The notes under the pieces: generated by a model | The model's input: the letters and a program-made list of their open reading frames with translations, nothing else | Databases searched by the model: none | What the model was told of the DNA's origin: nothing | Assembly: GCA_029560585.1 (NCBI GenBank) | Contig: JAKQKQ010000017.1 | Coordinates: 1-46,525 of the forward strand | DNA: 46,525 nt | From: Verrucomicrobiota bacterium | GTDB lineage: Bacteria > Verrucomicrobiota > Verrucomicrobiia > JADLBR01 | Direction of reading: 5' to 3' | Position numbers and translations under genes: made by a program | Part shown: positions 1 through 46,525 of the stretch, in pieces | Position numbering within the stretch: the first letter of the stretch is position 1 | Layout of the letters: each line of letters opens with the position of its first letter

Positions 1-163
1 TATCTCGGGTTTGACCGGGAAGTGCAGCAGGGCCTGGAGGCGACGTGGGCCTGCCAGCAGGAGGATGGCCCTGCTTCACCGCGGCCACGACCGCGCCATC
101 CTCCTGCTGGCAGGCCCACGTCGCCTCCAGGCCCTGCTGCACTTCCCGGTCAAACCCGAGATA
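1..163. repeat. Perfect 69-bp inverted repeat (fold-back) at the left end
   Basis: Bases 1-69 are the exact reverse complement of bases 95-163, with a 25-base spacer at 70-94. The right arm and the spacer read in frame as the continuation of the leftward gene that starts at 1189, so 70-163 looks genuine. The left arm is then a re-read of the opposite strand. Perfect identity, position exactly at the edge and absence of any mobile-element signature favour a chimeric fold-back from amplification or assembly over a biological palindrome. Confidence 0.95.
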
Positions 164-1189
164 ACGTGCCGCCTCCAAAAGGAAGTTCCCATCCACCACC
201 CAAAGCCCGCGATAACAGGTAGGTCCCACCTGAAACGTCAGTCTTCCCCCTTTCTCCTCTCGCGCCTGAAGGATATTCCGCGAGCAAGCGGTCAGAAATT
301 CCCCATGCCGCCCCGGCAGCGACCATCGAACGGGATCGCCCGACGGTCTCCGCGCCCGCCAAAAAGCGCGCGCCCCTTCCAATAGGGCCTCGGGCTCCCC
401 CAGTCCGGCCTTCAGCCGCTCGAACGGCTGGCCCTCCTTCGGCAGGCGGAATAGGACGCGCATCGGTTTCGCCTTCGTCGCCTCTCCCGATCGGAACGCC
501 TGATGGATTGCCAATCCCGTGCTCTCTCGGCCCTGGCGTTGCCACGCGTCGGCCGGGCCACGATCGCAGACGAGAAACGGCACGGCCCTGCCCTCGCGCT
601 CGATCATAACCTCGACATGCCCGTCCTTCGCTTTGCGCGTGTTGACCTTCGCCGCCGCCCTCACGACAACCACCGGAACCACGCGGATCGGAGCATCGCC
701 CCTCGGCGAGATCTCCATGATCACGTTATCGACGCGTCCCTCTGGGGGACGCATGCTCGCGAATGCGATGAGGTGAATCTCGGCATCCGGTCGCTCAATC
801 CGCGTGTGAATGATCGGGATCGCCGGCCCCTCGATCTTCTGCTCGCACACCACGTCTGCCTCCATCCCGAGGCACGTGAACTCCACCTGTTCCGGATGTG
901 GGGCATATGGCCACTGGAGCGGTTTGCCGCTCAGGCGCAACTCCCCGCGCTCTCCCACCAGGCTCTTGTGCGGATCATCCGGAAAACAGATCGCCGTCTG
1001 CCACTGCGCCGGCGAGAAACGGAAATCCACGGTCGCCGCATCGATCCCCGCTCCGTCCGTCGCACCCCCCTCGGGCGCGCCGGTCATGACCTGGCGCGCG
1101 CCAGACTGATCCGGCGACACCGCCGCAGCGATCGCGCCCAGCGCGCCCTTGGCGATGAAGTTCCTTCGACACATTCCCTTTTCGCTCAT
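1..1189 (-). CDS. Exported (alpha/alpha)6-glycosidase-like protein, 3' end missing
   Basis: The frame is open from ATG 1189 to the left edge. The start overlaps the stop of the upstream sulfatase gene (ATGA), so it is the last visible gene of the sulfatase operon. The N-terminus has a twin-arginine-like signal (RRNFIAKG followed by an Ala-rich hydrophobic stretch). The middle is a beta-rich region of about 200 residues. The last genuine part contains GLWVVDGNFLLEAARYLGF, which resembles the substrate-facing start of an (alpha/alpha)6 toroid of six-hairpin glycosidases. I cannot name the GH family. Coding from 69 to 1 is the re-read arm of the fold-back and should be ignored; true sequence probably stops near 70. 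Its context points to a role in polysaccharide breakdown outside the cytoplasm. Confidence 0.7.
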   Translation of the reverse strand, partial: MSEKGMCRRNFIAKGALGAIAAAVSPDQSGARQVMTGAPEGGATDGAGIDAATVDFRFSPAQWQTAICFPDDPHKSLVGERGELRLSGKPLQWPYAPHPEQVEFTCLGMEADVVCEQKIEGPAIPIIHTRIERPDAEIHLIAFASMRPPEGRVDNVIMEISPRGDAPIRVVPVVVVRAAAKVNTRKAKDGHVEVMIEREGRAVPFLVCDRGPADAWQRQGRESTGLAIHQAFRSGEATKAKPMRVLFRLPKEGQPFERLKAGLGEPEALLEGARAFWRARRPSGDPVRWSLPGRHGEFLTACSRNILQAREEKGGRLTFQVGPTCYRGLWVVDGNFLLEAARYLGFDREVQQGLEATWACQQEDGAVVAAVKQGHPPAGRPTSPPGPAALPGQTRD

Positions 1190-2592
1190 AAGCCCGGGGC
1201 CCCCAGTTGGTCGCGCAGACGCGCCAGCTCTTTTGACATCTCAACCGAAACTGCGGCGGCTGACGGATCCGAGATCAAGTTCCGCATCTCCTTTGGATCG
1301 GTCCGCAGATCGTACATCTCGGCGCCGCGGTCGGCGAAGCCATACCGGATGAGCTTGTGCGTCATCGTTCGCACACCCTCGATGGGACCAATGCCATACG
1401 CCTCCTCGTAGAAGCGATAATAGAAGGCCGTCCGCCAATCCCCCGGCCGCTCACCACGCAGCAGCGGCGCCAGGCTGCGCCCGTGGAGTCCCCCGGGTGC
1501 ATTCGCCCCGCCGACGTCGATGAGCGTGGGTGCAAAATCCACGTTGAGCGCCATCTCGCCGATCCTCGTCCCAGCCCTCGTGACACCCGGCCACCGAACG
1601 ACCAGTGGCATGCGGATCGATTCCTCGTACATGAGCCGCTTGTCGTACAGCCCGTGCTCGCCAAGGAAGAAACCCTGGTCCGAGGAGTAAATGACCAGCG
1701 TCTTATCGGTTAATCGATCGCTCTCCAGATAATCCAGTATCTGTCCGACGCCCGCGTCCACCGATGCAGCGCAGCGCAGATAGTCCCTGATATATTTTTG
1801 GTACACCCAGCCGCGCACGTCCGGCTCGGGCACGTCGGCCGGAATGTCGCCGAACCGCTTCTTGAAATGCAGTTCCCATTGCGGTCGCCCGACGAACAGC
1901 CGGTGCGACCTGACCGCCTCGGTGCGACCGGCGAAGTCATCGCGCAGATTCTCCGGCTCCGGGATCATCTCGCCCTCGAACATGGGCCGCTCCCGAGGCC
2001 CAACCTCCCAATTGGCATGCGGGGCCTTGTGTTGCACCAGCAGGCAGAACGGTTTCGAGCGGTCGCGCGCCTTGAGCCATGCCACGGCCTTCTCCGTGAT
2101 GACCTCCGACACGTAACCGGGGCACTTCCGCCGAACGCCATCCTCGATCATCGCCGGATCGAAATACGCGCCCTGACCCGGCAGCACGCTCCAATGATCG
2201 AACCCCTCCGGCTCCGTCTGAAGATGCCACTTGCCGATGATGGCCGTCGTGTAGCCCGCGTCTCGCAATATCCGCGGGAAGGTGACCGCCCCCTTTGGCA
2301 GGGCATCGGCGTTCGTGCGCACCCCGTTGGTATGGCTGTAGAGACCCGTGAGCACGCACGCCCGGCTCGGGACACAGATACTATTCACGCAGAAACAATT
2401 TTCGAATAGCGCGCCCTCCCGGGCGAGTCGGTCGATGTTCGGCGTGCGCCCTATCTTGCTGCCATAGGCGCCGATCGACTGCGCCGCATGGTCGTCGCTG
2501 AAGAAGAAAACGATGTTGGGACCGGACGGCGCCGCCGCGTGAATCGAGGACAACAGTGATGATGTCAGGCAGAGGATGATGGAACGCGTCAT
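1186..2592 (-). CDS. Exported S1 family sulfatase
   Basis: This is a 468-residue arylsulfatase-type enzyme that hydrolyses sulfate esters, here presumably on a polysaccharide fragment. A Sec signal peptide covers about residues 1-20, followed by the metal-binding start PNIVFFFSDDH. Residues 73-77 read C-V-P-S-R, the C-x-P-S-R motif whose Cys is converted to formylglycine, followed by the usual LTG. The later KWHLQ and the DQGF segment near the second metal site also fit the family. The length is normal. It ends in an ATGA overlap with the downstream glycosidase-like gene and begins 24 nt after the next sulfatase gene. Formylglycine formation needs a maturase, and none is visible in the window. 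The exact sulfate position attacked cannot be read from the sequence. Confidence 0.93.
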   Translation of the reverse strand: MTRSIILCLTSSLLSSIHAAAPSGPNIVFFFSDDHAAQSIGAYGSKIGRTPNIDRLAREGALFENCFCVNSICVPSRACVLTGLYSHTNGVRTNADALPKGAVTFPRILRDAGYTTAIIGKWHLQTEPEGFDHWSVLPGQGAYFDPAMIEDGVRRKCPGYVSEVITEKAVAWLKARDRSKPFCLLVQHKAPHANWEVGPRERPMFEGEMIPEPENLRDDFAGRTEAVRSHRLFVGRPQWELHFKKRFGDIPADVPEPDVRGWVYQKYIRDYLRCAASVDAGVGQILDYLESDRLTDKTLVIYSSDQGFFLGEHGLYDKRLMYEESIRMPLVVRWPGVTRAGTRIGEMALNVDFAPTLIDVGGANAPGGLHGRSLAPLLRGERPGDWRTAFYYRFYEEAYGIGPIEGVRTMTHKLIRYGFADRGAEMYDLRTDPKEMRNLISDPSAAAVSVEMSKELARLRDQLGAPGL

Positions 2593-2616
2593 GATGGGGC
2601 CTCCCAGGATGGTTTC

Positions 2617-4194
2617 CTACTGCTTTCCTCCGGGTGCCGGCCTGCCCACCGGGTAGCGGCGAACATCGACGTCGTTCGCCTGCGGCGCGCCGGGGGTACT
2701 CCGGCCATCGATTATGAGCTTCTCCAGCAGCGCGCGCATCTCGGCAACGCGCGCGGGCTGTTCGGCGGCGAGGTTCCTGGTCTCGCCGATATCCTCCACG
2801 AGGTGGTAGAGCTGCGGTCCCGCACTCGGAATAAATTTCCACGCACCCGAACGAACGCTCGGTTCGCCATGGCCGGCACAACTTACGGCATGCGGGCGCA
2901 CCGGCCTGTCCTCGCCCATGAGAAGAGGCAGCAGGCTGAAGCTGTCTACCCCGGCGGCATCCGGCAGCCTCGCGCCAAAAATGTGAGCCAGCGTCGCCAT
3001 GATATCGGCCTGATGCACCAGCTGCCCGCAGACACCGCCGGGTCTCACGACGCCTGGCCACCGGACCACGAACGGCACGCGATGCCCGCCCTCCCAGACA
3101 GACCCCTTGTGCCCGCGCAACGGGCCGCTCGAGAAATGCCCCAGCTTTTCAATCGCCCCCACCGGGCCGATCCGGTAGGCAGGCCCATTATCGCTGGTGA
3201 AGATCACCAGCGTGCGATCCGCCACGCCGCACTCGTCTAGCGCCCCCATCACCCGCCCGACCACCGCGTCGGTCTCCATCACGAAATCGCCATAGATGTT
3301 CAGACCGCTCTTGCCCTGCCATTCGGGTGCGACCGCGATCGGCGTGTGCGGGCTGGTCAGCGGCATGTAGAGCAGGAACGGTCGGCCGGCCTTGGCCTGG
3401 CGCGCGATGAACTCACAGGCCCTGTCGCCGAGTGCGGGGAGGATCCGATCCAGTTTCCACCCCCCCACCGCCGGCCCCGGCTTGCTGGCGAGCGCATTCT
3501 GGAAGTTTTCTTTCGGGAGAAACTCCGTCGGAAGGCCGACCGTCCGGTCATTCTCGATGAAACAATACGGCGGCCAGTTGGGCACGTCCGTGCCAAAATA
3601 TTCCTCGAACCCGCGGGTCGTCGGCCCCCCGGCGATGGGCCCCGAATACACCATCTTCCAAGCCTGCCTGAGCTCGTCCGTCACCGGCGGCCCGGGTTTC
3701 TGTGACGGTGCGAAGAACTCGCGCTGTTCCTCCGGGATGTCCCAGTCCCAGCCCAGATGCCACTTGCCGATCGCCGCGGTGCGGTAGCCGTGCTGCTTGG
3801 CCAACTCGGCGATCGTAAGTCGGTCGGGCGCGATGAGCGGTCGCTCCAAATAATCCACGATCCCGGTCTGCAACCGCGACCTCCAGTGATATCGGCCCGT
3901 CAACAACGCGTAGCGAGACGGCGAGCAGACTCCAGACGAGGAATGTCCATCCATGAAGCGCATCCCCTGTCCGGCAAGCCGGTCGATATGGGGCGTCGGA
4001 ATCTTACCGCGCCCGGGGTTGAAACATCGCACGTCGCCGTAGCCCAGGTCGTCGGCAAGTATGATCACGACGTTCGGGCGGGCGGGCGGCGGACTCGATC
4101 TCCCGGGTTCGGCCTCGCGGACCGCGGCCGAGGCCGAATGGAGAACGACGCCGGATAGCCAGGCGGAGAGCAAAACTCTGGTCGGATAGCTCAT
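2617..4194 (-). CDS. Exported S1 family sulfatase
   Basis: This is a 525-residue arylsulfatase A-like enzyme. I chose ATG 4194 because it overlaps the stop of the GH2 gene (ATGA) and gives a clean Sec signal peptide (residues 1-24); the open frame upstream is only shadow coding. NVVIILADDLGYGD supplies the first metal-binding aspartates. C90-S-P-S-R is the formylglycine motif, followed by LLTGRYHWRSRL. GKWHLGWD and TSDNGPAY are further family blocks. It differs clearly from the neighbouring sulfatases, so the three are not recent duplicates and probably act on different sulfate positions. That division of labour is inference. Confidence 0.93.
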   Translation of the reverse strand: MSYPTRVLLSAWLSGVVLHSASAAVREAEPGRSSPPPARPNVVIILADDLGYGDVRCFNPGRGKIPTPHIDRLAGQGMRFMDGHSSSGVCSPSRYALLTGRYHWRSRLQTGIVDYLERPLIAPDRLTIAELAKQHGYRTAAIGKWHLGWDWDIPEEQREFFAPSQKPGPPVTDELRQAWKMVYSGPIAGGPTTRGFEEYFGTDVPNWPPYCFIENDRTVGLPTEFLPKENFQNALASKPGPAVGGWKLDRILPALGDRACEFIARQAKAGRPFLLYMPLTSPHTPIAVAPEWQGKSGLNIYGDFVMETDAVVGRVMGALDECGVADRTLVIFTSDNGPAYRIGPVGAIEKLGHFSSGPLRGHKGSVWEGGHRVPFVVRWPGVVRPGGVCGQLVHQADIMATLAHIFGARLPDAAGVDSFSLLPLLMGEDRPVRPHAVSCAGHGEPSVRSGAWKFIPSAGPQLYHLVEDIGETRNLAAEQPARVAEMRALLEKLIIDGRSTPGAPQANDVDVRRYPVGRPAPGGKQ

Positions 4195-6431
4195 CGGTTC
4201 CTGGACCAGCGCGTGTCGGCCCTGCCGTCCACCGCGAACTCGGCCCGATACGTCTGGCCATCCCTCGTCAACACGGAGGACGACTGCACGCACCGACCCT
4301 CGGCAGGATTGCGGCGCGCCTCGATCCTGGCCGACGCCAGCACGGCAAATTCGCGCAGGCTCCTAACATCGGGCGCTCCCTTCTTGACCAGTGCGGCCTC
4401 GAGCCGATAACGGCCCGGCGCGGCGGGGACGGCGATGCAGGAGATCAGCCGCCCCTCGCCAAGCGGCGCGATCCGGCACGGCTGCACATGCTCGGTGAGC
4501 GCCTCGGTCCCCCGCATGAGGCGCAGCCGGACATCGCCATCCCACGGCTCGTAGAGGTCGTTGATCACGGCGATCGAAACGTCGCGCTTCTCACCTGGGG
4601 GCAGGTCCTCGGCCCAGAAGTCGAGCATGATGCCGGTGGGCGCGAAGGCATCGCCCACGTAGCGCCGGAAGTTTGGCTCGTAGGTCAGGTCTTGGACGTT
4701 GATGAAGTGATCGCTGGTCTGGCCGTCGTGGCGCGAGTAGCCCAGCCCGCAGAAATGGAGCACGCCAGCGCACCGGCGTTTCGCTCGCCAGAATTCCGTC
4801 TTCGCCGCCAGCGCGCGCGCGTAATACTCGAATCGCTCGGCGACAGTGGCGCTTTCGCCGAGGACCCGCTTGTAGACTTCCACGGTCAGCGTCGGCAACG
4901 AGCCGTCGCGGTTGATCCAGAGCCAGCCGTATTCGTTGATAAGGTAGGGGGGTCTGGCGGCGCCGTTGCGCGGACCGTTGTCCGGGATGCCATCCTCTTT
5001 CCCCAGGCTGGCGAAGGAGAAGTCCTTCTTGCTCGACCGGTACGGATGCGCCTCGGAGATGTCGCCGGGCCTCTGCGGCGTGCCCCATCCGTTGTCCCAG
5101 GGGCGATTGGAGAGATCCAGCCCGCGCACGGCCATCAGCGTCGGAGCGATAACGTGGTCATCGGTGGTTTCGTTCTGCGCGTCCCAGATAACGACGCACG
5201 GGTGGTTCCAGCGCTCCCGCATCCACTCGGTGTACTCCACCGCGAGATCCTGCTGCGTGATCTCCGTAGGCCACGCCGTCTTGCCGCCCCCATACCAGAT
5301 CGGAAACTCGTCCTGGATCATGACGCCTTCCTCGTCGGCGATCTCGTACCACAGCTCTGGCGGGAACCCGATGCAGTAGCGCAGCGCGTTCCAGTGCATC
5401 TCCTTGAACCTGCGGTGCAGCTTTCGGACCCATTCCCGGTCCCACGGCAATCCGCCGCGCTCCGAATCCTCGAAGAACCTATAGATGCAGACATTGGAAC
5501 CGCGCAGGAAATAGGGTTTCCCGTTCAGGATTGCCCTGCCGCTGGCCGGATCGGTGGTGAACGAACGCAGACCGAACCGTGTCCTCGCCACGTCCCCGCG
5601 CGTCTCAATCACCAACTCATAAAGGAAGGGGTCCTCCGGCGTCCAGGGCCGCGCGTCCCGGATCGGGATGGTCAGTTCGACCTTCCCTTCCCGGCCCACC
5701 TCCACAGCCGCTTCGCCCACCATGCGGCCCGACTTCGCCTCGCGGACCACGCCCCTCACGGTCCCCTCCGCGCCACCCGCCAACTCGACGACGGCGCGCA
5801 CGCTCCTCTTCCCCACGTCGGGGACAGCCTGGATATTCACAACGTGCGGCGCGCCGCAGAGAATCAATTCGACCGAATCGTAGATGCCGGGGATGTAGCG
5901 GCTTTTCTCAAAATCCCACCCCTCGGTCAGGTTCGCCGGCACCTGGGCCAGAGACGCCCCGACCCGAACAACCAATTCGTTCTCGGCGCCATCCCCCTTC
6001 AGATAAGGCCGCACGTCAAACCAGCCGGGCGTCCAGTTGGGTCCATGCTCGCCCGCGACCTCGCCGTTCACAAACACCTTTGCGCCGTAGCGCGCCTTGT
6101 TGATCTTCAGCCGCGCGACTTCGGGCAACGGGCCATCCAATCGAAACGTCCGGCGATACCAGAACGCCTCGCGCCTCGGGTCGACCGGTCTCTTTCTTTC
6201 CTTCCGTTCCGCCAGCGACACGCTCGAACCGGGCGACTCGAACGGCGGCGTCGCCATGTCCGCCAGCCCGGGCACGGCGACCGCGTGGGCAAACTTCGCC
6301 GGCACCGCATCGGACGCGCCCTCGGCGATCTGCCAGCGCCCGTCGAGCGAGATGACCTGGCGGGGTGAAGGGGCCGCCGCGACCGACAGGGCCGTGCCCG
6401 CGAAAAGCATTATCCCAATGATATGTCTCAT
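4191..6431 (-). CDS. Exported GH2 family glycosidase with a stub of an F5/8C-like domain
   Basis: This is a 746-residue GH2 enzyme with beta-galactosidase/beta-glucuronidase architecture. A Sec signal covers residues 1-20, followed by the jelly-roll sugar-binding domain (to about 190), an Ig-like domain (about 195-295) and the TIM barrel. WDAQNE places the acid/base Glu at 421, and LINEYGW places the nucleophile Glu at 500, so the active site looks intact. The last 20-odd residues contain FAVDGRADTRWS, typical of the beginning of a discoidin (F5/8 type C) domain, but the protein then stops within six residues. The stop forms an ATGA overlap with the next sulfatase. Either only a stub remains or the gene was truncated there. 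ATG 6431 was chosen for its signal peptide and for the 35-nt gap to the preceding gene. Confidence 0.9.
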   Translation of the reverse strand: MRHIIGIMLFAGTALSVAAAPSPRQVISLDGRWQIAEGASDAVPAKFAHAVAVPGLADMATPPFESPGSSVSLAERKERKRPVDPRREAFWYRRTFRLDGPLPEVARLKINKARYGAKVFVNGEVAGEHGPNWTPGWFDVRPYLKGDGAENELVVRVGASLAQVPANLTEGWDFEKSRYIPGIYDSVELILCGAPHVVNIQAVPDVGKRSVRAVVELAGGAEGTVRGVVREAKSGRMVGEAAVEVGREGKVELTIPIRDARPWTPEDPFLYELVIETRGDVARTRFGLRSFTTDPASGRAILNGKPYFLRGSNVCIYRFFEDSERGGLPWDREWVRKLHRRFKEMHWNALRYCIGFPPELWYEIADEEGVMIQDEFPIWYGGGKTAWPTEITQQDLAVEYTEWMRERWNHPCVVIWDAQNETTDDHVIAPTLMAVRGLDLSNRPWDNGWGTPQRPGDISEAHPYRSSKKDFSFASLGKEDGIPDNGPRNGAARPPYLINEYGWLWINRDGSLPTLTVEVYKRVLGESATVAERFEYYARALAAKTEFWRAKRRCAGVLHFCGLGYSRHDGQTSDHFINVQDLTYEPNFRRYVGDAFAPTGIMLDFWAEDLPPGEKRDVSIAVINDLYEPWDGDVRLRLMRGTEALTEHVQPCRIAPLGEGRLISCIAVPAAPGRYRLEAALVKKGAPDVRSLREFAVLASARIEARRNPAEGRCVQSSSVLTRDGQTYRAEFAVDGRADTRWSRNR

Positions 6432-6466
6432 GTGTTTTCTCCCGACGCAACGGTCCGTGCCACTTC

Positions 6467-8107
6467 TCATTGCCTCCAGTCCGTCCGACCCTGCCATTCC
6501 TCCAACGCATCCGCCATCGCCCGCTTCCTCGGCGCGCACGCCACCTCGCCGATCCGGTTTTTCGTCTCTCCCGGGTCATTCCGGAGATCGTACAGCGCCT
6601 CTCCCGCATCGGCGTAGCGGATATACTTCCACCCTTGTCCGCGGACCATGAACGATGCCCCCGCCCTCTCCCCCCGCTGTCGCGTGTTCCCCTTTCCCGG
6701 CGTAACGCGCTCGCAAAAGGCGAAGCGCCGCGCCTCCGACGCCGCCTTCCGCCCCGTGAGAAACGGCACCAGGCTCTGCCCTTGCGCCGTGGGCGGGCAC
6801 GTTCGGCCCGTGATCTCAAGAAGGGTTGGCATCAGATCCACCAGATTCGCCTCCAGATCGCATTCCTGCGGCCTGAAAAGCGGAGGGTATCGGATCAGCA
6901 GGGGAACCCGCACGATCTCGTCATAAAAGGAACTGTTGCTCTTCCAGACCATGCCGTGGCCACCCGCCATGTCACCGTGGTCCGCGGTGAAGACGATCAC
7001 AGTGCTGTCGGTCTGGCCCGACTCGCCCAGCGCCGCTAGAATCCGACCCACCTGGTCGTCGATCATTCTAACCATCGCGTAATAGACCCGCAGGAACTCG
7101 CGCAATCCCTCCCGCCCAAAGCCCAAGACCATTTGCCGCGACCAGCTCTTCTCGTGGCGGGGCTCTCGCGCGTCGCTGTCTGTCGGCAGCGCAATCGCCG
7201 CCGGATCGAACATCTCGTAATACGGCGATGGCGCAACGTTCGGATCGTGCGGCGCGTTGAATGAGCACGTGATCATGAATCGCCCTCCGCCCATGGAGCG
7301 GATGCAGTCGATCACTTTATCGGCCACCCGAACGTCGAAGCTCTTCGACGGCGGCATCTCCAGCCGGCCCATCTTTTTGACAAAATCCAGATGCGGTGCC
7401 CGGGCCGACCAAATCGATTCCGCCGCGACCAAGGCCTCGCGATATCGGGAATCGATCGATACGGGCAGCGCCCAGCCGTACCAGTCCATCCAGGAGTCGC
7501 GGCCGGTCTTTCGGACGGCATCGAACGCGGGTGCCATCTCCCGCGCATAGGCGCCGTGCTCGGTAAACATGTCGGTGTAGTACGGCAGATCGTCGTCGAG
7601 CAGATGCCATTTCCCATAAAAATGTGTTGAGTATCCCGCCGCGTGTAGGATGCCCTCGGTCGTCACATCGGTGACCTTGATGCCCTCTTCCGTCGGCGGC
7701 GCGGGCACGGCGGGATAATCCCGCCGCATGACGTTATAGGTGATCCCATGGCTGTGCGGATAGAGCCCCGTCACGATAGTCGCGCGCGAGGGTGAGCACA
7801 CCGGCCACGGACAGGATGCATTCCGGAGCAGCACGCCCTCGCGCGCGATGCGGTCGATGTTCGGCGTCTGGACCGGCCCCCCGTAGCATCCCAGCACACG
7901 CGCGTTGAGCTGGTCGCACATGATGACGAGTACGTTCGGCGCCCGCGCGCCGACCGCGGCCTGTGCGCCCACGGCGATCATGGCACCCGATGCCAGGATC
8001 GAGCGCCACAGCGACCGGCGCCCGATCCGGGCCCGCGCCCCTGCTGCCACCATCATTCCGATGGCCGCAACGACCAGCCGCCAACTGCCCCGCAGCGCTG
8101 AGCCCAT
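6467..8107 (-). CDS. Exported S1 family sulfatase
   Basis: This sulfatase has 546 residues from ATG 8107, which lies 5 nt after the transporter stop. C104-S-P-S-R is the formylglycine motif, preceded by NVLVIMCDQLNAR (first metal site) and followed by TGLYPHSHG. FYGKWHL and FTADHGDMAGGHG match conserved blocks of the choline-sulfatase/heparan-sulfatase-like branch. The N-terminus has two hydrophobic stretches; the second is preceded by RRSLWR, resembling a Tat signal, so translation may start at Met18 or Met19. It is the third sulfatase of the operon and sits directly after the sugar porter gene. Confidence 0.92.
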   Translation of the reverse strand: MGSALRGSWRLVVAAIGMMVAAGARARIGRRSLWRSILASGAMIAVGAQAAVGARAPNVLVIMCDQLNARVLGCYGGPVQTPNIDRIAREGVLLRNASCPWPVCSPSRATIVTGLYPHSHGITYNVMRRDYPAVPAPPTEEGIKVTDVTTEGILHAAGYSTHFYGKWHLLDDDLPYYTDMFTEHGAYAREMAPAFDAVRKTGRDSWMDWYGWALPVSIDSRYREALVAAESIWSARAPHLDFVKKMGRLEMPPSKSFDVRVADKVIDCIRSMGGGRFMITCSFNAPHDPNVAPSPYYEMFDPAAIALPTDSDAREPRHEKSWSRQMVLGFGREGLREFLRVYYAMVRMIDDQVGRILAALGESGQTDSTVIVFTADHGDMAGGHGMVWKSNSSFYDEIVRVPLLIRYPPLFRPQECDLEANLVDLMPTLLEITGRTCPPTAQGQSLVPFLTGRKAASEARRFAFCERVTPGKGNTRQRGERAGASFMVRGQGWKYIRYADAGEALYDLRNDPGETKNRIGEVACAPRKRAMADALEEWQGRTDWRQ

Positions 8108-8112
8108 ACCCC

Positions 8113-9459
8113 TCACTTCCTCCAACTCGCCTCGATCTCCTCCAGCGTCCGGCCCTTGGTCTCCGGAATCCATAAAATCACAAACACCATGCTCAGCAGG
8201 CTGAGCCCGCTGTACACCCAGAACGTCCTCGAGGGACCCGCCGCCTCCAGCAGCATCGGGAATGTCTGGGACACGATGAAACACGCCAGCCACAAGAGAA
8301 AGATGGACACCGACATCGCGCGGCCACGCAACTTCGTCGGAAAAATCTCCGAGTTGACGATCCACGAAACCGGCCCCATCGCCATCGCGAACGCGGCCAC
8401 GAAACACAATACCCCCGCCAGCAGCATCCACCCTGGCCCACCTCGGCCGAAAAGCAGCCCCACCACGAACAGGGCCGCGGCCTGCACTGCCGTGCCAATG
8501 ATCAGCAGGACGCGCCGCCCCGCCCGATCGACGAACGCGATCGCCACGAAGGTGAAGAGGAGATTCACCGCCCCCACCGTGACGGTCTGGGCGAACGCCG
8601 AATCCCGGCCCGCGCCCGACGCCTTAAAGATCTCCGGTGCGTAGTACATCACGGTATTGATGCCACTGAACTGGCTGAACACCGCCAGCAGCGCCCCAAG
8701 GACCAGCGGGCGCCGATAGGCCGTCAACAGTTCCATCCACCGACCCTCCTCCTGCGCCAACGCCCCGCGGATCTCGACGATCTCCCGCGCGGCATTCTCG
8801 GGCCCACCGATGCGCTCCAGGATCTCCAGCGCGCGCCCCTCAAGCCCCGCCTTCATCAACCACCTCGGACTCTCTGGAACAAATGCCAGCAGGACCCCGA
8901 ACGCCACCGACGGAAGCACCAGCGATCCGAACATCCACCTCCAGCCTTGTTCCACATTCCACGCCTCGTCTCCCAACCGCTGGATCTGAAGGTTCATAAA
9001 GAAAACCATCAGGATCCCCATGACGATCGCGAGCTGATAAAGTGCCACGAGACGACCCCGGATCTTCTCCGGCGATATCTCCGCGATGTATATGGGCGAC
9101 AGGATCGAGGCCGCCCCGATCGCAAGCCCTCCCGCGAACCGCGCCCACGCGAACTGCCCGAGCGTCGCAGGCACCGCCGAAGCGGCCGACGACACCGCGA
9201 ATAGGGCCGCGCACAAAAACAGGCTCGCCTTCCTCCCCAACCGATCCCCCACCGGCCCACCAAAAATCGCGCCGAACATGCACCCCACCAGCACGCTCGA
9301 CGCCGCCCAGCCCGTCAGTTCCGCAGAAAGGCGAAAATGTGATTTCAGAAAACCGATCGCGCCCGAGACCACGGCGGTGTCGTAACCAAACAGGAACCCC
9401 CCAAATGCCGCCACCAGGCTGATCAGGAGGATGTAGCCCACGTTCAAACCACTTTTCAT
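8113..9459 (-). CDS. MFS sugar porter (XylE-like family)
   Basis: This is a 448-residue inner-membrane sugar:proton symporter-type protein with about 12 transmembrane segments. Family signatures are visible in order: GYDTAVVSGA in TM1, DRLGRK between TM2 and TM3, PESPRWL in the central loop, DRAGRR between TM8 and TM9, and PETKGRTLEEIE at the C-terminus. ATG 9459 is preferred over GTG 9468 because GAGGTGAGG lies just upstream of it. It is the only transporter in the operon; no SusC/SusD pair and no ABC importer are present. The locus therefore most likely imports mono- or small oligosaccharides released outside the inner membrane. The transported sugar is unknown. Confidence 0.93.
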   Translation of the reverse strand: MKSGLNVGYILLISLVAAFGGFLFGYDTAVVSGAIGFLKSHFRLSAELTGWAASSVLVGCMFGAIFGGPVGDRLGRKASLFLCAALFAVSSAASAVPATLGQFAWARFAGGLAIGAASILSPIYIAEISPEKIRGRLVALYQLAIVMGILMVFFMNLQIQRLGDEAWNVEQGWRWMFGSLVLPSVAFGVLLAFVPESPRWLMKAGLEGRALEILERIGGPENAAREIVEIRGALAQEEGRWMELLTAYRRPLVLGALLAVFSQFSGINTVMYYAPEIFKASGAGRDSAFAQTVTVGAVNLLFTFVAIAFVDRAGRRVLLIIGTAVQAAALFVVGLLFGRGGPGWMLLAGVLCFVAAFAMAMGPVSWIVNSEIFPTKLRGRAMSVSIFLLWLACFIVSQTFPMLLEAAGPSRTFWVYSGLSLLSMVFVILWIPETKGRTLEEIEASWRK

Positions 9460-9469
9460 CGGCCTCACC

Positions 9470-11554
9470 TCATTTCTTGGTCGCGCCGCCCGCGCCTCCG
9501 CCGCCCACGGGGAACATGCTCACCCGAAATCGCGTGCAGCCGTAAGGCACCAGAGTTATCGAGGCGGGCTTGCCGCCCTCGACCGGCGCCGCCGGCAACG
9601 GCTGCAGTTCGGTCGGCTGCCAGTCGAACTGGATCGCGGGGACGAGCATCTTCACGGGCGCGTCAAGCCCCCACGACCAATGCCCGGGCATCGGCCCGCG
9701 GAGCACCCGCGAGGCATCCGATGCCGACGCCGCATCCAGCGCGTAGTTGAACGCCGTCCCCCCCACCGGCTCGTTCGGGTCCTTGTCGGCGATCGGCAGC
9801 GCGAAGAGGAGAGGGCCATGGGTCACGCAGGCGAATGGATTGTGGATCTCGGTCAACTTCGAGAGCGCTCGTTTCTGGTAGTATTTGTCCTGGGGATACG
9901 GCGTCTCGTGACCCTCGATGATCTCGGTGTGCATCGGCAGTCGCAGGATCACCCGGTCACCGTTGGACCAGACGCGCCGGAGTCTCGCGAAACCCCTGCC
10001 GTCCACCTCCTGTGCAACCGGCCGACCGTTGACCTCGATCGACGGCCCGCGACACCACGCCGGGATGCGCAGGCATAGCGGGAAGTCCACTTCGCGCTCA
10101 GGCCTGACCGTCATCCGGATCTCCTCCTCAAACGGATAGGCGGTCTCGCACGTGATCTCCACCGCCGACCCATCGGCCACCCGCGCGCGTAACGAGCACG
10201 GGCCATACAGAGTGGCCGCAAGCCCGCGATCCTCGGTCGCCATCCACATGCCCATGATGAAATTCGGGATGATCCGGTTGCAGTTCCCGACGCAGCAGAG
10301 CACCGGATGCCCGATGGGCGTGAAACGGTAGCTATCACCCAACTGGCCGCCGGGACAACCAGGCCGATCGCCCGGAAATGTCATGCTCATCCGATTCGGA
10401 CTCTGGTAATAACTCATCGTTTGGAAATCGCGCGCGATCGGCGCGGGACCGGCATTGAAGAATACTTTCTCCATCCGGTCGGCCCACACCCGATCGCCCG
10501 TGATGCGCAATAGCCATTGAAAGGTCCACGGCCCCGCCGCGACGTTGCAGGTCTCCACGTTGCGCGTCGAACCAATGCCCGCGAGATACTCCTCGCCAGA
10601 TACGAGCCCCGACGGCAGCCCATGGCGTCGCTCCGCCAAGGCGATCGCTCCCAGTGTCGCGTCCAATAACCTGCGATCGCCCGTCCACGGATACATCAGC
10701 GCTGGCACGCGGACGTTTTCGTAGAAAATGACCGTGTGCCCGTGCGCGATCTCGCCACCATTCCATTGCGCGACGATCCTCTCGAAACCCGGTCGCCGGA
10801 CGGCCGCGATCGCATTGCCCAACACCTTTTCGTCGCCGCTCATCATGTAGGTGTCGAGCATCGGGTCCAGGTTGACCATGCCGTTGACGGGATAGAAACC
10901 CACCTGAAACTCCGGCAAGGGATAATCGCGATAGGCTTTGACGAGCGCGTCGAGGATGCGCCGCTCGCCCGTGGCCTGATAGTATGCGACCAGCGCGCGG
11001 CCCATGTGCGAGTGGGCCCAGTTGTTGAAAAGGCCGTTGACCTTGTCCATCTCCACGTCGAGGATCCCGCGCGGCCGCCAGTAGACAAACGATTCGCCGC
11101 CCCTGTTCACGCCATCCACCACGAGGTCGAGGCGCGACCGTGCTTTCTCGATGAGTGCGGGGTCGTCGAGGATGTAGGCCAACCGAACCAGCCCATCGAG
11201 CCAATAGGCGCACTGCTCCAGCGGCCAGCCCGTCCCATTCGCTTTCACGCCCTTTGCCTCGAAGTGGTAGCCCCGATATCCGTGCTTGAAAACGTCCGCG
11301 CGCTCGTCGAGGTGACCGGTGATACCCTCGGCCGCGGCGCGCGCCCAATCGTTCAACCAGCCGGCGGGCCGCACCGCACCTGGTGGCAAGGGGATGAGGG
11401 GGTATTGGATCTTCGGCCCCTTGGCCCCCGCGCACAACGCCCGCACATCTGCGCCCACCGCATCGCGACCGCGCGCGGATTCAGTCTGCTCGCTTCCCTG
11501 TAGCCAGGCGGCCGGCAACACCAGCATCCATCCAAAAGCCACCGTGCGCATCAT
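9470..11554 (-). CDS. Exported GH127 family glycosidase (beta-L-arabinofuranosidase-like)
   Basis: This protein has 694 residues from ATG 11554, which overlaps the upstream stop (ATGA) and begins a Sec signal (MMRTVAFGWMLVLPAAWLQG). The body matches the DUF1680/GH127 (alpha/alpha)6 family. In the characterised Bifidobacterium enzyme a Zn-bound Cys cluster (one E-x-C and a Cys pair) forms the active site. Here E334-T-C336 and C420-C421 fit that pattern and spacing. The family removes beta-L-arabinofuranose; other specificities exist in the clan, so arabinose is likely but unproved. It lies between the sugar porter and the isomerase-like gene. Confidence 0.9.
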   Translation of the reverse strand: MMRTVAFGWMLVLPAAWLQGSEQTESARGRDAVGADVRALCAGAKGPKIQYPLIPLPPGAVRPAGWLNDWARAAAEGITGHLDERADVFKHGYRGYHFEAKGVKANGTGWPLEQCAYWLDGLVRLAYILDDPALIEKARSRLDLVVDGVNRGGESFVYWRPRGILDVEMDKVNGLFNNWAHSHMGRALVAYYQATGERRILDALVKAYRDYPLPEFQVGFYPVNGMVNLDPMLDTYMMSGDEKVLGNAIAAVRRPGFERIVAQWNGGEIAHGHTVIFYENVRVPALMYPWTGDRRLLDATLGAIALAERRHGLPSGLVSGEEYLAGIGSTRNVETCNVAAGPWTFQWLLRITGDRVWADRMEKVFFNAGPAPIARDFQTMSYYQSPNRMSMTFPGDRPGCPGGQLGDSYRFTPIGHPVLCCVGNCNRIIPNFIMGMWMATEDRGLAATLYGPCSLRARVADGSAVEITCETAYPFEEEIRMTVRPEREVDFPLCLRIPAWCRGPSIEVNGRPVAQEVDGRGFARLRRVWSNGDRVILRLPMHTEIIEGHETPYPQDKYYQKRALSKLTEIHNPFACVTHGPLLFALPIADKDPNEPVGGTAFNYALDAASASDASRVLRGPMPGHWSWGLDAPVKMLVPAIQFDWQPTELQPLPAAPVEGGKPASITLVPYGCTRFRVSMFPVGGGGAGGATKK

Positions 11555-13395
11555 GTCTTTCGCCCTTTCTCTTGCCCGTGGGTTGCGACCATCCGATCGC
11601 TTCGTCCCCCGCAATGAGCGAAAATGCCCGTCCTCACAAAGGCTTTCATCGTCCCCATCTCACGGTTTGCCGGCCCCACGCCTGGCCGGATCGTGTACTT
11701 TCCCACCGCCGCCGGGACGATGAACGTCTCTGCGTAATGCACGACAAACGGAGCGAATGCACCATCGGGGCTCTCCACGACCGCTTCCTGGCCCTCCACG
11801 AGATTCAGCACATTCACGCCGCCGCGTTCGATCCCGCCCGTGTCGTGTGGCACTCGGCCCGAAAACCAATGCCGCCGGGTCTCTATGAACTCGCGCTCGT
11901 GCAGGCCCGTCCTCTCCTCGCGCCACCCTTCGCCCGAGGCGATCGCCACGACCCTGTTGATCAGGTTCTCCCTCACCCAGTCCGTGTCGCGCCCCCATTG
12001 GATGTTCGCGAGTCCGTGGTCCAGGTGGATCGGCCGGGGCCTCCCATCGAGCCCGAGCCGCGCCCAATCCCACATCTTGAACGTGAAAATGTAGGGCGTG
12101 GCGCTGATTTCCAACACCATGCTGTTCTTGCCCGAGCAATGGCACGTGCCCGCAGGGATCAGGAAATGATCGTGTTTCCTCGCGGGCCAGCGATTCACGT
12201 ATTTCGCGTCGTCGAACGGTGCCCCGCCCGCCTGCGCGGATGCCAACCCGCGCGCCATCGCAGCGCGATCGGCACCCGGCGTCAGGCCAAGGTACACGCA
12301 GGCGTCGGGAGCGGCATCCAGAATGTAGTAGCTTTCGTCTTGCGTGTAGTGCATCCCGAACTTCCACTGGATGTATTCGGTCATTGGATGCACCTGAAAA
12401 CTCAGGTTCCCCCCTCCCATCGTGTCCAGGAGGTCGAAGCGGATGGGAAACTCGTCACCAAAGCGCGCGTGGACGGCGTCGCCCAACAGCGCGCGGGGCC
12501 GATCGAAGACGATGTCGATCGCGGGGATCTCCACGCGATGCTCGCCCATGCCCAGCAACAGTGAATTCTCCTCCGGCACACAGTCGAAGCACCATGCGTA
12601 GTTTGGCGCCGTTCGATCGAGGTCGCACACCTCCTTCATCCACTGCCCGCCCCACGGCCCGGGATCAAAGAACGGCACGACCCTGAACGGTCGCCGCGTG
12701 GCTTCCTCCAGACCACGGCGCACGGCGTCGCCCTGGGCCAATTTCGGCGCGGCCCGATCATTCGTGTCCAGCAGGAAATCGAAACGCCTTAGCAGGGGCT
12801 TCTTCCATCGGTCGGCCACGCGCCAATCGATGAAGAACGCCCGCTTGTATTTTGCCCCGGGCGATTGCCCGGCGTTGCTGGCACCGAGGTTCCCAATCTC
12901 GCCCTGCCGCTGCCGCCGCTGGATCTCCCACCGGGCCAAATCGGCGTATAAGAGGATATCGCCGTCCGCAATCATACGCCCGCCCACGCCGACCACGAGC
13001 ACCACGCCCTCCGTCACCGCCGCGACCCGCGATTTGAATTCCGCCACGCGCCCCCCATCAAAGAACTCGGGTAACTCCAATGGCGACAGATAGCCAAACA
13101 CCGGATCGCCGCCGCCCAGCCATGGGGCGCAGAGTCGATCGATGTCGTCAGGCGGCTTTAGCGCCTCGGCCGATCGCAGGGAGAGCAAGGGCCGCAGTTC
13201 GCGCGCCAGGCAGTCGGCGACCCCCGCCTCGTCGACACCCGGGTAGCACTCCACGACCACCACCGCCCTCGTCGCCCCCCGCGCCGCGATCGCTTCGCGC
13301 AAACGCGTTCCGATCGCCCCCCAGCCCGAGACGCATGCCGCATCGGCCCCGGGCACCGCCAGAAACGGAGACCTGTCGTAATTCGATGCGCCCAT
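11551..13395 (-). CDS. Mannose-6-phosphate isomerase-like protein with a long N-terminal extension
   Basis: The protein has 614 residues, against about 300-420 for ordinary class I mannose-6-phosphate isomerases. The C-terminal half carries metal-site signatures: LSFQVHP (Q334, H336), QDESYYIL (E354) and IPAGTCHCSG. This fits Zn-dependent interconversion of mannose-6-P and fructose-6-P. Residues 1 to about 250 have no signature I recognise beyond a Rossmann-like hydrophobic strand (AVVVVECYPG) and a second hydrophobic run (VVLVVGVGG) near 120-130; it may be a nucleotide- or sugar-binding domain. There is no signal peptide, so it is cytoplasmic. GGAG lies 5 nt before ATG 13395; GTG 13401, overlapping the upstream stop as GTGA, is an alternative start. 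Confidence 0.8.
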   Translation of the reverse strand: MGASNYDRSPFLAVPGADAACVSGWGAIGTRLREAIAARGATRAVVVVECYPGVDEAGVADCLARELRPLLSLRSAEALKPPDDIDRLCAPWLGGGDPVFGYLSPLELPEFFDGGRVAEFKSRVAAVTEGVVLVVGVGGRMIADGDILLYADLARWEIQRRQRQGEIGNLGASNAGQSPGAKYKRAFFIDWRVADRWKKPLLRRFDFLLDTNDRAAPKLAQGDAVRRGLEEATRRPFRVVPFFDPGPWGGQWMKEVCDLDRTAPNYAWCFDCVPEENSLLLGMGEHRVEIPAIDIVFDRPRALLGDAVHARFGDEFPIRFDLLDTMGGGNLSFQVHPMTEYIQWKFGMHYTQDESYYILDAAPDACVYLGLTPGADRAAMARGLASAQAGGAPFDDAKYVNRWPARKHDHFLIPAGTCHCSGKNSMVLEISATPYIFTFKMWDWARLGLDGRPRPIHLDHGLANIQWGRDTDWVRENLINRVVAIASGEGWREERTGLHEREFIETRRHWFSGRVPHDTGGIERGGVNVLNLVEGQEAVVESPDGAFAPFVVHYAETFIVPAAVGKYTIRPGVGPANREMGTMKAFVRTGIFAHCGGRSDRMVATHGQEKGRKT

Positions 13396-13397
13396 GG

Positions 13398-15365
13398 TCA
13401 CTCCGCCGCCGGAAAGGTCGCGCGTCGCAAGAGGGAACTGCCGTGGGGCAGCAGCGTCACCTCGACATCGCCCCCCGCCGCGTCCCGCATCTTACCCCGC
13501 AGGCCCATCGGCGGGTGGCCCCATGGATCCAGCGAATCGTGCCCCTCCAACGCCACTGGCAGAAACGTGGCGTCCTTCGGCATCCGATAGTTCCAGGGAG
13601 CATCTTCTCTCGGCGTCACCTCGAAAGCATGAAAGCCGCTATCCTTGCCCCCCACGAGCCTGAGGTCTTCACTCACCTTGACGTCCGCCGGAAGCGGCAG
13701 CGAGTAGATGAGCGGGCCGCGAACAACGAACAGGTTACCATCATGGGCCCGCTCCATCCGCGGGCTGAAACGAAAATCCACGTGCACCTCTGCCGCCCCT
13801 TCCCATCGCCGGCTCACCTCGATCCGGCCGGGCAATTTTCGGATCGCCGCGCCGTCGCACGCCTCGACGCTAACATCGCCCGCGCCATCCGGCACGCGCA
13901 CCACCAGCGAAAACTCGACCGCCCGACTTGGCTCGACACGAAGGAGAATCGCGTCCCCAAACGGATATGCGGTCTCCTCCAGGATGCGGACCGGCACCCC
14001 GGCCACCTCCGTCTCCACGGCGCAGGGCCCGAAAAGCGCCGCCACCAGCGCGGGCCGGCCCGCCGCCAGATACCACATCCCCTCCACGTAGTACGGGAGC
14101 AGCCTCGTCGAGTTCAACGTGCAGCAGGCTGCGGCCCGATGGTAGGCGGCGTAGACGCAGCGCCCCCTGTGCAGCGTGCGGTCATCCGCCGATCGCTGAT
14201 CATCGTGACCAAGGTACTGCACCGCGACGTTAACCGGATGGAAGCGCGCGGCCTGGGCCGCGTTCAGGCACGTCCGCTCGGCGAATCTGGCCACCGAGAG
14301 ATCCCCCGAGTATGCCACGATCTGGTTCAACGACGGGATGCCCTCCGTCATCGAGCAGTACTCGCCCCACGTGTCGCCCGTCCCCTCGCGCCCCTTCACA
14401 TCTTCGTCGCCGACAATGTTGCCCGCCGGAGTGGTGTGGAGTTGGAGTTTGGTCAATGCGCTCGAGGCCGCCGCCCTGAAATCCTCGCGGCCAGTGAACG
14501 CGGCGCATATCTGCGCCATGTGGAGTCCCTCCATGATGTGCGGCGTGTGCTTCTGGAAATGGCGCCCGGCGTCCAATAGCGACCCCAATTGCATGTCGCC
14601 GTCCCGCACCTTGTGGCGCGAGTAATCCTCGTACAACCAGACCGCACCATCCCGGAATGCCGCCTTGCCCGTAATGCGGTAGAGCCACTCCAGGGTGTCC
14701 GTGAACCCCACCCCGTGCGACACACCGCCGTCGCGCTCTACCCCACGGCGCCCAAAGTACGTCCCAACCTTGTCCCGGTAAGTCGCCAGCGTCAGCGCCG
14801 CAGCTTTCTCCACCGCCTCCAATACCTCCCGCGATCCCGTGAACTCATGATACGCCAGCATCGCCTGGAATATCCGGCTCTGCGTCCAGAGTTCGCCATC
14901 CGCCCCTTTTGTCGGGAACCGCGTCTCGGGAGAATAGATCCCTATGTAGCCGTCGGGACCCCGCGCTGCGAGGATCGCCTCCATCCAACCCCTCGCCCTC
15001 TCCTTCAGCGCCTCGTTGCCAGTCAGGAATGCGAGGCGAACCATCGCGTCCTTCCAGTATCCCTCGTGCTCGCCCGCCCACCACGATTGTTCCTTGCTGA
15101 CCTCGTCCCCGTGCCTCACCTCAACGAAACCCGGTGCCCGCTTCTGTGCCGCGAAAAGCTCCAGTGAGACGCTCGTCCAGATCCGCTCGTAGGCGCCCGC
15201 CAGACCCTCCCCCAGATCCCGCCGCATCTGCTCCCTCATCCAGCCCTGCGGCATGACCGCACCCGCGCGCAAGGGCCTCAGCGGCGGCACCTCCCCGGAA
15301 TGTGATCCGGCCATCAGCCCGAGATGGGCGGCCCAAAGTATCATGACGCGGCCCCATGATGTCAT
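13398..15365 (-). CDS. Exported GH127-like family protein (DUF1680 type)
   Basis: The protein has 655 residues from ATG 15365, which has GGGGAGG at 7 nt spacing; in-frame ATGs at 15371 and 15389 are too close to or upstream of that site. A Sec signal covers about residues 1-24. Family blocks include WTQSRIFQAMLAYHEFTG and a catalytic cluster comparable to the neighbouring GH127: E335-Y-C337 and C414-C415. The two proteins are otherwise divergent, so this is a distinct subfamily rather than a recent duplicate. It probably removes a terminal furanose-type or related sugar outside the cytoplasm; specificity is not readable. It lies 36 nt downstream of the cupin gene and its stop overlaps the start region of the isomerase-like gene. 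Confidence 0.87.
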   Translation of the reverse strand: MTSWGRVMILWAAHLGLMAGSHSGEVPPLRPLRAGAVMPQGWMREQMRRDLGEGLAGAYERIWTSVSLELFAAQKRAPGFVEVRHGDEVSKEQSWWAGEHEGYWKDAMVRLAFLTGNEALKERARGWMEAILAARGPDGYIGIYSPETRFPTKGADGELWTQSRIFQAMLAYHEFTGSREVLEAVEKAAALTLATYRDKVGTYFGRRGVERDGGVSHGVGFTDTLEWLYRITGKAAFRDGAVWLYEDYSRHKVRDGDMQLGSLLDAGRHFQKHTPHIMEGLHMAQICAAFTGREDFRAAASSALTKLQLHTTPAGNIVGDEDVKGREGTGDTWGEYCSMTEGIPSLNQIVAYSGDLSVARFAERTCLNAAQAARFHPVNVAVQYLGHDDQRSADDRTLHRGRCVYAAYHRAAACCTLNSTRLLPYYVEGMWYLAAGRPALVAALFGPCAVETEVAGVPVRILEETAYPFGDAILLRVEPSRAVEFSLVVRVPDGAGDVSVEACDGAAIRKLPGRIEVSRRWEGAAEVHVDFRFSPRMERAHDGNLFVVRGPLIYSLPLPADVKVSEDLRLVGGKDSGFHAFEVTPREDAPWNYRMPKDATFLPVALEGHDSLDPWGHPPMGLRGKMRDAAGGDVEVTLLPHGSSLLRRATFPAAE

Positions 15366-15401
15366 CTTCATGCCTCCCCGTTTCCGCATTTTGTGATCAC
15401 G

Positions 15402-15809
15402 TCATTCCCCCTCTTTCGGCCGCCGGAAGTCATCCTCATACCGCGTGATATCCGCCTGCTGCCAGTCCCCGAACGCGACCTCCAGCACCCGCACCGGCCG
15501 GTCGCCAGGGCAAGAAAGCCGATGTTTTTCCTCCGCGCGGATCCAGATCTCCTCGCCGGCCCGACAATCCCGCGTCGATTCCCCAACCTGCACACGCGCG
15601 CCTTCATCCAACACGATCCAGAGTTCCGCGCGACCTTTGTGCGACTGGAGGCTCAGGCGCTGGCCCGGAAGCACCGTCATCAGGCTCACCGTGCACGGCG
15701 CGTTGTGCGCGTATTGACGAAATGAACCCCATGGGCGCTCCACAAAGGACACGGCTGGCGTCTCCGCCGGGATCTCAGTGGTCACCTGCATTGAATGTCG
15801 AATGTTCAT
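15402..15809 (-). CDS. Stand-alone cupin mannose-6-phosphate isomerase domain (type II PMI)
   Basis: This is a 135-residue cytoplasmic cupin. It corresponds to the C-terminal isomerase domain of bifunctional ManC/AlgA proteins but lacks the guanylyltransferase domain. Characteristic blocks are VERPWGSF, LPGQRLSLQSHKGRAELW (metal-binding His and Glu), then EKHRLSC and ITRYEDDF. Expected activity is mannose-6-P/fructose-6-P interconversion or a related phosphosugar isomerisation. The ATG overlaps the stop of the cupin isomerase gene (ATGA); Met 15791 is an alternative start. Together with the 614-residue protein it makes two unrelated PMI-type proteins in one operon. Confidence 0.82.
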   Translation of the reverse strand: MNIRHSMQVTTEIPAETPAVSFVERPWGSFRQYAHNAPCTVSLMTVLPGQRLSLQSHKGRAELWIVLDEGARVQVGESTRDCRAGEEIWIRAEEKHRLSCPGDRPVRVLEVAFGDWQQADITRYEDDFRRPKEGE

Positions 15810-16381
15810 TGTTGGATGTTGAGTCCGTCCCTCGCCACCATCGCCGGTTTCCCGTCCCGTTCGACCACCACCATGCGAAAGTTCTTGGCCGCGATCGCCC
15901 CGTAGTCGTGTCCCGCGTCCGCCGGATAGACGCCTATATACACCAGGGGCACCCGCCCCGTGTTGATGGTCCGGTGCGCCGCGTGACCCGGCACATACAC
16001 GACACGCCCCTGCCCCAGTGGCTCCATCCGACTCTCGCCCGTCGCCTCGTCCTCCAACAGCATGCACCCCTCACCGCGCAGGCCGATGTACACCTCCGCC
16101 GCGTCGCGCCGAGCATGCAGGTGCCCCTTGGTCATGAAATATTCGCCGCCGACCCTTCCAGGAAACAGGACACCCAGCCCATAATGCAGATCCCCCGCGC
16201 CATCTGCGGCCTCGACTCCCGAAACGGTGTACAGCAGCGGATCCTCCCCCGCCCTCAAAGCCGCGTACGCCGCGCGATCCGCGAAACACCCCGCCAGATC
16301 CGAGAGATGACGCCGCACCACGGGCGCGCCGACGATCACGCCCGCATCCAAATCAAGACAGGTGCTCAATTCAGCCCACAT
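15806..16381 (-). CDS. Cupin-type glucose-6-phosphate isomerase
   Basis: This is a 191-residue cytoplasmic enzyme of the archaeal-type (cupin) phosphoglucose isomerase family, which interconverts glucose-6-P and fructose-6-P with a metal ion. The signature is YFMTKGHLH with H87 and H89, followed by E96 in AAEVYIG and a further His in YVPGHAAH; these are the expected metal ligands. The length matches the family. Its start overlaps the kinase gene by 11 nt and its stop overlaps the next gene. Placed after a sugar kinase, it would funnel a hexose-6-phosphate into glycolysis. Confidence 0.88.
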   Translation of the reverse strand: MWAELSTCLDLDAGVIVGAPVVRRHLSDLAGCFADRAAYAALRAGEDPLLYTVSGVEAADGAGDLHYGLGVLFPGRVGGEYFMTKGHLHARRDAAEVYIGLRGEGCMLLEDEATGESRMEPLGQGRVVYVPGHAAHRTINTGRVPLVYIGVYPADAGHDYGAIAAKNFRMVVVERDGKPAMVARDGLNIQQ

Positions 16382-17369
16382 CGTGCGCCCTCAGGTGCTC
16401 CACGATCTCGTCCTCGCCGCGGATACCCATCATCCCCATCGCCAGCAGGGCGGCGCCCGCGACGGGGCTCAAGATGGGCCGATGAACCCGCGCCTCCGGC
16501 AATCGCCGCAGGATCGCCGATTCGATCATCCGCCTGTATCCCTCATCCTTCGTCCCGAGACCACCCGTGATGACGACATCCGGTCCCTCGCCCGTCGGCA
16601 GCCGCGCGTGATTTGCGCCCACCATCTCCGCCAGCAGGTCCGCGCCCCGTTCGAGAATCAACCGCGCCGCCCCATCCCCCGCGGTGGCCAGCGCGCTCAC
16701 CGCGGGCGCAAATGCCGCGATCTCCGACCGGCTCAAGCCCTCCTCATGAATCCGGCGCAGCACCTCACCCACCGAACCGATCCCCAGCCACTCGAATACC
16801 GCCGCGCGCAACGGCGTTTCCGCCTCCCGCCCGTCCGCCATCCGCGCCGCCGCGACCATGGCCTCTCGACCAAGAAAATAGCCACTGCCCTCGTCGGCCA
16901 GAACCGCGCCCCAACCACCCGACTGCCAGGATCGGCCCCCCGCATCCCGGCCGTAACACGAAGAGCCCGTGCCCACGACCAGCGCGATCCCCGGCCGCCC
17001 CGCCAATCCCCCGGCGAGCGCGATCCGAATGTCATGGTCCACATCGACCCTCGGCCCCCGCAGTCCGCACCGGCCCAACATCACGCGAAACGCATCCCGC
17101 GAGGCCTCCTGCGTCACACCCGCCAAACCCGCAAATGCCGCCCCCACGTCCCCGGCGCTCGCCCCCGCCTGCCCCAGTGCCCCCGAGATCGCCAGCCGCA
17201 GGTTCTCCGTCGCCACGTCCGCCCCCGCATGATGCACGTTCGTCAGCCCCGCCTCTCCCCACCCGACCACCCGACCCGACTCGTCCGCAAGACACGCCCG
17301 CGTCCGCGTGCCGCCGCCATCGATGCCCAGCACCAATTGGCTCCTCCGATCGCCCGCTTCAGTGTCCAT
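16371..17369 (-). CDS. BadF/BadG-type sugar kinase (N-acetylglucosamine kinase-like)
   Basis: This 332-residue cytoplasmic kinase belongs to the ASKHA superfamily. VLGIDGGGTRTRACL is the phosphate-1 loop. ALVVGTGSSCYGR is the phosphate-2 region, followed by GGWGAVLADEGSGYFLGREA, typical of N-acetylglucosamine kinases. VVITGGLG is the adenosine motif. It is the first gene of the minus-strand operon and is divergent from the DeoR regulator gene, so its substrate or product may be the inducer-related sugar phosphate. GlcNAc is the family default, but members phosphorylate other hexoses. AGG lies upstream of ATG 17369. Confidence 0.88.
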   Translation of the reverse strand: MDTEAGDRRSQLVLGIDGGGTRTRACLADESGRVVGWGEAGLTNVHHAGADVATENLRLAISGALGQAGASAGDVGAAFAGLAGVTQEASRDAFRVMLGRCGLRGPRVDVDHDIRIALAGGLAGRPGIALVVGTGSSCYGRDAGGRSWQSGGWGAVLADEGSGYFLGREAMVAAARMADGREAETPLRAAVFEWLGIGSVGEVLRRIHEEGLSRSEIAAFAPAVSALATAGDGAARLILERGADLLAEMVGANHARLPTGEGPDVVITGGLGTKDEGYRRMIESAILRRLPEARVHRPILSPVAGAALLAMGMMGIRGEDEIVEHLRAHDVG

Positions 17370-17476
17370 CGTACCTATCCGCCGTTGAGACGCGCGCCAG
17401 CAGCGCCCCCAACCCTGCGAAGAAAAAGCTTGCGCGTCAACCCAAATAATAACATTTTCTTACATAGATCACATTT
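17370..17476. promoter_or_regulatory. Divergent promoter/operator region between the sugar operon and the DeoR-family gene
   Basis: These 107 bases separate the divergent kinase and regulator genes. The regulator-proximal half is AT-rich. The hexamer ACATTT occurs at 17452-17457 and again at 17471-17476 (19-base offset), a possible direct-repeat operator. On the minus strand TATTAT (17451-17446) could be a -10. On the plus strand TACATA (17461-17466) lies about 10 bases before the regulator ATG, and no Shine-Dalgarno sequence precedes that ATG, which would suit a leaderless transcript. No good -35 was found for either direction. Confidence 0.4.
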
Positions 17477-18241
17477 ATGCTCGCCCACGAAAGACACCGC
17501 CTGTTGCTCCGCCGCCTCGAGGAAACTGGCGCCCTGGAGGCCCGAGGCCTTGGCGCGGAACTCGGCGTCGCGGCGATGACGATCTGGCGGGACCTCCGCA
17601 TGCTGGAGCGACAGGGCCTGTTGAAGCGGGTGCACGGCGGCGCGATCCGCGCGGATCGGGCGCAGGAACCGGAATTTCGCCAGAAGGAGGGCCGGGCCCT
17701 CGCCGAGAAACGCCGCATCGCGTCCACCGCCGCCCGGCTCTTCGTGCGCCCCGGCGACGTCATCCTTCTGGAGGGTGGCACGACCGTCGCCGAGTTGCTG
17801 CCGCATATCCCACCGCGCGGCCTCACGCTGATGACCAACAGTCTGCCGATTCTCTCCCGCGCGCAGGCGCTGGGGCGCGGATGGCAAATCCATTGCAGCG
17901 GCGGCGTCCTGAGCCCGGTCTCGGGCAACTTTGTCGGCCCCGAGGCCGTCCGTTTCTTCCATGGAAAGTATGCGGCAACATTCTTCATGAGCGCGACCGG
18001 CCTCGACCCGAAGACCGGCGCGCTCACCGACCCGAATCCCGTCGAGATCGAGGTCAAGCGCGCCATGGCCCGCGCCGCGCAGCGCGTGGTGCTGCTGCTG
18101 GATTCCCGCAAAATCGGCCTGCGCTCGGTCCAGGAAGTCATTCCCCTATGCGACGTCGACACGCTCGTGATCGACTGCGGCATCAGCGCGACCGACCGCC
18201 GGACGATCGCCCGCCGGGGTCCCCGCGTGCGAGTGTGCTAG
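17477..18241 (+). CDS. DeoR/GlpR-family transcriptional regulator
   Basis: This is a 254-residue regulator. Residues about 4-57 form the DeoR winged helix: LGAELGVAAMTIWRDLRMLERQG followed by the typical HGGA. The C-terminal DeoRC domain has GDVILLEGGTTVAELL, TLMTNS, GPEAVRFF and FMSATGLDPKTG, the sugar-phosphate effector fold. Family members usually repress sugar operons and release DNA on binding a phosphosugar. Divergence from the kinase gene makes the 12-gene operon the obvious target and implies autoregulation. ATG 17477 directly follows the AT-rich intergenic region with no ribosome-binding site in sight. Confidence 0.92.
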   Translation: MLAHERHRLLLRRLEETGALEARGLGAELGVAAMTIWRDLRMLERQGLLKRVHGGAIRADRAQEPEFRQKEGRALAEKRRIASTAARLFVRPGDVILLEGGTTVAELLPHIPPRGLTLMTNSLPILSRAQALGRGWQIHCSGGVLSPVSGNFVGPEAVRFFHGKYAATFFMSATGLDPKTGALTDPNPVEIEVKRAMARAAQRVVLLLDSRKIGLRSVQEVIPLCDVDTLVIDCGISATDRRTIARRGPRVRVC

Positions 18242-18402
18242 CTTGAAAATGGGGCGCAACGACCGAGCAGCGAAGGGCTTGCGCCCTTCGGCGTGGGCCG
18301 GGCGCTCGCCGAAGCCGGAATGTTGGTAAAATCGCCCCTGGCGATCGGCTTCGCCACGATTTTCCGCCCCGGTGGTCCGGCAGCCGCCGGATGGGATCTG
18401 AC
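18242..18402 (+). repeat. Structured intergenic repeat, copy A
   Basis: About 160 bases starting immediately after the DeoR-family stop codon closely match 39703-39866 (roughly three-quarters or more identical by eye). Three hairpins are kept with identical stems but different loops. CGAAGGGC/GCCCTTCG (18271-18290) has loop TTGC here and TCGC in copy B. ATCGCC/GGCGAT has loop CCT against TCT. CCGGC/GCCGG has loop AGCC against TGCG. At the right end CTCGAAAATTCAG (18401-18413) equals the left end of copy B, as if a second unit began there. No coding role is apparent. Confidence 0.85.
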
Positions 18403-18531
18403 TCGAAAATTCAGACACCGAATCGCAGGAGCCTGCTCGCAGGCGATTCCATTCACGAATTGCGCGCGTGCGCGCTGCCAGATCTCACAAAACAAAGGCG
18501 AACCGGCAAGGCATCAACCGGTGCCCGACAG
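18403..18531. other. Non-coding stretch between the repeat and the glnA terminator
   Basis: No credible gene was seen here. Besides the 13-base repeat fragment at 18401-18413, it contains a small dispersed hairpin repeat (18431-18449, listed separately) followed by a GCGCGCGTGCGCGC-type inverted repeat. The genes on both sides converge, so this is a 3' flank for both. Confidence 0.6.
18431..18449. repeat. Small dispersed hairpin repeat, copy 1
   Basis: The 19-mer GCCTGCTCGCAGGCGATTC recurs exactly at 22372-22390. GCCTGC/GCAGGC folds into a hairpin with a two-base loop. In both places a second GC-rich inverted repeat follows within about 20 bases, and both copies lie between convergent genes. 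This resembles REP-type extragenic elements. Confidence 0.7.
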
Positions 18532-18561
18532 AAAAAAGGGGCCGGCCTCGCGGCCGGCCCC
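18532..18561 (-). terminator. Rho-independent terminator of glnA
   Basis: On the minus strand a 10-bp perfect stem GGGGCCGGCC/GGCCGGCCCC with a four-base loop (18538-18561) is followed by six T residues (18537-18532). It lies 26 nt beyond the glnA stop, as expected for an intrinsic terminator. Confidence 0.9.
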
Positions 18562-18587
18562 CAATCTTCACTCCGCATCCACCCCGA

Positions 18588-20021
18588 TCAGACGTCGAAG
18601 TAGAGGAAGAACTCGTGCGGGTGCGGCCGCACGCGCAGCGCGTCATAGTCCGCGTAGCGCATCGACAGCATCGTGTCGACGAGGTCCTTGCTGAACACAT
18701 CGCCCTTCAGCAGGAAGTCGTGGTCCGCCTCCAGCGCCTGCGCCGCGCCCTGCAGCGAGTCGGGCGCGCTGGGCACCTTGGCCAGTTCCTCGGGCGCCAA
18801 CTCGTACAGGTTCTTGTCGAGCGGATCGCCCGGATGGATCTTGTTCAGCACGCCGTCTAGCCCCGCCATGAGCATCGCCGCGCACGCGAGGTACGGATTG
18901 GCCGCCGGATCCGGGGTCCGGAATTCCACGCGGATCGATTTCGGGCTCGACGAGTACGTCGGGATCCGGATCGCCGCGCTGCGGTTCCGCGCCGAGTACG
19001 CGAAGTTCACCGGCGCCTCGAAGCCCGGCGTCAGCCGCTTGAAGCTGTTGGTCGTCGGGTTGCAGATCGCCGTCAGCGCCTTCGCGTGCTTGATGATCCC
19101 ACCGATGTAGTAGAGGGCGACGTCGCTCAGGTTCGCGTAGCCCTTGCCGGCGAACACCGGCGTCCCGTTCTTCCAGATCGACTGGTGGGTGTGCATCCCC
19201 GAGCCGTTGTCGCCAAAGAGCGGCTTCGGCATGAACGTCGCCGTCTTGCCAAACCGCTTCGCGATGTTTTTCACGACGTACTTGTAGAGGCACATCTTGT
19301 CGCCCGTCCTCACCATCGAGTCGAAACGGATGTCGATCTCCGCCTGGCCCGCCGTCGCCACCTCGTGGTGCTGCCGCTCGATCTTGATGCCGAGCGCCTC
19401 CATCGTCAGCACCATCTGGTCCCGCAGATCCTGTTGCGAGTCCGCCGGCGGCACGGGGAGATAGCCCTCCTTGTGGCGGATCTTGTAGCCCAGGTTCGGG
19501 CCTTCCTCTCGCCCCGTGTTCCAGATGCCCTCGACCGAATCCACCGAGTACATGCTGCCGTTGGACGCGCTGCTGTACCGCACGTCATCGAACACGAAGA
19601 ACTCGGCCTCCGGGCCGAAGAACGCCGTGTCGCCCACGCCCGTGCTCTTCAGGTATGCCTCCGCCCGCAGCGCCACGCTCCGCGGATCGCGCTCATAGGT
19701 TTCCCCCGTCACCGGGTCCTTGACCGCGCACGTCAGGCTCAGCGTCGGCTCCGCGCAGAACGGATCGATGAACGCCGTCGCCGGATCCGGCATCACAAGC
19801 ATGTCGGAGGCGTGGATCGCCTTCCACCCGCGGATCGACGAGCCGTCGAACCCCAGCCCCTCCTGAAACGTTGCCTCCTCCAATTCCCCGATCGTCGTCG
19901 TGAAGTGCTGCCAGGTCCCGGGGATGTCGCAGAACTTGTAGTCCACGAGCTTCACGCCGTTCTTCTTGGCGAAGTCGAGAACCTCCTTGCCCGATTTGGC
20001 TTCTATGTACTTTGCTTCCAT
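18588..20021 (-). CDS. glnA: Type I glutamine synthetase
   Basis: This 477-residue cytoplasmic enzyme makes glutamine from glutamate, ammonia and ATP as a dodecamer. The beta-grasp N-terminus contains [12 protein letters not shown]. The catalytic domain has FFGPEAEFF, GHxxE-type metal ligands ([14 protein letters not shown]), [22 protein letters not shown] and the [14 protein letters not shown] block. Y406 in NLYEL is the adenylylation site of GSI-beta enzymes, so control by an adenylyltransferase is expected (no glnE in the window). GGAG lies 7 nt before the ATG. It follows a PII gene by 105 nt and ends at a strong terminator, so the two genes are probably co-transcribed. Confidence 0.98.
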
Positions 20022-20126
20022 GTGTGTCTCCGTTTTGCTGTGTTGCGTGACCTTTTGGCCCGCGCGCGGCGCAACACCGCCCGCCGCCGGCCACGTGTCT
20101 CCTCGGCTCCCGCCGCAGAACTCTCT

Positions 20127-21222
<1,096 letters not shown>

Positions 21223-21241
21223 CTAGACGAGACTTGGGCGC

Positions 21242-22369
21242 ATGCCCTCGCCTCTGATCATTCTCCGCGAAACCTGGTCGGTGACCGCCCAGATGGCACC
21301 CTACCTGCTCCTGGGTTTTGTAGCCGCCGGGCTGCTCTCGCTGTTGCTGACCACAGCGCTCGTACAGCGCGCCGTGGGCGGGCGCGGTTGGCACGCGTCG
21401 CTCAAGGCCGTGCTCATCGGCATCCCGATGCCCCTGTGCTCATGCAGTGTTATCCCTGTCACGGCAACCCTCCGAAAGCACGGCGCCGGCCCGGGCGCCG
21501 CCGCGGCATTCCTCACCGCCACCCCCCAGACCGGAGTGGATAGCATCCTCGCCACGCACGCGCTCATGGGACCTTGGTTCGCCGCCTTCCGCGTGCTCGC
21601 CGCCTTCGTGAGCGGTATGGCCGCCGGCATCGCCGTCGATGCCCTAGGCGACCGCGGCAAAGGGAATTCGGAAGTTCCCGGGGATGGCCGGAAGGGTCAG
21701 AGCCGCTGCTGCCGTTGCGGGACCGGCGGGGCGCCCGACCCCACGGAAAAGCCCACGGATTGCGAGACAGGATTAGACGCTGATCCGGCCTGGCTGCGGG
21801 CGGCGCGCTTCGGTTTCTTCGATTTGCCGCGGGACATCGGTGGGCACCTGATCATCGGCCTGCTCATCAGCGGCGTGATCGGCGCCACGGTGCCACCGGA
21901 TGTGCTCTCGAGCATCTGCCCACCCTGGTACCTGGCTTACGCCGCGGCCATGGCCATCGGCTTGCCTCTCTACGTGTGCTCGACCGCCTCCATTCCCATC
22001 GCATCCGCCATGATCGCCTCCGGCCTGTCTCCGGGCGCGGCACTCGTATTCCTCATCACGGGCCCGGCCACCAACGCCGCCACCATCGCCACCGCCACAA
22101 AGATGCTCGGGGGTTGGGGCACTGTCGCCTACCTGATTTCGCTGATGGTTACGTCCTGGGCCATGGGCGCCGCCGCGGACGCCCTGCCCATTGCCCCGGC
22201 GATCAGTGCCCACGTGGCCACGCATTGTGGTGCCCTCTCCGCCTGGCATCACGCCGCCGGTGCCGCGCTGTGCGCGATCCTCGTTATCCCGGCGCTGGCG
22301 CGGCTGGGGCGAAGATCGGACCAATGCCCAGAATCTCACAGCGCGACGACTGTAGAACATCCGGAGTAG
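21242..22369 (+). CDS. ArsP/SO_0444-like permease (putative metal efflux)
   Basis: This is a 375-residue inner-membrane protein with about nine to ten hydrophobic segments in two halves. The first half carries the signature PMPLCSCSVIPV (C66, C68) followed by GAAAAFLTATPQTGVDS; the second half has PLYVCSTASIPIASAMI and ITGPATNAATI. These belong to the PF03773 permease family, whose SO_0444 branch is associated with Cu/Zn efflux and whose ArsP branch exports organoarsenicals. The loop between the halves is Cys-rich (RCCRCGTGG), a possible metal-sensing or metal-delivery site. The substrate is inferred, not shown. It stands alone, divergent from the PII gene and convergent with the AsmA-like gene. 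Confidence 0.85.
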   Translation: MPSPLIILRETWSVTAQMAPYLLLGFVAAGLLSLLLTTALVQRAVGGRGWHASLKAVLIGIPMPLCSCSVIPVTATLRKHGAGPGAAAAFLTATPQTGVDSILATHALMGPWFAAFRVLAAFVSGMAAGIAVDALGDRGKGNSEVPGDGRKGQSRCCRCGTGGAPDPTEKPTDCETGLDADPAWLRAARFGFFDLPRDIGGHLIIGLLISGVIGATVPPDVLSSICPPWYLAYAAAMAIGLPLYVCSTASIPIASAMIASGLSPGAALVFLITGPATNAATIATATKMLGGWGTVAYLISLMVTSWAMGAAADALPIAPAISAHVATHCGALSAWHHAAGAALCAILVIPALARLGRRSDQCPESHSATTVEHPE

Positions 22370-22371
22370 GG

Positions 22372-22390
22372 GCCTGCTCGCAGGCGATTC
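22372..22390. repeat. Small dispersed hairpin repeat, copy 2
   Basis: This is an exact copy of the 19-mer at 18431-18449, immediately after the permease stop codon. It is followed by a self-complementary GATTCGAATC and a GCGC-AA-GCGC hairpin. The location between convergent genes could let it act in 3'-end formation or mRNA protection. Confidence 0.7.
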
Positions 22391-22436
22391 GAATCGTGCG
22401 CAAGCGCGCTCCAACGCCCCCTCGCCAATGCGCCCC

Positions 22437-23888
22437 TCACCTGATCAACGAGTCGATGACATCGATCACCGTGCGCACCGCTCCCCCAACGTTCTCTCGG
22501 ACCTCTCGAACCGCCCCGCTGGCCAGGCGAGGCGTGAGATCCTCCTGGACTCGCTCGCGCGTCCCCGAAACCTTGACCGCGGGCTGCGCCCAGACGTAGC
22601 CATCCGCATCCCTCGTGAACACGTGGCGCCTGGCCCCGGGAATCATTTTCAGCCGCCCTTCTGTCGTCCCCACTTCCAGCATCCCGTCGATCTGCCCCCC
22701 CGAGTCGGCAATCCCGCCATTGATCCGCAGTAACCCCAGCGACTCGACCCAGACATCCTCGAACGAAAGTCGATCGCCTGCCCAGCGCACCTTCGACGTT
22801 GCCCGATCCAGCTTGAAGCTCCGGAATTCCCGGGTGCCGGTCAGGGTGGCGATCTCATCGAGCACCGGCAAGGCCTCGACCTTGCCGTCCGTCAGGCGCA
22901 CTTCGCCTTCGGCAGTGAGTTCCCCCTCGCCCCGCGTCGGTCCCCGGAATCGCGCTGTTCCAGCCAGGCGGCCATCGAGGCGCGCGCGCCAGTCGCCCTG
23001 CAGGAATTGCGCGATTGGCAGGCCATCCGCGCGCACGTTCAGATCTATCGGCCGTTGCCCGGAGAAAACAGCCTCGCCGCTCAACGACACGGCGCCGGCC
23101 CCTCCCTCCTTGAGATTGAGGTCCGCCGACGTGATATAGAGCGCTGGCCAATCGAGTCGGACCCGGAATTCCCCTATCGCCATCGCCGGGACGCCGGGGT
23201 GCCTGAGCGTCCCTCCCTTCCCATGAAACTCCCACGCGCCGGCGGCCGGCCTCGCTTCGACAACCGTGCCGCTGATCGAGCCCACCTTGCCCTCGCCCGC
23301 GGGCCATCTCAGATCGAAGGAGTCCACCCGCGCCCGGCGCATCTCGAAGCGCCGCGGCAACCATGGCAACGAAAACCTCCACCCCCCGCCGCCCCCCCGG
23401 CTCCGGCGGCCTACACCAGCACCCCTGGCCCCGTGCGTCGCGGCCGACTCTCCCAACCCCGGCGCCGATGGAACCCCGGGGGACATTGCGACGGCATCGC
23501 CCGTCTTCCCCATCCGTGTCGCCTCCCCATCTCCAAGATCGATGGAGACGCGCCCGGCCTGGAGGGAATCCAGCCGCCAGACACCTTCGAAGAAACCCCT
23601 CGGACTAAATTGCGCTCTCACCTGGTCCGCCCGTATCGACGACATCCCGCTGCCCGGTGAGCCCTTTCCAAAAAACCCATCCGAATACACGGATGCCTGC
23701 GACCACCGCGGCGGTAGAAACTCCCCCTCGACACCCAGTGCCCTCGAAACCTCCCTCGAGGCCCACGCACGAAACTCCTCGCTCGCCAGCCACCGGTTCA
23801 CCGCCACATGCAGCATGGCCACGCCGACCGCCAACGCGGCCAGCAATGCCACGACCGTGATCAATACCCACCGGCCCATCTTGCCCAT
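22437..23888 (-). CDS. AsmA-like membrane-anchored envelope protein
   Basis: This is a 483-residue protein with one N-terminal membrane segment (WVLITVVALLAALAVGVAML) and a long beta-rich periplasmic part, a typical AsmA/DUF3971-type layout. Members of that superfamily affect outer-membrane lipid or protein traffic. A Gly/Arg-rich insertion (GAGVGRRSRGGGGG) lies around residue 155, and the last third repeats short strand-turn patterns. ATG 23888 is preceded by GGGAG at 7 nt; ATG 23948 is possible and would add 20 Arg-rich residues. Assignment rests on overall pattern rather than a sharp motif. Confidence 0.65.
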   Translation of the reverse strand: MGKMGRWVLITVVALLAALAVGVAMLHVAVNRWLASEEFRAWASREVSRALGVEGEFLPPRWSQASVYSDGFFGKGSPGSGMSSIRADQVRAQFSPRGFFEGVWRLDSLQAGRVSIDLGDGEATRMGKTGDAVAMSPGVPSAPGLGESAATHGARGAGVGRRSRGGGGGWRFSLPWLPRRFEMRRARVDSFDLRWPAGEGKVGSISGTVVEARPAAGAWEFHGKGGTLRHPGVPAMAIGEFRVRLDWPALYITSADLNLKEGGAGAVSLSGEAVFSGQRPIDLNVRADGLPIAQFLQGDWRARLDGRLAGTARFRGPTRGEGELTAEGEVRLTDGKVEALPVLDEIATLTGTREFRSFKLDRATSKVRWAGDRLSFEDVWVESLGLLRINGGIADSGGQIDGMLEVGTTEGRLKMIPGARRHVFTRDADGYVWAQPAVKVSGTRERVQEDLTPRLASGAVREVRENVGGAVRTVIDVIDSLIR

Positions 23889-24081
23889 GCCAATACTCCC
23901 GGCGCCCGCGCGACGCCTCCATCGCCAACCGCCCTTGACGAACAGCATCCCACGGTACCTTCACAATCGCAAGGCGCGGGATCTCCGCCTCGCGTGAGAC
24001 GATTCCCGAATCGGCGATCGGCCACGCGCCGCGCGTTTGACATTGCGCCCCGCCCCTAACCTCACCCAACATCGCCCCCGC

Positions 24082-25815
24082 ATGCTCGAACTCCATGACG
24101 TGACCGTGACCGCCGGCGGGCAACCGTTGCTCCACGGTATCTCGGCCGCATTCCCAGACACTCATTTCGGCGCCATCATCGGCCCCTCGGGCTGCGGCAA
24201 GACCACCCTCCTGCGCGCCATCGCCGGGCTGATCGAGATCTCCGAGGGCAGCATCCTCTGGGGCGGCCGCGACCTCGAGCAGGAGGATCTCTCGCCCTCC
24301 GAACTCGGCTACGTCCCCCAATTCGGCATCGCGCACGCCCGGCTGACCTCCGACGAAAACCTCCGCTCCGCCGCGCGCCTCCGCGTGCGGGGCCTGCGCC
24401 CGCGCGACCGCACCGCCCGAATCCACCAGATCCTCGAGGCCATCGGCATCTGGGACGTCGCCCACCGCCACGTCCGCTTCCTCTCCGGCGGACAACAGCG
24501 CCGCCTCGGCCTCGCCATCGAATTGATCTCCGACCCTCGCCTCCTGCTCTGCGACGAGGTCACCAGCGGCCTCGACCCCAAGGCCGAGAACGACCTGGTC
24601 CACCTCATGCAGCGCCTCGCCATCGATTCCGGCCGGCTCGTCCTCAATGTCACCCACAGCCTCCGGCACATCGACCTCCACAACTCCGTCACGCTGCTCC
24701 ACGGCGGCCACCTCGTCTATCACGGCCCACCCAACCTGCTGCTCCATTATTTCGAGGTCCCACACGCCGAGGACGTCTACCCGAAACTCGCCAGCCGCGA
24801 ACCCGAGGAATGGCACGAGCTCTGGATCGAGAACGCCCACGCTTTCGCCGGACAGGCCCTCATCCCGCGGCGCACGCCCGAGCACGAAGACCACGCACAT
24901 GACGAACCCCATCCCGAGGAGGCTCGCACCGCCCATGCCCCCGCCGCCGCGCCCACGCCAGGACCCTTCCCCCAATTCGTCGAACTCCTCACCCGCCGCT
25001 GCCGCCTCTTCTTGCGAAGCCCCGGCGAAATCTGGCTCCAGATCCTCCTCACGCTCGCCTTCCCCTGCCTCGTCGTCCTCTTCGCCTACAAGGGCCTGCC
25101 CCAGATCCAAAACCTGAACATGGGCGTCGATGTCGATATCCTGGAACAACTCCGCCAGACGATCGACTTCACCATACAGACCAGCCAGATCGGCAGCCTC
25201 GTCTCCGGCCTTGCCATGTTCCAGGTCGTCCTGCTCACCCTTATGGGCTCGAACAACGCCGCCCGCGAGATCGTCGCCGAACGCCTCATCTACGAAAAAG
25301 AAAAACTCTCCGGCCTCCATCCCTCCGCCCACCTCGCCGCCAAGGCAGTCTTCCTTGCCGCCCTCGTCTCCGCCCAGTCCGCCTGGATGTGCGTGTTCGT
25401 GAAATTCATCTGCGGCTTCCCCGGCGACCTCGCGGGCCAGTTCGCCCACCTGTGCCTCGCCAACGGCGCCATGACCGCCATCTGCCTCGCCATCTCCGCA
25501 TGGTCCCGCACGCCCGGCCAGGCCTCTCTCATCTCCATGTACCTCGTCGGCTTCCAGCTCCCCCTGTCCGGCGCCATCCTCGCGCTCCCAGAACCCCTCG
25601 GCGCCATCGTCCGCCCCTTCATCGCCGCATACTGGAGCTGGTCCGGCTACCTCCAGACCATGAAAGATACCCGCCTCTATGACGTCGCCGTCGCCGTCGC
25701 CGGCACCCCCCTCTCGCCCGGCCTCCTCTGCCTCTGGACCCTCGCGTGCCACGTCGCCATCGGCCTCTACCTCGCCTACACCGGCTGCCTCCGCAGTCAG
25801 TGGCAGAATGAGTGA
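24082..25815 (+). CDS. ABCG-like ABC transporter, ATPase fused to permease
   Basis: This 577-residue half-transporter has its ATPase first. Walker A GPSGCGKTT is at 34-42, the ABC signature LSGGQQRR near 134-141, Walker B LLLCDEV near 154-160 and the D-loop SGLD after it. After a linker (about 262-296) very rich in His, Glu, Asp and Ala (HEDHAHDEPHPEE), an ABC-2 type membrane domain with about six helices runs to the end. This order matches ABCG/White-type exporters, which work as dimers. The acidic His-rich linker could bind metal ions. An in-frame TTG at 24037 is really part of a TTGACA hexamer and is not preferred. The substrate is unknown. Confidence 0.88.
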   Translation: MLELHDVTVTAGGQPLLHGISAAFPDTHFGAIIGPSGCGKTTLLRAIAGLIEISEGSILWGGRDLEQEDLSPSELGYVPQFGIAHARLTSDENLRSAARLRVRGLRPRDRTARIHQILEAIGIWDVAHRHVRFLSGGQQRRLGLAIELISDPRLLLCDEVTSGLDPKAENDLVHLMQRLAIDSGRLVLNVTHSLRHIDLHNSVTLLHGGHLVYHGPPNLLLHYFEVPHAEDVYPKLASREPEEWHELWIENAHAFAGQALIPRRTPEHEDHAHDEPHPEEARTAHAPAAAPTPGPFPQFVELLTRRCRLFLRSPGEIWLQILLTLAFPCLVVLFAYKGLPQIQNLNMGVDVDILEQLRQTIDFTIQTSQIGSLVSGLAMFQVVLLTLMGSNNAAREIVAERLIYEKEKLSGLHPSAHLAAKAVFLAALVSAQSAWMCVFVKFICGFPGDLAGQFAHLCLANGAMTAICLAISAWSRTPGQASLISMYLVGFQLPLSGAILALPEPLGAIVRPFIAAYWSWSGYLQTMKDTRLYDVAVAVAGTPLSPGLLCLWTLACHVAIGLYLAYTGCLRSQWQNE

Positions 25816-26188
25816 TATCCTGATGCGCCGGCCTGATACGCCCCCGGATCGCATCGCCTAACGCCGAAACCGGCGGCCCTCCCATCACCAACGCGGCTGC
25901 CGTGTGGGTTTTTCAACGGGCTGCTAATCGGTGGAACACTGACATTATAATATAGATATGGATAGATACATATACCCTGGCGACACGCCCCATATGGAAC
26001 GTTATCATATGAACGTTCTATGAGGTGGATTATCGTTCGCATACCAGATGGCTCTTCGGGCTAAGATATAGTTAAAGCCTTTCCCCGTATGTCTTTTTCT
26101 TTGACGGTTATTCGATGTTTTGTCATGCTTGGCAGGTTGCTTGGGATTCCGCAGGCGCCCGGGGCGCGATTGGGTCTCAGGGGAAAGC
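25816..26188. other. AT-rich intergenic region at the left border of the accessory island
   Basis: No gene is supported in these 373 bases. A CGCCG-AAAC-CGGCG hairpin lies near 25863-25876 and a T-run at about 25912, but they are too far apart for a classical terminator. From about 25920 to 26040 the base composition turns AT-rich. It holds TATAAT at 25946-25951 and, around 25991-26022, a doubled motif in which CATATG is followed by GAACGTT twice (palindromic units CATATG and AACGTT). This may be a promoter with an operator for the hydrolase gene cluster that follows. Confidence 0.45.
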
Positions 26189-27157
26189 ATGTCATTCCGT
26201 GCCACAGCGCCGCGCGCCATGTGCGCGTCAGATAATCCGCCGGACCTTGTCCGACGGTTGCATTCCTCCTGTTGCGCATGGGTCTCTCTCCTGCTAGGCA
26301 TCGTCGTTTCGGCGCATGCCACCGACCGATCCCAGAGCTCGGATCACCCCGGCGACTTTGCCGTCGAACACCTCGCGCTATCCACCAAGGATCTCGCAGA
26401 TATCGATCGTGCCGAGTTTTGGATCTATCGGCCCCGCCGGAGTTCCGGCGGCCATATCCCCTCAGCGCCCGCAGTCGTGTTACTGTCGGGCCAGAATCAA
26501 GATGGTCGTGAGTATCTTCGGGCAGATCAAAATTGGTGGGAAATGGCACGCCGCCGAGGTGCGGCGCTGGTCGCTGCCCATCTTACATCGCCGGATGACG
26601 CCCTCCGGTCTGGCCGTGGTTATTTCGACGCATCGCTCGGCTCTGGCGCCCTTCTCGTCGAGGCGCTGAATCGCGCCGCACTCCCACGAGCCCGGTTGGT
26701 GCTCTTTGGATTCTCCGGGGGCGCCCACTTCGTGGACAGCTTCTCGCGGCTGTGTCCCGAGCGGGTTGCCGCATGGTGCGCCTACTCCGCCGGATGGTGG
26801 TCCCTTCCCGCGGCACCCCGCGGCTCGACCCCTCCCGGCATCATCGCTTGCGGGGAGCGGGACGAGTCCCGCATCCAGGCAAGCCTTCGCCATTACCAGC
26901 GGCTGCGCCGGCTGGGATATCCCGTCCTCTGGGTGCGCCTCGCGGGCGCCTCCCATCAGCTCTCCGGTCGCATGGAGGCTTTCGCGAGGGATTTCTTTGA
27001 GGCCGCCCTCGACGATCGGGCTGCCGATGCGGCCTTCGCCGACATTTCGACGCGGCGCCTCGTGCCCGCTTCCGCTGGCCCCATGGACCCCGCCCTCATC
27101 ACCCAATTGCCATGCAAACGGCTCTATTCAGCCTGGTGTGCGCTGCATTCGCCGTGA
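26189..27157 (+). CDS. Secreted alpha/beta-hydrolase
   Basis: This 322-residue hydrolase contains the nucleophile elbow G-F-S-G-G with Ser176, followed by AHF, and a late His in GASHQLSG that could complete the triad. The N-terminus has a hydrophobic stretch (CCAWVSLLLGIVVSAHA) after a rather long charged region, suggesting export. ATG 26189 is supported by AGGGG about 5 nt upstream; a TTG at 26120 and an ATG at 26219 are alternatives. It overlaps the next hydrolase gene by 46 nt in another frame, so the two are translationally linked. The substrate (ester, peptide or glycan ester) is unknown. Confidence 0.75.
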   Translation: MSFRATAPRAMCASDNPPDLVRRLHSSCCAWVSLLLGIVVSAHATDRSQSSDHPGDFAVEHLALSTKDLADIDRAEFWIYRPRRSSGGHIPSAPAVVLLSGQNQDGREYLRADQNWWEMARRRGAALVAAHLTSPDDALRSGRGYFDASLGSGALLVEALNRAALPRARLVLFGFSGGAHFVDSFSRLCPERVAAWCAYSAGWWSLPAAPRGSTPPGIIACGERDESRIQASLRHYQRLRRLGYPVLWVRLAGASHQLSGRMEAFARDFFEAALDDRAADAAFADISTRRLVPASAGPMDPALITQLPCKRLYSAWCALHSP

Positions 27158-28077
27158 CGGCCCCACCGCCACCGCGGATCTTCACCGAGGTGATCGAAAC
27201 GGGCGTGCGCGAACAGCCCGAGATCACCCTGTTTCTCCGCCTGCCACCCGGCTGTGACAAGCGACACCCGGCTGCCGGTCTCGTGGCCTTCTGCTCCTGG
27301 CAAAGAGATCCCGCCAATCTCCGCAAGATCCTGCAGGGCGAAGGCGGTCTCGTCCGCTACGCGATGGATCGCCGCATGGCCGTGATGACCTGGGATACCG
27401 CGCGCGTCTGGCGCGGTGGCGTCAGCCACAACGACCTCACCCGCGCCCAGGAGCGCGCCCTCGATGACCGATTCGATGATATCGCCCGCGCGTGGGAGAT
27501 AGGGCTCGAGCGCTTCACACGAAAACAGGGCGTCCCCGATAGGGACATCCTTCTCCACGGCATCAGTGGTGGCGCTCACTGGGCGCAGAGGCTGGCCCTG
27601 CGCAAACCCGACCGATTCCTCGCCGCAAGCATCCACGTCGCCAACAGCTATGATGCGCCGTCCCACGGCGCCGGCCGCGTCCTGTGGCTCATCACCTCCG
27701 GCGAATTCGACGGCGGCCTCGCCACTTCCCGCCGCTTCTACCATGAGGCTCGGGCGGCCAAGTATCCCGCCGTTTTCAAAATGGCCCCCCGCCTCGGCCA
27801 TGCCGACCGCTCTGACATGGGCGCGTTCCGCGAGGTATTCTTCGACTACGCCCTTGCCCTGCGCGACGAATGCGCCGCGGGTGCGTCGGGGGAAGGGACA
27901 ACCCCGGCGGACATCATGCGCTCCGGCATCGATCGCGCACAATACGTGGCCGACGCCTTCAACGAGACCATCCTTTCGGGTCCGCTCGCCGCCACGATAC
28001 CCCCATCCCAACGTGTGCCGCTGCCCGATGCGCGGCTGGTCGACCGCTGGCAGCAACTCCTTGTCCCAAAGCGCTGA
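27112..28077 (+). CDS. Secreted alpha/beta-hydrolase, second of tandem pair
   Basis: This 321-residue protein has a short Sec signal (MQTALFSLVCAAFAVTA). The nucleophile motif is HGISGGAHW with Ser152, preceded by DILL, and a probable catalytic His is in RLGHADRSDM. It shares the x-S-G-G-A-H elbow with its upstream neighbour, but overall similarity is low, so the pair is probably an old duplication or functional partners. The next gene starts immediately after the stop codon, showing tight operon packing. Role unknown. Confidence 0.77.
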   Translation: MQTALFSLVCAAFAVTAPPPPRIFTEVIETGVREQPEITLFLRLPPGCDKRHPAAGLVAFCSWQRDPANLRKILQGEGGLVRYAMDRRMAVMTWDTARVWRGGVSHNDLTRAQERALDDRFDDIARAWEIGLERFTRKQGVPDRDILLHGISGGAHWAQRLALRKPDRFLAASIHVANSYDAPSHGAGRVLWLITSGEFDGGLATSRRFYHEARAAKYPAVFKMAPRLGHADRSDMGAFREVFFDYALALRDECAAGASGEGTTPADIMRSGIDRAQYVADAFNETILSGPLAATIPPSQRVPLPDARLVDRWQQLLVPKR

Positions 28078-29727
28078 ATGAATGCCGTGATGACAACCTC
28101 CTCCACAGCACGCCTCCGACTCTGGATGGATAACCCCAACGAAACGGGGGCCTTCCTCGCCCTGCTGATCGTGGCGCTGCTGGCAGTCGCGTGCCACACA
28201 GTCAAGAAAGCCCTGAACGTCAAAGGGCCCGGCAGGGACATGGGCGGCACCGCCGCGTGTTCGTTGACTTCCATCGGCGGACCCAGATTCCGCGCGGCCT
28301 TGCTCGCATGGTCTTCCCTCGCGATCGCCTTGACCCTTGCATGGGCCCTCGCCACGACTCAATCCCGCGGTGCCCTCGCGGCTCTCGGTGCGGGCCTCCT
28401 TTCTCTCGGCCTCGCGTGGCGGCGTCTCCCGCTCCTGCGCTGGCTGCCGATCGCCATTTTCGGGATGTCCTCGGCAATCTTCGCCATCGGTCCCGGTGGA
28501 TCCCGCATCGCACGCGCCGCCACTGGGACGGATCGCTCCGTCATCACCCGCACCGAAGTATATTCCGCCATACCACGGATGGCTGCGGCCGCACCATTTG
28601 GCTGGGGCCTCGGCCATGCCGGAGAGGCCTACGCCGATTGGTTTCAATCACCGCGGGAACGACACAACTTCAAGCACCTTCTCGGCTCGCACGCCACTCT
28701 CCTTGTCGAGGTCGGCTGGCTCCCCGCAATCCTGACTGCCGCCCTCTGCTGCGTGGCGCTCGCCGCCTGCTTTTCGAGACACAGGGCCCAGAACAGTGGC
28801 AGCGGCGTCCCGGCTCTGTCTCAGGGGCCGGACGCCTCCACAGCCCCGCCTGTCATGGCGCCCCTCGCATCCTGCCTCGCCTGCCCACAGGCCGCGGGCG
28901 CCATGCTCGTGACATTCCTCGTCGCCGGGGCCGTCAACCACGTCGCCCTCGACCCGTTTGTTTGTGCCCTCGGCATTCTTCCAGCCCTGATGTCTCTCGC
29001 AAGAACAGACCTTCATCTCTCGCGCCCCGCGCTTGCCTTCGCTGCCTCGCTCGGGGCAGCCTTCCCCGCCTGCGCCATCGCAATCGGTTTCCTCCGCACC
29101 GGCAGACCTCCCATCCACCGCTCCCTCGATGGCTCCGTTTCCCTCGGTGACCGCGGCGCCCACACCCTCACTCTCGCCCACCCCGATCCCCGCGTCACCG
29201 GTTCCGCTCCCGGTAGGGAATTGCGCGCGGCATTGGCGACGCTCGCCCAACAGGATTCAGCCACGAGGGACGTTGGGCGTTTGATGCTGAAGGCCGACTG
29301 TTGGACGTCGCTTCGGGTCCTTCCGCCTGACCCCGCCTCCCCGCCAACGTCCATCCCCGCTCTCCTCCTCACCGGCCGGGCGGAAGGCATGACCGCCGAA
29401 TGGCTCCGCGCGGCCAACCGAATCGTTTGGATCAATCCGCCCTCGCCCGATGCCATCCCACCCGACCTCGCGCGGGCGCTCCGGGAGGTTGCGGATGACA
29501 AACGCCTTTCGATCCTCGCCGGGGAACTTCTCGGACCCGATTACTTCAACGCATGGCGCGGCGCCATGGGCCCGGCCAACCACTCCTGCCTCACCTCATG
29601 GCCCGGCCGCGGCCAGCTCGTCCCGGATTTCCCCCGACGCGCGCTCCTCCTGGCGGCCGACACCTCGCCAGAGCGAATCACGCAACTCCTTTCATCCAAA
29701 GACAACACCGGACAACTCAAACAATAG
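28078..29727 (+). CDS. O-antigen ligase/polymerase-like membrane protein lacking the usual N-terminal half
   Basis: This 549-residue protein has about eight hydrophobic segments up to residue 345, then a soluble C-terminal part of about 200 residues. NPNETGAFLALL followed by helices and ATTQSRGA matches the Wzy_C (O-antigen ligase) family, where such blocks sit in the middle of the protein after several helices. Here they begin near residue 20, so the first half of a normal family member is absent. The start ATG directly follows the previous stop. Family members join or polymerise glycans at the periplasmic face. The gene could be a 5'-truncated remnant or a reduced variant; the tight operon position argues for continued expression. 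Confidence 0.65.
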   Translation: MNAVMTTSSTARLRLWMDNPNETGAFLALLIVALLAVACHTVKKALNVKGPGRDMGGTAACSLTSIGGPRFRAALLAWSSLAIALTLAWALATTQSRGALAALGAGLLSLGLAWRRLPLLRWLPIAIFGMSSAIFAIGPGGSRIARAATGTDRSVITRTEVYSAIPRMAAAAPFGWGLGHAGEAYADWFQSPRERHNFKHLLGSHATLLVEVGWLPAILTAALCCVALAACFSRHRAQNSGSGVPALSQGPDASTAPPVMAPLASCLACPQAAGAMLVTFLVAGAVNHVALDPFVCALGILPALMSLARTDLHLSRPALAFAASLGAAFPACAIAIGFLRTGRPPIHRSLDGSVSLGDRGAHTLTLAHPDPRVTGSAPGRELRAALATLAQQDSATRDVGRLMLKADCWTSLRVLPPDPASPPTSIPALLLTGRAEGMTAEWLRAANRIVWINPPSPDAIPPDLARALREVADDKRLSILAGELLGPDYFNAWRGAMGPANHSCLTSWPGRGQLVPDFPRRALLLAADTSPERITQLLSSKDNTGQLKQ

Positions 29728-29737
29728 TAAACCCATT

Positions 29738-30088
29738 ATGAAAACAAACCACACACCCAACGCCATCCGCCTCTCCGCCTGCCTGCTCATCGCAATGGTG
29801 GCAGCCACTATCGCGACATACGGCGGCATGGACTGCAATCCCCTGCCAACACCCCCAACGAATCCTGCCGAACGCGGCTCCAGAGAAGAGCACTTTTCCT
29901 CACGAATCTTACTACCGATGACGGCGTTCGGCCAATCCACCGCCGGGACGCAGGCCGCTGGACGCACGAATCACGCCCTTGTGGCCACTCCCCCGAAACC
30001 CGCGGCCAGCGCAGCCGCGACCTCAGCCGTGATGATACCAACGCCGAAACCCACCGCTCTCGCCACGGCCAAAACCCAGTCGCGGTGA
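29738..30088 (+). CDS. Small secreted Ala/Pro/Thr-rich protein
   Basis: This is a 116-residue protein starting 10 nt after the membrane protein gene. Residues 11-27 (RLSACLLIAMVAATIAT) form a Sec signal or anchor. The remainder is low-complexity, rich in Ala, Pro and Thr, with no catalytic motif. It lies 60 nt upstream of the RHS gene. It could be a small cell-surface or chaperone-like partner, but there is no direct support, and a non-functional reading frame cannot be excluded. Confidence 0.5.
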   Translation: MKTNHTPNAIRLSACLLIAMVAATIATYGGMDCNPLPTPPTNPAERGSREEHFSSRILLPMTAFGQSTAGTQAAGRTNHALVATPPKPAASAAATSAVMIPTPKPTALATAKTQSR

Positions 30089-30148
30089 CCCATCGCTCAA
30101 TGACCGAACATCATCAGCGCAGATCAACCCAAACGAACGAGTCATACC

Positions 30149-33100
30149 ATGAAATACCACCGACGCCTCATGCGCCTTACTTCAGCCACGGCACGTCCCA
30201 CCAACCCTTCAGTATCCCCAACGGTCAACAAACGGACCACTCCGCACCCGTCCGTCTCACGGGTCAATCGCTCGTGCCGAACGACCGCATTTCTCGCGGC
30301 CATAGCGCTCTTTCCCTGTGCCGCTCGCGCCATCGATGTCACATGGGAACCCCAGAGTCCCACGATCGGTTTTGCATCCCAGGAGGGCACGGCCTTCTAC
30401 AGCCTCGACATGCGCGACATCGACCTCGGCAACGGCCTGAGGGTGCCCCTGCGGTTCGTCTTCGACAGCGCGGCGACCATCTCCCCGGCCACGGCCACCA
30501 ATGGCGTGCCGGAGGGCGATGACTTCCGGAAAATGCGTTTCCTCAGCAGCCAGTCCTATGGCTGGGTCGGCTGGGGCTGCGCGCCGCTGGAGGCCTGCAT
30601 CGCGCAGGTGCGAGAAGACCAGTACAAGGTCCTCTACCCCAACGGACGCGTCGGTTACCTGCAGCAAAGCACGGTCGACCAGCAGGGCAATCCCTTGCCG
30701 GCAGGGCAGTCGCGCCTCTACTCCCAGCACATGCGCTGGGAGGGCACCGTCGATGGCGACGAAATCACGTTGACTCGATGGGACGGCTGGCGCGTCGTAT
30801 TCGAAAATGGGCGCATTGAGTCCATGCGCACCGACAAGGGCCGCACGTTCCTCTGGGAACGCCTCGGCCCCGACACCAAAACCTCCCGAATTTACGAGCC
30901 ATCCACCAGCACCACATTCCTCCAGGCCACGTATGGCGCCGATGGCCGCGTCGCCACCATCCAGGTCAACGGTGACACCTACACCCTCGCCTTCGATGGC
31001 AGTGGAGCCAACAGCCACCTCACCCGCATCACCCATCCCGACGGCGATGTGGACGCATTCGGCCTTTTGACCGGCCCTTCCCCAGTCATGAACCACACAA
31101 ACCACTTCGGCGTCGCGCTCACGCTCGCGTGGAATCCCACCAACCGCTGCGCGATCACCTCCGATGGCAAGTGGTCCTATGCGGTCCAGCATGTCGCCCA
31201 ACCCGGATGGGCGGAGGAACGCGGCCAGATCTATAACCTGCCATCTATCGAGATGACCCGCCCCGCCACCGGAGAAAAAATCAAACTCCAGTCCCAGGAG
31301 GGCAACACCACGGAAACGTTTACTGCCATCGATGACACAAAGATCGTCCGCTATTCCTACGAGGCCCAGGGACCCGTCAATGGCAAGTTGTACAAGATCG
31401 TCCAAACACAGGGGACGACGAATACCGTCCTCTACCGGGCGGACTACGATGCCGCCAACGGTCGCGTGCTGCGCACTTTCGATGCCCTGGGACGAACCAC
31501 TCTCTACACCTGGGAAAACCAGACCAACGCCCACCGGTTCGCACCGGCCCGGAAAAGGACGGTCACCAATCCTGCGGGCGAGATCCGCACGACCGAATAC
31601 GACGTCGAGGGCCGCCCCATCCTCTTTACCGATGCGGCCGGCGTACAACGCCGTATCGAACGCGACGAGCGCGGCCGTCCCATCCGCATCTACAACGATG
31701 CCAACACCCTCGTCCGGCAAATCACGTACAACAACCTCGACCGCGTCCTCACCGATACGCGTATCGATAACGGGGTCTCCCGCACCTGGACCTACGACTA
31801 TGCGGAACATGATGGCGAGAGCCTCCTCACACGCATCACGTCGCCCGAGGGCGTCGTCATCGAATACGACTACAACAACCGAGGCAACGCCATCGGGGTG
31901 CGCCGCGCCGGCGGACAGTGGACATTCACGCGCAACGCCGATACCCAGCGAATCGAGATGATCAAGGACTCGTACCTGTCACCGACCCGGTTCGAGTACG
32001 ACGCGCAAGGCAATCTCACCAAAGTCACCGACCCGTTGAACCATTCAATCGAGATCGGCTATGACGATCTCGACATGCCCAACCTCCTCCACGACGCCCT
32101 CGGCGCCGAGGCTCATCTCGCGTGGAACGCCGATCGCTCGTGGAAGACCATCGATGACTTCCGCAACAAGCGCTACACGGCAAAACACGACCACGCCGCC
32201 GCAGCGATTGGTGAGGCCGCCTCAGGGATGTTTCCCGTCACCCAGCCCGCGATCCGTTCCGGTTCCTACATGCGCGAGCAGGATCGCCTGGAGGTGGAAT
32301 TCACGTTCCCCGACGGTGCCAAGGACCAGCGCACCTTTGACGCCAACCGCGACATCGCCCAGTGGCAGGCCCGCGGCGCCCAGGCCACGGCGGCGTACTC
32401 GCGCGATGCCGCCGGACGCATCGCCCAAATCGACTGGAGCCACCTGGGCCGCAACGGCTCGATCACCTTCGGCTACACGAATGCCCAACTGATAGCAGCC
32501 TCGGCCCAATCGGCCGGTGTCACGATCTCCCATACCTTCGGCTACGACGCCGAGGCCCGCCTCGCATCGCTCGCCCAAAACGGACGCACGGCCCAGATGA
32601 CGTACTATGCCGACGGCTCGCTCAAGGAGATCGTTTACCCCACCGGCATGCATGTGCTGTACCGCTATAACGCGGATGGCAACATCTCCGAGATCAAGAA
32701 GGACGGCGTCACCCTGGCCTCATATCAATACGACACCCACGGCCGCCGATCCCTCCGCACGCTTGCGAACGGCCTGTCCACCTCCTACGTTTATGACGAC
32801 GTGAGTCGGCTGACGGATCAGGCGCTGGCGGGAAGCGGGGGCACGCTCCGGCAATGGCACTACGGCTTCGACGCCGCGGGGAACCGCTCGTGGACCGTCT
32901 ACGGCGCCATGACCAACGCCATCGGCGACGCCTACCGCCACGACGCCATGGGCCAGATCACCGGCGTCAAGTACGACGCCGCCAACGCCCCCGCCGGCTA
33001 CGACGCCGCCCAGGCCGCCCAAGGCGAAACCTTTACCTACGATGACGCCGGGAACCGATTGCAGAGCACCTTCAACGGCCAGGCCACCACCTACACCGTC

Positions 33101-34060
33101 GATGACCTCAACCGCTACACCGCACTCTCCGGCGGCATGAGCGCATCGCTCAACTACAACGCCCGCGGGGACCTCCTCGGCTGGTCCGGCTGGTCCTACG
33201 CCCACGACGCCTGGGGTCACATCATCGAGGCCTCCAAACCCTCGACCGGAGAAACCATCCGCTACCACTACGACGCCTTCGGGCAACGAGCCGGGAAGAC
33301 GGTCGGCTCAGGTGCCCCCGTCTGGTATTTGCATCACGAGGACGACCTCATCGAGGAATTCGATACGGCCACCCAATACGCCGTCTCCTACATCTTCGAG
33401 CCGGGCATCGACCGACCGCTCGCCCGCGTCGACCACACCACGGGCCAGATCGTGTACTACCACGCCGACTTCCTCGGCAGCACCGTCGCCCTCAGCGATG
33501 CCTCCGGTAACGTCGTCGAGGAGTACCGCTACGAGGTCTTCGGTGCACCCACCCTCTTCGACGCCTCCCACTCCACCCTCGCCACCTCCGCCTTCGGCAA
33601 CCGCTTCCTGTTCACCGGTCGGGAATGGGACGCCGAGACGGGGTTGTACCACTACCGGGCCAGGGCGTATGCGGCCGAGGTGGGGAGGTTTCTTGCTGGG
33701 GATCCGGTTCGGTTTCTGGGCAAAGATTCGAACTTGAATCGTTATGTCCAAAACGCCGCCCTCGGTTGGAGGGACCCATCGGGCACTAACCCGGTGGCTG
33801 ACTTTCTCAAAGGGGTTCTCATTGACCACATCCTCAACGAGCTTAAGGAGGCGGGCGAGGAGGCACGCAAGCATGGACCGAGCCGCGAAATGTGCGAGCC
33901 CACCGGAACCGATCAAAACGCGCCCCCCAACCAAGCGCAATCCCCAACTCCCACACAACCGGACCCTCAAGACTCCCAAGGGACCCAATCGTCCGATCCC
34001 TCCAGCAGCGAAACAACCGGGAACATGCCCCCCGGTTCCGCAACCGCACCCGAATTCTAA
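30149..34060 (+). CDS. RHS-repeat protein with Sec signal and low-complexity C-terminal tail
   Basis: This 1303-residue protein has a hydrophobic signal at about residues 44-60 (AFLAAIALFPCAARA). Residues from about 300 onward carry many YD-type repeats (YDxxGR-like) that build the RHS shell. The RHS-associated core (LYHYRARAYAAEVGRFLAGDP) lies around 1166-1187 and ends with WRDPSG near 1212. The remaining 90 residues are a variable tip: a short amphipathic helix (ILNELKEAGEEARKHG) then a Pro/Gln/Ser/Thr-rich tail ending SATAPEF. The tip shows no recognised nuclease, deaminase or protease motif. No VgrG, PAAR or type VI genes are nearby, so export is probably by Sec. A CPBP-like membrane protein gene follows. 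Confidence 0.93.
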   Translation: MKYHRRLMRLTSATARPTNPSVSPTVNKRTTPHPSVSRVNRSCRTTAFLAAIALFPCAARAIDVTWEPQSPTIGFASQEGTAFYSLDMRDIDLGNGLRVPLRFVFDSAATISPATATNGVPEGDDFRKMRFLSSQSYGWVGWGCAPLEACIAQVREDQYKVLYPNGRVGYLQQSTVDQQGNPLPAGQSRLYSQHMRWEGTVDGDEITLTRWDGWRVVFENGRIESMRTDKGRTFLWERLGPDTKTSRIYEPSTSTTFLQATYGADGRVATIQVNGDTYTLAFDGSGANSHLTRITHPDGDVDAFGLLTGPSPVMNHTNHFGVALTLAWNPTNRCAITSDGKWSYAVQHVAQPGWAEERGQIYNLPSIEMTRPATGEKIKLQSQEGNTTETFTAIDDTKIVRYSYEAQGPVNGKLYKIVQTQGTTNTVLYRADYDAANGRVLRTFDALGRTTLYTWENQTNAHRFAPARKRTVTNPAGEIRTTEYDVEGRPILFTDAAGVQRRIERDERGRPIRIYNDANTLVRQITYNNLDRVLTDTRIDNGVSRTWTYDYAEHDGESLLTRITSPEGVVIEYDYNNRGNAIGVRRAGGQWTFTRNADTQRIEMIKDSYLSPTRFEYDAQGNLTKVTDPLNHSIEIGYDDLDMPNLLHDALGAEAHLAWNADRSWKTIDDFRNKRYTAKHDHAAAAIGEAASGMFPVTQPAIRSGSYMREQDRLEVEFTFPDGAKDQRTFDANRDIAQWQARGAQATAAYSRDAAGRIAQIDWSHLGRNGSITFGYTNAQLIAASAQSAGVTISHTFGYDAEARLASLAQNGRTAQMTYYADGSLKEIVYPTGMHVLYRYNADGNISEIKKDGVTLASYQYDTHGRRSLRTLANGLSTSYVYDDVSRLTDQALAGSGGTLRQWHYGFDAAGNRSWTVYGAMTNAIGDAYRHDAMGQITGVKYDAANAPAGYDAAQAAQGETFTYDDAGNRLQSTFNGQATTYTVDDLNRYTALSGGMSASLNYNARGDLLGWSGWSYAHDAWGHIIEASKPSTGETIRYHYDAFGQRAGKTVGSGAPVWYLHHEDDLIEEFDTATQYAVSYIFEPGIDRPLARVDHTTGQIVYYHADFLGSTVALSDASGNVVEEYRYEVFGAPTLFDASHSTLATSAFGNRFLFTGREWDAETGLYHYRARAYAAEVGRFLAGDPVRFLGKDSNLNRYVQNAALGWRDPSGTNPVADFLKGVLIDHILNELKEAGEEARKHGPSREMCEPTGTDQNAPPNQAQSPTPTQPDPQDSQGTQSSDPSSSETTGNMPPGSATAPEF

Positions 34061-34142
34061 GCCAGAGTCGAGTGAATATGGAACGCACACCGATCCGATC
34101 CAGCGCTGTGTGGATCACCCGCAAGAATGGCATGGCCAGCCC

Positions 34143-34652
34143 GTGCGTATAATAAGACGAATCCTCTCCGCGCTGTCAGACACGGATCAACCGCTCATCG
34201 GGTACGCTTTCAAAGCGGCTCTGATATCGGTTGTTCCGAGTCTGGTGGTCGGCTTTGTGGCGTTACCCCTACTCCCCGGCACGCCTCTTCCAATTCAACT
34301 TGACATCCACACCGGTCCGATGCTGTTCGGAATTGCCGTCCTCGTTTCCCCCTGGCTGGAAACTCTCCTCATGTGGCCCGTGCTCTGGCTGCTCGGTCGC
34401 TTGACACGTAATCCGATCCATCAGGCACTGATGTCCACCGCCTTTTGGGCACTCCTCCATGCGATCCGGCGCCCAGCGCGCGCGCTCTGCGTGGCGTGGG
34501 GATTCTTTGTCTTTTCAGTCTGCTTTCTCGCCTGGAAAAGACGCTCGACTGGATCCGCTCTGCTGGCGACGGGCTTTACGCATTCATTCGACAATCTATT
34601 TATTCTCATGGCCTGGGCAGCCACTGAAGGCAACGGCTGTGGAACTGATTGA
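34143..34652 (+). CDS. CPBP-like intramembrane protease family protein, copy 1
   Basis: This 169-residue membrane protein has four to five helices. Residues in the order expected for CPBP/Abi proteases are visible: a Glu in PWLETLLMWP, FWALLH, and the final HSFDN. The first motif is E-T instead of the usual E-E, so activity may be altered. I chose GTG 34143 because it matches the N-terminus of the second copy (both read x-D-Q-P-x-x-G-Y about 20 residues in). It follows the RHS gene by 82 nt. In bacteria such proteins serve in prenyl-type processing, self-immunity and defence. Linkage to the RHS tail suggests an immunity or processing partner, which is inference. Confidence 0.72.
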   Translation: MRIIRRILSALSDTDQPLIGYAFKAALISVVPSLVVGFVALPLLPGTPLPIQLDIHTGPMLFGIAVLVSPWLETLLMWPVLWLLGRLTRNPIHQALMSTAFWALLHAIRRPARALCVAWGFFVFSVCFLAWKRRSTGSALLATGFTHSFDNLFILMAWAATEGNGCGTD

Positions 34653-34752
34653 TGCGCCGAAGCCGTCAACATCGGAGACCATCCGCTGCCACTACGACGC
34701 CTTCGGGCCGCGCGCCGGAAAGACCGTCGGCACCGGAGCGCCCACCTGGTAC
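34648..34752 (+). pseudogene. RHS fragment A (internal piece)
   Basis: The frame reads PKPSTSETIRCHYDAFG followed by RAGKTVGTGAPTWY, matching the RHS gene at about 33233-33330 (KPSTGETIRYHYDAFG..RAGKTVGSGAPVWY). Homology then breaks off and the frame ends at 34830. It has no start of its own and overlaps the last codons of the CPBP-like gene. This is debris of an RHS gene left by recombination. Confidence 0.85.
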
Positions 34753-34899
34753 CCGGGATATGGACTGGCGAATGGGTTGGAATCCGTGGGATTGAAACAA
34801 CTGCCAGGGCCATGTCGATGCCGTTATTAACGAGTATCGTCGGGTCGCAGATGACCGAAACAACGACCGATGATCGACTCTAATCTCCGAAAGTGACCC

Positions 34900-35466
34900 A
34901 TGCAACCCTCCGCATTACATCTCCAGAAATCGCAAATCGCCGCCAAATTTATCATCATGTGCGCTGTGATAATCTCCTGCTTTTCTGCGGCAAGGGCATC
35001 TGGCCTTTGGCGGCTCCTGTTCCCCTCTCGAGATCTGTTCAATCTGCTCGTAAACGAAAACATCGATATCACGTGCATTGGGGCCGCCATCTCCGCTGAT
35101 TTTACACTTAAATATGACGGCCCGTACACGGCAGGGATACTCCTCACAAACTTATCTTCGCCACGAGGTGGCGATGGGATTGCCTTGGCCCTACGCATGC
35201 GCATCGATTTTTCCGATGGCGAGCAATTGAAACATTCCGTAACGTCTGGCGCGCAATACACGCCGTTCATCGGATTGACGGGCAACGCGTTATCGCTCGT
35301 TGAGTTTCGTTCACCTGAAGACGTCCCGAAGGGCAGGCCCATAAAATGTGTGGCCACAATCGTGACGCCCGATGCAAGTCTGGCAAACAAGTACGGCACG
35401 GCCAGCTTCTTTGTCCAGAAGCGGTCTGACAATTATGTAACAGGAAAGAGTCGGGGTGCACCGTAG
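34900..35466 (+). CDS. Low-GC secreted protein of unknown function
   Basis: This 188-residue protein has a Sec-type signal (FIIMCAVIISCFSAARA, about residues 17-33), possibly a lipobox-like LxxC variant but not convincing. The rest is beta-rich, with ADFTLKYDGPYTAGILL, LRMRIDFSDG, LSLVEFRSPEDV and CVATIVTPDA, suggesting one or two beta-sandwich domains. Base composition drops to about half G+C, well below its surroundings, suggesting recent acquisition. It sits between RHS fragments. Such a position is common for immunity genes of polymorphic toxins, but I recognise no immunity family with confidence. Confidence 0.6.
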   Translation: MQPSALHLQKSQIAAKFIIMCAVIISCFSAARASGLWRLLFPSRDLFNLLVNENIDITCIGAAISADFTLKYDGPYTAGILLTNLSSPRGGDGIALALRMRIDFSDGEQLKHSVTSGAQYTPFIGLTGNALSLVEFRSPEDVPKGRPIKCVATIVTPDASLANKYGTASFFVQKRSDNYVTGKSRGAP

Positions 35467-35476
35467 GCGTCTGTGC

Positions 35477-35775
35477 AACCCAGGAGCGGCGGCAGCCTTC
35501 CTCGCCGGATATATTTTCGGAAAACTGACCGAGTGCCTTGAGGACGCAATAAAACATGTTATGGAAGACGCCAAGAGAAACGGGGGGACAGTCCTCACAT
35601 GGGCGACTTAACCGGTGTTAATCAGAATGTACCACCAAACCAGGCGTAGTCGCCTGACACCACGCAATCCGATCCCAATGGCAATGAAACCCAAGACTCT
35701 GGACAGTCGGGCCCGTTCAGCAGCGAAACAACCGGGAACATGCCTTCCGGTTCAGTCACGGCCCCTGAATTTTAG
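35477..35775 (+). pseudogene. RHS fragment B: decayed second copy of the RHS C-terminal tip
   Basis: The first frame reads NPGAAAAFLAGYIFGKL followed by KRNGGT, comparable to the NPVADFLKGVLIDHIL...RKHGPS start of the RHS tip, and ends at a TAA. A shifted frame continues TGVNQNVPPNQA, then a TAG stands where the intact gene has CAG, and the same frame goes on to SSETTGNMPSGSVTAPEF and stop, nearly identical to the intact tail (SSETTGNMPPGSATAPEF). One frameshift and one nonsense change therefore separate it from a full tip. It lies just upstream of the second CPBP-like gene. Confidence 0.88.
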
Positions 35776-35835
35776 GCCTAATTACAGGACGGCTGCAACC
35801 GCTTAGACGCAATATCATTGTACCGATGATGGCCC

Positions 35836-36384
35836 ATGATGGCGGACAAACGCAGCAGAACTGTATCACGAATGAAGCCGGTTCTTTCCTGGCTTCGCGA
35901 TAGATTGGCGAATACGGATCAACCGGTAGTGGGTTACGCTATCACGGCAGCCCTCATATCGTTTGTTCCCAGTTATGCGATCGGCCTCTTGGTTTCACCT
36001 CTGTTGGTCGACATAGCGCCTCCGTTTGCAGTCGAAAGGCACCTAAACCCCCTCGGATTTGTTATGATGGTTCTCGTCGGTCCTTCGGTTGAAACGGTGC
36101 TTATGTGGCCAATGCTATCGTTGTTCGGCCGCATGACCCGAGAGCCGACGCGGCAGGTGATCGTATCAACCGTCTTCTGGGCAATCCTGCACGGAATAGC
36201 GCACCCTCTGTGGGGCTTTCTCATTTCATGGCCATTCTTTGTTTTCTCGATGGCTTTTGTCGCCTGGAAGAAGCGCTCGGCTCAGGCAGCAATTCTGGCA
36301 ACGGGTTTGACGCACTCATTTCACAATCTTGGGGTTCTAATCAGCATTGCGGCCACAATGGACGGCCCGGCCAACATGCCGTAA
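35836..36384 (+). CDS. CPBP-like intramembrane protease family protein, copy 2
   Basis: This 182-residue membrane protein (or 170 from ATG 35872) is homologous along its whole length to the protein at 34143, with roughly half the residues identical by eye. Equivalent motifs are PSVETVLMWP, FWAILHG and LTHSFHN. The E-T in motif 1 is kept, so it is a subfamily trait rather than decay. It follows a degenerate RHS tip just as copy 1 follows the intact tip. The region is lower in G+C than the island average. The open frame is intact although its RHS partner is broken. Confidence 0.72.
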   Translation: MMADKRSRTVSRMKPVLSWLRDRLANTDQPVVGYAITAALISFVPSYAIGLLVSPLLVDIAPPFAVERHLNPLGFVMMVLVGPSVETVLMWPMLSLFGRMTREPTRQVIVSTVFWAILHGIAHPLWGFLISWPFFVFSMAFVAWKKRSAQAAILATGLTHSFHNLGVLISIAATMDGPANMP

Positions 36385-36496
36385 TGCTGGTTCTCTTTGA
36401 TTTCCGTGGCGGCGATGATTGGAACGTGTTTGCCTGATGATCCCGTGCGATCCCGGTCGCAAACGAAGACGTTTCGGCAGTGGCTATGTTAACGAT

Positions 36497-36997
36497 GACA
36501 TCCGTCCCCACCGCTCCCTCCGCGCCCTTGCCAACGGCCTGCGCACCTCCTGCGCTCATGATACCATGAGCCGGCTGACGGATCAGGTGCTGGTGGGCAT
36601 CGGCGGCACGCTCCGGAAATGCCACTACGGTTTCGACGCCGCCCTCAGCGACAGCTCCGGCAACATTGTCGAGGAATACCGATACGAGGCCTTCGGTTCG
36701 CCCACCATCTTCGACCCGTCTCACTCCACCCTCGCCACCTTTGCGTTCGGTAACCGCTTCCTCTTCACCGGCCACGAGTGGGATGCAGCGACAGGGCTGT
36801 ACCACTACCGGGCAAGGGCGCACTCGGCGGAGATGGGAAAGTTCCTGCAACCGGATCCAATTCGATTTGCCGCAAGCGATCGAAACGCCTACCGCTATGC
36901 ACTCCATTCACCGACATGTTTCCGCGATCCTTTAGGCCTCGATGATGACGGGTGGGATCACATTCCGTGCTTTGGGATCAATAGAACGGCGAGATGA
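36497..36997 (+). pseudogene. RHS fragment C with a precise internal deletion
   Basis: The frame reads RSLRALANGLRTS through CHYGFDAA and then directly LSDSSGNIVEEYRYEAFG, LYHYRARAHSAEMGKF and a short end GINRTAR. In the intact RHS gene the two blocks are separated by about 610 bases (32880-33488); the join lies at a shared CGC. The deletion keeps the frame. The end differs from the intact tip after RDPLGL, so it represents another tip variant, now truncated. There is no proper start or signal peptide. Confidence 0.87.
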
Positions 36998-37018
36998 CGG
37001 ATGCTGCGATGATCGCGA

Positions 37019-38188
37019 TCAGAGATTGCACGCGTCCAGCGAGACCTGGTGTACCTTGAGATCGTGTTCGTAGAGTCCCGGCGGATTGGGAATCTCGCCG
37101 CGGAGGATCCTCGCGAGTTCGTGGAGCTGTCCGGCATAACGGTCGTCCGGCGCCTTGAACTCGATGCAGTTGAGGCCTTCCTTGTAAGGCGGCTTCGCCT
37201 TCTTGAGGAACATCTTCACGACCAGCTTGTCGACGCGGGAGAGTCCGTTCTCGTTGAGCCCCGTGGTGTGTTTCACCTTGCGGAAGTCCTCGATCGGCTC
37301 GATCTCGATCGTGCCGTCCGTCCCGTCGATGCGGATGTGGCGGCAGGGCTGTGTGCCCCGCGAGCAGACGCGGAACGTCGCAATGCAGCGCGGATACTCC
37401 ATGACTGTCAACGTATGCGTCGGTGCATTCTCCGGATCGCCCGGCGCGGGCTTGACGATGGAATAGGTCTTCTCCGGCATCGCGTCGTCGAAGATCGGCA
37501 TCGCCCACTCGATCGCATGGCAGGCGAGCAGGTAAGCGGTACCGCCCGGATACGCCGAGGCGTATTCCGGATACTTCGGGTATCCGTAGCTGTGACTGAG
37601 GTCCGCCCCGATCGCGAACACCTCGCCGATCACCCCGTCATGCGCGAGCTTGGTGGCGCAGTTGATCGCCTCGTTCGCACGGAACATGTATCCGATCTGA
37701 AGCGGGATGCCGCGCGCCTTGCAGATGCCGCTCATCCGCCTGAAGCCGACCGGATCGGTGCCGAGGGGCTTGTCCATGTGCATCGGATACCCCGCCGCGG
37801 CGATCTTGGTCGAGACCTCGACCAGCTCCGAGTTCGAGACCTCGACGACGATCAGGTCGGGTTTCACCTCATTGAGCACCCGGTCCGGCGTCAGCTTCGG
37901 GAACTTCTCATACTTCTTGGGGTCCGGATCCTTCATGCGCATGGCGGTCGATGCGGTGTCGTCCACCCAGCCGACGACCTCGAAGTCGTTGGTGAGCTTG
38001 AGGAGCGCCCCGAACTTGCCCTCCGCATGGTTGTGGACGATGCCCCAGAGAACAACTTTCGCCTTGCGGTTGCCGATCGGCTTCCACTGCGGTCCCGACA
38101 TCGCCGCATCATCGATGCGAGAACAGCCGGCAAACAATGCCGCCAGCGCCAGGCAGGAAACAAAGGACAGACAAGACTTACGGGACAT
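37019..38188 (-). CDS. Gfo/Idh/MocA-family oxidoreductase, predicted lipoprotein
   Basis: This 389-residue protein starts at ATG 38188 (AGGA upstream). The first 25 residues form a lipoprotein signal ending LAALFAGC. The Rossmann part begins VVLWGIVHNHAEGKF, which is not the classical GxGxxG, so nucleotide binding is uncertain. MHMDKPLGTD carries the family EKP-like motif (DKP here) with the catalytic Lys. The C-terminal dimer domain follows. Family members oxidise sugars or cyclitols with NAD(P). A lipid-anchored member is odd because soluble cofactor is in the cytoplasm. It is the last gene of a three-gene minus-strand set, 21 nt after the next oxidoreductase gene. Confidence 0.82.
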   Translation of the reverse strand: MSRKSCLSFVSCLALAALFAGCSRIDDAAMSGPQWKPIGNRKAKVVLWGIVHNHAEGKFGALLKLTNDFEVVGWVDDTASTAMRMKDPDPKKYEKFPKLTPDRVLNEVKPDLIVVEVSNSELVEVSTKIAAAGYPMHMDKPLGTDPVGFRRMSGICKARGIPLQIGYMFRANEAINCATKLAHDGVIGEVFAIGADLSHSYGYPKYPEYASAYPGGTAYLLACHAIEWAMPIFDDAMPEKTYSIVKPAPGDPENAPTHTLTVMEYPRCIATFRVCSRGTQPCRHIRIDGTDGTIEIEPIEDFRKVKHTTGLNENGLSRVDKLVVKMFLKKAKPPYKEGLNCIEFKAPDDRYAGQLHELARILRGEIPNPPGLYEHDLKVHQVSLDACNL

Positions 38189-38209
38189 TTTCCATGATCC
38201 TTTCACCCT

Positions 38210-39688
38210 TTAACCCTCGAACGGATTCCATCCCTTGCGGTATCCCTTCGTCACCCATTTGTCCGCTTCCGCGTTGTTGGTGACATGGGTTCCGTTCCAT
38301 CCGAGGACCGAGCCCTTGCCGGCGAGCGAGGAGATGTTGCCGAGGCACACCGCCTTCGCGAGCGGGACGGCGTACTCGAAGTTATCGTTCGCCTCGCGGC
38401 CCTCCTTGATCGCGGTGTAGAACTCGCGGACGTGCGGCAGGGTGTTGCGACGGTAGTTGAAATCCTCCGGACGGTCCAGGCGCGGCATGCACCATCCCGC
38501 CGAGCGCGGCAGGAAGCGGTGGCCGCCGTGGTGGGTGAACCAGAGGTTGGCCTTGGTGCCGACGAAAAGGACGCCGTTCTTGTAGAAAGGATCCTTCTCG
38601 AAGCCCCACCTCTTCTCCTCGTCGATCACCCGCGGCGGGATGTTCAGCCACTCGCGCTTGTGGGGCAGGCCGAACTTGTTGACGAACTCCTTCTTGTAGG
38701 GGACGCCGTCCTTGAGTCCGTCCCACCAGTGGAGCGTGACTTCGCCGTGCTCCTTCGTCGCCGGAAAGTGAAATTCGAAGACGTCGCGGTAGGCCCACGC
38801 GCCCTTGCACGCGAACTGCGCGTCGTGGCAGGTCACCGTGTCCGGATCCTTGAGCCCGAGCGCCCAGAACGCGACGTCCATGATGTGCATGCCGAGGTTG
38901 CCGATCGAGCCGTTGCCGTAGCCGATCCAGCTGTGCCAGCCGTGCGGATGCATGCCGTCCTGGTCTTCGCTCGACGGATAGAAGTCGCAGACCGGCGAGC
39001 CGCCGCACCAGGAATTCCAGTCCATCCCCTTCGGCGGCGGAACCGCCGCGGGACGGTTGTAGATCGAATTGCAGCGGTCGTCGTACGCCCACACTTCCTT
39101 CACCTCGCCGAGCGCGCCCTCCTGGATGCGATCGACACAGTATTTCATGGACGGGAAGGTGTGCCCGTAGGTCCCGGTCTGGGTCACGATCCCGGGATGC
39201 TCGCGGGTCTCCGCGAGGAGGAGGTCGCCTTCTGCCGCGGTGAGAACGAGCGGCTTGTCGAGGAAGACGTGGATGCCGCGGCGGATCGCCATCACCGCTG
39301 GCAGGATGTGCTGGTGGTTCGGGGTCTCGATGATCACCGCGTCCAGCTCGTCGTCGAAGGCCTCGAACATGTCCTGGTAGGTGGCAAACTTCTTCACCCC
39401 GGTGTAGTTGGCGGAGCAGGCGGGATCCTTGAGCTCCGCGACTTCGTTGTCCATCAGCGCGAACGTCGCCGGGTCGGGATCGACTATCGCGACCAGATTC
39501 TCCAGGAGGACCGCATTGATGATCTGCCGCGCCTGGAGTCCGCAGCCGATCAACGCAACGCGGAGCTTGGCGCCTTTGGCGACCTGCCGCACCCGGCCTT
39601 CGCCGAATCCGGCATGCCCGATGTTGAAGAGCGGCAGCGCGCCCGCCGCGACCATTCCCTTGAAAAGACTCCTTCTGGATACGTTCAT
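38210..39688 (-). CDS. Tat-exported Gfo/Idh/MocA-family oxidoreductase
   Basis: This 492-residue protein begins with a Tat signal (SRRSLFKGMVAAGALPLF). RVALIGCGLQARQ is the Rossmann glycine motif, ETPNHQH and FLDKPLV are the family substrate and catalytic blocks (DKP with Lys). The long C-terminal domain with GNLGMHIMDVAFWALG is typical of the planctomycete/verrucomicrobial exported branch. Tat export lets a prefolded, cofactor-loaded enzyme reach the periplasm, as in glucose-fructose oxidoreductase. It is likely co-expressed with its neighbours. The substrate is unknown. Confidence 0.9.
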   Translation of the reverse strand: MNVSRRSLFKGMVAAGALPLFNIGHAGFGEGRVRQVAKGAKLRVALIGCGLQARQIINAVLLENLVAIVDPDPATFALMDNEVAELKDPACSANYTGVKKFATYQDMFEAFDDELDAVIIETPNHQHILPAVMAIRRGIHVFLDKPLVLTAAEGDLLLAETREHPGIVTQTGTYGHTFPSMKYCVDRIQEGALGEVKEVWAYDDRCNSIYNRPAAVPPPKGMDWNSWCGGSPVCDFYPSSEDQDGMHPHGWHSWIGYGNGSIGNLGMHIMDVAFWALGLKDPDTVTCHDAQFACKGAWAYRDVFEFHFPATKEHGEVTLHWWDGLKDGVPYKKEFVNKFGLPHKREWLNIPPRVIDEEKRWGFEKDPFYKNGVLFVGTKANLWFTHHGGHRFLPRSAGWCMPRLDRPEDFNYRRNTLPHVREFYTAIKEGREANDNFEYAVPLAKAVCLGNISSLAGKGSVLGWNGTHVTNNAEADKWVTKGYRKGWNPFEG

Positions 39689-39702
39689 GGTTCCTCCGTT
39701 CT

Positions 39703-39866
39703 GGCTCGAAAATTCAGCGCAACGAGTGAGTGGCGAAGGGCTCGCGCCCTTCGGTCGTCGGCTGAGCGAACGCCGAGGCCAGAATGTTGGAAAAATCGCC
39801 TCTGGCGATCGGCTTCGCTACGAATTTTCCGCCCCGGTGGTCCGGCTGCGGCCGGATGAAATCTGA
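39703..39866 (+). repeat. Structured intergenic repeat, copy B
   Basis: This is the second copy of the 18242-18402 element, here between two minus-strand genes of the aldolase/oxidoreductase set. The hairpin CGAAGGGC/GCCCTTCG is at 39734-39753, followed by the ATCGCC/GGCGAT and CCGGC/GCCGG hairpins near 39796-39856. Stems are identical to copy A while loops differ. It starts with CTCGAAAATTCAG and lies immediately upstream of the Tat-exported oxidoreductase gene, so it would be part of that mRNA leader if the genes are co-transcribed. Confidence 0.85.
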
Positions 39867-39875
39867 GGAGAAATC

Positions 39876-40928
39876 TCACTTGCCCCATGGATTCTCCGCG
39901 GTGATGCCGACGAACTTGAGCCGGGCATCGACCTCGGCCTTCATCTTGTCCGACATCGCGAACTCCTCGACCTTGCCGGCGGCGGTGCGCGACAGGCGGT
40001 TGCGGAAGATGCCGAGACGCTGCAACACGTAGAGGTGCGGACCGCGCATCTCGTCATCGCCGTGCTTGCTGAAGACGTCGCCTAGATTCGCCATGTAGAG
40101 ATACTTGGTGAAGGCGGCGGCGAGTTCGGGATCGGAGGCGTCCGCACCCGCGGACAGCCGCCTGAACACCCGGACGAAAAGGCCGGCATAGGCGGGACGC
40201 TGCGAAATCGCCCCGCGCGTGCCGATGCGCCGGCCCTGGTAAACCCAGCCTTTCGCGCCCCAGCCGCTGAATACGGTCTTGATCTCGGGGCGCGACAGGA
40301 GCTGTTCCATGCGCGCGTTCACCTGCTCGCCGGGGGACTCTTCCTTCACCCAGCCGTAGGTTTCCGGGAACTCCTTCGCAAGGGTGACGATCAAGTCGAC
40401 GTCCGGCTGCGGACTCTTCCCGTTGTAGGTCTGGATGATCACCGGGAGCGTCGTTTCCATTGCGAGCGCGCGGTAGTGAGCCACCATCGTGGTCTGGTCG
40501 GTGGCGTCGTCCGGCGGACGCGCCAATATCGCCATCTTCGCTCCGGTCCTTTTCGCGACCGCCTCGACCTTCTTCACGCGCGCGATCGCCTCCGCGCTCG
40601 TCTTGCCGGGGCAGATCGCCGTGATGCGTGAGTTGAATTCCGCGCCCGGTTTTGCCGCCCGTTCGGCCAGCGCCTGGAGCCCTGCCTCATACTCGCCGGT
40701 TCCGTCCAGCGACCCGACCTCGCCCGCGGTCGGCCAGATGATGCCGCCGACGCCGCTCCTCTCGACGAACTCCGCCTCCTTGATGAGCACGGGCACGTCG
40801 AGCTCAGCCTTCTCGGTCCAGGGTGTGACCAGCAGCGGAAAAGGGCCTTCCAAAACCGCCGCGGTGCCCTTGCCGACACAGGAAATCATGTTCGCGAACA
40901 CGAGCGACAAAAGCCACAACTTCCTCAT
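39876..40928 (-). CDS. Exported dihydrodipicolinate synthase/N-acetylneuraminate lyase family protein
   Basis: This protein has 350 residues from ATG 40928. The N-terminal 24-28 residues (MRKLWLLSLVFANMISC then VGKGTAA) look like a Sec or lipoprotein signal. The TIM barrel begins FPLLVTPWTEKAELD, a standard family start. Schiff-base Lys is K195 in GWVKEES, and PVIIQTYNG carries the catalytic Tyr region. Family enzymes are class I aldolases or dehydratases of keto-acids and sugar acids and are normally cytoplasmic, so a signal peptide is unusual. It is separated from the next oxidoreductase gene only by repeat copy B and is divergent from a PAS-AraC regulator. Confidence 0.85.
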   Translation of the reverse strand: MRKLWLLSLVFANMISCVGKGTAAVLEGPFPLLVTPWTEKAELDVPVLIKEAEFVERSGVGGIIWPTAGEVGSLDGTGEYEAGLQALAERAAKPGAEFNSRITAICPGKTSAEAIARVKKVEAVAKRTGAKMAILARPPDDATDQTTMVAHYRALAMETTLPVIIQTYNGKSPQPDVDLIVTLAKEFPETYGWVKEESPGEQVNARMEQLLSRPEIKTVFSGWGAKGWVYQGRRIGTRGAISQRPAYAGLFVRVFRRLSAGADASDPELAAAFTKYLYMANLGDVFSKHGDDEMRGPHLYVLQRLGIFRNRLSRTAAGKVEEFAMSDKMKAEVDARLKFVGITAENPWGK

Positions 40929-40956
40929 GAGGCCAATTATCTCAGATTCCACCCGG

Positions 40957-40973
40957 CGATACTTGTATTATCG
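40957..40973. promoter_or_regulatory. Candidate operator between the aldolase-family and AraC-family genes
   Basis: The 70-base divergent gap contains the inverted repeat CGATA-N7-TATCG (40957-40961/40969-40973), overlapping a plus-strand TATTAT (40966-40971) that could be a -10 for the regulator. Its central position between divergent start codons suits a shared operator. No clear -35 was seen. Confidence 0.35.
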
Positions 40974-40998
40974 AAGGCAAAAAGTGTGTAATTCGCTC

Positions 40999-41781
40999 AT
41001 GGCGTATCGGCAGCGATACACAAAGAAGACGATTCCGGGGGAAAAGGCCGCACGGATGGTGCGCGAGTTTATGGAGGCGGCGGGGCCATCGATGCGACTT
41101 CTGGTCGACACAATGGAGACCATGCCCGAAGTCGGGCTTACGGTGAAGAACGCCGAGGGACGCATCATGCACTCCAACCGCTACAACGTATCCGTCTCCG
41201 GCTGGCGCTCGCTTGACGACATGCTCGGCTACACCTCGGAAGAGCTATATCCGCCGGACCAGGCGGCGGTGTACGCGGGACGTGACCGGGAGGTGATGGA
41301 AACCGGGCGGCCGATCATCGACCGCATCTACGGGTTCGTCGCGGACCGCTCGACGGACCTCAACTGCGTGTCGGTGCGTCCGGTCGTCGGCACGGATGGG
41401 AAGCGCATCGGCACGGCCACCGTCTATTACCGCGCCCAGCGAAAGATGAAGACGACGAACTGGTACGACCCGATCCGCAAGTCGATCGCCTACCTGAACG
41501 ACCACTACGCCGAGAGCGTGCCGGTTGCGAAGCTCGCCGCGCTTTCGCATTATTCGGTGTCGCAGTTCCGCAAGCGCTTCCATGCGCTCACGCAGTCGTC
41601 GCCATCCGATTACATCCTGCAGGTCCGCGTCAACGCCGCCCGGACGCTGCTCTCGACCACCGACATGCTGATCACCGACATCGCCGCGGAAACCGGCTTC
41701 TACGACCACGCTCACTTCATCCGCACCTTCCACCGCTACACCGGGCTCACCCCGGCCAAGTACCGCAAGCGCCTGCTTTAG
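40999..41781 (+). CDS. PAS-AraC family transcriptional regulator
   Basis: This is a 260-residue protein from ATG 40999. Residues about 35-147 resemble a PAS sensor: MPEVGLTVKNAEGRIMHSN, YTSEELYPPDQAAVYAGRD and GTATVYYRAQ. Residues about 158-260 form the AraC double helix-turn-helix, with VAKLAALSHYSVSQFRKRF and ITDIAAETGFYDHAHFIRTF followed by TPAKYRK. It is divergent from the exported aldolase/oxidoreductase genes and is their likely activator. The PAS ligand is unknown; it would sense a small molecule in the cytoplasm. In-frame upstream ATGs would overlap the divergent gene and are unlikely. Confidence 0.9.
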   Translation: MAYRQRYTKKTIPGEKAARMVREFMEAAGPSMRLLVDTMETMPEVGLTVKNAEGRIMHSNRYNVSVSGWRSLDDMLGYTSEELYPPDQAAVYAGRDREVMETGRPIIDRIYGFVADRSTDLNCVSVRPVVGTDGKRIGTATVYYRAQRKMKTTNWYDPIRKSIAYLNDHYAESVPVAKLAALSHYSVSQFRKRFHALTQSSPSDYILQVRVNAARTLLSTTDMLITDIAAETGFYDHAHFIRTFHRYTGLTPAKYRKRLL

Positions 41782-42236
41782 CCCGGCTCATTGCGGTAGG
41801 CTTCTGAGGACAATGGCACTACGGTTTCGATGCCGATAGAAACCGCTCGTGGACCGTCTATGGCGCCCTGGCCAACGCCATCGGCGACGCATGCCGTCAT
41901 GGTCGACCCGAGACGTTTTCATAATCCCGGTTGTCGCGCTGCGTCAGTAGGTCGAGGTGACGATCATGAATTCCCAAGTGTGCCGGCAAGGGAAGCGGCG
42001 CCAAGGATGACGAATGTCTCGCCCGCGCGCGGGGCGTAGCCCTGGTGACAAGCGACAGGGTGCCGCCAAAAGGTTGTTCTCCGCGAGCAGCCGGCAGGCG
42101 AGGTTCCCGCCAACGGACACCCCTCCCGACGGCGCGGCAGACCCGACCCTCCTTGACAAATGGAGACCGGGCGGCAAAGGTATAATGCCTGCTTATGGTG
42201 CTCTTATACTCTCTAATATAGCCCCGAGGTGCCCCC
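41782..42236. other. Gene-poor stretch with RHS debris and a possible promoter
   Basis: These 455 bases hold no supported gene. RHS fragment D occupies 41811-41901. A minus-strand frame around 41944-42100 reads GGVSVGGNLACRLLAENNLL and a shifted frame YAPRAGETFVILG, loosely like a broken extracellular beta-repeat protein; this is too weak to call. TTGACA (42153-42158) and TATAAT (42181-42186) precede the next gene, but their 22-base spacing is too long for a standard promoter. Confidence 0.5.
41811..41901 (+). pseudogene. RHS fragment D
   Basis: It reads QWHYGFDADRNRSWTVYGA followed by LANAIGDACRH, matching the intact RHS gene at 32852-32943 (QWHYGFDAAGNRSWTVYGA..TNAIGDAYRH). It begins 30 bases after the AraC-family stop, so RHS debris lies on both sides of the 37019-41781 cluster. 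Its start coincides with the GFDA point where fragment C has its deletion junction. Confidence 0.88.
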
Positions 42237-42743
42237 ATGCGAACGACCACCGCTTGCCTCCCCTTGATCGGATTCGCCGCAATCGCCTCCGCTGTCCCAC
42301 TGCAGCCCATGCGCCAGTCGGTCTCCAAGCCCCCGTACAGGATAGACTTTGTCGACGATCGGGAGCAGCAACCCAGACCGGGGCAGGTGAGTATCCTGGT
42401 GCGCGTGTCGGATGCCACGAAGAAGCCGACCAAGCCCTCGTCGATACATCTGACGACCAGCGACAAACAGGTGGTTAAGCCGACGCGTCGCAAGGACGAA
42501 AGCGTGTCCAAGGATGACTCCTCGGGTCTGCCGCCCCTCACGGTCACTCCCAGGGTCAACAGTTATGGCGGCGGTGGCCTTGGGATAGGAATCAATCTCA
42601 ATTCCCTGATGGGCGGTGCCGGAGAGTATTCCTACACGAAGGTCGATTTTCCGGAATCGGCTTTCGTCCGGGGAAGCACTCTACAGATCGGCCTGCGAAA
42701 CGGGAAATCCCTCTCCGTTCCGGTGACCCAGTTCGCACGGTGA
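42237..42743 (+). CDS. Exported protein of unknown function
   Basis: This 168-residue protein has a Sec signal (MRTTTACLPLIGFAAIASA). The mature part is basic and Ser/Pro/Lys-rich, with a glycine cluster (NSYGGGGLGIGINLNSLMGG) near residues 108-128. The ending TLQIGLRNGKSLSVPVTQF suggests a beta-strand domain. No family is recognised. It precedes the metalloprotease gene by six nucleotides and is probably its operon partner; a substrate, inhibitor or surface-anchoring role is possible but unsupported. Confidence 0.65.
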   Translation: MRTTTACLPLIGFAAIASAVPLQPMRQSVSKPPYRIDFVDDREQQPRPGQVSILVRVSDATKKPTKPSSIHLTTSDKQVVKPTRRKDESVSKDDSSGLPPLTVTPRVNSYGGGGLGIGINLNSLMGGAGEYSYTKVDFPESAFVRGSTLQIGLRNGKSLSVPVTQFAR

Positions 42744-42749
42744 GGGCAG

Positions 42750-45290
42750 ATGACTCCGTCCCGCAACCGGCGAGCCGATCCCACGGGAATCCTGCCGGTC
42801 GTGCTCGGCTGCGTGCTGCTCCTCGTCGCTCCCGCAAACGCGTCGGCCGTCTGCCCGAAGTGCGGCAGCACGCCATGCCGCTGCGATGGAGGCGGCATGG
42901 CGTCTGCCAAGGAGAGGGGGCGTGACTCGGGCCGAAACGAGCGTGACGGGCATTCGCGCAAACCCGACCGCGGGGGACCCGGGTTCGGTTTTGGCGTCAC
43001 CATCCCCATTGGGCCCACGTCCAAGCGCAAGACCAAAGATCCTTTCGCCGTCCCAATCGACGACCCGAAACCCGAGACCAAGACGAAAAAGGAAAAGGCG
43101 CCCCAGCCGGTCGCCATCGCAAATCCCCCGCGCATCTTGCTCGACGCGCGCGGCAAACCCCAGGGCGACGACCCGCGCGACGCCGCCGGCGACTGTTGCG
43201 AATTCACCTCCCTCGAGATCCAGAACACGTGGGAGCGTGCCGTGGATGTCACGCTGCGAAACGAGCATGGGGCGGTCACCGGGCAGAAGACCATCGGCAA
43301 GGGCGCAAAGGTCACGTTTTCCGGGAAACTCGGCGAGTGCATACGGATCACCGTCAAGTCGCCCTATGCGCCCCACGGGCTGCTCGAAGATGTCCGCATG
43401 TGCTGCAAGGACATCGGAAAGAGGAGCCTCTTCTTCTACGGCATCCGGCTGCTGAGCTTCACCAAGGCGAAGTGCAACGATCCCCTAGCGGGCCTGGGCC
43501 AAGACGGACGCGTTGCGGTCGCGCCCGAGCCTCCAAAGGAGGACCCGAAGGATCAAAATACCGCAAAGGAGGATCCCCGCGACAACGAGGTGGCGCAATC
43601 CCCGCCGGAACCCCCGGACCTGTCGTGGCTCGAGAAGTTGCTCAAGATCGATGACGGTGGCCAAGGGACACCAACCCCAACCCCTTCGAAACCGACCGAT
43701 ACTGGCACCCAGACGCGCCCACCGCCGCCCGCGCCCCAACCCGCCCCGACTCCCCCGGGCGACGACTCGCGCACTCGCAACCCGCCGCCCGATGACCCCC
43801 GCGACCAACCCGATGGCACGAACCCCCGCGATGCGTCCGAAACCCCACTGAAACTCGGGATCCTGCTGGAACATCGCAAGCCTGACTGGATACCCAACTT
43901 CGATTCCCGCACCCCCGTCGAGGCCACCATCTACCGCTGGATGCCAGGTCAGAATCGCTGGGTTCGACCCGGCCTGCCCCGCCCAATCACCTTCGAGGTT
44001 GCCCGGTCCTCCCACGAGGTCGGCCGGGCCCTCAACAAAGGCGACGAGAAAACGGCGGACATCGGCATCGAGGCCGAGCAAAACCCGGGGCTGATCTGCT
44101 CCGAGGATGAAGTTGCGCCCACTGGCGCCGCCAGCCATCGCACCGCCAAGACAAGGAAACCCGTCCTCTCGGAATTTCTCACGCTCACCTCGTACGACCA
44201 TGGCACATTCTCCAAGATCGGAGCGACCGCGCCCGATTGCGTCCCGCTCAAAAAGACCAAGGCGGGCGATATCATCGAGGTGGCCCCGGACGAGGCTCTG
44301 GTGGATGTTCCCAAGGACGATAACAGGAACCAGATCGCCGACGCATACGAGGACGCCCTCGGCCTGCACCCGCGCGCCAACGAGGACGACGACTACGTGC
44401 CCAACGGCAACGGCTTCCGCGGCGACGGGCTGAGCGCCTATGAGGAATACCGCGGCTTCTACTGCCAGGGCACACACACCCGCGGCCACTGGATCATCAA
44501 GGACCTCTTCATTCACGACCGCGATAGCTTGGGACTCGACGAATACCCCCGGGCCTCACAGATCCGCTGCCACACCATCAAGAGGGAAGAGTACGATGAG
44601 GACCGCGTCATGAACTTTAACGCCGGCCACGCCAACCTCGTCCAGCAACACGGCCTGCACCTTGTGGACGAGGATCCCGGTCACGGCGCCGGGGGCATGA
44701 TGATACCGGACACCCCGCTTGCCGGGACCTGGGGTCAGGGCAGGGTAATCGACAGCATCCTCAACGCGCTCGGTGGGGGCTCGTTCTCAACCAGTTTCGG
44801 CCCTCCGAAGAACGTGTGGAGAGTTCAGGTTGGGATGTCGGCCCACAAGGCAAATGGCGCGACCATCACCCACGAATTGGGCCACGCCACGGGAATGCCT
44901 CACCATGGGGACGGATCCTTTGACCTGCCGAAACAATGGATTCATCCCGCGCAGGACTTCTCCTATCTGGCCCCATGGCGAAACATCCACAACTACCCGG
45001 GGGACAAGCTGGGTCGCTACGAGCTTCCCGACCAGTTCTACATAGGCGAGAAACACATGCAGCGCAGCGGTGTCGAAGATTGCTACATGCGGTACTACAA
45101 CCCGATCCCCACCGCCTATCAGGTCAGTTCGGATTTCTGGGAGCTCGCCAGCGACAGTTTGCTCCCGCAAATCTTCTGCGAATCGGCTGCCGGGACCGGT
45201 GTAAACGCGGGCGGACACTGCGCCGAGGGCGCATCTGCCGGGCGGGGCGCGTGCAAAAAGAAACTGGTCGTGAGCGACTTGTATGATTAG
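42750..45290 (+). CDS. Secreted proline-rich metzincin-like zinc metalloprotease
   Basis: This 846-residue protein has a signal peptide (residues about 13-32), then a Cys cluster CPKCGSTPCRC (C35, C38, C43, C45) and a Gly/Lys-rich region. A small domain with CCEF and MCCKD follows (about 155-235), then a Pro/Asp-rich linker (about 255-365). D523-D-N-R-N-Q-I-A-D resembles a calcium-binding thrombospondin-3-type loop. Zinc motif HELGHATGMPH gives H708, E709, H712 and H718 in the metzincin spacing, and CYMRYYN (M780) could be the Met-turn. The peptidase therefore looks complete, but it matches no named family I recognise. Its last codons overlap the next gene's start. Confidence 0.8.
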   Translation: MTPSRNRRADPTGILPVVLGCVLLLVAPANASAVCPKCGSTPCRCDGGGMASAKERGRDSGRNERDGHSRKPDRGGPGFGFGVTIPIGPTSKRKTKDPFAVPIDDPKPETKTKKEKAPQPVAIANPPRILLDARGKPQGDDPRDAAGDCCEFTSLEIQNTWERAVDVTLRNEHGAVTGQKTIGKGAKVTFSGKLGECIRITVKSPYAPHGLLEDVRMCCKDIGKRSLFFYGIRLLSFTKAKCNDPLAGLGQDGRVAVAPEPPKEDPKDQNTAKEDPRDNEVAQSPPEPPDLSWLEKLLKIDDGGQGTPTPTPSKPTDTGTQTRPPPPAPQPAPTPPGDDSRTRNPPPDDPRDQPDGTNPRDASETPLKLGILLEHRKPDWIPNFDSRTPVEATIYRWMPGQNRWVRPGLPRPITFEVARSSHEVGRALNKGDEKTADIGIEAEQNPGLICSEDEVAPTGAASHRTAKTRKPVLSEFLTLTSYDHGTFSKIGATAPDCVPLKKTKAGDIIEVAPDEALVDVPKDDNRNQIADAYEDALGLHPRANEDDDYVPNGNGFRGDGLSAYEEYRGFYCQGTHTRGHWIIKDLFIHDRDSLGLDEYPRASQIRCHTIKREEYDEDRVMNFNAGHANLVQQHGLHLVDEDPGHGAGGMMIPDTPLAGTWGQGRVIDSILNALGGGSFSTSFGPPKNVWRVQVGMSAHKANGATITHELGHATGMPHHGDGSFDLPKQWIHPAQDFSYLAPWRNIHNYPGDKLGRYELPDQFYIGEKHMQRSGVEDCYMRYYNPIPTAYQVSSDFWELASDSLLPQIFCESAAGTGVNAGGHCAEGASAGRGACKKKLVVSDLYD

Positions 45291-46206
45291 GCCCCTGCCA
45301 ATCCTGTTGGCAATCGGGCTCGCGGCCCCGCTCGCGATCCAGGCGCAGCCGACCCTGCGCCTCGACACGGAAGGCGGCCAACCCGCGATCCACGCCAGTG
45401 GTTACCCCCTGCTCCTCCGGCTGGTGATCGCGAATCCCGCAGCGGCCCAGGTTCTCGCCCGCAACGCGGAGAACCGCGCCATCCGGGAACTGTGGCAGAG
45501 GTCCGGCAGATTCGAGAATATGACGCCGGATCAGGTGGAAACCTTTAACCAGATTCACCCGACGCTGCCCATCTCCATCGTGCGATTCGGCTCGGCAAAG
45601 TCGCCGTTCCTGAAAGCGCTCCGCGTCGACCTCCTCGATGCCCATGGCGCATCCGTCAAAACGGCGATACGGGCCCTCCGCTCACAGGAGTTTAGGGGCG
45701 ACACGCTGGAGCTGGATGGGTCCCGGCGCTGCGTCGTACGCTACGGGATCGACGCGGCCGCATTCGAACGGCTCGCGCCCGGCACGTACCGCCTCCGCGC
45801 CACCCTCGTTGTTCCAGATGGGCCCAAGGAAATTTGGCGGGGTCGCGCCGAAAGCAACGCCCTCGACATGGAACTCCGCAAGGACGAAACGCTTCTCGAT
45901 CCCCCGCAGCGCCGCGACCTCCTGCTGCAGTCGGCACGATTCGCCCTCCATGACCAGGATTTCGCGAGGGTCGATGGGTATGCGGACGCCCTGCTGCGGC
46001 TTGATCCGCTATCGTGCGACGCCTGGGTGGTCAAGGGGGACGCCCGCGTCGGGCAGCAGCGGCTTGCCGAGGCCCGCGAGGCATACGAAAAAGCACTCGA
46101 ATGTTCGGCGGCGCGGAAACGCATGCTTCCTCCCCCGCTGGACGAGCCACCAGAATACATCTACCGGCGGCTCGACAATCTTCGAAAACTCAGCGGCGAA
46201 AGGTGA
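45283..46206 (+). CDS. Exported TPR-like protein
   Basis: This 307-residue protein has a Sec signal (LPILLAIGLAAPLAIQA). The middle (about 35-200) is beta-rich with APGTYRLRATLVVPDG, like an immunoglobulin-type fold. Residues about 215-275 look like two TPR helices pairs (ARFALHDQDFARVDGYADALLRLDP and AREAYEKALE). The ATG overlaps the metalloprotease stop by eight bases, so it is translationally coupled to the protease. It may be a substrate-binding or assembly partner; no family name is assigned. Confidence 0.72.
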   Translation: MIRPLPILLAIGLAAPLAIQAQPTLRLDTEGGQPAIHASGYPLLLRLVIANPAAAQVLARNAENRAIRELWQRSGRFENMTPDQVETFNQIHPTLPISIVRFGSAKSPFLKALRVDLLDAHGASVKTAIRALRSQEFRGDTLELDGSRRCVVRYGIDAAAFERLAPGTYRLRATLVVPDGPKEIWRGRAESNALDMELRKDETLLDPPQRRDLLLQSARFALHDQDFARVDGYADALLRLDPLSCDAWVVKGDARVGQQRLAEAREAYEKALECSAARKRMLPPPLDEPPEYIYRRLDNLRKLSGER

Positions 46207-46320
46207 TTCGCGCCGAGCCCCCTCCAAGCGCGACGGCACCGTGCGCGGAGCGCGCCACCCGTTGGACGGGCGTCGAATCCCCTTGCCACAGCGGGATTTG
46301 CGCGTAGCCTCCCGAGGATA

Positions 46321-46525
46321 ATGGCGCGGCGTGCGAGTTCGCGGATCAATCCCGTTTGGTGGGTGGTCGCGCTACTGCTCTGCGCCGGCGCCATCGCGGG
46401 TGGACGCTATCTTTTCGGCTATTTTGGCGACCCGTACCGAACCCTCCAGCCCCTCGACATGAAGGCATATCTGGAGAACGCCAACAGCCTCCGGGGCAAC
46501 GTGTACAAGACGCGCGGCACCATCG
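46321..46525 (+). CDS. N-terminus of a membrane-anchored protein, cut by the window edge
   Basis: The frame starts at ATG 46321 with GAGG just upstream and stays open to the end (68 codons). It has a basic N-terminus, one hydrophobic helix (WWVVALLLCAGAIAGG) and then MKAYLENANSLRGNVYKTRGTI, which looks like the beginning of an OB-like small beta domain. It is probably a periplasmic membrane-anchored protein. Too little is present to say more. Confidence 0.65.
   Translation, partial: MARRASSRINPVWWVVALLLCAGAIAGGRYLFGYFGDPYRTLQPLDMKAYLENANSLRGNVYKTRGTI

Follow-up and report, generated by a model that had tools for sequence, protein, structure and literature searches.

Displaced C-terminal tips of rhs genes were described by Jackson et al. 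2009 (PMC2935791), and orphan rhs-CT/rhsI modules, in which a small rhsI ORF stands directly after the tip, by Poole et al. 2011 (PMC3150448). Zhang et al. 2012 (PMC3482391) proposed PrsW, an intramembrane protease distantly related to the CPBP superfamily, as a processing peptidase of RHS/polymorphic toxins, and the myxosortase of Myxococcus, itself a CPBP, acts on MYXO-CTERM proteins (PMC11980579). According to the literature summarised in PMC9298176, bacteriocin immunity has been reported for some CAAX/Abi proteases, while others serve in peptide processing or as receptors; SilX, the CAAX protease of a bacteriocin locus, confers no immunity and seemingly processes a signal peptide (PMC9298176). 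CPBP genes also appear under 'miscellaneous' in the T6SS effector/immunity table of a 2026 Morganella survey. A full-text search of part of the literature for Rhs or polymorphic toxins together with CPBP or CAAX returned no proposal of a CPBP as the immunity partner of an RHS protein; in PMC8163844 the string 'CPBP' belongs to a locus tag, not to the protein family.

The window, a stretch of 46,525 nucleotides from a Verrucomicrobiota bacterium (contig JAKQKQ010000017.1) whose genome comprises 7.06 Mb in 336 contigs, holds an rhs locus of the displaced-tip, orphan CT-immunity type (Table 1). It shares with the loci of PMC2935791 and PMC3150448 a main rhs gene, a DPxG junction, a variable tip, a small downstream gene and an array of scraps and tips, but its partner gene encodes a membrane protein of the CPBP superfamily and its tip is short, amphipathic and without a known toxin domain. 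The RHS gene matched Pfam RHS_repeat PF05593 (E 8.9e-32, 10 stretches) and NCBIfam Rhs_assc_core TIGR03696 (E 6.6e-17); in both databases only RHS families scored above cut-off on this ORF, with no PrsW-like fusion. As is typical of RHS polymorphic toxins, the core ends sharply at DPSG with a variable tip behind it, and blastn self-comparison revealed displaced tips and downstream core scraps, the latter 81-83% identical in DNA to the main gene. The original prediction had described two RHS tails, each followed by a CPBP-like gene, with one frameshift and one in-frame stop in the second tip, and translation bore out both points. It had also inferred a co-duplication. The modules are indeed homologous, but tip B has neither an RHS core of its own nor a DPxG junction, and the interval also holds scraps, tips and a further ORF of 188 aa, which makes it an array and not a plain tandem duplication. 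Most simply, the locus would consist of a toxin tip and its immunity partner in the membrane, together with an older copy that has been displaced, in a known layout with an unusual partner. The 188-aa ORF lies where the immunity gene for a tip since lost could be expected; it matched no Pfam family and had no relatives in 384 genomes. PADLOC gave no match, nor did Rfam over 33500-37100.

Table 1. Features of the rhs locus (positions are those of the window).
Feature	Position	Strand	Description or basis
RHS/YD-repeat protein, 1303 aa	30149..34060	+	signal-peptide-like N-terminus (by eye only), RHS-associated core, DPSG junction, variable tip
Tip A, 91 aa after DPSG	33785..34060	+	amphipathic helix TNPVADFLKGVLIDHILNELKEAGEEARKHG, disordered P/Q/S/T-rich linker, conserved C-terminal tail
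Conserved tail SSETTGNMPPGSATAPEF and stop, end of the intact RHS ORF	34004..34060	+	translation; low pN against the second copy
CPBP1, CPBP-like membrane protein, 169 aa, probable GTG start	34143..34652	+	frame open from 33738; 52% identity to CPBP2
RHS-core scrap	34675..34751	+	homologous to 33251-33327, 83% DNA identity
188-aa ORF, signal-peptide/TM-like N-terminus	34900..35466	+	sequence
Tip B, broken, start approximate (~35468)	35468..35775	+	same order of helix, linker and tail as tip A
Tip B tail SSETTGNMPSGSVTAPEF and stop	35719-35775	+	translation
CPBP2, CPBP-like membrane protein, 182 aa	35836..36384	+	intact ATG ORF; E86, H119, H160 and N164 at catalytic positions
Two fused RHS-core scraps	36508..36846	+	36508-36642 resembles 32743-32877; 36637-36846 resembles 33484-33693; TIGR03696 E 5.9e-17
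Third tip remnant LDDDGWDHIPCFGINRTAR after DPLG	36938..36997	+	sequence

Judged by their sequences, CPBP1 and CPBP2 appear to be multi-spanning, divergent relatives of the CPBP superfamily. Against a cut-off of 22.4 bits on the Pfam Rce1-like profile the pair scored 16.5 and 15.7 bits (CPBP1 15.7), and two relatives from other genomes, those of G307 (22.7 bits) and the RHS-adjacent one of G013 (38.3 bits), lay above it; CPBP2 also matched NCBIfam MrtJ weakly (E 3e-4, 21 bits versus a cut-off of 75). An hhalign comparison of four family members with 21 canonical CPBPs of the class returned a probability of 95.7%. The residues at the four CPBP catalytic positions are conserved among 10 sequences, E86, H160 and N164 being invariant and H119 nearly so. 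The EExxxR motif is incomplete and reads ETxxMWP in both copies, with T for the second E and W for the R, so that the pair lacks two of the residues by which a canonical type II CAAX protease is recognised. This E-T motif, which had been singled out as unusual, is real but not special to CPBPs that neighbour RHS genes, as relatives without an RHS neighbour (G307, G361) have it too. From the RHS stop up to its conserved region the CPBP1 frame contains no ATG, and the likely start is the GTG at 34143 (or 34113). An AlphaFold2 model of CPBP2 built from a two-sequence alignment (mean pLDDT 50.6) was too poor for a fold search, and a PDB sequence search with the pair gave no match. Degenerate-pattern scans of 84,980 species genomes and of IMG/VR found no close homologue of the pair, and tblastn found none of CPBP2 in plasmids and phages.

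The age of the two modules was assessed from their divergence. CPBP1 and CPBP2 align over 151 aa (E 3e-51 for the pair), and the tip tails share 16 of their 18 residues; in DNA, blastn gave 84% identity for the tail and only 65% for the CPBP genes. Synonymous divergence is high in both, with pS 0.54 and pN 0.05 between the tails (binomial P 0.001 for a count of amino-acid changes this low) and pS 0.65, pN 0.35 and pN/pS 0.54 between the CPBPs (binomial P 1e-5). This high synonymous divergence, taken with the low DNA identity of the CPBP genes, indicates that the modules split long ago and are old homologues rather than products of a recent tandem duplication. Amino-acid change in the CPBPs and in the tip tail has been held back by purifying selection. 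Because the tail of tip B still bears this constraint, its decay is recent relative to the split, and both modules were probably functional through most of their history. A scan of all 7.06 Mb of the genome found no further copies beyond these two tips and two close CPBPs, and thus the module is not a genome-wide repeat.

Tip A has no Pfam match, in keeping with the expectation that it carries no known toxin motif, and its composition is largely low-complexity. It had no credible relatives outside its own genome among 388 genomes, and none by degenerate-pattern scan of 84,980 species genomes; two candidate matches were dismissed as chance, one in G206 to a frame that is not RHS, and one in G011 that is weak (E 2.6e-4, 29% identity) and lies in a short frame containing a stop. 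The hydrophobic moment of the tip A helix is 0.61, matched by 2 of 1000 shuffles, and that of the tip B fragment is 0.62, matched by 1 of 1000, which would be compatible with a membrane-active peptide without proving it.

We looked for the RHS-CPBP arrangement in other genomes with two CPBP profiles, one built from two sequences, which found relatives in 3 other genomes among 388 of the phylum, and one from four, which found them in 6 others among 384 of the class. The order RHS then CPBP occurs in two other genera of the same class, in G534 and, independently, in G013. In G534, which was located through its CPBP and so does not contribute to an unbiased count, the relative lies directly behind a 1748-aa RHS gene whose tip is long and unrelated, from which it follows that the CPBP is not bound to one tip type. 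In G013 the CPBP would overlap the end of the RHS gene by 32 bp if it starts at its ATG, although a later in-frame start is possible; the RHS tip is short (82 aa) and its amphipathicity is weaker, 55 of 1000 shuffles reaching its value. Neither tip has the conserved tail. Random placement would give about 0.003-0.012 chance adjacencies in each of these genomes; with that assumption, and with G534 located through its CPBP, the comparison is no formal test. When about 80 RHS loci of the class were surveyed, G013 was the sole case with a CPBP following the tip, by a profile that includes the window proteins and may miss divergent CPBPs. Among 48 RHS loci with parsed tips, most tips are 100-300 aa long with a small gene close behind, and about half of these small genes encode a predicted membrane or signal segment. 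RHS partner genes therefore vary widely, as polymorphic toxins predict, and a CPBP is a rare choice. Most close CPBP relatives occur in ordinary or bacteriocin-export loci. That of G361 has as neighbours an HlyD-like protein, ABC transporters with a C39 peptidase and a short ORF carrying a GG motif, a bacteriocin-type export locus as judged by eye.

The original prediction took tip and CPBP to be a functional pair, and their pairing is supported by the order kept in both modules, by purifying selection on the proteins and by the adjacency in two other genera. It had named as counter-evidence CPBP homologues that never adjoin RHS genes elsewhere, which is not what G013 and G534 show.

We propose, with a probability of about 0.5, that a membrane-acting RHS tip is paired here with an Abi/CPBP-type immunity protein. 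The RHS shell would be exported via Sec carrying tip A, a short membrane-active effector made of an amphipathic helix, a flexible linker and the conserved C-terminal tail. The product of the CPBP gene just downstream would be the immunity protein of tip A, sitting in the inner membrane of the producer and stopping or cutting the incoming tip, as Abi/CPBP proteins may do with some small bacteriocins. The anatomy, the homology of the modules, the purifying selection, the retained catalytic residues and the recurring adjacency are observed; export, toxicity, the membrane as target, immunity and any need for proteolysis belong to the proposal. Tip B and CPBP2 would be a related but older module that has lost its place at the RHS core; its tip has decayed, and CPBP2 may have stayed intact because it protects against siblings that still bear tip B. 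This immunity reading is favoured by the displaced-tip layout, which is that of rhs loci, with a small ORF directly behind the tip as for rhsI, by the purifying selection on CPBP and tail, and by an adjacency that recurs independently in G013 and G534. It also draws on the relative in the bacteriocin-type locus of G361, on the reported bacteriocin immunity of CAAX/Abi proteins and on the amphipathicity of tips A and B. In lactic acid bacteria the Abi/CPBP proteins that give bacteriocin immunity (Kjos et al. 2010, cited in PMC9298176) likewise are small CPBP membrane proteins beside a membrane-active peptide, the latter being a proposal here, but in our locus the peptide would form the tip of an RHS protein 1303 aa long, EExxxR is incomplete and immunity is putative. 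Counting against the immunity reading are a tip without toxin domain match or relatives, the rarity of the RHS-CPBP adjacency, the SilX precedent, the long and unrelated tip of G534 and the weak amphipathicity in G013. The wider idea that single-Glu E-T/E-S CPBPs are a recurrent class of RHS immunity proteins, directed here against a new short amphipathic membrane-acting tip, is put forward only tentatively.

The CPBP might instead process or release the toxin, cutting the RHS tip or tail at export or on arrival, with the conserved tail as its recognition site. The catalytic E/H/H/N retained in both CPBPs and the protein-level conservation of the tail would suit this, as would the link of PrsW, a distant CPBP relative, to RHS toxins (PMC3482391), the sorting of C-terminally tagged proteins by a Myxococcus CPBP (PMC11980579) and the weak MrtJ match. 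However, the tail SSETTGNMPPGSATAPEF is hydrophilic and without a basic end, the tip has no TM segment on Kyte-Doolittle analysis, and the combination of C-terminal signature, TM helix and basic cluster found in MYXO-CTERM-type substrates is absent from it. What the locus has in common with myxosortase/MYXO-CTERM and JDVT-CTERM/MrtJ is a CPBP-superfamily protein paired with a C-terminal tail; the three-part signal of Cys motif, TM helix and basic end is missing here and the MrtJ score is far under the cut-off. In PrsW-linked toxins (PMC3482391), too, RHS proteins are associated with an intramembrane protease, one whose family is distantly related to the CPBPs, but PrsW is fused at the toxin N-terminus and the CPBP gene stands on its own after the tip. 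In the original guess of effector/immunity or export-processing, the latter has little sequence support, the tail lacking a TM segment or CTERM-like basic end and the CPBP not being fused to RHS as PrsW is. Effector/immunity is the better half, although no known toxin domain speaks for toxicity. In addition, a whole-genome search found no other protein bearing the tail, the G013 and G534 tips do without it despite their CPBPs, and EExxxR has lost its second E and its R, so that we regard a processing role as unlikely.

The adjacency could also be incidental, with the CPBPs carried along as cargo when rhs genes recombine and the RHS tip serving as a spacer or surface tail without toxicity. Every one of the 141 genomes searched is rich in CPBPs, an RHS neighbour was rare in the survey, most relatives occupy ordinary loci (that of G307 lies beside ffh, and one of the G013 copies, judged by eye, close to an exbBD-like cluster), and the tip is largely of low complexity. 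We nevertheless regard this account as unlikely: the same order occurs in two modules here and in two other genera, expected chance adjacencies are far under one per genome, and tail and CPBP are under purifying selection. It is very improbable that the CPBP confers immunity to a long-lost tip and that the present tip A is a degenerate remnant; the short tip, the decayed neighbours and the lack of an ATG in CPBP1 fit that account, but tip A has an intact ORF, and its tail shows protein-level conservation against tip B that a remnant would not keep.

If the immunity reading is correct, it would tie RHS contact-dependent weapons to bacteriocin-type Abi immunity, which would then reach polymorphic toxins. 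It would also hint at membrane-acting peptide tips among RHS proteins that have no recognisable toxin domain. Prokaryotic CPBPs are widespread and their function is mostly obscure, and immunity to an RHS tip would, if true, give some of them a concrete role that can be tested.

Another pair of a short tip and a membrane protein is found in a different genome of the class (G022, locus L159), where the gene behind a hydrophobic RHS tip of 63 aa encodes a multi-spanning protein of 150 aa, which gave no match to the CPBP profile. Further short RHS tips were seen within the class at L126, L114, and L167, the latter two having a CxxCSKEE motif in common, and these could represent further short-tip families.

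CPBP genes are unusually numerous for the class in G438 and G534, two genomes of genus g231 (14 and 9 Rce1-like matches, respectively; 2 to 5 in most genomes of the class). The bacteriocin-type locus of G361 has an E-T type CPBP, LTAILGG in its short ORF, and 2 C39-peptidase genes, one being a full ABC transporter.

Features and their coordinates
Feature	Location	Strand	Remarks
Sulfatase cluster	window, 1186-15389	minus	sulfatases, three Pfam matches
188-aa ORF	window, 34900-35466		between the two tip/CPBP modules; signal-like N-terminus
Bacteriocin-type locus	G361, L030, 4800-13700		HlyD-like protein, C39-peptidase genes, short ORF, CPBP

The 188-aa ORF, which was assigned to no family and had no relatives among 384 genomes, may encode an immunity protein for another, lost RHS tip. 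The sulfatase cluster also holds 2 GH127 arabinofuranosidase-like proteins and is likely a polysaccharide-use locus.

Follow-up and report, generated by a model that had tools for sequence, protein, structure and literature searches.

A conserved module in Verrucomicrobiota that pairs a putatively exported DHDPS-fold protein with two Gfo/Idh-type proteins and a divergent PAS-AraC regulator

Extracytoplasmic glycan breakdown is commonly attributed to hydrolysis or to lyases. Gfo/Idh oxidoreductases have also been described in this compartment. BT2158 is termed a periplasmic glycoside 3-dehydrogenase (PMC11300592), and the Gfo/Idh enzymes GFOR and AAOR carry Tat signals (PMC4628093). In the oxidation-elimination glycosidase route, two known 3-keto-glycoside eliminases are Mn-dependent (PMC10628242). 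During the use of 2,7-anhydro-sialic acid, a Gfo/Idh oxidoreductase and a DHDPS-superfamily lyase, NanOx and NanA, act in one pathway (PMC7535918).

The locus described here lies in the window, by which we mean the whole analyzed stretch of 46,525 nucleotides, and belongs to a genome (G000) of 7.06 Mb in 336 contigs. The genes for a DHDPS-fold protein and for two Gfo/Idh-type proteins, GfoA and GfoB, form one operon-like run on the minus strand, from which a PAS-AraC regulator gene diverges 70 bp away. The features are as follows:

36978 to 37022, minus strand: remnant of c8, the fourth gene of the module; LIAIIAASVISPFY and then a stop, identified against intact c8 proteins.
37019 to 38188, minus strand: GfoB, a lipoprotein-type, putatively exported Gfo/Idh-fold protein in which GIVHNH replaces GxGxxG and DKP is kept.
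38210 to 39688, minus strand: GfoA, a Gfo/Idh/MocA oxidoreductase with a Tat-type export leader, the Rossmann motif GCGLQAR and DKP.
39876 to 40928, minus strand: DHDPS-fold gene, encoding a PF00701 lyase-like protein, putatively exported, with a leader to about residue 25 and with K195, Q166-T167, R137, R244 and R295.
40929 to 40998: divergent promoter region of 70 bp, read by eye and from an alignment.
40999 to 41781, plus strand: divergent PAS-AraC regulator gene with Pfam matches to PAS_4, HTH_18 and HTH_AraC.

The best starts shorten the listed open reading frames of the DHDPS-fold gene (40952 to 39876, minus strand; likely start ATG 40928), of GfoB (38206 to 37019, minus strand; likely start ATG 38188) and of the regulator, whose listed frame begins with a GTG at 40489 inside the DHDPS gene and whose relatives fit a start at ATG 40999; the frame of GfoA (39688 to 38210, minus strand; best start ATG 39688) is unchanged. 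Judged against their relatives, the DHDPS-fold protein, GfoA and GfoB are all full length.

The comparison with the described systems gives likenesses and differences in each case. GfoA resembles BT2158 in being an apparently exported Gfo/Idh enzyme, and the partner of GfoA has a Schiff-base-type DHDPS fold in place of the Mn-dependent eliminases reported for 3-keto-glycosides. GFOR and AAOR are Tat-signal Gfo/Idh enzymes; GfoB has a lipoprotein signal instead and is without GxGxxG. NanOx and NanA operate inside the cell, whereas the window proteins carry export leaders. DapA, NanA, KDG aldolase and L-KDA dehydratase have the fold and the Schiff-base lysine in common with the window DHDPS-fold protein, which differs from them in its export leader, in the loss of the GTTGE motif and the catalytic Tyr, and in its partnership with leader-bearing Gfo proteins. 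The initial annotation considered exported enzymes of these kinds unexpected; periplasmic BT2158, GFOR and AAOR lessen the surprise for the oxidoreductases, and it is the class I aldolase-fold partner outside the cytoplasm that stays unusual. We know of no aldolase partner of GFOR or AAOR.

The subfamily of the DHDPS-fold protein was collected from a sample of the phylum (E <= 1e-20, matches in 18 of 387 genomes) and from the order of genome G363 (E <= 1e-30, matches in 50 of 161 genomes). Members above 250 bits were kept, 91 in all, and 4 of the 95 DHDPS matches, which scored less, were dropped; the neighborhood set leaves out some weak or fragmentary matches. Of the 123 directly adjacent same-strand neighbors of the DHDPS gene, 30 are Gfo genes; elsewhere in the loci the count is 24 of 437, which gives an odds ratio of 5.6. 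The p of 1e-8 is only a guide, as the relatedness of the sequences is uncorrected. Of the 81 leader-bearing members, 56 are without a directly adjacent Gfo gene. Close orthologs of the window GfoA (>700 bits) lie within 4 kb of a DHDPS gene in nine other loci, those of GfoB (>450 bits) in ten loci, and the order DHDPS-GfoA-GfoB-c8 occurs in L098, L166 and L176. PAS-AraC orthologs, 58-71% identical where measured, stand divergently at the head of a matching gene set in six loci (L150, L171, L177, L184, L188 and L191). The set is a conserved module: several genomes from a different order within the phylum have orthologs of the DHDPS-fold gene, GfoA and GfoB side by side, with the PAS-AraC gene again divergent. 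Because GfoA, GfoB and the divergent regulator recur beside the DHDPS gene, and export leaders recur in the subfamily, neither the leaders nor the gene arrangement is due to chance. The arrangement is real, conserved and built from known folds, and it is undescribed as far as the open-license literature on exported DHDPS proteins and on Gfo proteins in Verrucomicrobia shows.

Three single-ORF fusions, each observed once and in draft genomes, tie the DHDPS domain to extracytoplasmic glycan work: in L140 it is joined to GfoB, whose apparent lipoprotein leader has shrunk to a linker (a masked stretch lies later, within GfoB); in L150 it is followed by a WbsX/GH99-like domain (PF14307, E 2e-42); and in L184 by a pectate-lyase-like helix (PF12708, E 1e-9). 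The neighboring gene runs of the family contain GH5, GH10, GH31, GH43, GH20, beta-helix and aldose epimerase genes. In another branch of the subfamily, a leader-bearing DHDPS protein is encoded beside an MFS transporter and an SDR, together with GH10 and a XylR-like regulator, which suggests the same sequence of events, namely action outside, import and completion inside.

GfoA matches PF01408 with 59.4 bits, and both the Rossmann motif GCGLQAR and the LDKP lysine motif are present. It also matches the BT2158 family model NF058561 (BT_2158_fam) at E 6e-49; since its 166.9 bits do not reach the curated cut-off of 750, GfoA falls outside that family. The PDB entries 8tdf and 8tdh match it at E about 2e-20. 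DKP is found in all ten window-type GfoA proteins; among the 34 remaining genes in the GfoA cluster, 27 have EKP, one has DKP and six are unmatched in the stretch searched. GfoB is more divergent, with 33.6 bits to PF22725 and 22.2 bits to PF01408, just below the cut-off of 24; the nearest solved structure by sequence is the aldose-aldose oxidoreductase 5a02 (E 1.3e-9), and a standalone structure prediction with pLDDT 35 was left out of the evidence. GfoB has lost GxGxxG, with G(I/V)(V/I/T)HNH in its place in all eight aligned window-type members (only L040 keeps GTG), a loss that may leave it unable to bind NAD(P). The question raised earlier of whether the cofactor residues are complete is thus answered differently for the two proteins: GfoA retains its Rossmann motif and lysine, and GfoB retains DKP without the glycine motif.

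Assignment of the DHDPS fold is based on a PF00701 match of 25.6 bits (cut-off 22.1) and on an hhalign comparison with the genome's own canonical DHDPS (98.1%). A weak structure model, built from two sequences with mean pLDDT 58, matches DHDPS-type structures with Z 17.7-20 and has L-KDA dehydratase and HypD among its structure matches; at this low confidence it backs the fold alone. K195, numbered from ATG 40928, aligns with K161, the Schiff-base lysine of the canonical copy, in agreement with the initial annotation, which had listed this lysine and the DKP motifs as present. The lysine is kept in 89 of the 91 subfamily members, with L136 and L174 as the exceptions. The G-[ST]-[TG]-G-E sequence, the carboxylate motif of pyruvate-type DHDPS/NAL/KDG aldolases, occurs in none of the 91 members; all four of the genome's own canonical DHDPS-family copies that were checked keep it, and NanA keeps the canonical motifs as well. 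In the alignment to canonical DHDPS, the catalytic Tyr position (Y133 in DapA) is Gln in every member. Because the motif is absent and the Tyr is replaced by Gln, the protein is probably not a pyruvate aldolase of the DapA/KDG type. R137, Q166, E197, R244 and R295, each conserved in 91 of 91 members, mark what is, in the alignment, a pocket unlike the canonical one.

We read the locus as a regulated, extracytoplasmic sugar-processing module, which we regard as quite possible, if still short of probable, with its substrate and reaction inferred. GfoA would pass through Tat in a folded state, carrying NAD(P) as GFOR does, and would oxidize a sugar or glycoside freed by glycanases to a keto-sugar. 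K195 of the DHDPS-fold protein would form an imine with the ketone, and cleavage or elimination next to the ketone would follow. Membrane-anchored GfoB, with its altered dinucleotide motif, would act on the product or deliver it, and the product would be imported and then sensed through the PAS-AraC protein, with c8, lost in the window, as a possible outer-membrane channel. The recurrent partner of GfoA is an imine-type fold without the usual pyruvate-binding residues. On the economical reading, this partner would be a Schiff-base lyase whose substrates are keto-sugars that GfoA produces outside the cytoplasm. A more specific proposal, in which the DHDPS-fold protein acts on keto-glycosides as a metal-free, imine-forming eliminase or retro-aldolase, is speculative and, taken alone, unlikely. 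No metal-dependent eliminase or hydratase was found among the Pfam-scanned neighbors, which are part of all neighbors. If true, metal-free imine chemistry would be a third way of glycan cleavage beside hydrolysis and metal-assisted beta-elimination; more generally, a conserved exported module of redox and aldolase-fold proteins with glycanase-like fusions would mean that glycan breakdown can also draw on cofactor-bound oxidation and on Schiff-base chemistry. The module probably acts on plant or algal sugars before import, and it offers a short testable list of three genes and one lysine.

A classical oxidative sugar-acid route placed in the periplasm would use the same proteins differently: Gfo enzymes would oxidize an aldose at C1, and the DHDPS-fold protein would serve as a 2-keto-3-deoxy-acid or sialic-acid-type aldolase or dehydratase through a pyruvate-like imine. 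Membership in the superfamily of L-KDA dehydratase and DapA speaks for this route, as do the L-KDA dehydratase and HypD structure matches, the closeness of GfoB to aldose-aldose oxidoreductase, and the pairing of a Gfo enzyme with Neu5Ac lyase known from sialic-acid use (PMC7535918). The loss of the GTTGE-type motif and of the Tyr across the subfamily, with the motif retained in the canonical copies, weighs against it, and neither aldonate dehydratase nor sialidase families were found among the neighbors scanned, which are part of the total. We consider this route rather unlikely. Of the periplasmic sugar-acid pathway suggested at the outset, a periplasmic sugar pathway beside a PAS-AraC gene is supported by the sequence, and a classical 2-keto-3-deoxy acid aldolase is disfavored.

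The loss of two canonical catalytic features, the missing lysine in L136 and L174, and the degenerate cofactor motif of GfoB would also fit a protein that is exported but non-catalytic and that binds the Gfo enzymes' ligands or serves these enzymes as a scaffold. A pure scaffold would have no need of a lysine retained in nearly all members or of several invariant polar residues, and this makes such a role, which the initial annotation had entertained as non-enzymatic binding, quite improbable.

As first noted for this locus, the three enzymes bear signals of different types: the leader of the DHDPS-fold protein, MRKLWLLSLVFANMISC, is Sec/lipoprotein-like with an imperfect lipobox (MISC), that of GfoA, MNVSRRSLFKGMVAAGALPLF, is Tat-type as read from the sequence, and that of GfoB is a lipoprotein-type leader ending in LFAGC. 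Export-type leaders are found in 80 of the 91 subfamily members (33 Tat, 28 Sec and 19 short hydrophobic) and 11 have none, by a simple rule of our own and not a trained predictor: a twin-Arg with a hydrophobic stretch was called Tat, a basic n-region with a hydrophobic stretch Sec, and a hydrophobic stretch alone short, with L088 moved to Tat and L154 to Tat-like by hand. A Tat-like motif is also present in 40 of the 44 GfoA genes that neighbor subfamily members. Among the 11 leader-negative members, five are cut by contig ends and five are leaderless with intact starts (L097, L100, L155, L156 and L190); the remaining one, L154, has what looks like a lipoprotein leader of the twin R-K kind. 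A zinc alcohol dehydrogenase gene lies near four of these five (L097, L155, L156 and L190; Pfam on one member) and an EamA-like gene, recognized by eye, near two (L097 and L100); a directly adjacent Gfo gene is seen in 0 of 5 leaderless and 25 of 81 leader-bearing members, numbers too small to support an association. Homologs without signals, which could have exposed misannotated N-termini, are few and stand beside other kinds of genes, and most of the others carry leaders. The short leaders, which consist of M and about ten hydrophobic residues, call for caution, and L050, the closest relative found (70%), has only such a leader, of 11 hydrophobic residues. As they also start c8, whose C-terminal Phe is conserved, and the DHDPS-pectate-lyase-like fusion, this lineage may genuinely use them for export. 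The five leaderless homologs beside zinc alcohol dehydrogenase or EamA-like genes and the 10-13-residue hydrophobic leaders in the group of relatives including L050 might imply a misreading of the leaders and a cytoplasmic location of the proteins, which is very improbable in view of the typical Tat and lipoprotein leaders of most members, the Tat-like motifs of neighboring GfoA genes and the recurrence of the short leaders on c8 and the fusion.

In a FastTree phylogeny, the window protein clusters with L131 and with L130, which lies on the L050 contig, at a support of 0.885. This group falls within a clade of 20 members (support 0.999), the rest of which come from another order, that of G363. 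Relatives from the class of the window protein, including a paralog on contig C147 of G000, belong to a Tat-type branch that is 35-41% identical to the window protein. The window lineage likely gained the module horizontally; alternatively, contamination of the draft genome (4.2%) may account for its presence.

The fourth gene, c8, is broken in the window at about 36979, with 14 codons left beside an RHS-like fragment, and the module may be damaged here or the contig may be joined at this break. Intact c8 encodes a 260-aa protein with a C-terminal Phe, as in outer-membrane proteins, in eight of eight members, and no relative of solved structure was found at E up to 1. An alternation test for a beta-barrel, which is a weak test, gave z 0.8 to 2.4, and c8 may be an outer-membrane channel. 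At the other end of the module, a -10-like element was read by eye in the regulator-upstream sequences, since two rows (L150 and L188) of their seven-row alignment are cut at the wrong point; it reads TGTAAT here and TATAAT in relatives, a few nt upstream of the ATG of the regulator.

A short element precedes the start of the divergent PAS-AraC regulator gene of the module:

40975-41001, TATAAT-like element, a few nucleotides 5' of the PAS-AraC start

This TATAAT-like element (AAAGTGTATAATTC) is present a few nucleotides ahead of the PAS-AraC start in most relatives, the window version being TGTAAT, and is a candidate for a leaderless mRNA or an operator.

Two RHS features lie in the window:

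30149-34060, large RHS-repeat protein
36419-36997, RHS-core-like fragment, apart from the large protein, read by eye

The fragment, which adjoins the broken fourth module gene (c8), was without a match in a Pfam scan. Between 34.5 and 37.5 kb there is a local drop in GC, with values of 0.54-0.59.

A gene group at 1186-15389, roughly 22 kb away from the module, is a locus for a polysaccharide, sulfated or arabinose-containing:

1186-2592 and 6467-8431, sulfatase genes
within 1186-15389, minus strand, one GH2 and two GH127 genes

Among the relatives, L138 carries a tandem pair of DHDPS-subfamily genes (5901-8134), one with a Sec-type and the other with a Tat/lipoprotein-type leader. At the contig end of L050 (4786-4864), the beginning of a Tat GfoA-like gene (MKVNRRNFFKG) is joined directly to apparent C-terminal residues of the same gene, which looks like a large deletion or an assembly collapse. 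The neighbour-gene family c9 was found in six loci, L101 (11354-14569) and five related ones; for one of its proteins there is a match (E 9e-29) to PF18582, 'hydrazine synthase alpha middle domain', which probably reflects a shared domain, not anammox.
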